This document shows positions 1-47,312 of a stretch of DNA of 47,312 nt, one piece after another (positions within the stretch are counted from its first letter, which is position 1; each line of letters opens with the position of its first letter). The stretch is from positions 1 to 47,312 of the IMG/VR virus record IMGVR_UViG_3300025929_000023, one strand, 5' to 3'. The DNA comes from a virus. The notes under the pieces were generated by a model that was not told the origin of the DNA, did no database searches, and worked only from the letters and a program-made list of their open reading frames with translations. The position numbers were made by a program, and so were the translations under genes.

Positions 1-103
1 GGTGGACACAATCAAATCAAATATAAGCAAGATGGTTTGGCTTCTGTTGAGCATTCTAGGGGCCGCAGTGGGAAACATCGCGTTACACATCGCAGGCAAA
101 TAA
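1..103 (+). CDS. 3' end of holin-like membrane protein (partial)
   Basis: This is the C-terminal part of the gene that is complete at 47045-47266, split by the linearisation point; the stop TAA is at 101-103. The reading frame begins at base 2. It covers the end of the coiled-coil segment and the hydrophobic segment MVWLLLSILGAAVGNIALHI. Compared with the right-hand copy, this one reads VDTIKSNISKM instead of VDKINSNLSKM, so three of the four base differences change an amino acid. Confidence 0.85.
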   Translation, partial: VDTIKSNISKMVWLLLSILGAAVGNIALHIAGK

Positions 104-149
104 ATTGGGCCTCAAGTCGTTCAAACGTTGTCCGCAGTGCGGCTTTCAG
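1..149. repeat. Terminal direct repeat (circular overlap, left copy)
   Basis: Bases 1-149 match 47164-47312. Positions 24-149 are identical; the first 23 bases carry four mismatches (positions 9, 16, 19, 23). This shows that the molecule closes into a circle or is circularly permuted. A perfect overlap of about 126 bp resembles the k-mer overlap left by short-read assembly rather than a biological direct terminal repeat, but that is inference. Confidence 0.9.
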
Positions 150-392
150 GCAGCCAAAGAGCCGCACGAACTAACCACTGCTGAAGAAGATTTGGTGACT
201 CTGCTTTTGCAAGGCTATTCACCGAAGCGCATATCGCTCCTGACCGGGGCCAGCTATCAGGGTGTGCGCAACGACCTTTCGGTGATTTACGCGAAGCTGG
301 GTGTAGTAAGCGCTTTTGATCTGGTGGCTCAGGCGTTTAAGCAAGGGGCGTTAGACCTTTGGCAGTACGAGGACAGACGGAAGCGAGCATGA
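105..392 (+). CDS. LuxR/GerE-type helix-turn-helix protein with N-terminal CxxC
   Basis: This 95-residue protein has a LuxR-type C-terminal DNA-binding domain at about residues 23-82: LTTAEEDLVTLLLQGYSPKR, then the recognition helix region YQGVRNDLSVIYAKLGV. That is the usual GerE four-helix pattern (PF00196). A CPQCGF motif at residues 9-14 gives half of a zinc ribbon. No receiver or ligand-binding domain is present, so any signal input is unknown. The start is a TTG directly after the stop of the holin-like gene. It lies inside the lysis cassette and overlaps the next gene by ATGA, so it is probably co-transcribed and may regulate late or lysis genes (inference). The first 45 bases also occur at the right end of the window. 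Confidence 0.75.
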   Translation: MGLKSFKRCPQCGFQAAKEPHELTTAEEDLVTLLLQGYSPKRISLLTGASYQGVRNDLSVIYAKLGVVSAFDLVAQAFKQGALDLWQYEDRRKRA

Positions 393-640
393 GGAGCAAG
401 CGGGAGTTGATCGCAATCCGCGCAGCAGAGAGGCTCGCTGAAGCTCTGGCCAAAGCGAACGGCTCGGATTGCGCTGCCCTACTTCTGACCGTAGCGATCC
501 TGCAGGCGGAAGAGGAACTGGGTTTGGAGCGCGCGAATAACGCAGTCGTGATGTGCCAGCCGCTCAAGGTGATTCTGAACGGGCATGGAGTCGAGATTAC
601 GCCGCGGGGCGACGATGGGCCCAGGAAAGAGAGCGACTAA
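389..640 (+). CDS. Hypothetical protein of the lysis cassette
   Basis: An 83-residue protein that I do not recognise. The start ATG overlaps the previous stop (ATGA), and the stop TAA overlaps the endolysin start (TAATG), which indicates translational coupling. The N-terminal half is predicted helical (RELIAIRAAERLAEALAKAN, then LLLTVAILQAEEELGLERA); the C-terminal tail is polar. The weakly amphipathic hydrophobic stretch around residues 30-40 is too short for a confident membrane segment. Its position directly before the endolysin suggests a lysis accessory role, but nothing in the sequence proves it. Confidence 0.7.
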   Translation: MRSKRELIAIRAAERLAEALAKANGSDCAALLLTVAILQAEEELGLERANNAVVMCQPLKVILNGHGVEITPRGDDGPRKESD

Positions 641-1152
641 TGGCGGACTTTGACGTGGCGTTTAACTGGATGATGGATGCAGAGGACCGCTCGAGGAAGT
701 ACGCCGTGGTTCCCGACTATCCGCCCGGCTCCCATGCCATCTCAGGAATCAATTCGAGCAGCTTTCCGGGTGCATATCAGGCCATTGCTGCCTTGCCTCA
801 ATCGACGCGCGGGCCAGCGATCGAGAACTTCTACCGCACGAGTTTCTGGAACCAGTGGTTTTCGCAACTCACATCTGACGAACTGGCAAAGCGCGTCTTC
901 GACATGGCTGTTAACGGAGGGCCTGGAACTGCGGTCAAGCTGCTTCAGGAAGCCATCGGAGATTGCGGGCAGACCGTATCGATCGATGGGAAGTGGGGCC
1001 CGAACACGGTAGCCGCGGCCAACGCCTGCACTGAATCAGAGATTGTTCTGGCATTCAAGGCGGCACGCGCGCAGCGCTATAGAGACATTGTCGAGCGGAA
1101 CCCCGCTGAATCCGGATTCCTTGATGCTTGGCTGACCAGGGCGGCAGCCTGA
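640..1152 (+). CDS. GH108-type endolysin (N-acetylmuramidase-like)
   Basis: The 170-residue product fits glycoside hydrolase family 108 (ZliS-like) lysozymes, which cut the glycan backbone of peptidoglycan. The start MADFDVAFNWMMDAE places Glu15 where the family has its catalytic glutamate. A YRTSFW block follows, and then the C-terminal peptidoglycan-binding part with VFDMAVNGGP, a run of LQEAIGDCG and DGKWGPNT. The family's usual PGGxTxxGI stretch after the glutamate is replaced by PPGSHAISGI, so the active-site loop is divergent. Start ATG 640 overlaps the previous stop (TAATG) and follows AGGAAAGAGAG, a good ribosome binding site. There is no signal peptide, so export needs a holin. Confidence 0.8.
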   Translation: MADFDVAFNWMMDAEDRSRKYAVVPDYPPGSHAISGINSSSFPGAYQAIAALPQSTRGPAIENFYRTSFWNQWFSQLTSDELAKRVFDMAVNGGPGTAVKLLQEAIGDCGQTVSIDGKWGPNTVAAANACTESEIVLAFKAARAQRYRDIVERNPAESGFLDAWLTRAAA

Positions 1153-1164
1153 AAGAGAGAACGC

Positions 1165-1374
1165 ATGAACGAATTCTTGCAGGCTATTGGTCATCTCGGC
1201 GCAACCGTTGCCAACAACCTCTCAACACATCTGGCGGCTGAGGGCGGAGTGGGGGTTCTACTCTTTGGCGTGTTCGTTCATACGATGCCCCCGCAGCTGC
1301 CTTCGAGCCTTCAAGAATACTGGACATGGGTGCGCGATGCATTGCAGACCGCGCTGCCCGTCCGCCGCCCTTAA
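1165..1374 (+). CDS. Small membrane protein, lysis cassette
   Basis: A 69-residue protein with one hydrophobic segment at about residues 27-41 (GGVGVLLFGVFVHTM) and a proline/tryptophan-containing tail ending VRRP. It starts 12 bases after the endolysin stop, behind a purine-rich GAAAGAGAG site. A single-span protein directly after an endolysin could be a second holin, antiholin or spanin-like factor. No lipobox or coiled coil is visible, so a spanin is unlikely. Function unproven. Confidence 0.7.
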   Translation: MNEFLQAIGHLGATVANNLSTHLAAEGGVGVLLFGVFVHTMPPQLPSSLQEYWTWVRDALQTALPVRRP

Positions 1375-1413
1375 CTGCCGGGAGGACCGGCGCAACCCAA
1401 GACAGGAGCTTAA

Positions 1414-1686
1414 ATGAAACGCTTCCTACAAAAATTCTGGGCGCGCATGTATCTGCGTTGGAGCGGCGTGTGCCTGAAACACCTTCAGGAGAAGCAGCCT
1501 TACACGCTGGACGGGGAGACGATCCACGAGCTTTGCCCATCCTGCGAATCGGAGCGCCAAATGCTGTCTATGTTCGCAAAGCAGAAGGCAGCAGGATTTC
1601 TGCGGAAGGATATGGGCCTAGAACCTCCCTCGATGCCAGTACAGAACATGCAGTGCCAAACTCAGTCAACGAAAGGTTGGAATTAG
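1414..1686 (+). CDS. Hypothetical protein with a single CxxC motif
   Basis: A 90-residue basic protein. It begins MKRFLQKFWARMYLRW, an amphipathic basic/aromatic helix that could touch a membrane. Cys20 is followed by a CPSCESE motif near residues 42-48, so one zinc-type knuckle is possible. An AGGAG ribosome site lies seven bases before the ATG. A longer overlapping reading frame in another phase is not used, because the next gene has its own start at 1689. Function unknown. Confidence 0.65.
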   Translation: MKRFLQKFWARMYLRWSGVCLKHLQEKQPYTLDGETIHELCPSCESERQMLSMFAKQKAAGFLRKDMGLEPPSMPVQNMQCQTQSTKGWN

Positions 1687-1688
1687 CG

Positions 1689-2009
1689 ATGATCACATTC
1701 AAGAGCGTAGGCCACTTCTTTGCGACAGTCTTTCAGAAGGTTGTTGCCGATCTGCCCAAGGTGCAGGCCACTGAGGGCGTTGTTGAAACCGTAAGCGCAG
1801 CCATCCCGGTCTACGGACCGCTGGCCGTGCCGATTGAAAAGGCAGGCTATGCCGTGCTGGGCGAGCTGGCGGCCGTACTCACTGCTGGGGGCGCCGCGGC
1901 TGAGGCAAAGCTGGCCGACGCCGGCCTCGACACCAACGTCATCGCCACGGTGAAGGATCTGGCGAGCAAGGGCATTCCCTCGCTGCTTTCACTGATCAAG
2001 GCTCTGTAG
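1689..2009 (+). CDS. Hypothetical Ala/Val-rich protein
   Basis: A 106-residue protein starting MITFKSVGHFFATVFQKVV, two bases after the previous stop. It is composed almost entirely of Ala, Val, Leu and Gly helices with few charges (VETVSAAIPVYGPLAVPIEK, then ELAAVLTAGGAAAEAKLADA). This suggests a small all-helical protein, perhaps membrane associated. It is the last gene before a strong terminator at 2022-2055 and so closes the lysis transcription unit. I recall similar small proteins near lysis genes in soil phages but cannot assign a function. Confidence 0.65.
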   Translation: MITFKSVGHFFATVFQKVVADLPKVQATEGVVETVSAAIPVYGPLAVPIEKAGYAVLGELAAVLTAGGAAAEAKLADAGLDTNVIATVKDLASKGIPSLLSLIKAL

Positions 2010-2021
2010 GGTTTGGGAAAT

Positions 2022-2055
2022 GGGGTGTGGAGAATATCCATGCCCCTCTTTTTAT
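2022..2055 (+). terminator. Rho-independent terminator of the lysis operon
   Basis: A 10-bp stem pairs GGGGTGTGGA (2022-2031) with TCCATGCCCC (2037-2046), including two G-U pairs, across the loop GAATA. TCTTTTTAT follows. It lies 13 bases after the 2009 stop and ends only four bases before the tRNA-like gene. Confidence 0.85.
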
Positions 2056-2059
2056 CTAC

Positions 2060-2199
2060 ACGCCCGTAGCTCAGTTGCGGAAGGTATCCCACGTATAGGT
2101 TCTTTGGGAGAGCACCAAAGATTTAGGGAGAGGATACGCTAGGTAGAGCACTCAGTTTTAACTGATAGGTCGCAGGTTCGAGTCCTGCCGGGCGTGCCA
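2060..2199 (+). tRNA. tRNA-like gene interrupted by a 64-nt insert in the D loop
   Basis: The outer parts fold as a tRNA. Acceptor ACGCCCG (2060-2066) pairs with CGGGCGT (2189-2195), followed by G and encoded CCA (2197-2199). D stem GCTC (2069-2072) pairs with GAGC (2146-2149). The T arm is GCAGG-TTCGAGT-CCTGC (2172-2188). Between AGTTG and GGTA of the D loop lie about 64 extra bases (2078-2141). These contain a 7-bp hairpin TCTTTGG/CCAAAGA (2101-2107, 2115-2121) inside a GTATCC/GGATAC stem (2084-2089, 2132-2137). The anticodon stem has four good pairs and a 6-base loop TTTTAA, so the anticodon is ambiguous: TTT (Lys) or TTA (ochre reader). It may be a decayed tRNA, an attP-like tRNA copy or an unusual processed tRNA. 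A terminator lies immediately upstream. Confidence 0.5.
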
Positions 2200-2216
2200 A
2201 AACATTGGAGAAAGCC

Positions 2217-2879
2217 ATGATTCGCGCAACCTCAGCCGCGCTGCTGCTCTTCCTGCTTGCCCTTATCGGCATGACGCTCTGGATTGGCATGGCGGTGCAT
2301 GGGCTGATCATGCATCTCGACGGAGCAGTGACGCGAGCAGAGGCCATCGAAACCAAGGCCAATGCCACGCTGGTCAACCTCGACAAGGGAACGGCTGTCT
2401 GGGCAGCAAGCGCCAAAGATCAGGCAGGCGCGGTTCAGGAGCTCGCCAAAGATGCGCATGGCACGCTCTCGCAGGCCAATACGGCCTTACAGGGCGTTTC
2501 CGGGGTTGCTCAGCATGTCCAGGGAACAGCGGACGCAGCCACGGGCCTGCTAGCCTCCACACGTACGACTACAGACCAACTGCCGAAGACTCTCACGGCA
2601 CTAAATGGAGCAATCGGCAACATCGGGGATTTGGCAGGCACAGGGAACGACAGCCTCAACCAGTTCAATTCCCTGATGAGTCGCAAGAGCCTAACTGACG
2701 CCATCGATCATATCAACGGAATGACGGCATCAGGAGACGCCATACTTGGCGATGCACGGAAAGTTTCAGACAAAGCTACAGGCGATTACTTGAGTACGAA
2801 GCCCTGGTATCGGAAGGTGGGCAGATATGCTTCAGACGCCTTTGATTACGGAGCGCTGTTCGCACGACACACGCCCTAG
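2217..2879 (+). CDS. Membrane-anchored coiled-coil protein
   Basis: A 220-residue protein. One N-terminal membrane segment (about residues 5-30: AALLLFLLALIGMTLWIGMA) is followed by a long Ala/Thr/Ser-rich helical region with heptad character (AEAIETKANATLVNLDKGT, QANTALQGVSGVAQHVQGTA). The pattern resembles the signalling part of chemoreceptors or phage coiled-coil proteins, but no methyl-accepting signature is clear. ATG 2217 is preferred over the upstream TTG because GGAG lies six bases before it. It starts 17 bases after the tRNA-like gene and ends at its own terminator. It could be a lysogenic-conversion or exclusion membrane protein (inference). Confidence 0.65.
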   Translation: MIRATSAALLLFLLALIGMTLWIGMAVHGLIMHLDGAVTRAEAIETKANATLVNLDKGTAVWAASAKDQAGAVQELAKDAHGTLSQANTALQGVSGVAQHVQGTADAATGLLASTRTTTDQLPKTLTALNGAIGNIGDLAGTGNDSLNQFNSLMSRKSLTDAIDHINGMTASGDAILGDARKVSDKATGDYLSTKPWYRKVGRYASDAFDYGALFARHTP

Positions 2880-2907
2880 AAAGGAGAACGGAACGCCAGA
2901 GCACGAG

Positions 2908-2936
2908 AGGCCGGGACGCTATGTCTCGGCCTTTTC
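2908..2936 (+). terminator. Rho-independent terminator after the coiled-coil gene
   Basis: AGGCCGGGAC (2908-2917) pairs with GTCTCGGCCT (2923-2932) with one G-U pair over the loop GCTAT, followed by TTTCTATTT. It separates the rightward late/lysis end from the leftward repressor genes. The reverse strand has no T run, so it acts on rightward transcripts only. Confidence 0.85.
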
Positions 2937-3092
2937 TATTTCCTCGAATGGGCAGTTTGTTCCATGTTGCGCAAACCATGTGCGGTCCCAAGGGGGCAGA
3001 CCTCGCTTCTCTGGAAGCAGATGTTGCATACACAGGCGGCACCAATCGCCGTAGGGAATCTCAATTTCCGCAGCAGCCGCAATAGTCCTGAT
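2919..3092 (-). CDS. Possible small Cys-containing protein with non-standard start
   Basis: An open frame of about 57 codons on the minus strand, ending with TAG at 2921-2919. It reads like a real protein: IEIPYGDWCRLCMQHLLPEK, later TWFAQHGTNCPFEEIEKAE, with a CxxC and a third Cys. A strong ribosome-binding-like GGAGGGGGAG precedes ATC at 3092-3090. No ATG, GTG or TTG is available at that place; the only in-frame ATG is far downstream. It may use ATC or ATT as start, or be a decayed gene. It follows the ribbon-helix-helix gene in the same direction by 27 bases. Its 3' end overlaps the opposite-strand terminator. Confidence 0.3.
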   Translation of the reverse strand: MRTIAAAAEIEIPYGDWCRLCMQHLLPEKRGLPPWDRTWFAQHGTNCPFEEIEKAET

Positions 3093-3119
3093 GCCTCTCC
3101 CCCTCCGTGACAGGTAGTC

Positions 3120-3293
3120 TCACTGCTCCCTATCCAGCCAGTAGCCCTTCTTCGTTTTCTTCAGGCCCTCTCGAATAAACCGCTGTATGACGGTACTCCG
3201 TGCTTCGCCGAGAGACTCAGCGTATTTGTCGAGCTTCGCTAGCAGGTCCGCATCGATAGAAATGCTGAACGCCGCCTTGGTTGGCTTCATCAT
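3120..3293 (-). CDS. Ribbon-helix-helix (CopG/Arc-type) DNA-binding protein
   Basis: A 57-residue protein starting MMKPTKAAFSISIDADLLAK. The beta strand AAFSISID, helix A (ADLLAKLDKYAESLG) and helix B (ARSTVIQRFIREGLKK) form the ribbon-helix-helix pattern. These proteins bind DNA as dimers and usually repress their own promoter. The start codon lies about seven bases after a consensus TATAAT box, so the mRNA is probably leaderless; no ribosome site precedes the ATG. A CTATGTGA palindrome overlaps the -35 box. Location next to the integrase suggests a lysogeny switch or related regulator. Too short to be an obvious gene by size alone, but the fold signature is clear. Confidence 0.75.
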   Translation of the reverse strand: MMKPTKAAFSISIDADLLAKLDKYAESLGEARSTVIQRFIREGLKKTKKGYWLDREQ

Positions 3294-3300
3294 GCCCACG

Positions 3301-3329
3301 ATTATAAGACCGCTGCGATACTATGTGAA
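3301..3329 (-). promoter_or_regulatory. Sigma70-type leaderless promoter for the RHH gene
   Basis: On the minus strand, TTCACA (3329-3324), a 17-base spacer and a perfect TATAAT (3306-3301). Seven bases separate the -10 box from the ATG at 3293, so transcription would begin at or next to the start codon. The -35 box lies inside the left arm of the CTATGTGA inverted repeat. Confidence 0.75.
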
Positions 3330-3351
3330 AAAATAATAGGTAATCACATAG
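3321..3351. promoter_or_regulatory. Operator-like inverted repeat CTATGTGA/TCACATAG
   Basis: CTATGTGA at 3321-3328 and TCACATAG at 3344-3351 are exact reverse complements separated by 15 A/T-rich bases. The left arm covers the -35 box of the minus-strand promoter. Ribbon-helix-helix repressors commonly bind paired half-sites over their own promoter, so autoregulation is a reasonable inference. Confidence 0.6.
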
Positions 3352-3409
3352 ATTCCTCTTGCATTGGACTAAAGTTTGCGCTACAAGATATTGCAACGTC
3401 ATAAGCAGG

Positions 3410-3571
3410 TTACTTTTGGGGCCTGTCTTTGGGATCGAGTTCCTGCTCCATGACGCGGGCCAAGCAGTGCCGGATGGTGTTGGTGATGTCCAGCCCAAAT
3501 TTCACGGCCAGCTTTTCCAGAGCCTTGTATTGCGCAACTGACAAACCCAAATTGATCCGTTTCGCTTTCAT
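3410..3571 (-). CDS. Second ribbon-helix-helix protein
   Basis: A 53-residue basic protein beginning MKAKRINLGLSVAQYKALEK. The beta strand KRINLGLS, helix A (VAQYKALEKLAVKFGL) and helix B (DITNTIRHCLARVMEQEL) follow the ribbon-helix-helix order. ATG 3571 is chosen over upstream starts because it lies at the beginning of the domain and is closely preceded by TTGYGCG half-sites that look like operators. It reads leftward away from the integrase and toward the first RHH gene, 116 bases away. The product may repress the integrase or early promoters; its DNA target is unknown. Confidence 0.7.
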   Translation of the reverse strand: MKAKRINLGLSVAQYKALEKLAVKFGLDITNTIRHCLARVMEQELDPKDRPQK

Positions 3572-3658
3572 TGTGCGTAGCTTACCTGCGCAACGATGCA
3601 CGTGCCTGTGACTCGTTTGCACACTTGCGCGTTCAACATGTGCATAACAAGCGCACAA
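3571..3658. promoter_or_regulatory. Paired TTGYGCG half-sites between RHH2 and integrase
   Basis: Half-sites of the form TTG(T/C)GCG occur at 3571-3577 (forward), 3587-3593 (reverse, TGCGCAA), 3625-3631 (forward) and 3651-3658 (reverse, GCGCACAA). They form two facing pairs in the divergent region. A related TTGCGCAA lies in the RHH2 coding region near 3532. The arrangement is typical of a repressor-controlled divergent promoter; which protein binds is inferred only. Confidence 0.45.
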
Positions 3659-3700
3659 AGGTTGTACTCAATAGACCACACTTCCTTGCCTTGGAGTGTT

Positions 3701-4792
3701 ATGGTTACTTCGTCCCGACCTCAGGCCGGAAATCCCCAAGCGGTTCAGCACACACTGAATCACGTGAGCTGTCCTGTGTGCGAAAAGTTCAGGGCCCCAA
3801 CCATGCTCGTTGTTACTCTGCCCTTTGATGCTGCATCCGAGATTTGGCTTAAATCACACAGTCAGTACATCCAACCATCATCCCTGCGAGTATACGAGCA
3901 GCACCGCAAAAGCCTCGCTAACTTCTTTGGTCAGCTTACGCTCGACAAGTTCCACATCGGCAATCTGAGGGCCTACCAGGAATGGCGGGGCGCAAAGGTC
4001 TGCGCCGAGACGGTCAACTCGGAGATCGGCAACGTCCTGATTCCGATTCTGGCTGAAGTGGAGATCTGGGATCGCTTTGCCAAGATTTACAGAACCTTGC
4101 CGGTAACACAAAGACGTGTCCGCCAGAGCCTCACCGAAGACGAGATGCGGCGCTTGATTGCCGTGGCGCTCGATGCGTCGAAGTCCCGAAGACTCTTGGC
4201 AGGGCATTGTCTGCTGGTCATGGCCAATACCGGCATGGGGTTTGGCGAGCTCCGTCACTTGAGGCGCAGAGATGTGATTCTGAATGAGAAGGAGCCTTTT
4301 GTCGCCGTGAACGAAGGGCTGAAAAACCCCTACAGAATGAGGACCATAGCGCTTAACTGGATTGCGCTCCGGTCGATGCGCTGGATTGTGAAGCGATCGG
4401 AAGATTTAGGCGGCGGCGATCCGGATTTCTACGTGCTCCCTCATCTGGCCCGGAGAGAACCAGGCGACCGCGACAAGAAAAAGAAGTCTACTCCGATCTT
4501 TACCGAGCCCATGAGCACCATCTGGAATGCGGCCCGCAAGATACTCGATGAGGCAGGCTTAGAGAGCATGGACCCCTACGACATGCGCAGCCACTTCGCT
4601 ACCAAGATCATGGAAGACCCCGACATTTCAGAGACACAGGCAGGGGAGTGGATCGGCCACAGCAAGGTTGCGCACGAGATGAACCGCAGGTACTTCGCGC
4701 CCAAAATGCGCAAGATGGTCAAGGCTGTGGAAAGATTGGCCGTCGATCCCGAGCCCGCGTTGAAACTGTTCATGATCCCGGGCAGAAAATGA
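3701..4792 (+). CDS. int: Tyrosine recombinase (phage integrase) with altered catalytic box I
   Basis: A 363-residue protein. An N-terminal SAM-like core-binding domain (about residues 35-125, SLRVYEQHRKSLANFFGQLT) is followed by the catalytic domain. Box I reads NTGMGFGELRHLRRRDV; the position usually held by the first catalytic Arg (TG-L-R) is Gly near residue 180. Box II reads YDMRSHFAT (second Arg kept near residue 296, usual His replaced by Tyr), then IGHSK and RRYF with the probable nucleophilic Tyr near residue 331. ATG 3701 has GGAG four bases upstream; ATG 3803 is an alternative giving 329 residues. Divergent from the two repressor-like genes. Integration target unknown; the tRNA-like sequence 1.5 kb away is a candidate. 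Confidence 0.8.
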   Translation: MVTSSRPQAGNPQAVQHTLNHVSCPVCEKFRAPTMLVVTLPFDAASEIWLKSHSQYIQPSSLRVYEQHRKSLANFFGQLTLDKFHIGNLRAYQEWRGAKVCAETVNSEIGNVLIPILAEVEIWDRFAKIYRTLPVTQRRVRQSLTEDEMRRLIAVALDASKSRRLLAGHCLLVMANTGMGFGELRHLRRRDVILNEKEPFVAVNEGLKNPYRMRTIALNWIALRSMRWIVKRSEDLGGGDPDFYVLPHLARREPGDRDKKKKSTPIFTEPMSTIWNAARKILDEAGLESMDPYDMRSHFATKIMEDPDISETQAGEWIGHSKVAHEMNRRYFAPKMRKMVKAVERLAVDPEPALKLFMIPGRK

Positions 4793-4806
4793 TCTGAAGA
4801 TTTCTC

Positions 4807-4835
4807 TTGACTCCTACTGTGGTCGCGACTAGAGT
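4807..4835 (+). promoter_or_regulatory. Early rightward promoter with GTCGCGAC operator in the spacer
   Basis: TTGACT (4807-4812), a 17-base spacer and TAGAGT (4830-4835), followed by a GGGAG ribosome site and ATG 4859. The spacer ends with the perfect 8-bp palindrome GTCGCGAC (4822-4829), adjacent to the -10 box. The same GTCGCGACTA block recurs at the promoter at 5774-5803. This probably drives the early operon and is repressed in lysogeny. Confidence 0.7.
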
Positions 4836-4858
4836 AGTGTAGTACAGGGAGAGAAGAG

Positions 4859-5080
4859 ATGGATATTCTCACGAAGAAAACGATGAATCACGCTATTTGG
4901 CACCTTTCGCAGGAGCAGGCCAAGGTCAGGACTTCGGCTGACTGGAATGATCTTGAGTCAGCAAAACATATCCTCCGCTCACTCCGCGACAATGGCGAAG
5001 TTTACCTGCACTCCAAGGCCATGCAAGTTGTAGAGTGGGCATTTCCCGAGCGGAGGGCGGATGGCACAACCGCTAAATAA
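4859..5080 (+). CDS. Hypothetical early protein
   Basis: A 73-residue protein and the first gene after the rightward early promoter, with a GGGAG ribosome site. It is mostly helical and charged (SAKHILRSLRDNGEVYLHSK). No motif is recognised. It overlaps the next gene by 20 bases in another frame. Being promoter-proximal and conserved in reading frame, it is likely real. Such positions often hold anti-repressors or host take-over proteins, but nothing here shows that. Confidence 0.6.
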   Translation: MDILTKKTMNHAIWHLSQEQAKVRTSADWNDLESAKHILRSLRDNGEVYLHSKAMQVVEWAFPERRADGTTAK

Positions 5081-5504
5081 CGAGCAAGCAATGCGGCGTT
5101 TGATTAACCTTCAGCGCAAGCGCATCGCAGAGTTAACAGAGGAGCGCGATCGGCAGTACGAATTCAACGCAGGCCAGATCGCCAAAAACGCGCAGCTACA
5201 GAAAGAAATCGATAAAGGCGATTTGCTCTCAAGAGAGTATGTTCGAGTTTCAGCCGACAGGGAGAAGCTGAAGCGCCAACTATCTGCATTCAACTCTGGT
5301 GGATTTGCCGATGCCGATGCTCTGGCCGAGAAGTATCTAGACCTCAAAGCGGAGAACGACAAGCTGAAAATCGCCCTTGCTGATATTCAAGAGATCGCTG
5401 AACGTGAAACCAGCAACGAATCTGCGCTGCTCACTGAGATTACTCAATGCTCGATGGACGCGCTAGCTAGCATCCCCAGCGGGAAAGCGGGAAGGGTGAG
5501 ATGA
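5061..5504 (+). CDS. Coiled-coil hypothetical protein
   Basis: A 147-residue protein dominated by a coiled coil from about residue 12 to 115 (RKRIAELTEERDRQYEFN, later KYLDLKAENDKLKIALADIQ). It has no recognised domain. ATG 5061 is preceded by GGAGGG. The 3' end and the junction with the next gene (AGCGGGAAGGGTGAG-ATGAAG) are nearly repeated at 15161-15203, which suggests a duplicated segment within the early region. Role unknown; a DNA-metabolism scaffold is possible. Confidence 0.6.
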   Translation: MAQPLNNEQAMRRLINLQRKRIAELTEERDRQYEFNAGQIAKNAQLQKEIDKGDLLSREYVRVSADREKLKRQLSAFNSGGFADADALAEKYLDLKAENDKLKIALADIQEIAERETSNESALLTEITQCSMDALASIPSGKAGRVR

Positions 5505-5758
5505 AGATACCGGAAAATTTGAAGCAGCGCAGGGTAGACGTTTCCAATTTGCGATTTTATTCGCTACTGTTTCGTGAAAAACATTGGGAAACAGATGTGC
5601 TGCATTGGACTGTCTTTGCGCAAACACTAGATGAAATAGCTTCTAGAGTTGAGCATGATGCTGAGCGCATGGCCGATCTGCAGGCGGGAATAGACAAGCA
5701 CATCGAACAATGCCCGAGTTGCCTCGCCGATGTTCGGGACTGCACTTGCAAGATGTAA
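5501..5758 (+). CDS. Hypothetical protein with C-terminal Cys cluster
   Basis: An 85-residue protein whose start overlaps the previous stop (ATGA). It begins MKIPENLKQRR. The C-terminus carries CPSCLADVRDCTCKM, a compact Cys4 cluster likely to bind zinc. The N-terminal phrase MK(I/V)PE(N/D)L and the DNA around it match the start of the gene at 15183, so the two gene starts share an origin. No enzymatic motif is visible. Confidence 0.6.
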   Translation: MKIPENLKQRRVDVSNLRFYSLLFREKHWETDVLHWTVFAQTLDEIASRVEHDAERMADLQAGIDKHIEQCPSCLADVRDCTCKM

Positions 5759-5773
5759 TTCCAACTTTTCCAC

Positions 5774-5803
5774 TTGACAACCAACCAACGTCGCGACTAA
5801 GGT
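5774..5803 (+). promoter_or_regulatory. Second rightward promoter with the same GTCGCGAC operator
   Basis: TTGACA (5774-5779), an 18-base spacer and TAAGGT (5798-5803). The spacer ends in GTCGCGAC (5790-5797), and the 10-mer GTCGCGACTA is shared with the promoter at 4807-4835 in the same position relative to the -10 box. The ATG at 5812 lies only eight bases after the -10 box, so a nearly leaderless message is implied. Confidence 0.6.
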
Positions 5804-5811
5804 GGCTGCAC

Positions 5812-5973
5812 ATGAAAAAAATCATTCGGTACGAGCACAAATGCAAGCGGTGCGAAATGACATTCGTGTCTCGCATGCAGAAGCCGAAGTGGTGCGGCAA
5901 GTGCAAATCGGCATCGTGGGACGTGAAGCCCCAGCCGAAAGTTCAGGCCCAAGAGTCACAGCACGCAGCATAA
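5812..5973 (+). CDS. Small zinc-ribbon protein
   Basis: A 53-residue basic protein. HKCKRCEMTF and KWCGKCKSASW form a two-knuckle CxxC...CxxC zinc ribbon at about residues 10-33. The start MKKIIRYEHK lies eight bases downstream of a -10 box, and the purine-rich AAGGTGG overlaps that box. It may be expressed first from the operator-controlled promoter and could act in DNA or RNA binding. Function unknown. Confidence 0.65.
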   Translation: MKKIIRYEHKCKRCEMTFVSRMQKPKWCGKCKSASWDVKPQPKVQAQESQHAA

Positions 5974-5978
5974 CGGAC

Positions 5979-6103
5979 GTAATCAGTATCCAAGGGCGAG
6001 TAATCAGTTACTCGGGGCGGGGCGGGAATCGGTTTCGTTACCATAAACGACAACCTGCACACGGTACACACTTATCCCCCCTGCCATCAATGAGTAATCG
6101 GTT
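5979..6103. repeat. Iterated GTAATC(A/G)GTT motifs in an intergenic region
   Basis: Four related copies occur: GTAATCAGT (5979-5987), GTAATCAGTT (6000-6009), GGAATCGGTT (6025-6034) and GTAATCGGTT (6094-6103). The second lies in a perfect inverted repeat GAGTAA-TCAG-TTACTC (5998-6013). The first three are spaced 21 and 25 bases apart, about two helical turns. They could be operators or origin iterons. The whole 5974-6126 interval has no gene. Confidence 0.5.
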
Positions 6104-6126
6104 CCTCGCCAGAAACAGAGGCGAGT

Positions 6127-6288
6127 ATGAACGACGGACTCCACAAACAACTAGAGGCCAACAGCTACAGAAGCTGGTTCTTCACCCCTGAGGAGCGGCA
6201 AGCTGCTCGTGATGTAGGGCGGGAGCTGGTCTGGGCAGTGATCTGGATGGGCATTGGGGCGCTGCTCCTGTTAGGGGTGATGGCATGA
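6127..6288 (+). CDS. Small single-span membrane protein
   Basis: A 53-residue protein starting MNDGLHKQLEANSYRSWFFT, with a C-terminal membrane segment (about residues 34-53, LVWAVIWMGIGALLLLGVMA). A GAGG site precedes the ATG. The stop overlaps the next start (ATGA), so the two small membrane proteins are translationally coupled and may form one complex. Function unknown. Confidence 0.65.
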   Translation: MNDGLHKQLEANSYRSWFFTPEERQAARDVGRELVWAVIWMGIGALLLLGVMA

Positions 6289-6485
6289 ACCCCCTCTTTG
6301 CGATCGGCGGCATGTTTCTCGTGGCAGGGCTCGTGATGGCCCGCGGCTACCGGGACGTATCGATTCACCGGACGCCCCGGCCTGAAGTCGACAACACCCG
6401 CCAGCAGTATGTAGTGGGCAACTGGTTTATCGGCTTAACCGTGGCACTGGTGGTGTGCTCTCTCGTGGTATGGGCGGTGAAGTGA
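6285..6485 (+). CDS. Small two-span membrane protein
   Basis: A 66-residue protein with two hydrophobic segments: residues 3-20 (PLFAIGGMFLVAGLVMA) and 46-65 (WFIGLTVALVVCSLVVWAV), joined by a polar loop. It overlaps both neighbours by one to four bases. Paired with the preceding membrane protein, it could serve superinfection exclusion or host membrane modification in early infection; this is inferred from position only. Confidence 0.65.
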   Translation: MNPLFAIGGMFLVAGLVMARGYRDVSIHRTPRPEVDNTRQQYVVGNWFIGLTVALVVCSLVVWAVK

Positions 6486-6796
6486 TGCGGAGATTTGAGT
6501 TTCTAAGCGAGCCATTTCTTGAAGCCATGAATGACATTGGCCGCTACGGGTTCGAGAAATATAGGGAGCAGAGCTTTCAGGCCCGTGCACTCAGCGGCGA
6601 TCGGTCACGCGGCCCTCTCTATCGCTGCCAGTCTGAGAGCATCCTTTGCCACTCTAATGAGCACTGCCAAGCCTATCTGCGCAACGAGAAGCACGACCAT
6701 TTTGGAACGCGCAAGCACCAACTGGCGGCAGCTGCTTTCAACGCGATGATGGAGTTTTACTTCGCCGCGCTCGACGACGAAAAGGCAGGCGAGTGA
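6485..6796 (+). CDS. Hypothetical early protein
   Basis: A 103-residue soluble protein starting MRRFEFLSEPFLEAMNDIGR from ATG 6485, which overlaps the previous stop (TGATG). It contains FEKYREQSFQ and a His/Cys-containing middle (CQSESILCHSNEHC) that could hold a metal. The C-terminal helix is acidic. Unrecognised otherwise. Confidence 0.6.
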   Translation: MRRFEFLSEPFLEAMNDIGRYGFEKYREQSFQARALSGDRSRGPLYRCQSESILCHSNEHCQAYLRNEKHDHFGTRKHQLAAAAFNAMMEFYFAALDDEKAGE

Positions 6797-7002
6797 TGGC
6801 GCAACCGATCTTCTCTCTCAACGACTTCGTAGACGCGCTGCCTGTCGAGAATCTGGAGCAGGCCATCGACGACGCCGAAGCCGAGCACATGGGCATCGGC
6901 ATGGCCCTCGACATTCTGGGCGAAGAGATGCAAAAGCTGATCAGCCGTCAGAACGTATCCCGCGCCAAACTGATGGCCCTCAGGGCAAAGAGGAGGCTCT
7001 AA
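6796..7002 (+). CDS. Hypothetical acidic helical protein
   Basis: A 68-residue protein (MAQPIFSLNDFVDALPVENL) with a helical, coiled-coil-like middle and a basic C-terminus (RAKLMALRAKRRL). The start overlaps the previous stop in TGATG. It lies just upstream of the recombination genes in the same transcription unit. No family recognised. Confidence 0.6.
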   Translation: MAQPIFSLNDFVDALPVENLEQAIDDAEAEHMGIGMALDILGEEMQKLISRQNVSRAKLMALRAKRRL

Positions 7003-7161
7003 ATGCACTGGCACAACTGCACCGACTGCGGACAGACGCTCAACGAGTTCGACAAGAACCTCCAGGGCAAGCCTGTGCTGATCTACGACGATGGCGGATG
7101 GTTCTGCCGTGAGTGCTGGAAAAAGATGGATGCCGAACGCAACGAACCGGAGGCGGCTTAA
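7003..7161 (+). CDS. Small zinc-finger protein
   Basis: A 52-residue protein with CTDCGQTL near residues 6-13 and FCRECWKK near residues 34-41, a CxxC...CxxC zinc-binding pair separated by about 25 residues. AGGAGG lies just before the start. The stop TAA overlaps the next ATG. One of a series of zinc-ribbon miniproteins in this early region. Confidence 0.65.
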   Translation: MHWHNCTDCGQTLNEFDKNLQGKPVLIYDDGGWFCRECWKKMDAERNEPEAA

Positions 7162-7421
7162 TGTTTGACCCCCACTGTTACGAACTTGCTGAATCGTTTC
7201 TCTGCGAGGAACCAGAGGAACTGCAAACCGAACAGAACAAAGCTCGCATCGCACAGCGCATTCAGGACTGCATTGAAGACGAGATTGAGTGCATCAAGCA
7301 GGACTTGGACGATGCGCGAGAAGCAGCCAAAGATGAGTACAACGAAAACGACGATCCCCGCTTTGGCAAACACCGCGATGAATGGCGGCATGAAGCCGCA
7401 GAAGCGCAGAGGTTAAAGTGA
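7161..7421 (+). CDS. Hypothetical acidic coiled-coil protein
   Basis: An 86-residue, strongly acidic helical protein (IQDCIEDEIECIKQDLDDAR). It overlaps the upstream stop (TAATG) and the downstream GTG start of the ERF gene (GTGA). Its tight coupling to the single-strand annealing protein suggests a recombination accessory role, but no family is recognised. Confidence 0.6.
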   Translation: MFDPHCYELAESFLCEEPEELQTEQNKARIAQRIQDCIEDEIECIKQDLDDAREAAKDEYNENDDPRFGKHRDEWRHEAAEAQRLK

Positions 7422-8185
7422 CCACATCTCTAGCACCGAAGCCCCAGCTTGACCCCGAGTTTGCGCAGCCCACTGCGATGATTCCTGCGACTCCCATGGG
7501 CCTGCTTCAACTGGCCCTCGAGAAGGAAGCCAACATCGATGTAATTGAGCGCCTGGCAAAGCTGCAGCGTGAAGAGCGGGAAGCCGCTGCTAAGGTTGCG
7601 TTTGAGGAGTCGATGACGCGCTGCCAGAGGCGCATGCGGCGCATCTCGGCCGACGCGACCAATCCTCAGACGCGTTCCAAGTACGCCAGCTACGCGCAAC
7701 TCGACCGTGAGATTCGGCCGATCTTCACCGATGAGGGGTTTGCGCTGTCATTCGGCACAGGAGAAGCCACGCTACCCGACATGATCCTCGTTACCTGCCA
7801 CGTCTCCCACTCTCAGGGCTACGGGCGTGAGTACCAGATTCCCATGCCGGCCGATGGCAAGGGCGCCAAGGGCGGCGACGTGATGACCAAGACACATGCC
7901 ACTGGCGCCGCCGTCACGTATGGGATGCGCTATCTGCTCAAGATGATCTTCAACGTTGCGATCGGGGAAGACGACAACGACGGCAACGGCCCTGCTGTAG
8001 CGATCACAGAGAAGCAGGAAGCAGAGCTGCTCGACTATGCCGACGCGCTCAGGCAGTGCGACACCCTGCCACAACTCAAGGCCATCTTCGCGGACGCTTA
8101 CAAGTTCGCTGGCGCCGTGAGTCCGCAGGCAAAGACGAACATGGCCCGCGTTTACGAGGAATGTAAGCGGAGGTTCCTGAAATGA
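7418..8185 (+). CDS. ERF-family single-strand annealing protein
   Basis: A 255-residue protein matching the ERF superfamily (PF04404), recombinases that anneal single-stranded DNA in phage recombination and genome circularisation. Diagnostic parts are SKYASYAQLDREIRPIFTDE near residues 86-105, then GFALSFGT, and KTHATGAAVTYGMRYLLKMI near residues 158-177. A Gly/Asp-rich loop follows (GEDDNDGNG). The C-terminal half is helical and variable, as usual. It starts with GTG overlapping the previous stop. The next gene is the partner exonuclease, giving a Red-like pair. Confidence 0.9.
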   Translation: MTTSLAPKPQLDPEFAQPTAMIPATPMGLLQLALEKEANIDVIERLAKLQREEREAAAKVAFEESMTRCQRRMRRISADATNPQTRSKYASYAQLDREIRPIFTDEGFALSFGTGEATLPDMILVTCHVSHSQGYGREYQIPMPADGKGAKGGDVMTKTHATGAAVTYGMRYLLKMIFNVAIGEDDNDGNGPAVAITEKQEAELLDYADALRQCDTLPQLKAIFADAYKFAGAVSPQAKTNMARVYEECKRRFLK

Positions 8186-8979
8186 GAGTCGTTTGCACAC
8201 AACAACACACACATGAGTGGCATCAGGCGCGGTTGGGAATCTGGACAGCGTCTCGTGCGGCTGACGGGATGGCAAAGCTGGGCAGGGCTTCCAAGAATGG
8301 CGTCAAGGGTGATTGGGCGCAGAAGCACTGGGATTACGTGGGAGAACTAGCCTGGGAACGCATTACCGGAGTTCCCTTCCCGCACCACGTCACCGACGCG
8401 ATGGAAGCAGGGAATCAGTACGAGCCGATCGCACGAATTGAATATTGGCAGCGCACTGGCATAGAGGTCGAGGAAACAGGCTTAGTCCTGCACCCGACGC
8501 TCAACTACATTGCAAGCTCACCAGATGGGCTAGTGGGCAACGATGGCGGGATCGAGATTAAGATCCTCGTCCTCGATAACTTCCTCGACCTTCTCTATGC
8601 CGACAAAATCCCAGAAAAGTACTACCCGCAGATGTATACGAACATGCTATGCTGCGGCCGCGACTGGTGGGAATTCGTAGCCTTCTGCCCCGGAGACGAG
8701 AGCCAGCCAGACCTGGCACAAGCGCTGCCGGATGAATTCAGGCTCTACCGCAAGCGGCTCATGGCCGATCCTGCCAAGTTCGCAGAGATCGAGGAAGCCG
8801 CTACGGTGACCATGCAGCACGTAGCAGAGCGCATGGAGACGCTGAGGCGGATGTATCCAAGCAAGGGCCAGCCAAAGAGCAAATTCAACGTCGATCTGGA
8901 GCGCAGCGTACATGCTCTGGAAGCTTCCGAGGACATCTTGCGGGACTTCGATGAGTACGTGATGGGAGAGACGGCGTGA
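8182..8979 (+). CDS. YqaJ-type recombination exonuclease
   Basis: A 265-residue protein of the YqaJ/lambda-exonuclease fold (PD-(D/E)XK; PF09588). Visible landmarks are WHQARLGIWTASRAAD near residues 13-28, EAGNQYEPIA with the early Glu, SSPDGLVGNDGGIEIKI (the catalytic D...ExK) near residues 113-129, and YYPQMYTNMLCCGRDWWEFV with the conserved Gln. It resects double-stranded ends to give the single strands bound by the adjacent ERF protein. Start overlaps the ERF stop (ATGA). Confidence 0.9.
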   Translation: MRVVCTQQHTHEWHQARLGIWTASRAADGMAKLGRASKNGVKGDWAQKHWDYVGELAWERITGVPFPHHVTDAMEAGNQYEPIARIEYWQRTGIEVEETGLVLHPTLNYIASSPDGLVGNDGGIEIKILVLDNFLDLLYADKIPEKYYPQMYTNMLCCGRDWWEFVAFCPGDESQPDLAQALPDEFRLYRKRLMADPAKFAEIEEAATVTMQHVAERMETLRRMYPSKGQPKSKFNVDLERSVHALEASEDILRDFDEYVMGETA

Positions 8980-9533
8980 GCGAGTCTTTGACAGCGAAAG
9001 TTAGGCGCACTCATTCGCCAATAAATAGGCTGGCGGCTTCGGTCATAGGTCCGGGCATACGCTACGAAGAGACCTTTGTTCCAAAGAATGAAATCGTCAG
9101 CATGGAGCCTTTGCCAATACGTCCATACCCTCAGTTTTCGAACCCTGACGATAATATCGCGGGGCGAAAGTTTGGCAGATTCACAGCCATTGGCCTTTCC
9201 ACAACGACTAATTCATGGGTTGTGAAATGCGCGTGCGGACGTTATTGCTACCGCAAGGCAAAGGTGCTCAAGAAGACGGAGCTTGAGGGCAAGATGACCG
9301 TCATGTGTCCTCATTGCGCGAATGTCGACAGCCGCAAAAATGGAGAAGGTAAAAGAAGAGACCTTGTTGTATCCAGATTACATGCAGCGGCTCTGCCCAT
9401 GTACCGCGCGTTGGAGCGAATACTCCAGATTGGCGTTACCACATCGACGCGAAGACAGGCCCTTGATGCGCTAGCAGTTGCCAACGGAAGCCTTGACCGA
9501 TCTGAACTGCCGGATATGGAGAAGCTCGCATGA
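8976..9533 (+). CDS. Zinc-ribbon hypothetical protein
   Basis: A 185-residue protein with GTG start overlapping the exonuclease stop. The middle has the block IAGRKFGRFTAIGLS...WVVKCACGRYC near residues 62-92, followed by MCPHC at about 113. GRxFGRxTxxG plus CxCG is common in phage proteins near HNH genes and is thought to bind zinc and DNA. The C-terminal part is helical. It immediately precedes an HNH nuclease, and the pair could act together. Confidence 0.6.
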   Translation: MSESLTAKVRRTHSPINRLAASVIGPGIRYEETFVPKNEIVSMEPLPIRPYPQFSNPDDNIAGRKFGRFTAIGLSTTTNSWVVKCACGRYCYRKAKVLKKTELEGKMTVMCPHCANVDSRKNGEGKRRDLVVSRLHAAALPMYRALERILQIGVTTSTRRQALDALAVANGSLDRSELPDMEKLA

Positions 9534-9859
9534 AGCGCACACCCCTCCGCAGATACACGCCTTTGCGCCCTCGCAAGAGAAGCCGCGTGGAAGTCTTCAT
9601 CGGCAAAGTGAGCGGCAAGGTCCGTCTTCGCGGCAAGGCCCTCGCAGACCTCCGCTATCACCGCTGGATGCTCGACATGTGCAGGTGTGTGGTGTGTGGC
9701 GTGAGGACGCACTGGAAGGCGAAATACGATGGCGATCCGCTGGCTTTCGACCTTGCGCATGTAACGAGCCGGGGAGCAAGCGGGGGCGACACGCTAGAGA
9801 ACACGAGAACGAAATGTCACTCCTGCCATATGGCGGAGCATGCGAAAGGGAGCAGATGA
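9530..9859 (+). CDS. HNH endonuclease
   Basis: A 109-residue protein with a basic N-terminus (RRYTPLRPRKRSR) and an HNH core: CVVCG, DLAHVTSRG, the Asn of LENTRTKC, then CHSCHMAEH. Both CxxC pairs for the structural zinc and the catalytic His are present. The layout resembles the NinG/DUF968 recombination nucleases of phages, fitting its place after ERF and YqaJ genes. It overlaps both neighbours by four bases. Confidence 0.8.
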   Translation: MKRTPLRRYTPLRPRKRSRVEVFIGKVSGKVRLRGKALADLRYHRWMLDMCRCVVCGVRTHWKAKYDGDPLAFDLAHVTSRGASGGDTLENTRTKCHSCHMAEHAKGSR

Positions 9860-10437
9860 GTGTAGCAATCGAGCTTTATAAGCAGGACGGGACAGCTACA
9901 GGAATCTTCTACTGCTCTGAATGCCGGGCAATATTTCCGAATCAAGAGCAAGCGCAAGGGTGCCACGGTGAGCGCATCTGCGGGTGTGGCGGCAAGATAG
10001 AACGCTATTACGGCGAGTGTTTCGCGTGCCGCGACAAGCGATGGAAGGAAGAACAGGACGTCAAGGAACGTGAGCGGTTCGAGAAGGCCTATAAGGTGAG
10101 TTACGCCGATTACAAAGGCGGCATGATTTATCACGGAGACCACTATTTTGACGATCTCGAAGCGCTGGAAGATCACCTGTTTGATCTGCCCCTGCCTGAG
10201 TATGTGTGGGCTTGCAAAGACGTAGGAGTGCCCAAGGCAAACAGCGACAGTATCGTAGAAAACCTACTCGAAAACATGTGGGAAGATGCTGACCACAACG
10301 ACTTAAACGGCCTTGAAGCTCTGGATGCGGCTATCGAAGCATTCAACGCTGCCAACGAGTCGATCAACGTGTGGCAGCCAGACTATAGTACCGCAATTCT
10401 ATTGTCTGCCAGCGAGCGGGCACAGGCACGTGCCTAG
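9856..10437 (+). CDS. Zinc-ribbon hypothetical protein
   Basis: A 193-residue protein. The N-terminus carries YCSECRAIF, CHGERICGCGGKI and CFACRDKR, enough Cys for two zinc sites in the first 60 residues. The remainder is acidic and helical (YADYKGGMIYHGDHYFDDLE). Start ATG 9856 overlaps the HNH stop (ATGA). I recall similar proteins in many phages near replication genes, but no function is known. Confidence 0.65.
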   Translation: MSVAIELYKQDGTATGIFYCSECRAIFPNQEQAQGCHGERICGCGGKIERYYGECFACRDKRWKEEQDVKERERFEKAYKVSYADYKGGMIYHGDHYFDDLEALEDHLFDLPLPEYVWACKDVGVPKANSDSIVENLLENMWEDADHNDLNGLEALDAAIEAFNAANESINVWQPDYSTAILLSASERAQARA

Positions 10438-10488
10438 ATGAACTGATGTAGGGAACAGATTGTTGGGTTGTACGGGCAAGGGGAAAAT

Positions 10489-11313
10489 TTGAGCAAGCTG
10501 CCGGCTATTCAATTCTATCCAGGAGACTGGCGCAAAGACGTCGGTGTGCAGAGCCTCAGCTTTCATGATCGAGGGGTTTGGTTCGAGATGTTGATGCTCA
10601 TGCATGAGTCCGAAAATCGCGGTTTGCTTATCCTAAATGGCGCTCCAATGGAGGAGGAAGCCCTTGCTCGACTCCTCGGTTTGAATAAGCAAGTCTTAGG
10701 CAAAACTCTGGCCCGGCTGCTCTCTACAGGTGTCGCAGGACGCGATGAACAAACCGGCGCGCTGATGTCCCGGCGCATGGTGCGCGACGAATACATCCGA
10801 CAGGTAAGAACGACAGCCGGCAAGAATGGCGGCAACCCTGTTTTGGTTAAGCAAAACGAGGACAAATCTCCAGATTTGGTTAACCAAATTCCAACCACTG
10901 GGGATAAGCAAAAATCAACCCCTTCATCTTCATCTTCACTTTCAACTACAAAACCCGAAAAACAAAAGCGCGCGCCTTCGGCTTTTTCTCTGCCTCCCTG
11001 GATTTCTCAGGTCACGTGGGACGGATTCGAGGAAACGCGCCGGCGTATGCGCAAACCGATGACGGACGCGGCGCGTGCGCTGATTATCAAGCGCCTGGAC
11101 AAGTTCCGGCAGGATGGGCAAGACCCCGAGGCAATGGTGGAGAACGCAATCGCACACGGCTGGATAAGCGTATGGCCAATCGAGGAGGGCCGCAATGGAA
11201 CCGAAGTCAATCGATCAGGGAAAGATTACCAAGGCAATTCGAGCAATGGCGACGATGCGGGCAGCGAAGATCGATCAGGACTCTTTGAGGCTCTATACGG
11301 CAAGACTGGTTAA
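10489..11313 (+). CDS. DUF1376-like replication initiation protein
   Basis: A 274-residue protein. The start is TTG 10489 with AAGGGG six bases before it. The N-terminal block KLPAIQFYPGDWRKDVGVQS, then LSFHDRGVWFEMLMLMHES, is typical of DUF1376 / replisome-organiser winged-helix proteins of phages. A low-complexity Ser/Thr/Lys linker (about residues 140-165) precedes a C-terminal helical domain that is DnaD-like in position. It would bind the phage origin and recruit the helicase or its loader. The last 119 bases overlap the next gene in another frame. Confidence 0.75.
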   Translation: MSKLPAIQFYPGDWRKDVGVQSLSFHDRGVWFEMLMLMHESENRGLLILNGAPMEEEALARLLGLNKQVLGKTLARLLSTGVAGRDEQTGALMSRRMVRDEYIRQVRTTAGKNGGNPVLVKQNEDKSPDLVNQIPTTGDKQKSTPSSSSSLSTTKPEKQKRAPSAFSLPPWISQVTWDGFEETRRRMRKPMTDAARALIIKRLDKFRQDGQDPEAMVENAIAHGWISVWPIEEGRNGTEVNRSGKDYQGNSSNGDDAGSEDRSGLFEALYGKTG

Positions 11314-11704
11314 GGAAAACGCCGGCGACGTCATCTGCGCGCTGCAGAAACTCGCAGAAATGCCGCGGGAGAACTTTGAAACCGCGATGCCTGACCTTGC
11401 AACAATCCTAGCCCTCGTCAGCGCAGAGGGAGTATCGCGCCAGAACCGCTCCGAGGCCGCGCGATCACAGCGCCTGGTGCTCTGGGAGTGTCCGGACTGC
11501 GGGACGCGGCTATCAGGCTTCCCGAGCGCCGGCCAATCCCTGGAGCGCAGATGCAACGGCATCCCCAAAGACAACCGCACCGACGTCAATGCGCAAGGGC
11601 AGAGAATCTGCGGCGCGCGCCTCAAGGTCGTGTTGGACGACAACGGAGGAGCCGACACCGGCCCGCTTGAGCAGTGGCATGCGCCAGATTGGGTGACCCG
11701 ATGA
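11195..11704 (+). CDS. Zn-ribbon protein overlapping the replication gene (helicase-loader-like?)
   Basis: A 169-residue protein. The ATG follows an excellent GAGGAGGG site seven bases upstream, although it lies 119 bases inside the preceding gene. The N-terminal 80 residues are helical (DSLRLYTARLVKENAGDVIC, PRENFETAMPDLATILALVS), which would suit a G39P-like helicase loader. The C-terminus has ECPDCGTRLSG and two further Cys before RLKVVLD, a zinc ribbon. Position after the initiator supports a replication role; the specific function is inference. Confidence 0.65.
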   Translation: MEPKSIDQGKITKAIRAMATMRAAKIDQDSLRLYTARLVKENAGDVICALQKLAEMPRENFETAMPDLATILALVSAEGVSRQNRSEAARSQRLVLWECPDCGTRLSGFPSAGQSLERRCNGIPKDNRTDVNAQGQRICGARLKVVLDDNGGADTGPLEQWHAPDWVTR

Positions 11705-11868
11705 GCCCCCTATCCGCAGTGAAGCGCCCCCGGTTTCTCCTGCCGCGTATCTGGGTGAATCGCAATTTGCTTTTGGCCTGCCTGTTCGGACTTTCGATGT
11801 GGGCCCTGGCGATTTGGCTGATTGGCAGGGCGTTTGGCATTTGGTGCGTGGTGAAAGAGGCGCTATGA
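11701..11868 (+). CDS. Small membrane protein
   Basis: A 55-residue protein with basic N-terminus (SAVKRPRFLLPRIW) and one hydrophobic segment around residues 23-44 (LLLACLFGLSMWALAIWLIG). It overlaps both neighbours with ATGA. No known family. Confidence 0.6.
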   Translation: MSPLSAVKRPRFLLPRIWVNRNLLLACLFGLSMWALAIWLIGRAFGIWCVVKEAL

Positions 11869-12641
11869 AGCCGGTTTGCTACGACTTGTTTTGCGGGCTT
11901 GGCGGCTGGACGGAAGGCTTTCTCGCTGAAGGCTACGAGTGCATCGGTTTTGACATCGAAGCCCACGACTACGGGACAGGCGGCTATCCCGGCAAGCTGG
12001 TGCTTAGGGACATTCGCTCCATCCATGGCTCGGAACTAAAGGACGCAACGGTGATCGTAGCCTCTCCTCCCTGCCAGGCGTATTCGTACCGCGCAATGCC
12101 GTGGAAGCGTGCCAAAGCTCTCCCGCCGCCCGACAATACGCTGTTTAACGAGTGTTTCAGGATTCAGCGCGAAGCATCGGAAGCGGCCGGTCATCACATC
12201 CCGCTGATCGTGGAGAATGTTCGGGGAGCTCAGAAGTGGGTAGGTCGTGCCAGATGGAACTACGGCAGCTTCTACCTGTGGGGAGATGTGCCGGCGCTGA
12301 TGCCGATGACGGTTGCTCGGCAGAAGTTCAATCCTGACGGAACAAATCACGGTCAGGGCTCATGGTTCGCAATCGCAGACAGCAAGAATCGAGGAGCGAA
12401 CTCGGTGCGTGGATGCACTTGCCTCAAGGATGGCGAGTGCGACTGCCAGAATCCAGACGGAAACCCTCGCATGATTTCAAACGAGTGCCCTGTTCACAAC
12501 TGGGAGCAATATCCAAATCTCGAGTTTGGGTCGAAGACCAGCGCGAGAAAGCGTGCCAGCGCCATGATCGCCAAGATCCCCTTTCCGCTCTCTCAGCACA
12601 TTGCCAGGTGCTTCAAGCCGGAAATGAGGGCCACAACATGA
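11865..12641 (+). CDS. C5-cytosine DNA methyltransferase
   Basis: A 258-residue protein. Motif I is DLFCGLGGWTEGF (residues 7-19, SAM binding), motif IV SPPCQAYSY near residues 67-75 with the catalytic Cys, motif VI VENVRG with the ENV triad near residue 119. There is little room for a target-recognition domain and motif X is short, so it is a compact phage form. A Cys-rich insert (CTCLKDGECDCQNPDG) sits near residue 186. It probably protects phage DNA against host restriction, together with the Lar-like protein at 14276. Recognition sequence unknown. Confidence 0.88.
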   Translation: MKPVCYDLFCGLGGWTEGFLAEGYECIGFDIEAHDYGTGGYPGKLVLRDIRSIHGSELKDATVIVASPPCQAYSYRAMPWKRAKALPPPDNTLFNECFRIQREASEAAGHHIPLIVENVRGAQKWVGRARWNYGSFYLWGDVPALMPMTVARQKFNPDGTNHGQGSWFAIADSKNRGANSVRGCTCLKDGECDCQNPDGNPRMISNECPVHNWEQYPNLEFGSKTSARKRASAMIAKIPFPLSQHIARCFKPEMRATT

Positions 12642-12799
12642 ACGTAGCCGAGCTGGTCCACATCCCCATCGATCGCTGCTACATCTGCCCTGATTGTCAC
12701 TGCGTTATCTCAAGCGCAGTGCTTTGTCCATGCGGGAATCCGTATCAGTTGCAGAGCTTGGGAATGATTCTGAACAGGCGGAAAGAGGAGCGCAAGTGA
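12638..12799 (+). CDS. Small zinc-ribbon protein
   Basis: A 53-residue protein with CYICPDCHCVISS and LCPCGNPYQL, giving a Cys4 zinc ribbon in the first 35 residues, then a basic end (NRRKEERK). Start overlaps the methyltransferase stop; stop overlaps the next GTG. Function unknown. Confidence 0.6.
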   Translation: MNVAELVHIPIDRCYICPDCHCVISSAVLCPCGNPYQLQSLGMILNRRKEERK

Positions 12800-13020
12800 G
12801 CGAGCGCGAGAGTCCGTGGGCATGGAATGACGACAATAGCCGATCGGCTCAGGTGCAGGTGCCGACGCATCGCCTCGTGGCCGAGCGAGACGAGTACATG
12901 GCCGCGAAGCGCGCGAAGCCGACCAAGGTTGCCATCAGCAAGCCGTGCAGAGAAGAGCGTCACAAGGCGTGCTTGGGAGGCAGATGCATGTGCGCCTGCC
13001 ATTATGCGGAGGTCAAGTGA
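12796..13020 (+). CDS. Hypothetical protein with C-terminal CxCxCH cluster
   Basis: A 74-residue protein starting with GTG in the overlap GTGA. The tail holds CREERHKACLGGRCMCACH, a Cys/His cluster that should bind metal. The same spacing logic (C-x4-H-x2-C ... C-x-C-H) occurs in the protein at 13749. It lies between the methyltransferase and the VRR-NUC gene. No function known. Confidence 0.55.
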   Translation: MSERESPWAWNDDNSRSAQVQVPTHRLVAERDEYMAAKRAKPTKVAISKPCREERHKACLGGRCMCACHYAEVK

Positions 13021-13349
13021 GCGAAACCGGCAATGTAACAGCTCCCATCCTCGCAGCGCTGACCAAGGCGGGGTACTTCTGTATGCGACTTAACTCGGGC
13101 ATGGCGAAGATCGGCAGGCACTATGTGAAGCTCTGCCCCAAAGGGACGGCCGACATTCTTCTCTGCCCCCCTTTCCAGCCCTGCGTGTGGATCGAAACCA
13201 AGACAGAGAAGGGCCACACCAATCCGGAGCAGGTGAAGGCTCAAGCAGAATTTGCTTTCAGAGTGGAAGCGCTGGGCCATTCCTACCTACGCGCAACCAA
13301 ACTGGATGACGTGCTAGCTGTGCTGAATTCAAGGAAAGAGGCCCTGTGA
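13017..13349 (+). CDS. VRR-NUC domain nuclease
   Basis: A 110-residue stand-alone VRR-NUC protein (PF08774), a PD-(D/E)XK family enzyme often acting on branched DNA in phages. The conserved core is visible: KGTADILLCPP (catalytic Asp) near residues 42-52, VWIETKTEKGH (ExK) near residues 59-69, and NPEQVKAQAEFAFRVEALGH with the conserved Gln. GTG start overlaps the upstream stop. Probable role: resolution of replication or recombination intermediates, working with the ERF/YqaJ pair. Confidence 0.85.
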   Translation: MSETGNVTAPILAALTKAGYFCMRLNSGMAKIGRHYVKLCPKGTADILLCPPFQPCVWIETKTEKGHTNPEQVKAQAEFAFRVEALGHSYLRATKLDDVLAVLNSRKEAL

Positions 13350-13657
13350 GCGCTGCTACGACGCAAGCCTGGAAGCGGAGCCACGCTGAGTATGTCCGCA
13401 AGGTCAATCGGGCCTACATGCGCCAGCAACGCCGTGAAGCGGGTATGGCTGAGAGAGATCTGGACTGGGGAATTCAGCAAGCCTTTGCAGAGAGGTTTGG
13501 CGTTGCCCGAAAGATCATCCGCAAGGTCGGTACACGCCAGTTGTGCCTGTGTCGATTGGACGAGGCTCGCAGGATCTTGCTACATGCGGTAAAAGCTGAG
13601 AGTGTTGCAGGAAAAAAAGCCAACGCTGCCGTGAATCAGAAGCGGAAGGCAGCATGA
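13346..13657 (+). CDS. Hypothetical basic protein
   Basis: A 103-residue, Arg/Lys-rich helical protein (YMRQQRREAGMAERDLD, GVARKIIRKVGTRQLC). GTG start coupled to the nuclease stop. The helix pair GIQQAFAERFGVARKIIRK could be a helix-turn-helix DNA-binding unit, but this is weak. It sits in the nuclease/anti-restriction stretch. Confidence 0.55.
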   Translation: MSAATTQAWKRSHAEYVRKVNRAYMRQQRREAGMAERDLDWGIQQAFAERFGVARKIIRKVGTRQLCLCRLDEARRILLHAVKAESVAGKKANAAVNQKRKAA

Positions 13658-13749
13658 CTCTGGTGATCTGGCACCACATAGACGGGTGGTTTCCTCAGTT
13701 GAGGGCCGCTTGGAAAGCCGGGAGAGCGTTGTGGAACAGGAGAGGGTGA
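13654..13749 (+). CDS. Possible 31-residue Trp-rich miniprotein
   Basis: A very short frame bridging two overlapping genes: its ATG overlaps the upstream stop (ATGA) and its stop overlaps the next start (TGATG). GGAAGG precedes the start. The peptide has four Trp (VIWHHIDGWFPQL, AAWKAGRALW) and is basic and amphipathic. Perfect coupling on both sides supports expression; function unknown. Confidence 0.45.
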   Translation: MTLVIWHHIDGWFPQLRAAWKAGRALWNRRG

Positions 13750-13949
13750 TGAGCATTGAATGTGGGGAATGTGAAATGGATTTGCGCGGAGGGCATGATA
13801 AGTCGTGTTCTCGCTGGAAGGCTTTCATATCGGACTCATGCGCCAGTAATAGGCACGAGTATTGTGAGGATGAACTTCGCAACGACGAGTGTGACATTCA
13901 GTGTGATTGCGCCTGCCATAACAATCCCGAACAACCGGAATTGGCGTAA
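13749..13949 (+). CDS. Cys-rich small protein
   Basis: A 66-residue protein with ten or so cysteines: CGECEMD, KSCSRW, then a CASNRHEYC...CDIQCDCACH tail. The tail resembles that of the product at 12796, so both probably carry the same metal-binding microdomain. Start ATG 13749 overlaps the previous stop. Function unknown. Confidence 0.55.
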   Translation: MSIECGECEMDLRGGHDKSCSRWKAFISDSCASNRHEYCEDELRNDECDIQCDCACHNNPEQPELA

Positions 13950-13983
13950 TCCGGGCTCCGGCTTGGAAGAGATGGAGGAGAAG

Positions 13984-14292
13984 GTGAGCGAACCGAAGCG
14001 GATTCAGCGTAAACGCGGCAAGGGATGGAAGATGCCGGAAGGCGCTGTCTACGTGGGCAGGCCGACACGATTTGGCAATAACTTCACGGTCGCTGAATAT
14101 GGGCGCGATCTTGCAGTATTCAACTTCCGCCAGCGCATGAGAAATATGGCGCTTATCAATCCATCGTTCTTTGATGCGATTCGCGGCAAAGACTTAGCTT
14201 GCTGGTGCCCTCTTGACCAGCCATGCCATGCAGACGTGTTGCTCAAAATCGCCAATGCTAAAGAGGAGCCACCCCATGACCCCCAAGGATGA
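13984..14292 (+). CDS. DUF4326 protein
   Basis: A 102-residue protein of the DUF4326 family (PF14216). The signature is clear: RKRGKGWKMPEGAVYVGRPT, then RFGNNF, and at the end GKDLACWCPLDQPCHADVLL. The family is widespread in phages; its biochemical role is not established. The start GTG 13984 is chosen because GGAGG lies five bases upstream; ATG 13972 in the same frame is an alternative. Confidence 0.8.
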   Translation: MSEPKRIQRKRGKGWKMPEGAVYVGRPTRFGNNFTVAEYGRDLAVFNFRQRMRNMALINPSFFDAIRGKDLACWCPLDQPCHADVLLKIANAKEEPPHDPQG

Positions 14293-14467
14293 GATGGAAC
14301 TGAGGCCGTGTCCGTTTTGTGGCAGCGAAGCGCGGTGGGCCGCTACTTGTGGCGGCGACGACAGTTGGGAGATTCAGTGCTCTAACGTGGACTGCTGCAT
14401 AGTCCTATTTGCAGGCGCATCGGCGGAAGAAACATGCAGATCATGGAACACGCGGGTGCCCCAATGA
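14276..14467 (+). CDS. Lar-like restriction-alleviation protein
   Basis: A 63-residue protein matching the Lar restriction alleviation family (PF14354): ELRPCPFCGSEARW near residues 8-21, IQCSNVDCCI near residues 35-44, and the terminal ETCRSWNTR. Family members modulate host type I restriction/modification. It overlaps the DUF4326 gene by 17 bases. With the cytosine methyltransferase at 11865 this gives two distinct anti-restriction functions, although many phage Lar homologues are untested. Confidence 0.75.
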   Translation: MTPKDEMELRPCPFCGSEARWAATCGGDDSWEIQCSNVDCCIVLFAGASAEETCRSWNTRVPQ

Positions 14468-14793
14468 TCCTCCCCAGAGAAGCACTGCAATTGATCGCCA
14501 TGATGGGCGAGGTTTGCAAGCGCGACGATCCGTTCTATGAAGCGGGGAAGATGCGCGGATTGCTGCACTCCGCCGTCCATCTCTACCTTCAGGCGCACTC
14601 GCCAGCGAGCGACTTTGATGTGGAGGAGATGTACGTGGTGACGCATGAGGCGTTTGAAAGAAGGGTACGGACTGGAGCTGCAATTGTGAGCAAAATAGGA
14701 GCGGGATGCATCATTGTGCTCGGCGCGATGTACTTTATTTTCCTCATCGCAGATGTGGTTCTGATGATTCTTTTTGTGGTCGGGAAGAGGTGA
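14464..14793 (+). CDS. Hypothetical protein with C-terminal membrane segment
   Basis: A 109-residue protein. The soluble N-terminal domain (MILPREALQLIAMMGEVCKR) ends in one or two closely spaced hydrophobic stretches around residues 78-106 (IIVLGAMYFIFLIADVVLMI). It would be a tail-anchored inner-membrane protein with its bulk in the cytoplasm. ATGA overlap with the Lar-like gene. Confidence 0.6.
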   Translation: MILPREALQLIAMMGEVCKRDDPFYEAGKMRGLLHSAVHLYLQAHSPASDFDVEEMYVVTHEAFERRVRTGAAIVSKIGAGCIIVLGAMYFIFLIADVVLMILFVVGKR

Positions 14794-14797
14794 GACG

Positions 14798-15178
14798 GTG
14801 ACACAGGATGAAGAGTTTGTGAGGGAGCACTGGAAGCACATAAGTTACCACGAGCCATTTGTGCGCATTGATCAGATTGAGGCGGATCATTACGACGACA
14901 GAACTTGTGTCGGCTGGGAGGACGCGGCAGCCTTTACCAGAGAGCGGCTGGAGCAGATACGGCAGCTGGAAGCAGATGTCGCGCTGGTAGATGGGATATT
15001 TAAAAGCGCGGTGCGGATCGTTAAGGGCCAGATTAACTACGACCATTACATCAGCTTTGTTCCCGAGCAGGTGGTTGAGTGCGTAAGGCTCCAGCGCATC
15101 CTCGCCCGCGAACAAGCAGTCTTGTCTGATCTGAAGCGGGGCATGATCGGAGGCGACGATGGGAAGCGGGAAGGGTGA
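14798..15178 (+). CDS. Hypothetical helical protein
   Basis: A 126-residue protein from GTG 14798 behind AAGAGGTGAG. Mostly helical, with a coiled-coil-like middle (FTRERLEQIRQLEADVALVD). Its last codons (GKREG) and the following intergenic bases match the end of the gene at 5061-5504 at DNA level. Function unknown. Confidence 0.55.
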   Translation: MTQDEEFVREHWKHISYHEPFVRIDQIEADHYDDRTCVGWEDAAAFTRERLEQIRQLEADVALVDGIFKSAVRIVKGQINYDHYISFVPEQVVECVRLQRILAREQAVLSDLKRGMIGGDDGKREG

Positions 15179-15182
15179 GGGG

Positions 15183-15551
15183 ATGAAGGTGCCGGAAGAT
15201 TTGTTTCTAGTCCACGCAGGCTACGAAACGGTCGTGGAGCGCACAGGCGAGGATGACCGAGAGCATGTAGATGCATCTCTAATCGTTGAACTCATCGAGC
15301 GCATAGCCGAGTTGGAGGCAGACAGAGATGAGATGAAGCGCCAGCGCGACATTCTGCTGGAAACAGACATTCACAAGACTCTGGCCGCGCTGAAGCTGGA
15401 GAATGAGCGGCTGAAGGCTGCAGCGTGGGCGGTCCTAGAAGACGACGATTGCGACTCTTGTGACGGCGAATGTGGCAACCAGACTTGTGCTTATCAGAGG
15501 CTCAGAGAAGCACTCGCAGACATCGGAGATACCTCGAAGGAGATGGAATGA
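15183..15551 (+). CDS. Coiled-coil protein with Cys cluster
   Basis: A 122-residue protein starting MKVPEDLFLVHAG. A coiled coil spans about residues 35-85 (ERIAELEADRDEMKRQRDIL). Then follows CDSCDGECGNQTC, a dense Cys cluster likely to bind zinc. The start region is a near copy of 5481-5520. An upstream ATG (15159) in the same frame is possible. Function unknown. Confidence 0.55.
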   Translation: MKVPEDLFLVHAGYETVVERTGEDDREHVDASLIVELIERIAELEADRDEMKRQRDILLETDIHKTLAALKLENERLKAAAWAVLEDDDCDSCDGECGNQTCAYQRLREALADIGDTSKEME

Positions 15552-15673
15552 TCGCGATAATTCTGGTGCTAACTGTGTGGAATTGGATAGGTATGTGGAG
15601 TCTGCATGGGAAGGTGGATGCCATTCGGAAAGCGCAGCTCGCAGCCCCACCAGAGGCCCATCATGAAGGGTAG
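15548..15673 (+). CDS. Small single-span membrane protein
   Basis: A 41-residue protein: MIAIILVLTVWNWIGMWSLH forms a membrane segment, followed by a short charged helix ending PPEAHHEG. The start overlaps the previous stop (ATGA); 11 bases overlap the next gene. Compact phage membrane peptide of unknown role. Confidence 0.5.
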   Translation: MIAIILVLTVWNWIGMWSLHGKVDAIRKAQLAAPPEAHHEG

Positions 15674-15869
15674 CCTGATCTGTTCCTGCGGATCTGTGGC
15701 CCTTTGGTATGTAGGATCTGAGGGGTTCTGCCGTGCTCACAAAGCCGAGGCTTACGAAGCTGCAGCACGCGACAAGAGGCTCCAGCAATCGATCGCCGGC
15801 CTTCTGGCTCTCGACCACCAGCGCAAATGTAAAGACGAGCACGAAATGGCGACAAGGAGCCACAGATGA
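15663..15869 (+). CDS. Hypothetical Cys-containing protein
   Basis: A 68-residue protein with CSCGSVALWYVG and a further Cys/His pair (FCRAHKAEAY), a plausible small zinc site in the first 30 residues, then a helix rich in Arg and Lys. It overlaps both neighbouring genes. Unrecognised. Confidence 0.5.
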   Translation: MKGSLICSCGSVALWYVGSEGFCRAHKAEAYEAAARDKRLQQSIAGLLALDHQRKCKDEHEMATRSHR

Positions 15870-16075
15870 GCGGCAGGCTAATAAAACTGGAAATCCGCGA
15901 AGTGATGAACATTCAGCAAGCCTCTGATTATCTTGGCCTTTCACCAGACACGCTCTACAAATATGCGAATGATAACTTGGTGCCAGCATTCAAGTTCGGC
16001 AACCGCTGGAGATTCAAAAAGTCGTGCTTAGATGCATGGATGGAGAAAATCTCCATGATCGGCACGCTTAAATGA
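15866..16075 (+). CDS. Excisionase-like helix-turn-helix protein
   Basis: A 69-residue protein with the MerR/excisionase-type winged helix (HTH_17): MNIQQASDYLGLSPDTLYKY, then the wing NLVPAFKFGNRWRFKK and the end helix CLDAWMEK. The family includes recombination directionality factors and small transcription regulators. It is the last gene of the early operon, directly before the promoter at 16089. It could be the excisionase partner of the integrase or a late-gene activator; the sequence does not decide. Confidence 0.75.
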   Translation: MSGRLIKLEIREVMNIQQASDYLGLSPDTLYKYANDNLVPAFKFGNRWRFKKSCLDAWMEKISMIGTLK

Positions 16076-16088
16076 CATATCAAAGCTA

Positions 16089-16116
16089 TTGACAGCCTAA
16101 AAAATATGTCTATACT
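16089..16116 (+). promoter_or_regulatory. Promoter at the early/late boundary
   Basis: TTGACA (16089-16094), a 16-base A/T-rich spacer and TATACT (16111-16116). It sits between the excisionase-like gene and the terminase genes. TTGACAGCCT recurs at 24953 before the coat gene. Likely drives the packaging and head genes. Confidence 0.7.
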
Positions 16117-16207
16117 CTCACCCGTCAATCCACCAGCAGTCTGCTTTAGGGACCCGAGGGCCCATCTGCTCGGCCTGCTGCAAGACCAAGAGTTTTCCTT
16201 TCTCAAA

Positions 16208-16552
16208 ATGAGCAATCAAGACCTCGTAAAGCACATTTACGGTCATACGGCGAAGTTCGGCTGGGTGCAGAAGCGCATCGCACAACACGCGTCTTTTGTG
16301 TGGATTGTCTACGGCGAAACATTCCGAGACGCGACATACGCTGAAGCTGCTGCCATGCGCATCGAACAGGCCAAGCAGGAGCAAGGCCTCGTTTACTTTG
16401 TTGAGGGCAAAAACGGAGAGATGATCGCCAAGTCCTACTTCGCAGAGCTGCCCTCTTTTCACGTGGAATGGTCGACAGTCCCACAGCAAACCCTTGCAAG
16501 AAAAGGCTATGCTTTGATCCGCCAAGCGCAGGAATTCGCTGCTGCTCAGTAG
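16208..16552 (+). CDS. Hypothetical protein before the terminase genes
   Basis: A 114-residue protein (MSNQDLVKHIYGHTAKFGWV). ATG 16208 is chosen because the only earlier ATG of the frame (16106) lies inside the promoter, upstream of the likely transcript start. No good ribosome site precedes 16208, so a start elsewhere in 16120-16208 is possible. The middle contains WIVYGETFRDATYAEAAAMR and a C-terminal helix. Function unknown. Confidence 0.5.
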   Translation: MSNQDLVKHIYGHTAKFGWVQKRIAQHASFVWIVYGETFRDATYAEAAAMRIEQAKQEQGLVYFVEGKNGEMIAKSYFAELPSFHVEWSTVPQQTLARKGYALIRQAQEFAAAQ

Positions 16553-16557
16553 AAACC

Positions 16558-16953
16558 ATGCCAGCAATCAATTGGACTCCTGAGTTAGAAGCAAGCGTGC
16601 TCTCGTTGATCGAAGCAGGCAGCCCATTACGCGCAACTGCAGAGAAAAACGGCATTTCAGCCTCAGCGATTATCAGGCAAGTGCAAGCAAGTGAAGACTT
16701 TGCAAAACGATACGCGCGCGCGAAAGAAATACAGGTCGAGCAGCTTGCTGATGAATTGCTGACGATCGCAGACAGCGCAGATGCAGAGACCTACAATGCA
16801 TCGAGACTCCAGGTCGACACGCGCAAGTGGTTGCTTTCAAAGCTGATCCCAAAGAAATACGGCGACAAGAGTCCAGGGGATAGCCCCGACAATCCTCTGC
16901 ATGTAGGCCTGCAAGTCATCACATCCGTACCACGTCCGAAGCAAGGAGAATAG
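16558..16953 (+). CDS. terS: Terminase small subunit
   Basis: A 131-residue protein with an N-terminal helix-turn-helix (NWTPELEASVLSLIEAGSPL, then SASAIIRQVQAS), a middle oligomerisation helix (EIQVEQLADELLTIADSADA) and the typical end RLQVDTRKWLLSKLIPKKYG. This order matches small terminases that recognise the packaging site and load the large subunit. It lies 600 bases before the large subunit, with two small genes between. Confidence 0.85.
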   Translation: MPAINWTPELEASVLSLIEAGSPLRATAEKNGISASAIIRQVQASEDFAKRYARAKEIQVEQLADELLTIADSADAETYNASRLQVDTRKWLLSKLIPKKYGDKSPGDSPDNPLHVGLQVITSVPRPKQGE

Positions 16954-16955
16954 GC

Positions 16956-17297
16956 ATGCCGGCATACGCAGCAGGACAGGCGCAAGCAATCACCCCGGGC
17001 GACTTGGTAACTCTTTCGTCTGCAGCACTTTCGGGTCTGAAAACTATTGCTGTGGCGTATGGTCCGAGTGGCGATGAAGCCTCGAATCTGCTGGTGATTG
17101 CCAATGAATCGGCCGTGGCTTTGACGGTCCAGTATGCGCGCAAGGATGTGGAAGCAAGCTATCAGGCTTACAGCTATCTCGGCACAGCGGTTACGGTTGC
17201 AGCCAATACAGCAGTGAGCTTTCCTGCAGCGCTCGGGTTCTATCGCGTGCTCGCAGCGTCCGATCCTGGCGCAACGACGATTACCATCGCACGATAG
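16956..17297 (+). CDS. Hypothetical beta-rich protein
   Basis: A 113-residue protein of alternating hydrophobic strands, with no cysteine and few charges (ITPGDLVTLSSAALSGLKTI, VAANTAVSFPAALGFYRVLA). Good AAGGAGAATA ribosome site. Such small beta proteins in head modules are often decoration or virion surface proteins. I do not recognise this one. Confidence 0.6.
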   Translation: MPAYAAGQAQAITPGDLVTLSSAALSGLKTIAVAYGPSGDEASNLLVIANESAVALTVQYARKDVEASYQAYSYLGTAVTVAANTAVSFPAALGFYRVLAASDPGATTITIAR

Positions 17298-17308
17298 GCG
17301 TATATACG

Positions 17309-17560
17309 ATGACCATGATTTCGCTAAAAGTAAGCCCTGAAATGCTGGAGCGTATAGACGCTGAGGCAGAGTTGTGCGGCATGACGCGCACAGCTCTGCT
17401 GCTTAAGCCGTGGAGCGAAGAGCCCGTACGCGGGCAGCCTGCTTGGGATACTCGAGACTATTCGCAAATGCGCTATGCGGGAATCAACCGCACTTCGCGC
17501 CCCGCGCACGCTGTCGACTGCAAGTGCTGGACCTGTAGACCACCCAAGGCTGATGCCTGA
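17309..17560 (+). CDS. Hypothetical protein with RHH-like N-terminus
   Basis: An 83-residue protein. Residues 3-32 (MISLKVSPEMLERIDAEAEL, CGMTRTALLL) follow a ribbon-helix-helix pattern, and the C-terminus has CKCWTCRPP, a possible zinc site. Two adjacent ATGs (17309, 17315) are possible starts. It overlaps the large terminase start by eight bases. A DNA-binding role in packaging or late regulation is possible. Confidence 0.55.
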   Translation: MTMISLKVSPEMLERIDAEAELCGMTRTALLLKPWSEEPVRGQPAWDTRDYSQMRYAGINRTSRPAHAVDCKCWTCRPPKADA

Positions 17561-19139
17561 ACAGCGCACCATACAAGACATCCGATCTGGCCCTGATCGT
17601 TTCGTCTTTGACATGCGCGATGTCTACGACCCGTATCCGTTCCAGCGCGAGTTCCATGCTTCACCAGCGCCCTACGGGTTTCTAGGTGGCGCAGCCGGGC
17701 CGGGCAAGACAGCGGCAGGCCTGATGGAACAGTTTCACGCCTGCAATGCCTTCAACCTCGAGGACGGGCCAAAGGTTCACACGCTCAGCCTGCGCCGAAC
17801 CTACCCGAAGCTCGAGGCCACCGTCATCACCCGCTTTCGTGAGCTGTTTCCGAAAGAGCTCTACTCGAAGTTCAACGAGACCAAGAGCGAGGTCATCTGG
17901 AAGAACGGGGCGACAACCAAGTTCGGCTCCATGCAGTACGACTACAACGCATGGGACTATCAAGGTCAGTGGCTTCAGATCTATTATGACGAGCTCTGCG
18001 AATTCACCTTCAAGCAGTGGATGGCGACTTCAGCCTGGAACCGCTGCCCGGTCTCGAGGCAGGTTCGCAAGTTCGGCTCAGGCAATCCGATCGGTATTGG
18101 AGCGGTGTGGGTCGAAGATGTCTTTGTGAAGCATGTGCCATGCATGGAGATGGACGCTTCGCAGAAGAAAAGCTACTGCCCCGAAGACTATCCCTACTTC
18201 GAAGCCACGTACCTCGACAATCCGGTCTATGCCAACGATCCGGTATTCCTCAAGAACCTTGAAGCCTACCCCGAGGCAATGCGCGATGCGCTGAAGTTTG
18301 CCAAGTGGGGCGCAGCAGGCGGATATTTCCGGGGCGTCTGGGATGAGAGCGTTCATGTCTTTCCGGCGCACACGCTCGAGATCAAGCCCTGGTGGAAGCA
18401 GTGGATTTCAGGCAACTGGGGATTTGCCCATCCAGCCAGCTATTACAAGCACGTCATGGACGATGAAGGCATTCTCTATACCTATGATGAGCTATTTGAG
18501 CGCGAGAAAGAGCCGGAAGAACTAGCCAAGATTCTCTCTGAATGGGCGCTTGATTCACAGGGCCAGATGCCGAAGTTTGAGAACTTTGCGCACTCCTTCG
18601 ACGCCAATGCTACCAAGAAGACGGCGACGATGGGCGAAAACTCAAACTCCGTGAACAACCGGATGCTGCCCATCCTAAGAAAGCACGGCATCCCGGCACC
18701 GCACGAGTCGACGCGAGACAAGCTGGGCAGAGACACGCTGATGCGGGAAAGACTTCGCCAGAGGGTGCAATTAGGTGAGGACGCGGACGGGCATCTGATC
18801 GAGGTTCCAGCGTGGCAGATTGCTGATTCCTGCACGCAGCTACGACGCATCATTCCCATCATGAAGGCTGATGAAGTGCAGCCGGAGAAGATGGAAGCCA
18901 CGCTCGACGGAACCGATTCACCGCTGCAGGGCGCCGGATATGGTTTGTATGCGATCTACGGCAAGCCGCGGGAAAAGCCAAGAGATGTGCAGTTAGCCGA
19001 AGTCTTGGCGGCGATTCAGAAGCCCGATCCCGAGATTGAGCAGACGGCAAGGGCAATGGCAGGACGCAAGTTTGATGTGAACTGGGGCAAGACGCACCAG
19101 CCAGTGAGGAGAAGTCTGAGATGGGGCAGGCCGAAGTGA
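17553..19139 (+). CDS. terL: Terminase large subunit
   Basis: A 528-residue packaging motor. The ATPase domain has Walker A GGAAGPGKTAAG near residues 44-55 and Walker B IYYDE near residues 141-145. The C-terminal nuclease region starts at ISGNWGFAHP near residues 284-293; in relatives the first position after SG is the metal-binding Asp, here Asn. Later acids are at YTYDELFERE and SFDANATKK. It would drive DNA into the procapsid and cut it. The start is the ATG overlapping the preceding stop. The last 19 bases overlap the next gene. Confidence 0.93.
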   Translation: MPEQRTIQDIRSGPDRFVFDMRDVYDPYPFQREFHASPAPYGFLGGAAGPGKTAAGLMEQFHACNAFNLEDGPKVHTLSLRRTYPKLEATVITRFRELFPKELYSKFNETKSEVIWKNGATTKFGSMQYDYNAWDYQGQWLQIYYDELCEFTFKQWMATSAWNRCPVSRQVRKFGSGNPIGIGAVWVEDVFVKHVPCMEMDASQKKSYCPEDYPYFEATYLDNPVYANDPVFLKNLEAYPEAMRDALKFAKWGAAGGYFRGVWDESVHVFPAHTLEIKPWWKQWISGNWGFAHPASYYKHVMDDEGILYTYDELFEREKEPEELAKILSEWALDSQGQMPKFENFAHSFDANATKKTATMGENSNSVNNRMLPILRKHGIPAPHESTRDKLGRDTLMRERLRQRVQLGEDADGHLIEVPAWQIADSCTQLRRIIPIMKADEVQPEKMEATLDGTDSPLQGAGYGLYAIYGKPREKPRDVQLAEVLAAIQKPDPEIEQTARAMAGRKFDVNWGKTHQPVRRSLRWGRPK

Positions 19140-19420
19140 AGAGGTTTTACAGGCTGCGGTATTGGCTCGCGCACAAACTCCTTGGCTTTCGCAAGTGCGA
19201 ACAGATCGTCACCTATGTTGGCGACTGCCCTGAGGCTGCTGAGAAGCAAAAGGCTGTATATGAAGCCAAAATCAAGGAGATTAGGGCATCCACTCCTCAG
19301 CCCCGCCGTCGCATCGGCCTAGCTGAAATGCGCGCGCGCCGCGAAGCAGAATCTTTCAAGCCTGTCGAACATCAGGCACAAGTCACTCAAAACAACATTG
19401 CAGCCATGGAGGGCAAATAG
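19121..19420 (+). CDS. Hypothetical basic protein
   Basis: A 99-residue protein, Arg/Lys-rich (VKRFYRLRYWLAHKLLGFRK), with a helix EAAEKQKAVYEAKIKEI and a basic tail. It overlaps the 3' end of the terminase gene by 19 bases, with GGAGAAG upstream of the ATG. Unknown function in the head module. Confidence 0.55.
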   Translation: MGQAEVKRFYRLRYWLAHKLLGFRKCEQIVTYVGDCPEAAEKQKAVYEAKIKEIRASTPQPRRRIGLAEMRARREAESFKPVEHQAQVTQNNIAAMEGK

Positions 19421-19795
19421 ATGCCGCTTGATTCCACAGGAACCTACCGCCACAATGATCAGTCCGCACGGCTGCACTCAGCCAAGCCGGAAAAGCCTCT
19501 TGCGCCCAAAGGCACACCCGAAGAGAAGCCGGAACCGGAAGAGCATGACGCGATTCACGAGCATCTGAAGCAGCGCCATGCTGAAACCGGCAATGCTCAC
19601 TCGCACATCGAGCACCATGCCGATGGCTCGCACACCTCGCATCACATTGACGAATCCGGCGAAGTCTCAGGCCCGCATGATCACGAAAACCTCCAGGCCC
19701 TGAAACAGCACATGGATCAGTTCGCCAATGAAGAGGAAGGCGAGCAGGGCGAAGGACAGGAAGAGCCTGCGCACATGTCTGCGCTTGGCGTCTAA
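19421..19795 (+). CDS. His-rich acidic protein
   Basis: A 124-residue, strongly hydrophilic protein with 17 histidines and a high Glu content (HDAIHEHLKQRH, HSHIEHHADGSHTSHHIDE). It is likely disordered or metal-binding. It begins at the base after the previous stop. His-rich low-complexity proteins of this kind occur in head modules of several phages with unknown role. Confidence 0.6.
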   Translation: MPLDSTGTYRHNDQSARLHSAKPEKPLAPKGTPEEKPEPEEHDAIHEHLKQRHAETGNAHSHIEHHADGSHTSHHIDESGEVSGPHDHENLQALKQHMDQFANEEEGEQGEGQEEPAHMSALGV

Positions 19796-19797
19796 CA

Positions 19798-19995
19798 ATG
19801 GCTGATGCAACTCAACCCGTACCTGGGCCGCTTGCTCCGAAGCTGGGCGGGGTCCGCTTCTACTACTGCACGACCTGCGGGCAGATGTATTTCGAACTGC
19901 CTCCGGATCGTATCTGCCTTGGCTGCCACAAACAGGGCGGATTCAAACAGGTGGACATCAATAGCGTGGACGTGCGCGAAACGTTCCCCGCATAG
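19798..19995 (+). CDS. Zinc-ribbon hypothetical protein
   Basis: A 65-residue protein with a clear zinc ribbon: YYCTTCGQMY (residues 22-31) and ICLGCHKQG (residues 39-47). The start is two bases after the previous stop. A possible packaging-related or structural protein; unassigned. Confidence 0.6.
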   Translation: MADATQPVPGPLAPKLGGVRFYYCTTCGQMYFELPPDRICLGCHKQGGFKQVDINSVDVRETFPA

Positions 19996-20004
19996 GAGAG
20001 ACAG

Positions 20005-20574
20005 ATGGCTGCTTCAGTCAGCAATGGCATTGCTAACGCTTTCGAATTCGCCTTTGGCGTGAACGGGCAGGCTTCTCCGCTCATCCTCGCCTCGTCCAGC
20101 ACAGGAACCGGCTCGCAAACCTACATCGTTGAGCTCGGCTACTCCACCACCGCAGACGGCCGCAAGATCCTGCCTCTCGTGGTCAACGGCTCACTTACCG
20201 TAGGAACGGGCGCAAACGCTGAGACCGTGGTTATCACGGCAGTGAGCGCGTCGAATCCGGCGGGGCTCAATCAATGCACATTTACGGCAACGTTTGCCAA
20301 TGCGCATGGCGCGGGCGAGATCGTCTCTTCAGGCTCATATGGCCTGCAGGAAGCGGCTGTCGATCGCAAGAATGCGGGCGGCGGGCTCGTGGCTCTGACT
20401 CCGTCCTGGTTTGCTGCAGCTGGTGGCCATGCGGCAGGATTGACGGCTCTGGTAGCGTTCAAGTCGCTGTCGGTGCTCACGACCGTGCTCGATTATTCGG
20501 GCGTCCCGGGCGTGTTCAGCTACAACGCCGCGGCCGGCTCGGTCTACGCTTCGACAACCCACGTCCTTTACTAG
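20005..20574 (+). CDS. Putative virion beta-protein, paralogue of the 40868 gene
   Basis: A 189-residue beta-rich protein. Residues about 92-142 (CTFTATFANAHGAGE, GLQEAAVDRKNAGGG, PSWFAAAGG) match a block in the tail gene at 40868 (TATFSNAHGAGE, GLQEGLNDANTSGGG, SAWVALGG). A shared fold in a head-region and a tail-region protein suggests a modular surface or decoration domain. GGAGAG ribosome site. Function otherwise unknown. Confidence 0.65.
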   Translation: MAASVSNGIANAFEFAFGVNGQASPLILASSSTGTGSQTYIVELGYSTTADGRKILPLVVNGSLTVGTGANAETVVITAVSASNPAGLNQCTFTATFANAHGAGEIVSSGSYGLQEAAVDRKNAGGGLVALTPSWFAAAGGHAAGLTALVAFKSLSVLTTVLDYSGVPGVFSYNAAAGSVYASTTHVLY

Positions 20575-20583
20575 GGGTGAGGG

Positions 20584-20781
20584 ATGCCAAGCGTATCTCG
20601 TTCACAGCAACAGGCAATGGCCATCGCGGAACATTCGCCCGGCAAGCTCTATAAGCGCAACAGGGGCTTGCTGGGGATGTCCCATGAGCAGTTGCATGAC
20701 TTTGCGTCCACGCCAACCAAGGGCCTGCCAGAGAAGAAAGAGGGCGCATTGCGTCGTCTGGCGCGTGGGATGAGGAAATGA
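20584..20781 (+). CDS. DUF3008-like small protein
   Basis: A 65-residue basic protein: SVSRSQQQAMAIAEHSPGK at the start and MSHEQLHDFASTPTKGLPEK near the middle resemble the DUF3008 group found in head modules of many phages. The role is unknown. It follows GGGGTGAGGG and overlaps the next start (ATGA). Confidence 0.65.
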   Translation: MPSVSRSQQQAMAIAEHSPGKLYKRNRGLLGMSHEQLHDFASTPTKGLPEKKEGALRRLARGMRK

Positions 20782-20939
20782 AAGTCTGGGTCGTGACGTT
20801 TGCGTTCTGGCCCGACACTTGGGAGGTCGTTGCAGTCTACGACTCCGAAGAAAAAGCCAAAGCGAGCTTGCCGAAAAGTGGGTCTAACGATGCTGCCAAA
20901 AGCGGCTGCTACACGGTGCAGGAGTTTGAGGTTAAGTGA
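20778..20939 (+). CDS. Small hypothetical protein
   Basis: A 53-residue protein, MKVWVVTFAFWPDTWEVVAV at the N-terminus, giving two likely beta strands, then DSEEKAKASLP and a final strand YTVQEFEVK. It looks like a small alpha/beta unit. Both ends overlap neighbouring genes (ATGA; TGATG), supporting expression. Unrecognised. Confidence 0.6.
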   Translation: MKVWVVTFAFWPDTWEVVAVYDSEEKAKASLPKSGSNDAAKSGCYTVQEFEVK

Positions 20940-21151
20940 TGAGCTTACTTACGGCTGCCAAGCGCAAGAAGATGCCTCAATCGTCATTCGCAGGTCCGGG
21001 CAGATCGTTTCCCATCTCTGACCCGACGCATGCTCGGCTCGCCATTTCGGGAGCAACCCGCTCGATGAGGGCGGGAAACATTTCGCAGTCTGAAGAAGAG
21101 CGCATCAAGGCAAAAGCGCGCGCCAAGTTGGGGAAAGGGATGCTGGGATGA
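20939..21151 (+). CDS. Small head-module protein (DUF6582-like motif)
   Basis: A 70-residue basic protein. The segment RKKMPQSSFAGPGRSFPISD, then THARLAISGA, is a phrase I recall from phage head-maturation proteins (for example next to prohead proteases). Here it stands alone. The C-terminus is helical and basic. The exact function is unknown. Confidence 0.6.
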   Translation: MSLLTAAKRKKMPQSSFAGPGRSFPISDPTHARLAISGATRSMRAGNISQSEEERIKAKARAKLGKGMLG

Positions 21152-21387
21152 GCGAAGTCGACCGCTGGAAGATTAGCCCCGAAGAGCTGGAGTCGCGCCA
21201 GAAGCTCAAGAAGGTCAAAGAGCAGATCGAAGCGCGGCCAACATCGCTCGAATGCCCTTATTGCGGAGGACTCAACGCAGAGGGCCTGCCTTTTTGCTGC
21301 GACACGCTCCGTCACGCCGTCATCGCCATCCTGACTGGCAAGCGCATGGAAAAGATTCAAGAGGCCCAATCCCGATATGTCAACTAG
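21148..21387 (+). CDS. Zinc-ribbon hypothetical protein
   Basis: A 79-residue protein with a charged N-terminal helix (SPEELESRQKLKKVKEQIEA) followed by LECPYCGGLNAEGLPFCCDT, a Cys4 zinc site. It overlaps the portal start by 11 bases. Unassigned. Confidence 0.6.
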   Translation: MSEVDRWKISPEELESRQKLKKVKEQIEARPTSLECPYCGGLNAEGLPFCCDTLRHAVIAILTGKRMEKIQEAQSRYVN

Positions 21388-23725
21388 CCTAGTGGCGCCG
21401 GAACAGTTAGAGGCTGAAGAGCCCGAAACTGAAGAGACTGGCGAGCCATGGGAGCAGGAAGAAGGATTTCCGAACCTTCCTGAAACCAAACAAAATGTGC
21501 TCAAGGGTCTTCTGCGCTCGGCGCTGACCCGCGAAGTCTACTCGCGCCGCTCCGAAGTGATTGACGCGCGCCAGCAAAGATTCTATTCGCGCTCCATTCA
21601 ATATATCTATTGGAACTGGAATACCATGATGTTTGCCCCGCTCTACCAGGGGGGCACTGGAACAGCGGCTGACCAGGAACGCTATTGCGATGTCTACGAT
21701 ATTTACTCGTCTTTCCTTCGCACTTTAGTCGCTGCGCTGTCGCAGAACGATGTTGGGGCGCACATGGTGCCTCGCACGGCTAAACGGACCGTCGACATCA
21801 CCGCTTCGACCGTAGCAACCCAGTACAAGAGCCGTTTAGAGCAAATCAACGACATCAAGAACCTACAAATCGAAGTTGCACGGCTCATGTGTACGGATGG
21901 GCGGGTTGTCGGGATGGTTTGCGATGAAGAGGCCGACCCGCAGTACGGCTACGACGCGAATAACGAGCCTCTGAGCGCTGAAAAGCTCGAAATTGATGGC
22001 GTTTTAGAGTGGAAGGTTCCGATTACGCAGAAATCTCTCTGCGATTGGCCCTATGCGATCCAATCGCGCGAGTTTGAGACCGAATATCTGCAGGAATGCT
22101 ACCCCGACGCCGTAGACGACCAGGGCGAGTCGAAAATCAAGTCAGGATCGCAGGATTCCGGCGAATCTGCCTATGAGCGCATGGCCCGCATCGGAGTTGT
22201 GCAGGGAACCAAGGTCATTACGGCCACAGGTGAGACGTGGGAGCATCTGAGCACGCGCCACATCGCCTTTTTCCGGCCCTCGTTCTATAAGAAGGCTCCG
22301 AAAGAGGAACGAGAGTGGCTGAAAGAGACGTTTCCGGAAGGAATCAAGCTGATTGTCTGTGGGGGAGCGTATTGCGAGTCCTACAACGCCTCAATGGACA
22401 AGTGGATTCGCGTGGCGCATGCCAAGCCGGGCGATGGGCAGAACCGAACCTCGCTTTTGAAGGCATTTGTGCCGATTCAGGACGCTTTCAACGACCTGAT
22501 GAATCTGCGCAAGGAGATGCACGAGTACTGCATCCCCGAAAACTACATGGACAAGGATACGTACGACTTGCAGGCGCAGCAGGAGCACCGCTCTGAGCCC
22601 GGCAATACCTTGCCTGTGGTTCTGAATCCGAACGAGGACATCCGGCAAAAGATTCTCTTTGGCCAGCCTGTCCAGATCAGCCCCGACCTCATTGCGGCGA
22701 TCGAATATCTATCCGGAGAACTGGCGCAACTCGTTACCGCGGCCCTTCCGTCTCTCATGGGCTCGGGGGATGAGCACAACGAGACCAAGGGCGGCATTCA
22801 GATCATGCGCGAACAGGCGCTTGGTCAGATGGGCATCGCGTGGGGAGCCAGTCAATGGTTTTTGGCCCAGCTAGAAGAACTTGCTATCAAGCGCTGCGGC
22901 GAAAAGGCTAAAGACCAAGGCACAAAGCTGGCAATCAAGGTGCCTGGCGGCGCGCTCGAACCTGATTCGGTGCGCGAGATCGATACCGCTGACCTGAATG
23001 CAGGAGATTTCTACGCCGAGGTTGACGTTTCGTTTCCGGATACGCGCTCAGCAAAGAGAGCAGTGCTGATGAGCATGATCCAGTTGGCCGAAAAGGTTCC
23101 TGCTCTACAGGCAATCGTCTCGCTGCCCGAAAATCAGGAATTGCTCAAAGAGAACACCGATACTGATCTCGAGATTCCCGGCGCAGATGCACGCATTCAG
23201 CAGTTGCGGGAAATCGAGGAATTACTGAAGACCGGCCCGCAGATCCCGACCCCTCAACAGGCTTTGCAAGCCATGGCGCAGAAGATTCAGCAGGGCATGG
23301 CACAAGGTATGCCCGAACCTCCTCCACCGACGCCGCAGATCATCCAGCAAGTTCAACAGCAAATGGCTCAGCCGACCGTGCCGATCGATCCTGAGTGGGA
23401 TTTCCATCAGTTCCACATCGAAGTGATTCAGGACTGGTTAGCGTCCGACCAATGCAATCAGGAGAAGGAAAAAGGCAATCTGCCCGGCATTGAGAATGTG
23501 AAGCTGCATGGCATGGCACACAAGCAGGCGATGCAGGCCCAGCAAGCGGCTCCGCAGAACAAACCTCCTTCCGTTTCGATCAACTACAAAGATCTGACAC
23601 CCGGAGGCAAGTTGCAGGCCGCAGCAGAAGCAGGGATCAAAGAGGCACCCGCAGAGGTGGCCGCAGCAGAGATGCAGGAGCAGCAAAAACCACCGCAAGG
23701 AGCACCCGTAAATGCCAGAGCTTGA
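21377..23725 (+). CDS. Portal protein
   Basis: A 782-residue protein in the portal position (after terminase, before scaffold and coat). Size and organisation fit large podovirus-type portals: an N-terminal crown/wing part with YWNWNTMMFAPLYQ near residues 75-88, a stem/clip region around 370-400 (RTSLLKAFVPIQDAFNDLMN), the long helical region YLSGELAQLVTAALPSLMGS near residues 435-455, and a long Gln/Pro/Ala-rich C-terminal tail that could form a barrel. It forms the dodecameric DNA channel. Identification rests on position, length and general pattern. Confidence 0.8.
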   Translation: MSTSLVAPEQLEAEEPETEETGEPWEQEEGFPNLPETKQNVLKGLLRSALTREVYSRRSEVIDARQQRFYSRSIQYIYWNWNTMMFAPLYQGGTGTAADQERYCDVYDIYSSFLRTLVAALSQNDVGAHMVPRTAKRTVDITASTVATQYKSRLEQINDIKNLQIEVARLMCTDGRVVGMVCDEEADPQYGYDANNEPLSAEKLEIDGVLEWKVPITQKSLCDWPYAIQSREFETEYLQECYPDAVDDQGESKIKSGSQDSGESAYERMARIGVVQGTKVITATGETWEHLSTRHIAFFRPSFYKKAPKEEREWLKETFPEGIKLIVCGGAYCESYNASMDKWIRVAHAKPGDGQNRTSLLKAFVPIQDAFNDLMNLRKEMHEYCIPENYMDKDTYDLQAQQEHRSEPGNTLPVVLNPNEDIRQKILFGQPVQISPDLIAAIEYLSGELAQLVTAALPSLMGSGDEHNETKGGIQIMREQALGQMGIAWGASQWFLAQLEELAIKRCGEKAKDQGTKLAIKVPGGALEPDSVREIDTADLNAGDFYAEVDVSFPDTRSAKRAVLMSMIQLAEKVPALQAIVSLPENQELLKENTDTDLEIPGADARIQQLREIEELLKTGPQIPTPQQALQAMAQKIQQGMAQGMPEPPPPTPQIIQQVQQQMAQPTVPIDPEWDFHQFHIEVIQDWLASDQCNQEKEKGNLPGIENVKLHGMAHKQAMQAQQAAPQNKPPSVSINYKDLTPGGKLQAAAEAGIKEAPAEVAAAEMQEQQKPPQGAPVNARA

Positions 23726-24944
23726 AGGCGCAGTCGCAGAGGCCCCAGTTGAATCATCCGTTTCCGCCGATCAGGGCGCAGTCCAAGAGTCAGCGGCCCC
23801 AGCCGAGGTTGAAACACAGGGAACCGAGACTCAGACCGAAACCGAAGGGCAATCTCAAGAACAGCCGGCGACGGGGAAATTCGATGCTGCCGGGCTGATC
23901 AAAGACCCGCAGAAGCGCGAAGCCCTCAAATCGCTCGATCCCTCGTTGCCCGGGTTTATCCGCGATGCGGTGTGGTCGAAAAAGCAGGCCGATGCGGCGG
24001 GAGGGCTAGCTTCGCTGCTCGAGACGCACAAGTTTGTCTCTGAAATCGGCGGCCGTGAGTTTGTCGAGCAGGCAAAGACGGAAATCAGCGAATGGAACGC
24101 ACTCGACCAGGCCTTTACCGAGGGAAAACCAGATTTCGTCAAGCAGATTGCGCAGGGCGATCCGGAAGCCTTTGAAAAGATGGTTCCTTTTGCGATTCAG
24201 GAGCTTGCCAGCGTAGCCCCTGAGCAATATCAGCACATCATGGCCCGGGTGATGGTCAACACGTTTGACGGGGCGGGCATCACTAATGGCCTCCGCGGCC
24301 TTCTGCAAAACGTCGACGAGGCGGTAAAACCTCAGGTTCAAGCGTTCATCGACTGGGTTGAATCTTTCCGGCAGACGGCTTCGAAGATTCCCGAAAAGAA
24401 GATTGATCCGGAGCGCCAGAAGTTCGATCAGGAACGACAGCAGTTTGCGCAGAAGCAAGCCGAAATGCTTGTCAAATCGGTCGATGCAGACTCGATCCGG
24501 CATAGAGACTCGGTCATTGCAAGGGAAATCAAGCCCTTTGGCGATTGGGATACGATGGACGGCGATCGCAAGGGCGCAGTAGCTTCTTGGATCTCGCAGC
24601 GGATCGGTAAGCAGCTCCAGGCCGACAAAGGCTTTCTCAACCGGCGCGACACACTCATTGCGAATGGCGATCGGGAAGGACTGGCCAAACTCGAGCAGGC
24701 GAAGTTAGATGAACTGGTTCCGAAACTCGTCCCGTCCGCGGCGAAGGTCTTTGGCGTGACCAAAGCGGCTGGAAAGACGCAGGAGAAGGCCAAACCTGGC
24801 GTGGTAGCCGCCAAGCCGAAAGGCGTAACCGTTCTTTCGAAGGCTCCCTCTGCCGATCAGATTGACCGCTTCAAGACCAAGCCTGAGGACATTTTCAAGA
24901 ATCAGGCAGTGCTCAAGAACGGCACCCGCGTGCAATGGGCTTGA
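23712..24944 (+). CDS. Scaffolding-like protein
   Basis: A 410-residue acidic protein overlapping the portal 3' end by 14 bases. The N-terminal 55 residues are Glu/Gln/Thr-rich and disordered; the centre has long helices (RQKFDQERQQFAQKQAEMLV); the C-terminus is basic. Disordered-helical-basic organisation directly before the coat gene is typical of scaffolding proteins that organise procapsid assembly and then leave. No protease motif is seen. Assignment by position and composition. Confidence 0.7.
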   Translation: MPELEGAVAEAPVESSVSADQGAVQESAAPAEVETQGTETQTETEGQSQEQPATGKFDAAGLIKDPQKREALKSLDPSLPGFIRDAVWSKKQADAAGGLASLLETHKFVSEIGGREFVEQAKTEISEWNALDQAFTEGKPDFVKQIAQGDPEAFEKMVPFAIQELASVAPEQYQHIMARVMVNTFDGAGITNGLRGLLQNVDEAVKPQVQAFIDWVESFRQTASKIPEKKIDPERQKFDQERQQFAQKQAEMLVKSVDADSIRHRDSVIAREIKPFGDWDTMDGDRKGAVASWISQRIGKQLQADKGFLNRRDTLIANGDREGLAKLEQAKLDELVPKLVPSAAKVFGVTKAAGKTQEKAKPGVVAAKPKGVTVLSKAPSADQIDRFKTKPEDIFKNQAVLKNGTRVQWA

Positions 24945-25161
24945 TATAACATTTGACAGCCTGTTGTATACTCATTTCGATAACCCCAAGCAGTTCACCA
25001 GAGTCAATAGCCCGGGATGCAACCCCTGACAAAGCTGCGAAGACTTACGGCACTGTAGACGGGTTACAAAAGACAATCGCATAGCGGCGACACAGCACAA
25101 CAATGCTGGCCCTCCGGGGCAAACTTGGACGCGAGGCGATGAATCCTGAAGAGGTTTCATC
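24945..25161 (+). promoter_or_regulatory. Long leader of the coat gene with possible promoter and RBS hairpin
   Basis: A 217-base gene-free stretch. TTGACAGCCT (24953-24962) repeats the promoter block at 16089, and TATACT follows at 24967-24972, but the 8-base spacing is not that of a normal sigma70 promoter. Just before the coat ATG, GATGAA (25138-25143) pairs with TTCATC (25156-25161), placing the GAAGAGG ribosome site in the 12-base loop. The leader may raise or time coat protein synthesis. Confidence 0.5.
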
Positions 25162-26436
25162 ATGGCCCAAGGTACTGTTGCCCAGACCTTTGCGCTGCAG
25201 CACGAAAAAGTGCGCCCGCAACTGAGTCTCCTGTATCAACTCGACGCAACTCTCTGGAACGAAATCAAGTCCCGCACGGACATTGAAGTCGTCTCCTCGC
25301 GCCCCACCCGCGTTCCTCTGGAATTGCTGGCGGGCGGCACCTTCACCTCTGGTAACCCGGATGGCGGCGATCTCGGCACCGGCTCTGCGCCGATTACCGA
25401 TTTCATGACGCTGGTTCCGACCTACTTTTTCCAGTGCAGTCAATGGACGAAGCAGGCCGAAATCTCGACCAACACTGACCAGAAGGCCATTGAAGACTAC
25501 TCCAAGCTGCTCATGAAGCGGGCCATGGAGAACTTCAACACCTACATGGAAGCGGTGTTCACGCAGGGTGACGGCTCGAACACCCTGGATACAGTGGCCA
25601 CAACCGCTGTGGTTGGCGCGAATTCCATCGTCGTCAACAATGCGAACCAGTTCCAGGATCAGCAGCCGATCGACATCTGGACCGCCATCAACGGCACATT
25701 TGTTGAGACGGTTACGGTGCAGTCCGTCGACGCAGCCAACAAAACCCTGTGGCTTGCGTCTCCGCTCACCGTACAGGCGACGGCAGGTTACGTTCTGCTC
25801 GTTTCCGGCTCGGCAGGCGTCTCGAACTCGGGACTGTTTGGCCTCTTCACCTATGCGGTGTCGACCAACACCGGAACGGTGGCCGGGCTCTCCCGCGCAG
25901 CCTACCCCGGCAAGCTGATCATGCCCCATGTCGACGGTGGCAGCCTGACTCTGACCCAGTCTGAAGCACGGAGACTGACCGGCCAGATGAAGATTGCACT
26001 CGGCGCCATGAAGGCTGTGGAGCTTGATCTGCAATTCAACATGGGTCCGGACATGCTGGCGGCATGGGAAAACACCGGCATCGCGGTTTCCCAGGTCATC
26101 CAGAACCAGCTCACAGGCGACTCCTCGCAGGACATGCTGAAAAAGCACACGCCGAAAACCTTCATGGGCTACCCCATCGTAGGCAACGGCGAGGGCAACA
26201 TCCATGCCAAGCAGGGTCGAATCGACGGCATCGCGCTGAAGACGTATTTCCGCTGCGAGAACCAGCCCATCGATTACTACGAGGTTGGTGGCCAGACCAT
26301 CTTCCCGGCATACGGGGCTTCGGGTGGTTTGAAATCCAGCTCGTTCTTCTACCTGTGGACGGGCGTTCAAGTTGGCAACGAGAACGTGCGCGCCGGCTGC
26401 TTCATGGACAACATCGCAGTGCCAACGGGGTACTAG
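25162..26436 (+). CDS. Major capsid protein
   Basis: A 424-residue protein following the scaffold, with its own long leader. Features compatible with an HK97-fold coat: an N-terminal arm, a spine-like helix (YSKLLMKRAMENFNTYMEAV) near residues 113-132, a beta-rich insertion around 150-215 (IVVNNANQFQDQQPIDIWTA, LWLASPLTVQATAGYVLLVS), a loop MPHVDGGSL, and a P-domain-like end with GYPIVGNGEG and RIDGIALKTYF. There is no long N-terminal delta domain and no protease nearby, so scaffold-driven assembly is expected. Assigned from position, length and general pattern. Confidence 0.85.
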   Translation: MAQGTVAQTFALQHEKVRPQLSLLYQLDATLWNEIKSRTDIEVVSSRPTRVPLELLAGGTFTSGNPDGGDLGTGSAPITDFMTLVPTYFFQCSQWTKQAEISTNTDQKAIEDYSKLLMKRAMENFNTYMEAVFTQGDGSNTLDTVATTAVVGANSIVVNNANQFQDQQPIDIWTAINGTFVETVTVQSVDAANKTLWLASPLTVQATAGYVLLVSGSAGVSNSGLFGLFTYAVSTNTGTVAGLSRAAYPGKLIMPHVDGGSLTLTQSEARRLTGQMKIALGAMKAVELDLQFNMGPDMLAAWENTGIAVSQVIQNQLTGDSSQDMLKKHTPKTFMGYPIVGNGEGNIHAKQGRIDGIALKTYFRCENQPIDYYEVGGQTIFPAYGASGGLKSSSFFYLWTGVQVGNENVRAGCFMDNIAVPTGY

Positions 26437-27092
26437 TGAGAACACCGCAGTTGCTTCCGACAGTTCCGATGGAGCGGTACGGCCTGAATCCGTATGGCAA
26501 GCCGCTCTATCGGGTTGTCTGGTCCGACTCTCGAACCTATCTTCTCGGCGGTAACTGGGAGGGCGGATCGTTCGAAGTCCGCGAAACCAATCTCTACGAG
26601 GATCATGCATGGATTCTCGAAAAGTGGCAGTCGGCAGAGCAATTCGCAGGAAGCCGCGAAGCGTGGGACCAAAAAGAAAGAGACCCGAACACTCCTTCTC
26701 TTGGCCCATATCCCACCGAAGGCGAGTACGTTTTCGCATACCGCTTTCCTTTCGAGCCTACCGATTCGATGATCTCAATCTGGATTCGAGCCAATAACGG
26801 CACGCTGGCCATGTCCGAGCGCGATCGCAAAGAAGCTCTCATGGCGCCGCTGCTCGGAAGACAAAAAGCCAATCATCAGCGCATCGATGACATCTTCGAA
26901 GACTCTCAACCTGCTTTCCGGTATTCGGACGCGATGGTCTCGGCAGTCTCGAACGGCAACGTGATTCACAGAAAGCCCAGCAAAAGAATTAAGGACGTGT
27001 ATTTCCGGCTCGGAGCAGAGGACTTAGGGCTGCCTATGAGCGATAACGCATTCTTCACAGGAGAAGCGAATGGCCACCGTAACACTCGATGA
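26436..27092 (+). CDS. Hypothetical structural-module protein
   Basis: A 218-residue protein starting with GTG in a TAGTG overlap: VRTPQLLPTVPMERYGLNPY. The first half is beta-rich with several Trp and Tyr (YRVVWSDSRTYLLGGNW), the second half helical and charged. It lies directly after the coat gene and ends inside the next gene by 23 bases. Similar proteins follow the coat in other podovirus-like phages as far as I recall, without known function. Confidence 0.65.
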   Translation: MRTPQLLPTVPMERYGLNPYGKPLYRVVWSDSRTYLLGGNWEGGSFEVRETNLYEDHAWILEKWQSAEQFAGSREAWDQKERDPNTPSLGPYPTEGEYVFAYRFPFEPTDSMISIWIRANNGTLAMSERDRKEALMAPLLGRQKANHQRIDDIFEDSQPAFRYSDAMVSAVSNGNVIHRKPSKRIKDVYFRLGAEDLGLPMSDNAFFTGEANGHRNTR

Positions 27093-27789
27093 AGCCCGTA
27101 AAGCGGTAGCGGCAGAAGCTAAGAACCGCAATCGCAAGATCGTTGAGCAGGTTCCGCAGATGATTGCGAACCTCGCCAAAGAGAAGACCATTTACATCTT
27201 CAATGTCGGTCCGACCATGCACCAGCGTCAGTTGGGATCACTCGGAACCTTCACTGTTCAAGCCTGTCCGGAAGGTGCGGAAGTGTCCCCTCCGCTCAAG
27301 ATTGAAGGCGTAATTCTCGAGCGCATCGCGACGGACATGGACAAGATGGCCAACCGCTACGAAGAGGGTTTGGACATTGCGAACGACATCATGTTCATCG
27401 GCCGCGGCTACACGCCGGATCTCAACAAGGAAAACTGGGGCCTGTTCATCTCCGAAACCGCGAATGCTTCGAAGGCACAGATTCGCGCGGCCAAAGAAAA
27501 ACTCCTGAAGACTTACGGACGCCTGGTTACAGACGCAGACAATCTCGAGCGCGCAAACAAGCGAAGCGATATCGGGGAAATTCATCGCGTGGCCGGCAGA
27601 GCGTTGGGCGTAGTCAAGCCGTGGCTTGCCGAAACACCGCGCGAAGCCGGAAACTGCCCAGCCTGCCAGAAGATGATCGACATCGAAACCGTCAAATGCC
27701 CACATTGCCAGGCGATTCTCGACTGGGATCGCGCCAAAGACTTCTACCCCACCGAATACAACGCCTGGAAGGCTGCACAAGCCAAGTAG
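27070..27789 (+). CDS. Hypothetical protein with C-terminal zinc ribbon
   Basis: A 239-residue protein. The body contains KEKTIYIFNVGPTMHQRQLG and a helical segment (SKAQIRAAKEKLLKTYGRLV). The C-terminus has NCPACQKMI and KCPHCQAIL, a standard zinc ribbon. Its place between coat and adaptor genes suggests a virion or assembly role. Start ATG 27070 with AGGAGAAG upstream. Confidence 0.65.
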   Translation: MATVTLDEARKAVAAEAKNRNRKIVEQVPQMIANLAKEKTIYIFNVGPTMHQRQLGSLGTFTVQACPEGAEVSPPLKIEGVILERIATDMDKMANRYEEGLDIANDIMFIGRGYTPDLNKENWGLFISETANASKAQIRAAKEKLLKTYGRLVTDADNLERANKRSDIGEIHRVAGRALGVVKPWLAETPREAGNCPACQKMIDIETVKCPHCQAILDWDRAKDFYPTEYNAWKAAQAK

Positions 27790-27795
27790 GAGCCT

Positions 27796-28593
27796 ATGCC
27801 CGTCATCCCGCCTCCCGCTGGTGCGCTACCGCTCGACACAGCGGACACGGTTCTCAATTTCGCCCGGGCAAGGATCAACGACGCCATCACCGGCATTTCC
27901 GGCAACCTGCTTTCGGATTCACAGCCATACACGTTTGTTCTGCTGAATGCGGCGTTCCGGCATTTGCAGGAGGACTTGGCTAATGCAGGGAACCCGGCCT
28001 TCATCAATGAAGCCGTAATCCTGAATCTGCCCGTCGTGGCTTTGACCGATCCTTCAGTGCAAGTATGGATGTCCTGCCAGTATTTCTTCGACGGCTCGAG
28101 CTACTACAACGATCCCCTGGCTCCTTTACTTCCGTTTGATTGCATTCTCCCTTTGCGTCTCTGGGAGCGGCAATCGAACACGCAGCAGGTCTTCTCTGAG
28201 ATGCAGCCCGTTAATGATGGGTTGCCCGACAACGTAAAGACCAATTATCTCGGTCTCTGGGACTGGCGCCAGAACGCTATTTACATGCCCGGGGCGCTTA
28301 TTCAGAAAGATTTGCGAGTCCGGTATGCAAGTTACCTGCCTGACATCGCTTCGGATGGAACGGCTTTGGTCCCGATTATCCGCTGTGCTGATGCGCTGGC
28401 GAATTACGTGGCAGCGGAGTTTTGCATGTCCCGCGGTGCTCCGGATGCGGCGGCGCAGGCAGGAAGTTTTCTCACCATGGGGCAGCAATCAATGAAACGC
28501 ATGACAAACCGCGATGCGCGGCGTGAACAGCGCGGCAACCATCGGCGCAGAGGCTATTCCAACGGCCGACACGGCGGATGGGGAATTCAATAG
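27796..28593 (+). CDS. Head-to-tail adaptor-like protein
   Basis: A 265-residue protein in the place of the P22 gp4-like adaptor. The N-terminal region is helical (TADTVLNFARARINDAITGI, LLNAAFRHLQEDLANAG) with an aromatic-rich beta middle, and the basic disordered tail ends RRGYSNGRHGG. Adaptors bind the portal and seal it. Assignment is inferred from order and the helical N-terminus; no specific motif proves it. Confidence 0.6.
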   Translation: MPVIPPPAGALPLDTADTVLNFARARINDAITGISGNLLSDSQPYTFVLLNAAFRHLQEDLANAGNPAFINEAVILNLPVVALTDPSVQVWMSCQYFFDGSSYYNDPLAPLLPFDCILPLRLWERQSNTQQVFSEMQPVNDGLPDNVKTNYLGLWDWRQNAIYMPGALIQKDLRVRYASYLPDIASDGTALVPIIRCADALANYVAAEFCMSRGAPDAAAQAGSFLTMGQQSMKRMTNRDARREQRGNHRRRGYSNGRHGGWGIQ

Positions 28594-28602
28594 GAGAACG
28601 CT

Positions 28603-28968
28603 ATGGGTTTGGTGGCGACAGCAAAAAGCGTTGATTTCACCGGCAATCATTTCGTGGTGCGCGGAACCATCGCGATCTCGGGCAGCGTTCCTGCTACCGG
28701 GCATGGCGATGTGCTCTCTTTTGTGAACATCTCTGGGCCGCCGATCCCCTCAAGCGCAGTACCGGATGACGTGAGGATCTACGAAACGACCGCAGCTGGC
28801 ACTTCGGCCTCTGGCCTCTCGTTCACGTTTTCACCGGGAACCACGCAGGCCAATGGGAAAGTGCAGGTCTTTGCGACGTATGGAACCGAGGCGGGCAACG
28901 TAACATACGCCTCTCTCGGTGTGACAGCCCTCAGCTTCACAGCCTGCTTCTCCAAGAATCCTGTCTAG
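28603..28968 (+). CDS. Hypothetical beta-sandwich protein
   Basis: A 121-residue beta-rich protein (VDFTGNHFVVRGTIAISGSV, VQVFATYGTEAGNVTY) with one Cys near the end. AGGAGAACGC precedes the ATG. Situated between adaptor and large tail gene, it might be a small connector or decoration protein. Not recognised. Confidence 0.55.
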   Translation: MGLVATAKSVDFTGNHFVVRGTIAISGSVPATGHGDVLSFVNISGPPIPSSAVPDDVRIYETTAAGTSASGLSFTFSPGTTQANGKVQVFATYGTEAGNVTYASLGVTALSFTACFSKNPV

Positions 28969-28978
28969 GGGCTGATGG

Positions 28979-31900
28979 GTGGCGACAGTTGACCAGACTT
29001 CCATCGACGTGCCGCTGTCCCTATTTTCCTCTCTGAATACGGAGCTTTCGCCTCCCGACCTGCCAGAAGGAATTAGCCCGGACAATGGCGACGTGGTGTA
29101 TCTTCCTGGCTCTGTCTCTACGAGGCCGGGCACCAGCCGCGTTTTTGTTTCCGACCTTCGCGCGACGACACGGATTGCGTATGAAAAGAGTTACGTTCAG
29201 CCCACCGGGGTTCCGCAGAACCTCTATCTGACCAGCGACGGGCGGCTTTACGTTGAATACGTCGCGATTACTCCGAACGTGGCCACGCTGATCTATACGT
29301 CGACAGCGTCCATGGCTTCCTCGGTCACAGCGTTTGGGCGCGAATACATTGCACTGTCGGACGGCAAGCACGGCGCGGACATTCCTCTCCAGTGGGATGG
29401 GAAACAGCTTACCCGGGTAACGCAGGACGGGCCCGGCATTGCTCCTTCGGTTAGAAGCATTGCTCTTCCCTCAGTGCAGATGGCGGTCAACACTTCGCCT
29501 CTCACTGGTGTGATTCGGGCGACTCCGGTAAATCCGACGACCGTAGGGCCTCCGGGGCATTCCTATGTGCTTTACATGGCCCTGTTTGTCCAGGTGGTTT
29601 CGAGCTCTGGAATTGTGACGGGGCAAAGGGTCACGATCGCAGGAAACACGTTCTGGAACGGGACTTTCACCGTTCAGACGGTTGTTGATTCGACGCACGT
29701 GCAGTTGTGGAATTCGACCACGCTGAACACAGTAGGAACCAATGGCGTGATGACGATCGGCGCGGCTACAACGCTGGTCCGGACCAACAACTCAGTAGCC
29801 TGCGCAACAGTTTCAGCACACAACCTGCAAGTCGGTTATCAGGCGCAAATCTCAGGCATTCCTGCTTCGGTTGTTGGAACTATCGCAACCATCGTTCTGA
29901 ACAACAGCGACCAGCCCGGCGTGGCCATCGTGACGACTTCTGCACCGCACGGATTATTGCCAAACAACATCATCAATATCTCAGGCGTCAATCCGGCTTC
30001 GGTTGGGGGAGGGATCACCAATATAGCACTTTCGGGCGATGTAGTAACAGTCACCACGGCAAGCGCGCATGGGTTGCAGATCGGATCAGTCGTCAACGTC
30101 ACCCCGGTTACGAATTCAAAACTCTCTGGCCAGTGGTTAGTGACCACCGTTCCCACAACGACGAAGTTTACTTACGCCTTCATCGATACCGACATTCCTT
30201 CAGGCGCCGATACCGGCACAGTGACCTATGTCTGGCCGCTCGCAAACGTCAATCCGGAACTAAATTATTTCACCGTTCTGACCGCTCCAACCGCAACGTC
30301 CTTCACGATCGGGCTGAGTTATACGGATGGATCGTGGACAGGCGGAACCATCACCTTTGCGTGGGATGGGATCTTCTACGTTACCGCGGTCCTTTCTGCA
30401 ACGACCTTCACCTATCAGCAGTACGGGCCGGATGCCTCTACCACGGCAGTAGGAACTGTCACTCCATACGGACAAGCCACTCCAGGCATTCATCAGGCTC
30501 AGCAATGCTTTCTCCTGAACTCGGGAGCCATCACCGCGCCGGGGCCTCCGTCGACATTCGTCATGAATGGCGGGCAGTACCTTTCCGTCACGGATTTGGC
30601 CATAGGATCATCCAATGTGGCCGGGCGCATCCTGCTTTTTACGGGGGCAGGCGGCGCTTATTTTTTCTACATTCCGCAGCCCGCACAGGTGAATGGTTTA
30701 ACCGTTTCGACTTCGACACAGATCAACGACAATACGACGACTTCAGTTCTGCTCGACTTCTCCGACGCCACGCTCTACGCAGCAACCGCCTGTTCGATTC
30801 CGGGCAATAATCTCGCTGCGCAAGTTGTTCTAGGTCCGTGCGCAGGCTTCTTTACCTACGCTTCACGTTTGCAAGCGTGGGGCGAATACAACAAGGTCCA
30901 GAACTTCCTGAACATGGGCTTTGAAGGCGGCTACGCACCATCCAATCCCAATCTCCCTCTGGGCTGGACGGTCGGAGCCTCGGGATCGGGAGGAACTCTA
31001 GCCCCGACGATCATTCCCGGGTTTACGTATCAAGTTACCGCAGCGGCCGCGGGGAATTTCGGGGAACTCTTTCAGAATGCCTACCAGGATGCGTATGGAA
31101 CTCCGATTCTGCTCGCGAATACGCAATACTCCGCGCGCTTCCTGACACGAACTGTTTCGGGCTCGGGAAGCCTGGTTTTCACGATCTCTTCGGCGTCGAC
31201 GGGATTTATCAGCACCGCAACGATTGCCTTGGGTGGTCCGGTCGGGGATTGGGATTTGCTCCCTCTAACTTTACCTACCCCGGCCTCGATCCCACAGGAC
31301 ATGATCATCGATTTCTACATCGTGGCCAATGTCGGAGGCGTGGTTGCGCAGATTGACGAAATCGAGCTGATTTATACCGATCAGCCCTACTTGGATCACC
31401 AGGAAAGAATCAGCTACGTCGACAACCCGGAAGGCTTTGATGGATTGACGGGAGTGCTAGGCCCTGAAGACGATCTGACACCCATCATGAACCACGGCGT
31501 GCTTCGGAACACGCTTTACATCGTCACCGGGAATGCAGTCCACGAGACCAACGACAACGGCTCGACAGAGCCGAGCGGCTGGAATGTTGAGGAAGTCGAC
31601 GACGAATGTGGGGCCTGGTCGATTGCTTCGGTAGCAAGAAATCCGCAGGGAATCGGCTCAGCCGGAAAAGGCTTCATGGCATGGAGCGGGCCGGATGGAG
31701 CGCATGTCTTTACCGGCAGAAATCCGGAGAAGTGCTCGCAGGAAATCCAGTCTCTCTGGAATGCGATGGATACTTCGAATGCTCAGTTGGCCTGGACCAA
31801 GAATGACCAGATCAATAAAAGGCTTTACTTCGGGGTTCCGCTATCGGTCCCGGTTCCTCCACCTCCGCACACCATCACTGTGATGCAGGTTCTGGTCCTC

Positions 31901-32527
31901 GATTACAGAAATCTTTCGACCGATCAGATTGGGTCGTTGCCTCCAGTCCGGATTTCGTTTACCGGCAAGATGATTGCTTCCGATCTGACGCGGAAATGGA
32001 CCAAGTGGACGATTAACGCCTTCTGCGGCGAGATCATGTACCGCTCAGCCACAGACATGGAAATGACGTTCGGAGGCACGACATCAGCAAACAACGCGCA
32101 GGCCTGGACGCTCGATAGCGGAAAGTTCTCCGACGACGACACCGCGACAGAGATCATTCCGGCCTACTACACGACTTACTTTTTCGTCGGTCATGAGCAA
32201 GAGCAAGCTCTGCAGCTCGGATCGCACAGAAAGCAGTACGACTATCTGACGATGTTTGTGCCGGGCATCGGAACCATTGCCGCTACGCCGTTGCTTTGCT
32301 CCCTTTCGAACTCTCTACCGCCCACTCCGAACATCGCGCTTGATTCGAATCCCGGCAAAGACATGGAAGTCGATGTTAATGCAATTACCAGCCGTTGCGC
32401 GTTCCGCATCTCCGCAACGCCTTTTCTCGGGCAGACAGACAGTTATTTCAGCCTGCAAAAGCTAGTCGTGAACATGAAGAAGGCTCCATGGCAGTGGGTG
32501 CGTGGAACCAATTCAGGGAGCGCTTAA
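28979..32527 (+). CDS. Large tail hub/nozzle-like protein with HGL repeats
   Basis: An 1182-residue protein from GTG 28979. The N-terminal 170 residues and the C-terminal 400 (LYIVTGNAVHETNDNG, RKWTKWTINAFCGEIMYRSA) look like the beta-propeller part of podovirus nozzle or P22 gp10-like stabilisation proteins. Between about residues 195 and 500 lie several repeated beta units with the pattern VTTAS.HGL..G..V.I/V.. (for example SAHNLQVGYQAQISG, SAPHGLLPNNIINISG, SAHGLQIGSVVNV). These look like inserted surface domains. It probably closes the portal after packaging and carries spikes. Function from context. Confidence 0.65.
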   Translation: MATVDQTSIDVPLSLFSSLNTELSPPDLPEGISPDNGDVVYLPGSVSTRPGTSRVFVSDLRATTRIAYEKSYVQPTGVPQNLYLTSDGRLYVEYVAITPNVATLIYTSTASMASSVTAFGREYIALSDGKHGADIPLQWDGKQLTRVTQDGPGIAPSVRSIALPSVQMAVNTSPLTGVIRATPVNPTTVGPPGHSYVLYMALFVQVVSSSGIVTGQRVTIAGNTFWNGTFTVQTVVDSTHVQLWNSTTLNTVGTNGVMTIGAATTLVRTNNSVACATVSAHNLQVGYQAQISGIPASVVGTIATIVLNNSDQPGVAIVTTSAPHGLLPNNIINISGVNPASVGGGITNIALSGDVVTVTTASAHGLQIGSVVNVTPVTNSKLSGQWLVTTVPTTTKFTYAFIDTDIPSGADTGTVTYVWPLANVNPELNYFTVLTAPTATSFTIGLSYTDGSWTGGTITFAWDGIFYVTAVLSATTFTYQQYGPDASTTAVGTVTPYGQATPGIHQAQQCFLLNSGAITAPGPPSTFVMNGGQYLSVTDLAIGSSNVAGRILLFTGAGGAYFFYIPQPAQVNGLTVSTSTQINDNTTTSVLLDFSDATLYAATACSIPGNNLAAQVVLGPCAGFFTYASRLQAWGEYNKVQNFLNMGFEGGYAPSNPNLPLGWTVGASGSGGTLAPTIIPGFTYQVTAAAAGNFGELFQNAYQDAYGTPILLANTQYSARFLTRTVSGSGSLVFTISSASTGFISTATIALGGPVGDWDLLPLTLPTPASIPQDMIIDFYIVANVGGVVAQIDEIELIYTDQPYLDHQERISYVDNPEGFDGLTGVLGPEDDLTPIMNHGVLRNTLYIVTGNAVHETNDNGSTEPSGWNVEEVDDECGAWSIASVARNPQGIGSAGKGFMAWSGPDGAHVFTGRNPEKCSQEIQSLWNAMDTSNAQLAWTKNDQINKRLYFGVPLSVPVPPPPHTITVMQVLVLDYRNLSTDQIGSLPPVRISFTGKMIASDLTRKWTKWTINAFCGEIMYRSATDMEMTFGGTTSANNAQAWTLDSGKFSDDDTATEIIPAYYTTYFFVGHEQEQALQLGSHRKQYDYLTMFVPGIGTIAATPLLCSLSNSLPPTPNIALDSNPGKDMEVDVNAITSRCAFRISATPFLGQTDSYFSLQKLVVNMKKAPWQWVRGTNSGSA

Positions 32528-33084
32528 TGGCTGAGCACGTGAAGAACCATGCGGCCCTGAACCAACAGTTTGGCCATCTGCTGACACAGGCTTTTGACGA
32601 TGTGGTGCAGAGAATCCGCAACATCGGCCAGCAGACCAACGCTCAGCCCAGCGCGCAGGAAACCCCAGCCCCACCCGCTCCAGACGAGCTCAGAGTTGCA
32701 GCGGGGGGAGGGGTAGTTCATCTCCAGGCCGTTCACTATGCGCCGATCTATCGCGGGATTACTTATCACTTCCACGCAGCTTCATTGACCGATCCTTCTT
32801 TCTCTTCGCCGGTAACGCTCTATAGCGGGCCGAATCGTGATGTGAGGATTCCGGTCGGGACTGCGCCGATGCATTACGCCGTGACGTGCGACTACCAGAC
32901 CTCAGGGTCTTCGCCGGTCACTTACCACACGGCAGGTGGAATCAGCCCAAAAGCAGTTGCAGCGATCGGCTCGGAACAGCCTCCGCTTCCTCCCGGGCAG
33001 GGAAGCGGAACAGGGTTTCCCGGGCAGATCAGCGGGTACGGGCCTATCCCTTATCGCGGTTCGATTCCGCCGAGGAGGTCCTGA
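32527..33084 (+). CDS. Hypothetical tail-module protein
   Basis: A 185-residue protein; ATG overlaps the preceding TAA. A helical N-terminus (LNQQFGHLLTQAFDDVVQRI) and a Pro/Ala linker lead to a beta domain (VHYAPIYRGITYHFHAASLT) and a Pro/Gly-rich C-terminus. It could connect tail parts. Unassigned. Confidence 0.6.
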   Translation: MAEHVKNHAALNQQFGHLLTQAFDDVVQRIRNIGQQTNAQPSAQETPAPPAPDELRVAAGGGVVHLQAVHYAPIYRGITYHFHAASLTDPSFSSPVTLYSGPNRDVRIPVGTAPMHYAVTCDYQTSGSSPVTYHTAGGISPKAVAAIGSEQPPLPPGQGSGTGFPGQISGYGPIPYRGSIPPRRS

Positions 33085-33094
33085 AATTGGAGAG

Positions 33095-33219
33095 TCTCCG
33101 GAGAGCGGACCTAATTCCGGACAAAGTTAGGTCACTGCAATATGCCATGAAAACAAAGGGGTTGCGATCTTATTTTTGTCCGGAATTAATTCCGGACATT
33201 TGCGGACTCTCCGGAGAGT
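33095..33219. repeat. Palindromic hairpin element between tail genes
   Basis: The intergenic interval 33085-33229 contains TCTCCGGAGA (33095-33104), TAATTCCGGACAAA (33112-33125), its exact reverse complement TTTGTCCGGAATTA (33175-33188), a perfect 20-bp palindrome (33178-33197, centre AATT) and the 14-bp palindrome ACTCTCCGGAGAGT (33206-33219). The 14-bp arms could form one long hairpin over a 49-base loop. The order mirrors around the centre, as in a MITE-like or recombination element. The stem at 33112-33188 is not followed by a T-run, so a simple terminator is unlikely. Confidence 0.6.
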
Positions 33220-33229
33220 GGGTGGAGAG

Positions 33230-33625
33230 ATGATCATCCGCCAGATCAGGCCATCGGACCACGAAGCGCTGAAACAGTTACACGCGAAGACGCCGCAGAA
33301 ATACGAGATTCCGGACTTTGACGGCAAGAACTTCATTCTCGGACTCGTGGCTGTGGATGAGCAGGACAGACCGAGAGTGTTGCTTTGTTTCCGCCGCACC
33401 GCAGAGGCCTATGTGGTCGTTGATCACGAGTTTGATGTGCCGGCCTTCCGGCTGCTTGCTTTGAGTGAATTGGTCGAAGCAGCCAAGCCGGTAATGGGGT
33501 GTCTGGGATACGAAGATGCGTTCGGGACCATCGGGCCGGATGTGCCACGCAGTTACATTCGCCGTCTCGTGCGGATGGGTTGCCAGGTGTTGGATTGGAC
33601 ATTTGTACGGATGTGGAAGGAGTAG
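33230..33625 (+). CDS. GNAT-like acetyltransferase
   Basis: A 131-residue protein. Order of elements fits a GNAT fold: the start IIRQIRPSDHEALKQLHA, strand NFILGLVAVDEQDRPRVLLC, helix LLALSELVEAAKPVMGCLGY and the late strand YIRRLVRMGCQVLDWTFVRM. The acetyl-CoA loop (R/Q-x-x-G-x-G/A) is not clearly conserved. Small GNAT-like proteins of this kind recur in tail modules of podovirus-like phages with unknown substrate. GTGGAGAG precedes the ATG; the palindromic element lies just upstream. Confidence 0.65.
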   Translation: MIIRQIRPSDHEALKQLHAKTPQKYEIPDFDGKNFILGLVAVDEQDRPRVLLCFRRTAEAYVVVDHEFDVPAFRLLALSELVEAAKPVMGCLGYEDAFGTIGPDVPRSYIRRLVRMGCQVLDWTFVRMWKE

Positions 33626-33628
33626 GGC

Positions 33629-34177
33629 ATGGGCGGAGGCGGTACAAGAAAAGACGCATTCCAGAATTGGGGGACAGGAAACGCCCTGTCGAACCAGTAC
33701 AACTCGCAGGCCCTCGGCATAAGTTCCGCCCTGACACCGACACTCACGGCGCAAGCCATCAACCCTCAAGGCTTCAACCCGACAACGATGGGCCAGATGA
33801 GAACTTCGGCGGAGCAATCCGCTGGAGGGTCAAACGCCGGGATTGCAGGACAGGCCGGATTGAGGGCCGCGAGAACACGGAACATCGGTTCAGGGCAAGC
33901 CGCTACCGCACAAGCAGGACGACAGGCTTCCGAAAACCTTTCCCAGGTAGACACCGGAATCGAATCACAGAACGCAAAACTCAAAGCCAATCAACAGCAG
34001 GAAGGCTTGTCCGGACTGGGCAAGCTCTATGGCGAAGACGTGGGCGCAGGAATGAATGCACTCGGCCTCTCTAACGAAGCGCTGAAATACACGGAATACA
34101 GGCCGTGGCAGGACACGCTGAACGAAGCGCTAAAGGCAGGCGGCCAAGTTGGCGCAGCGGCCATGGCTGGAGGGTAA
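33629..34177 (+). CDS. Probable internal virion (ejection) protein
   Basis: A 182-residue Gly/Ala/Gln-rich helical protein with a flexible N-terminus (MGGGGTRKDAFQNWGTG) and low-complexity AGQAGLRAARTRNIGSGQA. No Cys. This composition and its place as first of three such genes match small ejection proteins (compare P22 gp7) that exit the capsid before the DNA. No motif confirms it. Confidence 0.5.
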   Translation: MGGGGTRKDAFQNWGTGNALSNQYNSQALGISSALTPTLTAQAINPQGFNPTTMGQMRTSAEQSAGGSNAGIAGQAGLRAARTRNIGSGQAATAQAGRQASENLSQVDTGIESQNAKLKANQQQEGLSGLGKLYGEDVGAGMNALGLSNEALKYTEYRPWQDTLNEALKAGGQVGAAAMAGG

Positions 34178-34180
34178 GGG

Positions 34181-35596
34181 ATGGATTTGGGCACGGACTA
34201 CCTTAATCCCGATGAAGCTCTGAAGCAGGCGGCTCTGGCATGGCGGCCCGGGCAACCTGCCATCGCTCCCTACCAGGCGCAAGGCGCGGCCGCAGGCTTA
34301 AATCTTCCTCCAGTGGGCGGGAAGCTGGGCGCGCCCCCTGCAGAACCTCAGGCGATGCCAGCGGGGAACCCTGTTCAGCTTCCATCTTCTCCGCAGCCAA
34401 AGGTGATTGCACCACGTGGAACAATCCAAGGCGATGAAGCCGAGAGAACGCGCCTGCTGGACACAGGAAGCGGTATCTCCCAGATTTCCAGCAAGATTCA
34501 AAACTCAGGCTTCGGCCAGAATCACCCTCTGCTGTCGAAGATTCTAGGTGGGGCTGCGCAAGGCGTCGCAACACTCGGAGATGTTGGGCTTTCCACGCTC
34601 CTGCCTGCGGCCGCGATCAACCTCCCCGGCACACAATACCACCATCAAGCCCTCGTAAATCATGCCAGCGGTGCTGTCGCACAGGATGAAGCCAATGCGG
34701 AGAAGGAAGCGCAGACGGCACAGGCGACTGCAAATGCCGGACACCTCAACGCGGAAACTCCAGAGATTGCGCCAAACGCGCTGAGTACTCGCAATTATCA
34801 AGGGGCGCAAACCCGTCATCTGAACGATGAATCAGAAGACCTCGAAAACCCACAGCCTACCTACTCAATCCACGACACCGAAGATGGGCCGTTGTTTGTT
34901 AATAACGAGACCGGCACAGCGCAGCACCTCTCTGTTGACGGAGTCCCAGTAGGCCCGAAGCTGAAGCTTACCCAATCGCAACCGATCATGGGTCCGGATA
35001 ACAAACCGCATACCTACATGATCGACGAAAAGGGAAACAAGGTTGCTGATCTGGGCGTGCACTACGAACGGCCCCAAGTTACCAACAACTTCGAAAATCG
35101 CGAAGGGGATAAGGGGCGCGCGCTTCTCGACAAGGCAGAGGCCGCCTACCGTCAGGCGCAGCAAGGCGCAAACGGGATGAAGGCCATGATTGATGACGCT
35201 CTCTCTGGTGGCAAGATGAGCGCTCGCATGCTGCCCCTCGAGGGGGCGCTAGAGATCACGACAGCCAATGGCGTCCATCGCATCAACCGCACAGAAGTGG
35301 ACCAGTATGCAGGCGGCGGCAACGCGTTCGACCGGCTTGCAGGGTTGCTTCAGGGCACTACTTCTGGTGTCCCATTCACACCCGAAATCTTAAAAAGTAT
35401 GAAACACCTTACCGACATTCAGGAACGCGGTGCATACGACACATACAAAGGAGCTTTTGATAGCGCAACCAAGCGCTATGGCCTGAAGGATGAGCAGCCC
35501 TTGAACGGGCCAGCCCCAGAAACGCGTGAATATAACGGCCACACCTACGAGAAGGGAGCAGACGGACAATGGCACCTCCAGCAAAAGCCGCAGTAA
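34181..35596 (+). CDS. Probable internal virion (ejection) protein
   Basis: A 471-residue protein, Ala/Gln/Pro-rich, helical and without Cys. It contains a GGAAQGVATLGDVGLSTLLP stretch, a long Ala/Gln helix (ANAEKEAQTAQATANAGHLN) and a Pro/Gly-rich loop region, ending DGQWHLQQKPQ. Position and composition suggest the middle one of three ejection proteins (compare P22 gp20). The last 28 bases overlap the next gene. Confidence 0.5.
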   Translation: MDLGTDYLNPDEALKQAALAWRPGQPAIAPYQAQGAAAGLNLPPVGGKLGAPPAEPQAMPAGNPVQLPSSPQPKVIAPRGTIQGDEAERTRLLDTGSGISQISSKIQNSGFGQNHPLLSKILGGAAQGVATLGDVGLSTLLPAAAINLPGTQYHHQALVNHASGAVAQDEANAEKEAQTAQATANAGHLNAETPEIAPNALSTRNYQGAQTRHLNDESEDLENPQPTYSIHDTEDGPLFVNNETGTAQHLSVDGVPVGPKLKLTQSQPIMGPDNKPHTYMIDEKGNKVADLGVHYERPQVTNNFENREGDKGRALLDKAEAAYRQAQQGANGMKAMIDDALSGGKMSARMLPLEGALEITTANGVHRINRTEVDQYAGGGNAFDRLAGLLQGTTSGVPFTPEILKSMKHLTDIQERGAYDTYKGAFDSATKRYGLKDEQPLNGPAPETREYNGHTYEKGADGQWHLQQKPQ

Positions 35597-36900
35597 AGCC
35601 ACCCGATACACTCCCGGCAGGTTTCTTCGATGATCATCAACCTGCAAACGGGTCTGCTCCATCAACATTGCCGCCTGATTTCTTCGATAAGGAAGACTCT
35701 ACATCACAGCAACAACCATCGCTCATCCAGCGCGGCCAGAACTACTTCGACAAGTTGAGTGAGGTTCAGCCTCACCACATGCCGACAAGTCTCAAGGATC
35801 TCGGCGGCGAAGCGCTCAAGGGAATCGGAAACATTGGCGGCGCTGGAATCGGATTGCTCACCCCGCTCGTGCATCCGATCGATACAGCAAAGTCAATCAT
35901 TGGCACAGAAGCCAACCCTTTCGGCGGCTTGAAAGAAGCCAAAGATTTGGTCTCTCACCCGCTAGAAACAGCGGAAACGCTCGTTGGGCAGGGCGGCGCG
36001 GCTGAACTTGCCGGGGCAGGATTGAAGCCTATTGCCGGGCGCACCGGGGAATTTCTCAAGAACAAGGGCGCGCAGAACATCGACCGCACGGCTGGCTCAC
36101 TGCAGGCTGATTTTAAGCACGGCGCAGAGCCGGGGCGCGGCTATTTGGAGGGCGGTGGAACTCCTGCCATCAGCATGAAAAGCCTCTCCAAGAAAGCTGG
36201 GGTGGTTGCTCAAAACGCGGGCCAAGGCTTGCAAAAGGCATATACAGCCGCAGATGCAACCGGCACGAAAATCCCCGCAGAGAGTGTGCTCAAGACGAGC
36301 TTAGAGCCGATTGATGAATTGCGCTCGCAGGCTGAAGGTTTCGGCGGATCAGGTATTCCAAGCACCGTCGCAGAGTACGAAAAGAGGCTTTATCCACCAA
36401 TCGCCGCAGCCGAAGCGCGCGGAGGATATACCCCGACAGAACTCTGGAATGACCGGAAGAACATGGCGGCGAATACTCGTTGGAACGATCCGACCATGTT
36501 TGATCTGAACTCCGTGCGCCAGCAGACAGTTGGAGGCATCGGCGGGTTATTGACCGATGCAGTACCGGAGTCCAAAAAGCTCAATCGCATTTACCAGGGT
36601 TCCAGCAATCTATCCGCCCGCGCTGGCCTGAGAGCACAGACCGGAAGTACGCCCCTTTCGACCCTAGGTCGCAAGGGAGCCGAAATGCTGATTGGCAACA
36701 GCGCAGCCGGTCCGCTTGGAGCTGTAGCGCCGCTGGTAATCGATTCCCCGCTCGTTAAGACGGGCGCTGGATACGGGATGTTCAAAGCGGGCCAATCACT
36801 TCCAGCGGTCGCGGCGGGAGCGCCACCCGTCCTCGCTGGGGCCGGGACCCTGCGCCGGATCAACAAAAAACAGCCAGACGAGGAACCCGATGAGAAGTAG
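35569..36900 (+). CDS. Probable internal virion (ejection) protein
   Basis: A 443-residue protein beginning with two copies of a short motif, TLPAGFFDD and TLPPDFFDK (about residues 14-42). Glycine-rich amphipathic segments follow (GEALKGIGNIGGAGIGLLTP, AAELAGAGLKPIAG) and a hydrophobic Gly/Ala/Pro-rich end (PAVAAGAPPVLAGAG). Such features suit proteins that enter or cross the host membrane during DNA ejection. It overlaps both neighbours. Function from context only. Confidence 0.5.
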   Translation: MAPPAKAAVKPPDTLPAGFFDDHQPANGSAPSTLPPDFFDKEDSTSQQQPSLIQRGQNYFDKLSEVQPHHMPTSLKDLGGEALKGIGNIGGAGIGLLTPLVHPIDTAKSIIGTEANPFGGLKEAKDLVSHPLETAETLVGQGGAAELAGAGLKPIAGRTGEFLKNKGAQNIDRTAGSLQADFKHGAEPGRGYLEGGGTPAISMKSLSKKAGVVAQNAGQGLQKAYTAADATGTKIPAESVLKTSLEPIDELRSQAEGFGGSGIPSTVAEYEKRLYPPIAAAEARGGYTPTELWNDRKNMAANTRWNDPTMFDLNSVRQQTVGGIGGLLTDAVPESKKLNRIYQGSSNLSARAGLRAQTGSTPLSTLGRKGAEMLIGNSAAGPLGAVAPLVIDSPLVKTGAGYGMFKAGQSLPAVAAGAPPVLAGAGTLRRINKKQPDEEPDEK

Positions 36901-39900
36901 AGCCACAACCCACATGCGCCACAGTGTACGCCTGATTACGCCGGTGTTGGCAATATTTTTCTTCGCGTTGCCGGTCTTCGGCCAAGCCGTCCGCATCGAT
37001 ATTCCCCTCCAGACCTACGGCCCCAACGTGCCCACCTCAGGCGGACCGCAGCCTCAGGCGCTCTGGATTGCCAACGCGGTTGTCTCGCTCTGCACGCACC
37101 CCTCCGCTTCAATCGGAGCCTGCCAAAGCGCACCGATTACCACTTACACCGATGCGACCGGCGGAACGTCCTGCCCGGCCAATAAGCAACTCGTCCAGTT
37201 ACCCGGTACGACTTGCACCGCCAAAGCAGGGACGGCGGGAAATGTGGGTTTCTGGTACTCAGGCGGACTCATTGATTACTGGGTGCAGGGGCCTTACGGA
37301 ACGTACGGGCCTTACTCCATCTCAGGCGGAAATGGCGGCGGGGGAGGGGGAAGCCCGTTTCCTCCATCCTTCTCGGTGCAGGCGGCCAACTCCCCGACTA
37401 CCGGGTTTGTGAGCGATCCGAACATCAAGGTCGACACCACGAACCACATCCTGATTGCGCAGAACGAAAACGGCTCGAACAACAAGGTCATCAACGTAAC
37501 TGCGCCTCCCTACAACGCCACGGGCGATTGCTCGACCGACGACCACAACGCGATCCAGGCAGCGATCAACGCAGCCTATGCAACAAGCCCTTCAGCGCAA
37601 GTCTATTTCCCCAAGCCTCCAGGCGGATGCTATCTCACCAGCACCCTGACATGGCTCGGAGTCTCGCTCGATGGCCCTCCTTCGGGACAGGGCTATGCGA
37701 CGGGCGGAATGATTGCGCAGCTCCGCTCTAAGCCCGGGCAAGACCTCTTCAACGTTCCCGATGTGGACGATGTCGCGATCCAGAATCCTCTGACCGGCTT
37801 CACGATTAGCAACCTTGACCTCGTGGTTGATGACTCGGTCGACGCTTCGGCGTCGCATCCCTTCCGCTTAGTCGGACGCACCTGCACCGATGTGACTGCA
37901 ACTGCAAGCAGTGCAGCCATCACTTCGGCGACGAATCACTGCGTATTCAGCGCCGGTGACGTAGGGCAGGCAATCACGGTTGCGGGCGCGGGCGCAGCGG
38001 GCGCCACGCTGACAACGACCATCGCCTCGGTGCAATCTCTAACGCAAGCGACCCTCACGACGCCGGCCTCGACCACGGTCACCAATGCGACCACGTACAT
38101 CTCGGTTGCAGGAATCAGCGCGACCCAATCTGTTGGGAACTGCGCTCTCGCGTGGGATAACCGGGACGCCAACACCGCGAACTGGCTCACGCCGCAGTCT
38201 TCAGGGAACGGGATGCTCTACGCGGTGTGGCGCGATGTGAACGTGCGCAGCCTCTCGACGCACAACCTGAATCACTCGTGCGGATTCTTCCTCCAGGGCC
38301 AAGCGAGTCCTTACGGAACGGTCTGGGACAACGTCAACATTCAGCGCCTTGCTTTCGGGTTCCTCGAGGTTCCGTTTGTCCAGAACAGCGGCGCGGGCGC
38401 AGGAATTGGGGGAGATTTCAATAAGTGGATTCACGCCAAGTGGGACTCCACTTTTCCGTTCATCTTCTATGACGGCAATCAAAGCGCTTTGCAGGAAATT
38501 CAGATCGGCTCAACTAATGGCGTGCAGATTTTAGATGCATGGACGCCGGTCGAATATCAAGCCTCTCTCTGGAACATCGAAATCCCAGAAATCGAGCTTG
38601 CAACCAACATCGCTTTTCGTCTCGAGGGATTCGACCACACCGTCATCAACAGCGAAATCGGAGATGCCAGCGGAACTACCTTCTGGGATGCGAACGATAG
38701 CCGATGCATTAGCTGCATTGCCATCGGCACGCTGAATGTGAACGGGTATCTGAACGACATTACGCTGGTCGACGCCATTGACCAGGTCACGATCAACAAC
38801 AACGGATTGAACGATGTTCACGGTAGGCGCATGTACAACCCCTTCGGTGGGGTGCAGTCTTCCCGCCAGACCGCTCTCTCCTTTCAGCGCCCATGGGATG
38901 TAGCGACCAAGACGGCTGATTTCCTCTTTCGCGGGTTAGGCGCAACGCCCTACAACTCCGACCTCGACCTCTGGTACTGGCCGCAGGACATGCTTACCAA
39001 CGGTACGGGGAGCGGAGTGGTCACCGCCGATACTGCGTCAGAATCCGGCTACAACATCAGCGTCGGCAACTCGGGAAACATTACTTACATGACCAGTTTC
39101 AACGCCCTTGGTAATGGAGCGTGGGCGATTGGAACCGCAACTATCCCGGCTGCCAAGGTCAACCTGATTCTGCGTCTCAAGTGCGACACCCCACAAAATA
39201 TCGCCGTGACGTTCAACGTGGTCAACAACATCACGCACATCGGAACTACGGTTGCGAATAACGCTTCCTATGCCTGCGGATCAACCTATTCGACACTCGT
39301 TCTCGCGGCTGATTTGAGCAGCTTCAACAGCAATTACAGTCCCTCAATCAACATGAATGTCTCACCCGGCCTGGTACGAGTGGCGTGGATGTCTTTGCAG
39401 CCGTGGGACGGGTCTTCCTTTACCACCGGCACTGCGGAGGCAGGTACGGTTCAGGCCGATACGCAGGCGACGGTTGGCAAGCTGACCTCGAGCGGAAACA
39501 TCAACATTGTTCCTCTAGGCAATCCTGCCATCAGCACGGCTGCCCCGGCTGCGACAGGCGGAACGCTCCTTCATTCGACGACCTATTACTACAAGGTCAC
39601 GGCCATCAACGCGTGTGGAGAAAGTCTCTGGACAAATGAGGCCTTTCCGACCACCGGAACCGGGCCTGACACCTACACCATCACGCTCGGATGGGCTCCG
39701 ATCTTCGGCGCAACAGGATACAAGGTCTACGGGCGAGTGGCGACAGTTGAGCAGTTCATCGCCAATGTTTCAGTGTCTCCAACAGCCACAAGCTACAGCT
39801 ACACAGACAACGGCTCAATCACCCCGTCCGGAGCTCTGCCCTCTTCCAACACCACGCAGTGCAATTTCCAGCTTAACGGCGTCAATCTCGTAACGGGCGG

Positions 39901-40858
39901 TGGATTGTCAGGCATGACGGCGGGGCAGGTGCCCATTGCCGCCACGGCATCTACCGTTACCTCGAGCAAGGCGCTCGGATCGGCTGCAAACAACATCCCT
40001 GTGCTCGATGGAAGCGGATTGCTTGCCTCGTCCGAGATTCCGAACAATGCAGCCACCACAACAGGAGATGCAGCGGGGATCACAGGTGGAGTGCTCGGGT
40101 CGGTTCCTTATCAGAGCGCTCCGGGTGTCACGGGATTCGTAGCGCCGAACACGTCTGTAACGATTCTCTGCCTGACGGAACAGGGAACTGGCACGGTAGG
40201 CGCTGCTCCGGTATTTGGCTCTTGTTCAGGCTCAACGTCAGTTGCGTTCTCAGCAATCACCGGATCGACCAATACAAGCGCTGCGATGTTAGTTGGAACC
40301 GGGGCAAGCCTCGACTTCACCGGCTCTGGAACCATCGACGCGAACAAGATCAACGCTGCTGTGGTCCCGACATCGGCCACCATCGTAGGGACGAATGGGA
40401 GCAAGCAGCTTGTAGACGCCTCATCAGCAACGCTGACCAACAACACAAGCGGTAACGCTGCTACAGCAACCGCGCTTGCCGCGGCTCCTTTCAACTGCGC
40501 TACAGGTCTAGCTCCGACAGGTGTCGACGCCTCTGGCATAGCTAGAAACTGCACAGCCTACGTGCAGACCATCTGTAGCGGACAAATCGCACTGAGCACT
40601 GCCCCGATCCCTTTGGGTGGAACCTTCGACAACACCGCTGCGTGCACCAACGCGCTGACGACAGATAGCGTGATCTATACGCCCGCTTCTAATGCAAGCC
40701 TCGTTAACGGTTATGCACCGACACCGATAGGCAATCTACTGACGTTATATCCATGGGTGTCTGCTGGAGTTCTCCACATTACCCAAGGCAACAACGCCGG
40801 CAATGCCGGAACAATCACACCGGGAGCGATCACGGTCAATTATCACGTTTTCAGGTAA
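36890..40858 (+). CDS. Secreted-type tailspike: pectate-lyase-like beta-helix with FN3 domain
   Basis: A 1322-residue protein. It begins MRSRATTHMRHSVRLITPVL, and a Sec-type signal sequence follows: basic n-region, hydrophobic core ITPVLAIFFFALPVFG, cleavage likely near VFGQA. A Pectate_lyase_3-type unit starts near residue 210 (GDCSTDDHNAIQAAINAAY, then VYFP, GGCYLTSTL). An FN3-like domain lies at about 878-990 (TTYYYKVTAINACGESLW). The C-terminal part is Thr/Ala/Ser-rich tail-fibre-like sequence. There are more than 20 Cys, many closely paired. Start ATG 36890 has GAGGAA six bases upstream. It probably binds or degrades surface polysaccharide. The signal peptide is unusual for a tailspike. 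Confidence 0.75.
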   Translation: MRSRATTHMRHSVRLITPVLAIFFFALPVFGQAVRIDIPLQTYGPNVPTSGGPQPQALWIANAVVSLCTHPSASIGACQSAPITTYTDATGGTSCPANKQLVQLPGTTCTAKAGTAGNVGFWYSGGLIDYWVQGPYGTYGPYSISGGNGGGGGGSPFPPSFSVQAANSPTTGFVSDPNIKVDTTNHILIAQNENGSNNKVINVTAPPYNATGDCSTDDHNAIQAAINAAYATSPSAQVYFPKPPGGCYLTSTLTWLGVSLDGPPSGQGYATGGMIAQLRSKPGQDLFNVPDVDDVAIQNPLTGFTISNLDLVVDDSVDASASHPFRLVGRTCTDVTATASSAAITSATNHCVFSAGDVGQAITVAGAGAAGATLTTTIASVQSLTQATLTTPASTTVTNATTYISVAGISATQSVGNCALAWDNRDANTANWLTPQSSGNGMLYAVWRDVNVRSLSTHNLNHSCGFFLQGQASPYGTVWDNVNIQRLAFGFLEVPFVQNSGAGAGIGGDFNKWIHAKWDSTFPFIFYDGNQSALQEIQIGSTNGVQILDAWTPVEYQASLWNIEIPEIELATNIAFRLEGFDHTVINSEIGDASGTTFWDANDSRCISCIAIGTLNVNGYLNDITLVDAIDQVTINNNGLNDVHGRRMYNPFGGVQSSRQTALSFQRPWDVATKTADFLFRGLGATPYNSDLDLWYWPQDMLTNGTGSGVVTADTASESGYNISVGNSGNITYMTSFNALGNGAWAIGTATIPAAKVNLILRLKCDTPQNIAVTFNVVNNITHIGTTVANNASYACGSTYSTLVLAADLSSFNSNYSPSINMNVSPGLVRVAWMSLQPWDGSSFTTGTAEAGTVQADTQATVGKLTSSGNINIVPLGNPAISTAAPAATGGTLLHSTTYYYKVTAINACGESLWTNEAFPTTGTGPDTYTITLGWAPIFGATGYKVYGRVATVEQFIANVSVSPTATSYSYTDNGSITPSGALPSSNTTQCNFQLNGVNLVTGGGLSGMTAGQVPIAATASTVTSSKALGSAANNIPVLDGSGLLASSEIPNNAATTTGDAAGITGGVLGSVPYQSAPGVTGFVAPNTSVTILCLTEQGTGTVGAAPVFGSCSGSTSVAFSAITGSTNTSAAMLVGTGASLDFTGSGTIDANKINAAVVPTSATIVGTNGSKQLVDASSATLTNNTSGNAATATALAAAPFNCATGLAPTGVDASGIARNCTAYVQTICSGQIALSTAPIPLGGTFDNTAACTNALTTDSVIYTPASNASLVNGYAPTPIGNLLTLYPWVSAGVLHITQGNNAGNAGTITPGAITVNYHVFR

Positions 40859-40867
40859 GGAGACAAC

Positions 40868-41704
40868 ATGGCGCAAGCATCCTCCGCTTCACCTTCATCT
40901 CGCACCGCAGGCCGGTTCGTTGCTGCGAACTATGGCCAATGGACGCTGAGTGTCTTCAGCTTTCCTACCGGAACGGGATCGTTGCAGTTCTCGGTTGTCT
41001 CGCCTCTTGCCGTGTTGACGGACGGGCGCCAGATCATTCCGTTTAACACCAATGCTCCCATCTTTGTGGGCACCGAACAGGTCACTCCTTCGGCGGTGGT
41101 TCGCTCGTCTTCACAGCCCGGGGGCTACCTGATCACTGCTACTTTCTCAAACGCTCATGGCGCAGGCGAGACGGTGCGCTCGGCAACCTTCGGGTTGCAG
41201 GAAGGGCTGAACGATGCGAATACCTCAGGTGGAGGCGCGGTTGTCATTGACTCGGCCTGGGTCGCTCTAGGCGGAACGACTGCTATCAAGAACGCTGCGA
41301 CCATACCCAGCGGCACAGGGATTGAGGATGTGCGCACCGGAGCGGCTTCGGGAAGCGGAGGAACGGTAACCAGCGTTTCAGTTGTAACAGCAAACGGCTT
41401 CTCAGGCACCGTAGCGACCGCCACGACAACCCCTGCCATTACGTTAGCTGCGACTACCCAAGCTACTTCGGACAACACAACCAAAGTGGCAACCACAGCC
41501 TTCGTTCACAACGCGATTACCGGCGCGCCTTTGGTCCTTTACAGCGCGGCCGGCACGCCCCTTCCTGCCGCATCAGGGCCGCTTACAGGGACCGTTCTGG
41601 TGGTCAGTGATGCGACCACGCCTTCCTATCTCGGGGCCTATGTGAGTGGCGGGGCAATCGTCTGCAGTGTGATTTGCACAGGCTCGGGCTGGGTTACGTG
41701 CTGA
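40868..41704 (+). CDS. Tail fibre-like protein with the head/tail shared domain
   Basis: A 278-residue protein. Residues about 70-140 contain TATFSNAHGAGE and GLQEGLNDANTSGGG, shared with the product at 20005. Further on, GGTVTSVSVVTANGFSGTVA and the run TTPAITLAATTQATSDNTTK are typical of phage tail-fibre shafts. There is no signal peptide, unlike its neighbours on both sides, and Cys occur only at the C-terminus (IVCSVICTGSGWVTC). AAGGAGACAAC ribosome site. Confidence 0.65.
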   Translation: MAQASSASPSSRTAGRFVAANYGQWTLSVFSFPTGTGSLQFSVVSPLAVLTDGRQIIPFNTNAPIFVGTEQVTPSAVVRSSSQPGGYLITATFSNAHGAGETVRSATFGLQEGLNDANTSGGGAVVIDSAWVALGGTTAIKNAATIPSGTGIEDVRTGAASGSGGTVTSVSVVTANGFSGTVATATTTPAITLAATTQATSDNTTKVATTAFVHNAITGAPLVLYSAAGTPLPAASGPLTGTVLVVSDATTPSYLGAYVSGGAIVCSVICTGSGWVTC

Positions 41705-41714
41705 AAGAGGAAAC

Positions 41715-44402
41715 ATGCGAAAGTTACTAGCTCTTCTGTTTCTCGGATTCTCGGCAGTGGCGATGGCGCAGACCTCCATCGTTACCGTGTCGTCTGCTCC
41801 TTCGGGAGCCTGTTCCGGCAACCCCGCGATTGAGTTTGTGCTGCTCACAGGCGCGCAATATGTGTGCAACACCACATGGCAGTTGGTGCCTGGCGGCGGA
41901 ATCACTGGTTTGAATCCGGCTGTCTTTCTCACGTACCCCGTCTACCCTCCCGGCACGGTCACTTCGACGCCTTCAGGTTCAGGCGGAACACTCGCAGCCG
42001 GAAGCTACTTCTTTGAGGTGACGGCGCTCAACGGCACCGGCGAGACGATTGCAAGCCCTGAAGCAACAACGACCACTTCAGGAACGACAAGCTCAGTTGC
42101 GCTGGCATGGACAGCGATCACCGGAGCAACGAGTTATCGCGTTTACTGGTCAACGACAACCGGAACAGAGGGCCACTATTTCACCACGGCCACCAACTCC
42201 TACACCATGACGGCGACGGGCGGAACGGCAGTGGCTCCTCCGCTCCAAAACACCACAGTTGACCTCGGTGCAGAAATCAACGCGGCAAATACAACACTGG
42301 TAGCGGCGGGCGGGGGTACCATCGTGCTGCCGAACATCTCTGCCAACATCGCAACGACAGCGACGATCAACGGCTCCTATGTGAGCATCCAAGGCTGGGG
42401 CATCAGCGTTAGTAATCTAACCTGCACAGTGGCGGGAGACTGCCTTGTTATCAATGTCACAGCAGTTCAGCCCGCAGGCTTTCCAGCGAGCGTGGCATCG
42501 GGATTCCACATCACAGGCAACGCAGCGAGTGGGCAGATTCCGATTCATACAAACAATCTGCGTGGATACACGATCGACAACGTTCATCTGGAAGGAAGCG
42601 GAACATCATCTCCCTGCCTGCTTCTCGAAAACACCAATGCATGGGTCGAGGAAAACACCATCAGCAGGTTCTACACCGGAAGCACTTGCTTTGCCGGAAT
42701 TGAACTCCTTCAGGATAACGGTCTCGCGACACGGTCTTTCGGGTACAACAACATCGATCTGTTTGCGAACGTGACCTCAGGACATTACGGAATCTACATC
42801 CCGAATAACGGCGCTTCTCCAACCGGCCAACTCTACAACGGCTCAATCAGCATCCGTGGCGATGCTGCAGGCGGAACGCTCTTCTACAACCACTCGATGA
42901 CGGTTGGTGATGTCAGCTATACCCCTGAAGACATCAACATGAATGTCGAAGGCAGCAGCGGGCAGATGTGGGACGTTACCGCCTTCCCGTTCTACTTCAC
43001 TAGTTCCAAGGGGTTATATGCTTCGTCTGTCCCGCAAGGTACATCGTATTCGAGCAGCTTCTACGGCCCGACAGGCTCTTACTTCACTGCAAGCTCCTAC
43101 GACAACTCTTTCACTGGAATTCCCGCGCTGTCTGCGAAATGCCAGAACATAACCTCGACATCTGCCTGCAACTTGTTCATCGGGCGCGATTCCAGCAACT
43201 ACGACAACGGCATCCTCGCGTTCTATTACAACGGAGCAAGTTCGACAGGCAACGAACTGTTCGCGAAAGTCTTCAACGCCCCCAATATTGGATGGGCGAT
43301 TGATGGGACGGGTGGGTTCTATTTGCCGGGCGTGCTAAGTGCAGGTGCCCTCGCCACAGATGGCACTGGGAAAGTCATTCCCGGAACATCGTTCTCTAAC
43401 CCCATGACAACTCTGGGTGACACGATCTACGGCGGCGCGTCGGGAGCAGCAACCAGACTCGCAGGGCCTACAACGACAGGCCACACATTTGCGCTCACCG
43501 ATGTCCCGAGCGGTGGGTTGGCGGTTGCGCCGACATGGACGGACCTTGCAACTTATCTTGCATCTCCTCCTGCCATCGGAGGCACGGCGGCCGCGGCCGG
43601 AACATTCTCTGCACTGACCGATTCGGCACTGACTTCTGGAAACTGCGTCCAAGCCACTACTGGCGGATTGCTGACCACTACGGGGTCTGCGTGCGGCACA
43701 TCGTCAGGCACCGTGACGACTACAGGAAGCCCTGCATCGGGTGACATTGCAGCGTTCTCTGGCGCATCCTCAATCACCACCGCTACAGCAACTCAAGTCA
43801 ACACGCTCATCAAGACGCTGACCGGATGCAACACGGCATCGAATGTCTACACCCCTCAGGGAGCAGATTGTGTTGCCCAAACAGGCGGCTATCCGACCGC
43901 GGAAGTCCATACCGCCTCGACATCGGCTTCGCTGGCCTTCACAACTTGCATTACCAGTTCCAATCGCGATTACCAGTTGCGCTTCTCTGACCTTCTGCCC
44001 GCGACCACTTCACAGAACCTCTTTGTGCAGGTGTCCACCGATGGCGGCTCGACATGGGACACCACCAGCGGCCACTACATCAACGGTGCTATGCAGGTTG
44101 GAGTCAATCAGTCTCTTGCTCCGACAGGGTTCTCGCAGAGCAATGGAATCGGCTTTTATGTCGGAGGGTTTGCGTCAAGCTCCACCGGCGTAGTGAACGG
44201 GACGATGACCCTTTTCAACCTGTTCAACAGCACCGCATCGAAGCACGCGACATTCCTGATGTACGGAGATGGAAGCCCGAACAGCGTTGCTGATACGGGC
44301 GGTGGCGTCTACACGCAGACAGCCGCTGTCAATGCGATTCGGGTCATCTCGGGAAGCGGAAACCTCACCAGTGGCACCGTGACATGCCAACCGCTTCCGT
44401 AA
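41715..44402 (+). CDS. Secreted-type beta-helix protein with FN3 domain
   Basis: An 895-residue protein. MRKLLALLFLGFSAVAMAQT is a classic Sec signal peptide with cleavage near AMA-QT. An FN3-like domain is at about residues 78-170 (GGTLAAGSYFFEVTALNGTG, GATSYRVYWSTT). The right-handed beta-helix begins near 182 (AAGGGTIVLPNISANIATTA). The C-terminal 165 residues form a separate beta domain (LFVQVSTDGGSTWDTTSGHY). Cys are fairly frequent. It is a probable polysaccharide-binding or depolymerase protein. The strong AGAGGAAAC site and the ten-base gap indicate co-expression with the preceding fibre gene. Confidence 0.75.
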   Translation: MRKLLALLFLGFSAVAMAQTSIVTVSSAPSGACSGNPAIEFVLLTGAQYVCNTTWQLVPGGGITGLNPAVFLTYPVYPPGTVTSTPSGSGGTLAAGSYFFEVTALNGTGETIASPEATTTTSGTTSSVALAWTAITGATSYRVYWSTTTGTEGHYFTTATNSYTMTATGGTAVAPPLQNTTVDLGAEINAANTTLVAAGGGTIVLPNISANIATTATINGSYVSIQGWGISVSNLTCTVAGDCLVINVTAVQPAGFPASVASGFHITGNAASGQIPIHTNNLRGYTIDNVHLEGSGTSSPCLLLENTNAWVEENTISRFYTGSTCFAGIELLQDNGLATRSFGYNNIDLFANVTSGHYGIYIPNNGASPTGQLYNGSISIRGDAAGGTLFYNHSMTVGDVSYTPEDINMNVEGSSGQMWDVTAFPFYFTSSKGLYASSVPQGTSYSSSFYGPTGSYFTASSYDNSFTGIPALSAKCQNITSTSACNLFIGRDSSNYDNGILAFYYNGASSTGNELFAKVFNAPNIGWAIDGTGGFYLPGVLSAGALATDGTGKVIPGTSFSNPMTTLGDTIYGGASGAATRLAGPTTTGHTFALTDVPSGGLAVAPTWTDLATYLASPPAIGGTAAAAGTFSALTDSALTSGNCVQATTGGLLTTTGSACGTSSGTVTTTGSPASGDIAAFSGASSITTATATQVNTLIKTLTGCNTASNVYTPQGADCVAQTGGYPTAEVHTASTSASLAFTTCITSSNRDYQLRFSDLLPATTSQNLFVQVSTDGGSTWDTTSGHYINGAMQVGVNQSLAPTGFSQSNGIGFYVGGFASSSTGVVNGTMTLFNLFNSTASKHATFLMYGDGSPNSVADTGGGVYTQTAAVNAIRVISGSGNLTSGTVTCQPLP

Positions 44403-44410
44403 CCGGGGAA

Positions 44411-44512
44411 CTAGTGAATGGATAGCCAAATGACATACGCGAGAATGCCAATCACGACGATTGCCCCGAGGACCCAAGGGATCGCTTCTGTGCCCATCGC
44501 ATCTTCAATCAT
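44411..44512 (-). CDS. Possible antisense 33-residue membrane peptide
   Basis: On the minus strand a frame from ATG 44512-44510 to TAG 44413-44411 reads MIEDAMGTEAIPWVLGAIVV and continues IGILAYVIWLSIH: an acidic start and one clean membrane span. A TATACT box lies seven bases before its ATG, the same geometry as the leaderless RHH gene at 3293. There is no clear -35 box or ribosome site. It is antisense to the start of the next gene. Could be chance. Confidence 0.3.
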   Translation of the reverse strand: MIEDAMGTEAIPWVLGAIVVIGILAYVIWLSIH

Positions 44513-46625
44513 GCGGGCCAGTATACTACTCGCCGTCCTCCTTCTGCCTCTACAACTTTTGGGGCAGACGACCGGCATCCTCGCACCCTCCCGCGTGACC
44601 GACTTCAGCTATGCAGGCATCTCCGGAGGAATCCCATCAGCTTCGTGGACCCAGTGCGTCAATACCCAGTGCGCAGCAGTAACCACAGCAGCATGCTCGG
44701 CCACAGCCTCGCAGATGAATGCGGCCCTCCAGAATGCGCCTGACCATACTTACGTCTTGCTCCCCGGAACCGTAGGGACTCCCTGTCATTTCAGCTTCAC
44801 GGCAGCGCAGATCAAGTTCACCAAGGGCAATGTGGCGATTCGAGGCGGAGGTGCGAATGCTACGTTTCTTGCCTTCTCGGGGAATGGCGTCGGCTGCAAC
44901 GGCAATACCTCCGTCTTCTGCGCAGAAGGGGACACCTCGCAATACTGGGGCAGCTACGTCGCGAAGAACTGGCTGACAGGCTTCGCGCAGGGCGCAACGT
45001 CGATCACCTTGAGCGATACAACAGGCCTCACTGCCGGAATGCTCATTGTCCTGAATCAATGCGATACCGGGCGCAGCGGATCTGGATGCTCAGGCACGGA
45101 AACCGACAACGGCAATGCCTTCAACTGCGGCGACCAGTACACCGGAACAGGCTGCTCTCAGTCTGGGCCTGACGGAGGCAACGGAACCCTCTCCCGCTTC
45201 ATGAACGAGACGCACACAGTTCTGTCCGTCTCGGGAACCACCGTGACCCTGGCTGAACCACTCTCTCATCCGAACTGGGCCTTGGGCCAGAGTCCACAGG
45301 CCTGGTACATCGCGCCCATCTCAAACATCGGCATCGAAAACATGTCGATTGACGGCTCTGGTTATTGCGCGAGTCACGTTCCAAGCTGCTCAGATTACGG
45401 CTTCTGGGGTGTCGAGTTTGTGAACGCATCGAACGTCTGGGTAACAGGGACGCGCTGGACGAACAACTACGGCCATATCATTCAACTCTCGGACGTTTCG
45501 CACGCCATCGTGCAATCGAACTACTTCTTTGAAGAACAGTACTCGGACGACATGGGCGTTGCGATCACGAACTCCAGCTTCCTTGAAATCGACAACAACA
45601 TCTTCGAGCAGCAGCTAGTCGGAGTTGTCTGCGAAGGGCCATGCTCGAACACGGTCGTTGCGCATAACCTTTTCATCGGCAACTGCAACCTCCAGTACAA
45701 CGACAGAAACGGAACCTGTTCAGACGGGCTTGGAAGTGCCATACGGCCGCACTCGAACGGCACCGATGAAATGCTGATTGAAGGAAACATCGGCACCCAG
45801 TTGGACATGGACAAGGATCACGGCTCCCACCTCTTCAACACCTTCTATCGAAACTTCCTGACCGGATGGGAGAACTGCGGCATCAACCAAGGCGCTACGC
45901 TCTCTCTCTGCGGCACAGCAGGAGTCAAGGACTTCCTGACTAACACTCTTGTTCTGGCTTCGCTCCAAGGCCGCTATGAAGCAGCGGTGAACAACGTCCT
46001 CGGAACACCGGGCTACCACACGACCTACCAGTACACGACAGGCCTAGATAACCACGCCGTCTATGACGTGGGCGCAAGCTATGGCAGCGCCGGACCAACG
46101 CCTGTACCTGACGATCCGATCGTCGGCACAACTTTGATGCGCTGGTGCAACTGGGATGTGGTTCACGGCTCGGTTCAGTGCAACAACTCAGAGGTTCCGT
46201 CAGGCATCAGCGTTTACCCGAATTCCGTACCCACGGTCTGCACTGCCGGAACTTTGGGCACCTGTCCTGCATCGTTCTATCTTGCTTCGAAGCCTTCATG
46301 GTGGACCAGCGGTGTTCCATATCCCGCGATCGGCTCGGATGTGACGGGCGGCAACATCGGGCAAGTTTCAGGAACGCTCAATACGGCAGGAAAATACAAC
46401 GGCTCTCCTGCGCTTACCGGAAGCGTGTGGGCTGGAAGCTCAGTCTCGGTCGCATGGGGCGGCCACGTCAACGCAAACCCCGCGGCGAATTGCTACTTCA
46501 ACAAAATGGGTGGAGATCCTGCAGGCGCGGGCTCGGCGCTGAATTTCAATGCGAGCGTCTGCTATCCCAGTGGCGGCCCGACTCCAGGGCCTCCCTCAAA
46601 CCTCGACATCATCGTTCTTCAATGA
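44418..46625 (+). CDS. Secreted-type Cys-rich beta-helix protein
   Basis: A 735-residue protein. Starting at ATG 44511 (residue 32) the sequence MRASILLAVLLLPLQLLGQT is a strong signal peptide; 44511 has no ribosome site, while 44418 has a weak one, so the start is uncertain. The mature part has about 30 cysteines, many in close pairs (CVNTQC, CDTGRSGSGC, CASHVPSC, CEGPC). It folds as a right-handed beta-helix (VAIRGGGANATFLAF, ISNIGIENMSIDGSGYC, VQSNYFFEEQYSDDMG). It resembles secreted polysaccharide-acting enzymes. Cysteine content fits disulfide formation outside the cytoplasm. Confidence 0.7.
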   Translation: MDSQMTYARMPITTIAPRTQGIASVPIASSIMRASILLAVLLLPLQLLGQTTGILAPSRVTDFSYAGISGGIPSASWTQCVNTQCAAVTTAACSATASQMNAALQNAPDHTYVLLPGTVGTPCHFSFTAAQIKFTKGNVAIRGGGANATFLAFSGNGVGCNGNTSVFCAEGDTSQYWGSYVAKNWLTGFAQGATSITLSDTTGLTAGMLIVLNQCDTGRSGSGCSGTETDNGNAFNCGDQYTGTGCSQSGPDGGNGTLSRFMNETHTVLSVSGTTVTLAEPLSHPNWALGQSPQAWYIAPISNIGIENMSIDGSGYCASHVPSCSDYGFWGVEFVNASNVWVTGTRWTNNYGHIIQLSDVSHAIVQSNYFFEEQYSDDMGVAITNSSFLEIDNNIFEQQLVGVVCEGPCSNTVVAHNLFIGNCNLQYNDRNGTCSDGLGSAIRPHSNGTDEMLIEGNIGTQLDMDKDHGSHLFNTFYRNFLTGWENCGINQGATLSLCGTAGVKDFLTNTLVLASLQGRYEAAVNNVLGTPGYHTTYQYTTGLDNHAVYDVGASYGSAGPTPVPDDPIVGTTLMRWCNWDVVHGSVQCNNSEVPSGISVYPNSVPTVCTAGTLGTCPASFYLASKPSWWTSGVPYPAIGSDVTGGNIGQVSGTLNTAGKYNGSPALTGSVWAGSSVSVAWGGHVNANPAANCYFNKMGGDPAGAGSALNFNASVCYPSGGPTPGPPSNLDIIVLQ

Positions 46626-46635
46626 AAGGATTTCG

Positions 46636-46989
46636 ATGAAACTCCTCCGCAACCTCATCCTTTCCGGGCTGGCGCTCTCAGCCTGGTACGCGCAAGCCTC
46701 GAGCATTCTGTGGACGTGGACCGCCCCGACCACCGGCGCGACGGCTGTAGCCTACAACGTCTACCAGGCCAATGGCACGTGTGGAAGCACTGGGCTGACT
46801 TACGTCAAGATCGCCTCTGCCGTTTCAACAACAAGTTTCACGCAGACCGCGATTCCGACTGGAACTACCTGCAACTACGTCACAGCAATCTCGGCGGTCG
46901 GAGTGGAGGGACCGCCATCCGCTACCTTTCAATTCGACACTTCAGCACCAGGGGCACCAGGGGCATTCAAAGGGACGTATCAGCCGTAA
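46636..46989 (+). CDS. Small secreted FN3-like protein
   Basis: A 117-residue protein. MKLLRNLILSGLALSAWYAQ is a signal peptide with cleavage near AQA-SS. The mature part is one fibronectin-type-III-like domain (WTWTAPTTGATAVAYNVYQA, TTCNYVTAISAVGVEGPPSA) with two Cys. AAAGGA ribosome site 10 bases after the beta-helix gene. It may be an exported binding module related to the FN3 domains in the two large proteins. Confidence 0.65.
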   Translation: MKLLRNLILSGLALSAWYAQASSILWTWTAPTTGATAVAYNVYQANGTCGSTGLTYVKIASAVSTTSFTQTAIPTGTTCNYVTAISAVGVEGPPSATFQFDTSAPGAPGAFKGTYQP

Positions 46990-47044
46990 GTGATTTGAGC
47001 GCAGTTGAGCATTTGCGCATTTTGCACCAAAAGGAGAAGTTGCC

Positions 47045-47266
47045 TTGACTACGAGCGACGGGGAGCTGGCGCGAAAGGTATCAAAAATGTATGTCGACAT
47101 GTACGAAGGTCAGGGCAGGGAAAATCCCCCGATCACTTCACGCCTTGCCTTGCTGGAGGAATCGGTGGACAAAATCAACTCGAATTTAAGCAAGATGGTT
47201 TGGCTTCTGTTGAGCATTCTAGGGGCCGCAGTGGGAAACATCGCGTTACACATCGCAGGCAAATAA
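47045..47266 (+). CDS. Holin-like/XhlA-like membrane protein
   Basis: A 73-residue protein from TTG 47045 with AAAAGGAGAAG upstream. The N-terminal part is hydrophilic, then a short coiled coil (LALLEESVDKINSNLSKM) and a C-terminal membrane segment (VWLLLSILGAAVGNIALHI). This is the layout of XhlA-type haemolysin/holin proteins. It opens the lysis cassette that continues across the origin to base 2009. Its 3' end is repeated, with changes, at bases 1-103. Confidence 0.7.
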   Translation: MTTSDGELARKVSKMYVDMYEGQGRENPPITSRLALLEESVDKINSNLSKMVWLLLSILGAAVGNIALHIAGK

Positions 47267-47312
47267 ATTGGGCCTCAAGTCGTTCAAACGTTGTCCGCAG
47301 TGCGGCTTTCAG
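47164..47312. repeat. Terminal direct repeat (circular overlap, right copy)
   Basis: Right-hand copy of the 149-base overlap; see the left copy at 1-149. This copy agrees in frame with the complete holin-like gene, so it represents the main assembled variant. The left copy carries the alternative bases in its first 23 positions. Confidence 0.9.
47268..47312 (+). CDS. 5' end of the LuxR-type HTH gene (partial)
   Basis: The first 15 codons of the gene complete at 105-392, cut by the end of the window. The TTG start, and the TAA of the holin-like gene just before it, are identical to the left copy. Confidence 0.85.
   Translation, partial: MGLKSFKRCPQCGFQ

Follow-up and report, generated by a model that had tools for sequence, protein, structure and literature searches.

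How does a cluster of long, perfect palindromes come to lie within a block of co-directional phage genes? The question is raised by a phage known from a metagenome (IMG/VR virus record IMGVR_UViG_3300025929_000023), the 47,312 bases of which were analysed as a whole and are referred to below as the window. The palindromes lie in a 145-bp segment (33085-33229; 146 bp if a shared A is counted) that separates two genes of the + strand: the conserved upstream gene UP (32527-33084; 185 aa), whose ATG at 32527 overlaps the preceding stop codon, and GN (33230-33625; 131 aa), a GNAT-fold gene that is conserved and syntenic in related phages and is followed on the same strand by the next conserved gene, DN (33629-34177; 182 aa), also found in relatives. 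Both reading frames are spared. A preliminary description of the locus had offered three readings, namely a MITE-like insertion, a recombination site used to swap the tail region, or an mRNA-stabilising structure.

Sequence scans confirmed the existence of the main palindrome, although it is longer than the 20 bp initially claimed: TGTCCGGAATTAATTCCGGACA measures 22 bp (33177-33198). The remaining parts are as described, comprising a 14-bp perfect palindrome, ACTCTCCGGAGAGT (33206-33219), a 10-bp one, TCTCCGGAGA (33095-33104), and an inverted repeat whose arms (33112-33125 and 33175-33188) match perfectly over 14 nt and enclose 49 nt. No other inverted repeat of the window combines arms of at least 12 nt with a spacing of at most 150 nt. 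The order of the parts is indeed mirrored around the centre, the two halves of 33095-33217 being mirror images of each other. Repeat scans and the RNA and DNA folds delimit this inverted-repeat core, in which outer arms of 11 nt (TCTCCGGAGAG at 33095-33105 and CTCTCCGGAGA at 33207-33217; 100% matched) are continued by inner arms of 20 nt (33106-33125 and 33175-33194; 90% matched) that extend the 14-nt repeat. The symmetry is imperfect, since the right half is ~12 nt longer than the left, and because the units are themselves palindromes, an inverted and a direct order of single units are indistinguishable. Five of the 27 TCCGGA hexamers of the window fall within the 125-base stretch. Next in length to the 22-bp one among the perfect palindromes of the window comes ATTTGGTTAACCAAAT, of 16 bp, at 10874-10889. 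A terminator at the element was rejected: only TTT is found past 33198, in agreement with the earlier remark that no T-run follows the main stem, and terminator prediction gave no site at this position.

Such an arrangement might in principle be fortuitous. A palindrome of at least 22 bp occurred in 2 of 100 Markov-simulated windows, and two palindromes of at least 14 bp within 60 nt in 1 of 100. The longest palindrome in other loci of the family is 16 bp (810,335 b of loci compared, a redundant set that includes copies of the window region and leaves out L007-L017), and six inverted repeats with arms of at least 12 nt within 150 nt were found in 38 partly overlapping loci (515,389 b), the longest having 13 nt versus 14 nt here. 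Folding, suggested earlier as a check, yielded a strong RNA structure (z -5.0) and a similarly pronounced DNA structure (z -6.0), none of 200 shuffles being as good in either case; the absolute folding energy of the element is unexceptional for this G+C-rich genome. A chance origin of the palindromes as a cluster is unlikely, while for any single part it would not be absurd. An assembly artefact or a chance cluster might be invoked, as the locus is known from one metagenomic contig and a lone palindrome of this size does appear in simulations, but the segment fits exactly between intact codons and its fold beats every shuffle with RNA and DNA parameters alike, and we consider this explanation highly improbable.

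The origin of the segment was approached through related phages, gathered by terminase, tail-region and neighbour-gene searches of virus records. Among the terminase relatives, L018, L020, L024 and L029 reach 91-95% identity but are short contigs. Forty-eight loci were examined, of which seven were dropped because another locus already represented their contigs (L059, L067, L070, L073, L077, L080 and L083) and seven as devoid of UP and/or GN (L042, L047, L061, L064, L065, L066 and L078), leaving 34 distinct records with both genes. Although these are not all independent, some being closely alike (e.g. L074-L076 and L085-L087), the GN start, as extrapolated from alignments, overlaps the UP stop in 30 of the 34 and lies 2 nt from it in one more, so that the genes overlap or nearly abut in 31. 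The exceptions have gaps of 15 nt (L058), ~42 nt (L081) and 406 nt (L072). In the nearest relative, L041, UP is 81% identical (as it is in L094) and its stop is in register with that of the window; there the GN start overlaps the UP stop as ATGA, and the flanks of our segment, once joined, align to this locus. L045 and L051 display TAATG at the junction, with a Shine-Dalgarno-like AAGGAGG and GAGGAG, respectively, directly before the GN ATG.

The palindromic element was found at the UP/GN junction of none of the 34 relatives. The comparison of relatives for the element plus the GNAT gene, proposed in the preliminary description, thus separates the two, the gene being present and the element absent in all 34 distinct records. 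An empty site, with the same gene pair and no block, can be set against the filled site of the window, in which stop and start codons are intact; the insertion is exact at the codon level, TGA being retained at the left and ATG at the right. The segment also differs in composition (48% G+C, versus 56% for the window). As judged from sequence comparison, the overlap of UP and GN in most relatives argues that 33085-33229 is very probably an insertion on the line of this phage, not a conserved RNA element.

This comparison bears directly on the reading of the segment as an mRNA structure. A lineage-specific structure that arose locally, through insertion and inverted duplication, and was kept for a function in cutting or stabilising the late transcript or in uncoupling GN from UP would be in line with the strong fold and with a position inside a co-directional gene block where both frames are spared. 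However, its absence from the junction in 34 relatives speaks against a conserved need, an RNA hairpin would not call for palindromes as symmetric and loopless as these, and the single available sequence offers no covariation; we regard this alternative as unlikely, albeit worth weighing. Strict conservation of position with compensatory stem changes had been named earlier as an argument for an RNA structure over a mobile element, and conservation is absent in the relatives. From the mRNA-stabilising proposal we therefore retain a hairpin as a likely consequence of the insertion, but not the strict conservation expected of an old RNA function. A known RNA family was rejected, as Rfam 15 gave no match in the window at the gathering threshold; the eight sub-threshold matches include six microRNA precursors (best E 0.15).

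The same loci can be used to judge whether the element might serve site-specific recombination or module exchange in the tail region. L072 (IMGVR_UViG_3300044529_000039) possesses 406 bp with small extra frames at its UP/GN junction (5189-5594), suggesting that at least two lines have been able to accommodate insertions here. While this locus, together with the inverted repeats flanking a spacer in the window, could be taken to favour module exchange, the order and identity of UP, GN and DN are kept on both sides, no second site was found in the window and no recombinase tied to the element was identified. With the genes in their usual order to either side, a site swapping the tail region finds no support, and we hold it to be extremely improbable. 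Further downstream, L045 (10844-11211) and L051 (10580-10959) carry an extra frame of 125-129 aa between GN and DN, the two frames sharing 64% identity over 89 aa, versus just a few bases in the window.

The gene to the right of the insert had been described as GNAT-like and as a possible moron. Its GNAT-like identity is supported at the level of the fold: the AlphaFold model (pLDDT 92.1; 28 sequences) has GNAT-type acetyltransferases as the top Foldseek matches listed against PDB (best E 4.9e-4, with a TM of just ~0.4), a profile search pointed to Thermus TTHA1254 (E 0.005), and in VIA-align the two halves (residues 1-55 and 55-131) matched acetyltransferases separately (Z up to 5.9). The underlying alignment (A4) comprised 27 of the 34 relatives besides the window itself, seven sequences (L044, L055, L071, L076, L084, L086 and L087) having been left out as truncated, redundant or of unclear start. 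The window protein did not reach the Pfam GNAT model, and the structural matches suggest that GN may be a swapped or rearranged GNAT with an unusual order of halves. GN may be an analogue of T7 gp13; no T7 protein is named among the fold matches listed. The idea of a moron is contradicted by the 34 distinct records of related viruses in which GN occupies this position; its constant position and its overlap with UP in relatives make it a member of a conserved gene block and not cargo.

To what class of element might the insert belong? Among the general criteria for MITEs, terminal inverted repeats are seen ~10-12 nt inside the edges of the insert, and filled and empty sites are provided by the window and its relatives. 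A 7-bp direct repeat, TGGAGAG, is found on the + strand at 33088-33094 and 33223-33229, the right copy (from direct-repeat and duplex readings) being also Shine-Dalgarno-like and adjoining the GNAT start. As a target-site duplication this repeat is ambiguous, because GGAGAG is also part of the palindromes, and membership in a named family is therefore not demonstrated. Taken as a target duplication, TGGAGAG would leave 33095-33222 (128 bp) as the mobile unit; otherwise the unit would be the full 145-146 bp, with no duplication beyond one A. No transposase-specific end motif was identified in the insert, and single-strand transposition of the IS200/REP type could also account for palindromic ends that show no clear duplication. 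An integron-like GTTAGG at 33126, which by eye forms a short stem with GACCTAA, was rejected as too short for an attC.

Several described families of small repeats resemble the insert in part. Correia/NEMIS elements are likewise short, frequently 104-108 or 153-157 bp long, end in inverted repeats and have been found within a prophage region; according to PMC2649163 they usually have TA targets, many copies and a distribution confined to Neisseria, features in which they appear to differ from the insert. TA is absent from the ends of our core. ERIC (RU-1), as presented in PMC2229807, is similar in its 127 bp, intergenic position, co-transcription with neighbours and stem-loop transcript, but has a 7-bp terminal inverted repeat, 5'TA3' termini and a target-site duplication, whereas the core in the window ends in TCTCC...GGAGA, with TA only in the interior, and is single-copy in the sets searched. 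REPINs share the organisation of two inverted palindromic units with a spacer, forming one hairpin (PMC3116915); the insert differs in that neither a GTAG nor a CGTC tag is present in 33085-33229 on either strand, in not being repeated and in having no known RAYT. Tolerance of changes in the REP tag differs among systems, according to PMC8266576. MITE insertions in viral genomes have also been published, but those considered here from PMC6004678 concern wasp polydnaviruses, and the strings 'bacteriophage' and 'prokaryot' do not occur in that paper.

A mobile element might be expected elsewhere, and the preliminary description had proposed a search for other copies with target-site duplications. 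That search returned no second copy in 37 related records (15 + 22, the set of 22 giving a single match of 15 nt), in 50,697 phages or in 72,556 plasmids, nor was another copy found in viral contigs with two exact patterns. A whole-genome collection, probed with one near-exact pattern, gave as sole match a near-identical palindrome of 23 bp in a Hydrogenedentes contig (L007), followed by further inverted repeats (5560-5720). This pattern is single in its own genome and absent from the other genomes of the 68 searched in the phylum. With one 23-bp palindrome, differing surroundings and a single copy, an element shared with Hydrogenedentes was rejected in favour of chance.

The same searches inform a further alternative, an operator-like site for a dimeric DNA-binding protein. 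Three half-sites of the TGTCCGGAATT type (33113-33123, 33177-33187 and 33188-33198) and the loopless nature of the 22-bp palindrome would suit such a site; on the other hand, viral contigs yielded no further occurrence of the 20-bp core of this palindrome, a palindrome of such size occurs once in the window, no sigma-70-type promoter-like site was detected within 32500-33900, and the position is in the middle of a gene block. An operator thus appears very unlikely.

We favour a MITE-like insertion because the segment has inverted ends, a differing composition, no convincing gene and an empty site in relatives. Against it stand the lack of a second copy in the sets searched and a core that stops short of the insert edges; of the three earlier proposals the MITE-like one nevertheless fits best, since related records have this gene pair but not the block, although neither another copy nor an unambiguous target-site duplication was found. 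We accordingly place moderate confidence in a mobile-element origin, with a single MITE-like insertion that now would form a long intercistronic mRNA hairpin. Under this explanation, a small, non-autonomous, imperfectly palindromic element (core of ~123 bp, insert of 145 bp), probably acquired from the bacterial host, would have been moved by a transposase supplied in trans to the stop/start junction of the co-directional genes UP and GN, whose counterparts in related phages overlap.

The consequences of the favoured insertion for expression can be sketched from predicted structures. The insert is apparently non-coding and hairpin-forming: none of its frames proved convincing in Pfam, NCBIfam and plasmid comparisons, the frames of 49 and 115 aa running through it being matched by neither Pfam nor NCBIfam at E<=10 and the 49-aa frame by no plasmid, while a minus-strand frame gave a sub-cutoff Pfam match (E 0.016). 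The transcript would fold into a long stem, likely a substrate of or a barrier to RNase III, whose cleavage or protection of this stem we infer by analogy with Correia elements, the transcribed stem of which binds RNase III according to PMC2649163.

The insert also alters the surroundings of the GN start. A strong Shine-Dalgarno-like AGGAGGT on the + strand at the end of UP (33073-33079; duplex energy -12.4 kcal/mol), homologous to the Shine-Dalgarno of L045 and L051, is now ~150 nt from the GN start. GN would now be translated from a ribosome-binding site in the right end of the insert, GGAGAGTGGGTGGAGAG, replacing both the coupling to UP and the displaced AGGAGGT. GGAGAGT ends 10 nt before the GN ATG in a region predicted to be half or more paired, so that a reduced or altered expression of GN is as likely as a full one; in the larger fold GGGUGGAGAG, the last bases before the GNAT start, are paired at a mean of 0.76, so that an open ribosome-binding site is not favoured and this step is weakened. 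In T4, a hairpin is known to bring a Shine-Dalgarno near a start. Such a hairpin bringing the old Shine-Dalgarno near the GNAT start was rejected here, as too many unpaired bases would remain between the two even with the base folded. A 28-codon frame on the + strand (33147-33233) opens with an ATG in the hairpin loop and closes in an ATGA overlap with the GNAT start; it might restore coupling to GN. Its status as a gene is doubtful: it is part of a 115-aa frame (32886-33233) already open from 32886, inside UP, and by eye no good Shine-Dalgarno precedes its ATG.

Genes in phage blocks lie tightly packed, and selfish repeats among them are unusual; the feature is real, its class ordinary and its place unusual. 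It is conceivable, although quite unlikely, that the insert represents an undescribed family of ~125-bp loopless palindromes from an unsampled bacterial lineage, moving into phages and surviving in packed operons through insertion at stop/start junctions, a ribosome-binding end of its own and possibly a 28-codon frame with ATGA restoring translation of the next gene. The GNAT gene, for its part, is no longer a moron candidate. The pair of filled and empty sites indicates that an element of this kind can become lodged in a late gene block with both genes left intact, and it constitutes a ready case for the effect of a long intercistronic hairpin on translational coupling.

Follow-up and report, generated by a model that had tools for sequence, protein, structure and literature searches.

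Tailed phages are taken to assemble entirely within the cytoplasm. In P22 the spikes are the last component to be added, and in vitro they can attach to particles that lack spikes. The filamentous Ff phages offer a case of virion proteins made with cleavable Sec signals, namely pIII and pVIII, the first of which also contains disulfides. To our knowledge, no tailed-phage spike is added from outside the cytoplasm, and in the library searched we came across no earlier account of tail fibres or spikes with signal peptides.

Here we describe putative spike genes with predicted signal peptides in the window, by which we mean the whole 47,312-base stretch of DNA analysed, and in a clade of related phages. 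The clade follows the gene order of P22 and Sf6 (adaptor, nozzle, ejection proteins, spike), and, like the clade proteins, the tailspikes of these two phages have a beta-helix body; their N-terminal virion-binding domain is distantly similar in fold to a domain of the clade proteins. A tailspike of the P22 kind lacks a signal peptide and folds in the cytoplasm; P22 gp9, Sf6 gp14 and T7 gp17 have a signal score of 0 and contain 8, 13 and 3 cysteines, whereas the window spikes carry predicted signals. The Ff phages resemble the clade in having Sec signals on virion proteins, but they assemble at the membrane without lysis, unlike the window clade, which consists of tailed dsDNA phages with capsids, a terminase and an endolysin. 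Lom of lambda (PMC12309495) and similar proteins are encoded, as in the window, by phage signal-peptide genes near the tail genes; in contrast to the clade spikes, Lom is destined for the host membrane, is expressed in lysogens and is not a spike.

The window is one complete virus record. It has a 149-base direct terminal repeat (window 1-149 and 47164-47312), indicating that the genome is probably complete and circularly closed; the match between the two ends is only 97%, so they either derive from slightly divergent copies or contain assembly errors. The phage encodes an integrase, Erf and RecE-like recombination proteins, an O-like replication protein, a terminase, a major capsid protein candidate and a nozzle-like protein. 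Its terminase is only 23-27% identical to those of named-phage relatives, and its nearest relatives are soil-type IMG/VR contigs and Granulicella prophages, from which a Terriglobia bacterium (Acidobacteriota) is most likely the host. The cassette of interest (Table 1) is followed by a small one-TM protein and then, across the joined ends of the record, by the endolysin. Between the nozzle and ejection-type genes lies a small acetyltransferase-like gene, called by eye and without a Pfam match, which recurs across the whole clade (window 33176-33625, L002:7387-7779, L003:7217-7594); genes annotated as acetyltransferase occupy a comparable position in the isolates Tunturi 1 and 3.

Table 1. The signal-bearing cassette of the window and the genes that surround it
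Feature	Position	Strand	Remarks
Tail nozzle-like protein	28979..32527	+	marker for finding relatives
Cys-free ejection-type protein	34181..35596	+	conserved landmark upstream of cassette
Cys-free ejection-type protein	35569..36900	+	directly upstream of putative spike 1
Putative spike 1	36890..40858	+	predicted Sec signal 36890-36982; virion-binding-like N-domain; pectate-lyase-like part; 22 mature Cys
N-terminal domain of putative spike 1, directly after predicted cleavage site	36983..37336	+	two Cys pairs
Fibre-like protein without signal peptide	40868..41704	+	3 Cys (odd)
Putative spike/fibre 2	41715..44402	+	predicted signal 41715-41768; 14 mature Cys
Putative spike 3 (ORF opens at 44418)	44511..46625	+	predicted signal 44511-44564; right-handed beta-helix; 24 mature Cys
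Small FN3-like protein (ORF opens at 46549)	46636..46989	+	predicted signal 46636-46698; 2 Cys
Small one-TM protein, holin/XhlA-like by eye	47045..47266	+	after cassette
Endolysin, GH108 / PG_binding_3, without signal peptide	640..1152	+	downstream of cassette on circular genome

A preliminary description of this DNA had proposed that the genes at 36890, 41715, 44511 and 46636 encode exported proteins. All four open reading frames are present, and all score as bearing Sec signals, with a basic n-region, a hydrophobic h-region and small residues at -3/-1. The predicted signals and cuts are MRSRATTHMRHSVRLITPVLAIFFFALPVFG^QAVRID (36890), MRKLLALLFLGFSAVAMA^QTSIVT (41715), MRASILLAVLLLPLQLLG^QTTGIL (44511) and MKLLRNLILSGLALSAWYAQA^SSILWT (46636). 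These calls come from a home-made scorer of charge, hydrophobic stretch and -3/-1 residues, with a threshold chosen in this analysis and, in a few cases, gene starts picked by eye. Among the structural genes of the window only these four score as signal-bearing; the fibre-like gene at 40868, already described as lacking a signal, scores 0. On the coding strand just one other protein scores high, a transmembrane-like, cysteine-free product of the early region (window 2205-2879) whose N-terminus bears a strong transmembrane segment. The beta-helix body typical of P22-kind tailspikes is present as claimed, with Pfam matches to PF13229 in the 44418 frame (E=7.6e-7) and to PF12708 in the 36890 gene (E=4e-6), and K1-lyase_C and S74 domains occur in relatives; the FN3 assignment of the 46636 gene is weak (E=0.056). 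The proteins had also been called cysteine-rich, which is strongly true of the 44511 product alone (3.5%) and less so of the others (22, 14 and 2 cysteines); even in the former we count 24 cysteines in the mature part and not about 30.

Through the nozzle-like protein we found relatives at 31 viral loci. Downstream of the nozzle-like gene these encode small proteins, two long and nearly cysteine-free proteins that are ejection-type by position, and then the signalled genes. Across 20 loci, 34 of 44 cassette ORFs score at least 3.3, compared with 7 of 278 ORFs elsewhere, and 7.6% of shuffled N-termini pass the signal threshold because several starts are allowed. Seventeen of the 18 spike-bearing loci, the window included, have a gene scoring at least 3, and the remaining one (L024) has a signal evident by eye; L014 and L026 have no signalled gene within the stretch of the locus covered. 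The arrangement that had been suggested as a check in related genomes, signalled spike genes in the same place after cysteine-free ejection-type genes, is thus found at 18 loci including the window. The residue at +1 of the predicted cut is Gln in 27 of 29 signalled genes. Searches for direct relatives of the 41715 and 44418 genes in IMG/VR, and of the latter in GenBank phages as well, gave none. Two loci have a signalled fibre-like gene between the capsid and connector genes, far from the spike cassette (L022:7399-8460, L034:7475-8473).

Signalled genes also occur in isolated phages. In Tunturi 1 (PP887698), a plaque-forming podovirus of Tunturiibacter, signals are predicted on gp12, gp13, gp14, gp16 and gp17, of which gp14 is annotated as tail spike and gp17 as virion structural protein. 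Tunturi 2 repeats this pattern, and in both phages four of the five products have even cysteine numbers. In the siphovirus Tunturi 4, gp113 and gp114 are predicted to carry signals; Tunturi 3 fibres are poor in cysteine and lack signals. Tunturi 1, 2 and 4 (PMC11924767) share with the window signalled spike and tail genes with mostly even cysteine counts, but they have larger genomes (63 and 88 kb) and are unmatched by similarity to the window nozzle or spikes. Weak tblastn matches to Tunturi 2, Serratia and Thermus phages were set aside, that to Tunturi 2 being a chance match in its early region. The main text of the paper on these isolates does not mention signal peptides, and reports Tunturi 1 and 2 as plaque-forming, with no integrase reported (PMC11924767).

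Cysteine parity provides a second line of evidence. Exported bacterial proteins that form disulfides prefer even numbers of cysteines, according to a passage of PMC7678975 (after Dutton 2008). The mature parts are even in 28 of 29 signalled genes, a proportion whose significance is inflated by kinship among the genes, which the parity statistics ignore; the one exception is a Granulicella prophage spike (S156) with 11 cysteines. When the signal is included, the full reading frame is even in only 18 of 29. Ten signals contain one cysteine and all ten of the corresponding mature parts are even, while unsignalled genes with at least two cysteines divide into 66 even and 56 odd. Cysteines make up a median of 1.8% of signalled mature parts versus 0.0% of other virion genes. 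Prophage spikes from other Terriglobia genomes follow the rule (9/9, including that of L086, hand-counted at 16 with the signal cut by eye), as do 6 of 7 signalled proteins of Tunturi 1 and Tunturi 4, giving a pooled count of 43/45; gp17 of Tunturi 1 and of Tunturi 2, with 32 and 34 cysteines, differ by one pair. An even number that emerges only after the predicted cut constitutes indirect evidence that the signal is in fact cleaved in the cell. On these statistics an even mature count is a mark of cleaved, disulfide-bonded exported proteins, and the earlier remark on paired cysteines proves right in a stronger sense than was claimed, since the number is even once the signal is removed. Together with the predicted signals, this parity supports Sec export and disulfide-bearing mature parts.

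The first spike genes have in common a domain of ~115 residues directly after the cleavage site. Here too cysteines come and go largely in pairs, as expected of a disulfide-bonded exported protein: columns 75/92 have both cysteines in 13 sequences and neither in 12, and columns 45/58 both in 18, a single one in 2 and neither in 5. The AlphaFold model of the domain is beta-rich and fairly confident (pLDDT 82). Searched with Foldseek against BFVD, it matched mostly phage spike- and fibre-type proteins, with probabilities up to 1.00, many of them pectate-lyase, chaperone-domain and tailspike proteins. In the PDB, cyanophages Pam1 and Pan3 supplied the top two matches, in both cases parts of the tail, and P22 and Sf6 tail complexes or tailspike head-binding parts came further down the list; all E-values were weak (0.3 to 2.7, best 0.31). 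By sequence, hhalign of the domain profile with P22 gp9 detected no similarity and a PDB search with the domain no real match. The model and its structural neighbours suggest that this is a virion-binding domain.

This N-domain is present in 43 of 299 sampled Terriglobia genomes, and most loci viewed in context were prophages, with nozzle, adaptor or capsid-type genes as neighbours; a profile search of genome contigs with the ejection genes gave no match. L037, a contig with a related phage, belongs to a proteobacterial MAG labelled Betaproteobacteria. In a sample of 274 genomes of the class around this MAG, the domain occurs in one, the MAG itself; either the contig was misbinned or the clade infects a wider range of hosts. 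A siphovirus-type prophage encodes a signalled spike between tape-measure-like (PhageMin_Tail) and tip-like genes (L086:7613-10312 (-)). Two apparently chromosomal Terriglobia proteins combine a signal peptide with the same N-domain and have odd cysteine numbers (L078:7831-10302 (-), L082:7495-10296 (-)); they adjoin glycosyltransferase-type genes, and are possibly a source of, or a derivative from, the phage spikes. Peptidase_S74 was dropped as a phage-only control because many bacterial S74 proteins carry signal peptides, so that the domain alone does not mark a phage; such signalled proteins (L120-L151, L167-L181) come from Terriglobia and from the class sample around a proteobacterial genome.

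A natural swap between Granulicella prophages bears on where the signalled proteins reside. The prophages of Granulicella sp. S156 and G. mallensis X5P3 are 91% identical in the MCP, 93% in the adaptor and 74% in the nozzle. The S156 spike has a predicted signal, and no other spike candidate lies between the ejection-type and lysis genes of this prophage. Its X5P3 counterpart begins, with MSGIRYDG, at the point where the S156 protein would be cut; it has no signal, 1 cysteine overall and 0 in the N-domain, yet the N-terminal parts of the two are homologous (43% identical). A third genome (L047/L084) again has an unsignalled spike with 0 cysteines in the domain. Judging from these alignments, both spikes most likely occupy the same docking site, which requires the S156 spike to reach the virion without its signal.

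We consider it about two-thirds probable that the signalled proteins are true tailspikes of a Terriglobia podovirus with P22-like gene order, exported by Sec, oxidised once in the periplasm and attached to virions at lysis or later. Counting against this reading are the lack of a signal on the 40868 gene, the two prophages that manage without one, the weakness of the PDB matches, the absence of sequence similarity to P22 gp9 and the lack of a known precedent among tailed phages. In an unlikely alternative, the signalled proteins are soluble depolymerases or adhesins that act around the host, off the virion, with an unsignalled protein such as that of 40868 as the real receptor-binding protein. 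Secreted enzymes would have signal peptides and disulfides, could be encoded several to a phage, and would be at home with the apparently chromosomal relatives beside glycosyltransferase-type genes and with bacterial exported S74 proteins. However, the domain after the signal resembles tailspike virion-binding domains, signalled and unsignalled versions fill the same slot on closely related tails, S156 offers no other spike candidate, and the stretch read in relatives such as L006 contains no unsignalled fibre. Free secretion as the main role, one of the options in the preliminary description, is disfavoured by the first two of these points.

It is very unlikely that the signals are leftovers of captured host proteins, now neutral or retained as a membrane-anchoring N-terminal tail on a virion protein. 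The L078 and L082 proteins would provide a source, but signal character is preserved in very divergent phages, Gln is kept at +1, parity is even only without the signal and unsignalled spikes begin at the cleavage point. Dual products are highly improbable: in 16 of 29 genes an in-frame start codon lies close to the cleavage site, and from it an unsignalled cytoplasmic spike could be made while the full frame is exported for another role, whereas 13 of 29 have no suitable internal start, many signal starts are preceded by Shine-Dalgarno-like sequences, and parity and the paired N-domain cysteines fit one oxidised product. Finally, the integrase would suit lysogenic-conversion factors, which had also been proposed, yet this is barely plausible for genes embedded in the late region, with ejection-type genes on one side and lysis genes on the other, and with the same signals found in plaque-forming Tunturi 1 and 2.

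We favour Sec-exported tailspikes and envision the following scenario. The spikes would be made late, from genes that adjoin the lysis genes, would cross the inner membrane, have the signal removed, in nearly all cases just ahead of a Gln, and fold in the oxidising periplasm, where their cysteines would pair; capsids and tail nozzles would meanwhile be assembled in the cytoplasm as usual. After holin and endolysin have opened the cell, mature spikes could encounter these particles and attach by way of the N-terminal domain, a step drawn by analogy with the late-added spikes of P22. Sequence statistics support the signals, their cleavage, disulfide use and the virion-binding-like domain. Of the options raised in the preliminary description, that of late-attached spikes is the one supported; the moment of docking, at lysis or later, and the advantage of export we infer. 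The likeliest benefits are disulfide stability in acidic soil or the avoidance of early self-binding before release.

On balance it seems probable that tailed phages of Acidobacteriota, whether of podovirus or siphovirus type, complete their virions beyond the cytoplasm, with Sec-exported, periplasm-oxidised receptor-binding spikes joining released or releasing particles. Such a split-compartment assembly route has not been described for tailed phages. If it exists, views of assembly order, self-exclusion and spike stability would change, disulfide-rich spikes in acidic soils would be explained, and infectivity would depend on the Sec and disulfide machinery of the host. For structural work, spikes of this kind would best be expressed in an oxidising compartment, and the combination of a signal peptide with an even cysteine count could help to flag receptor-binding genes in soil viromes.
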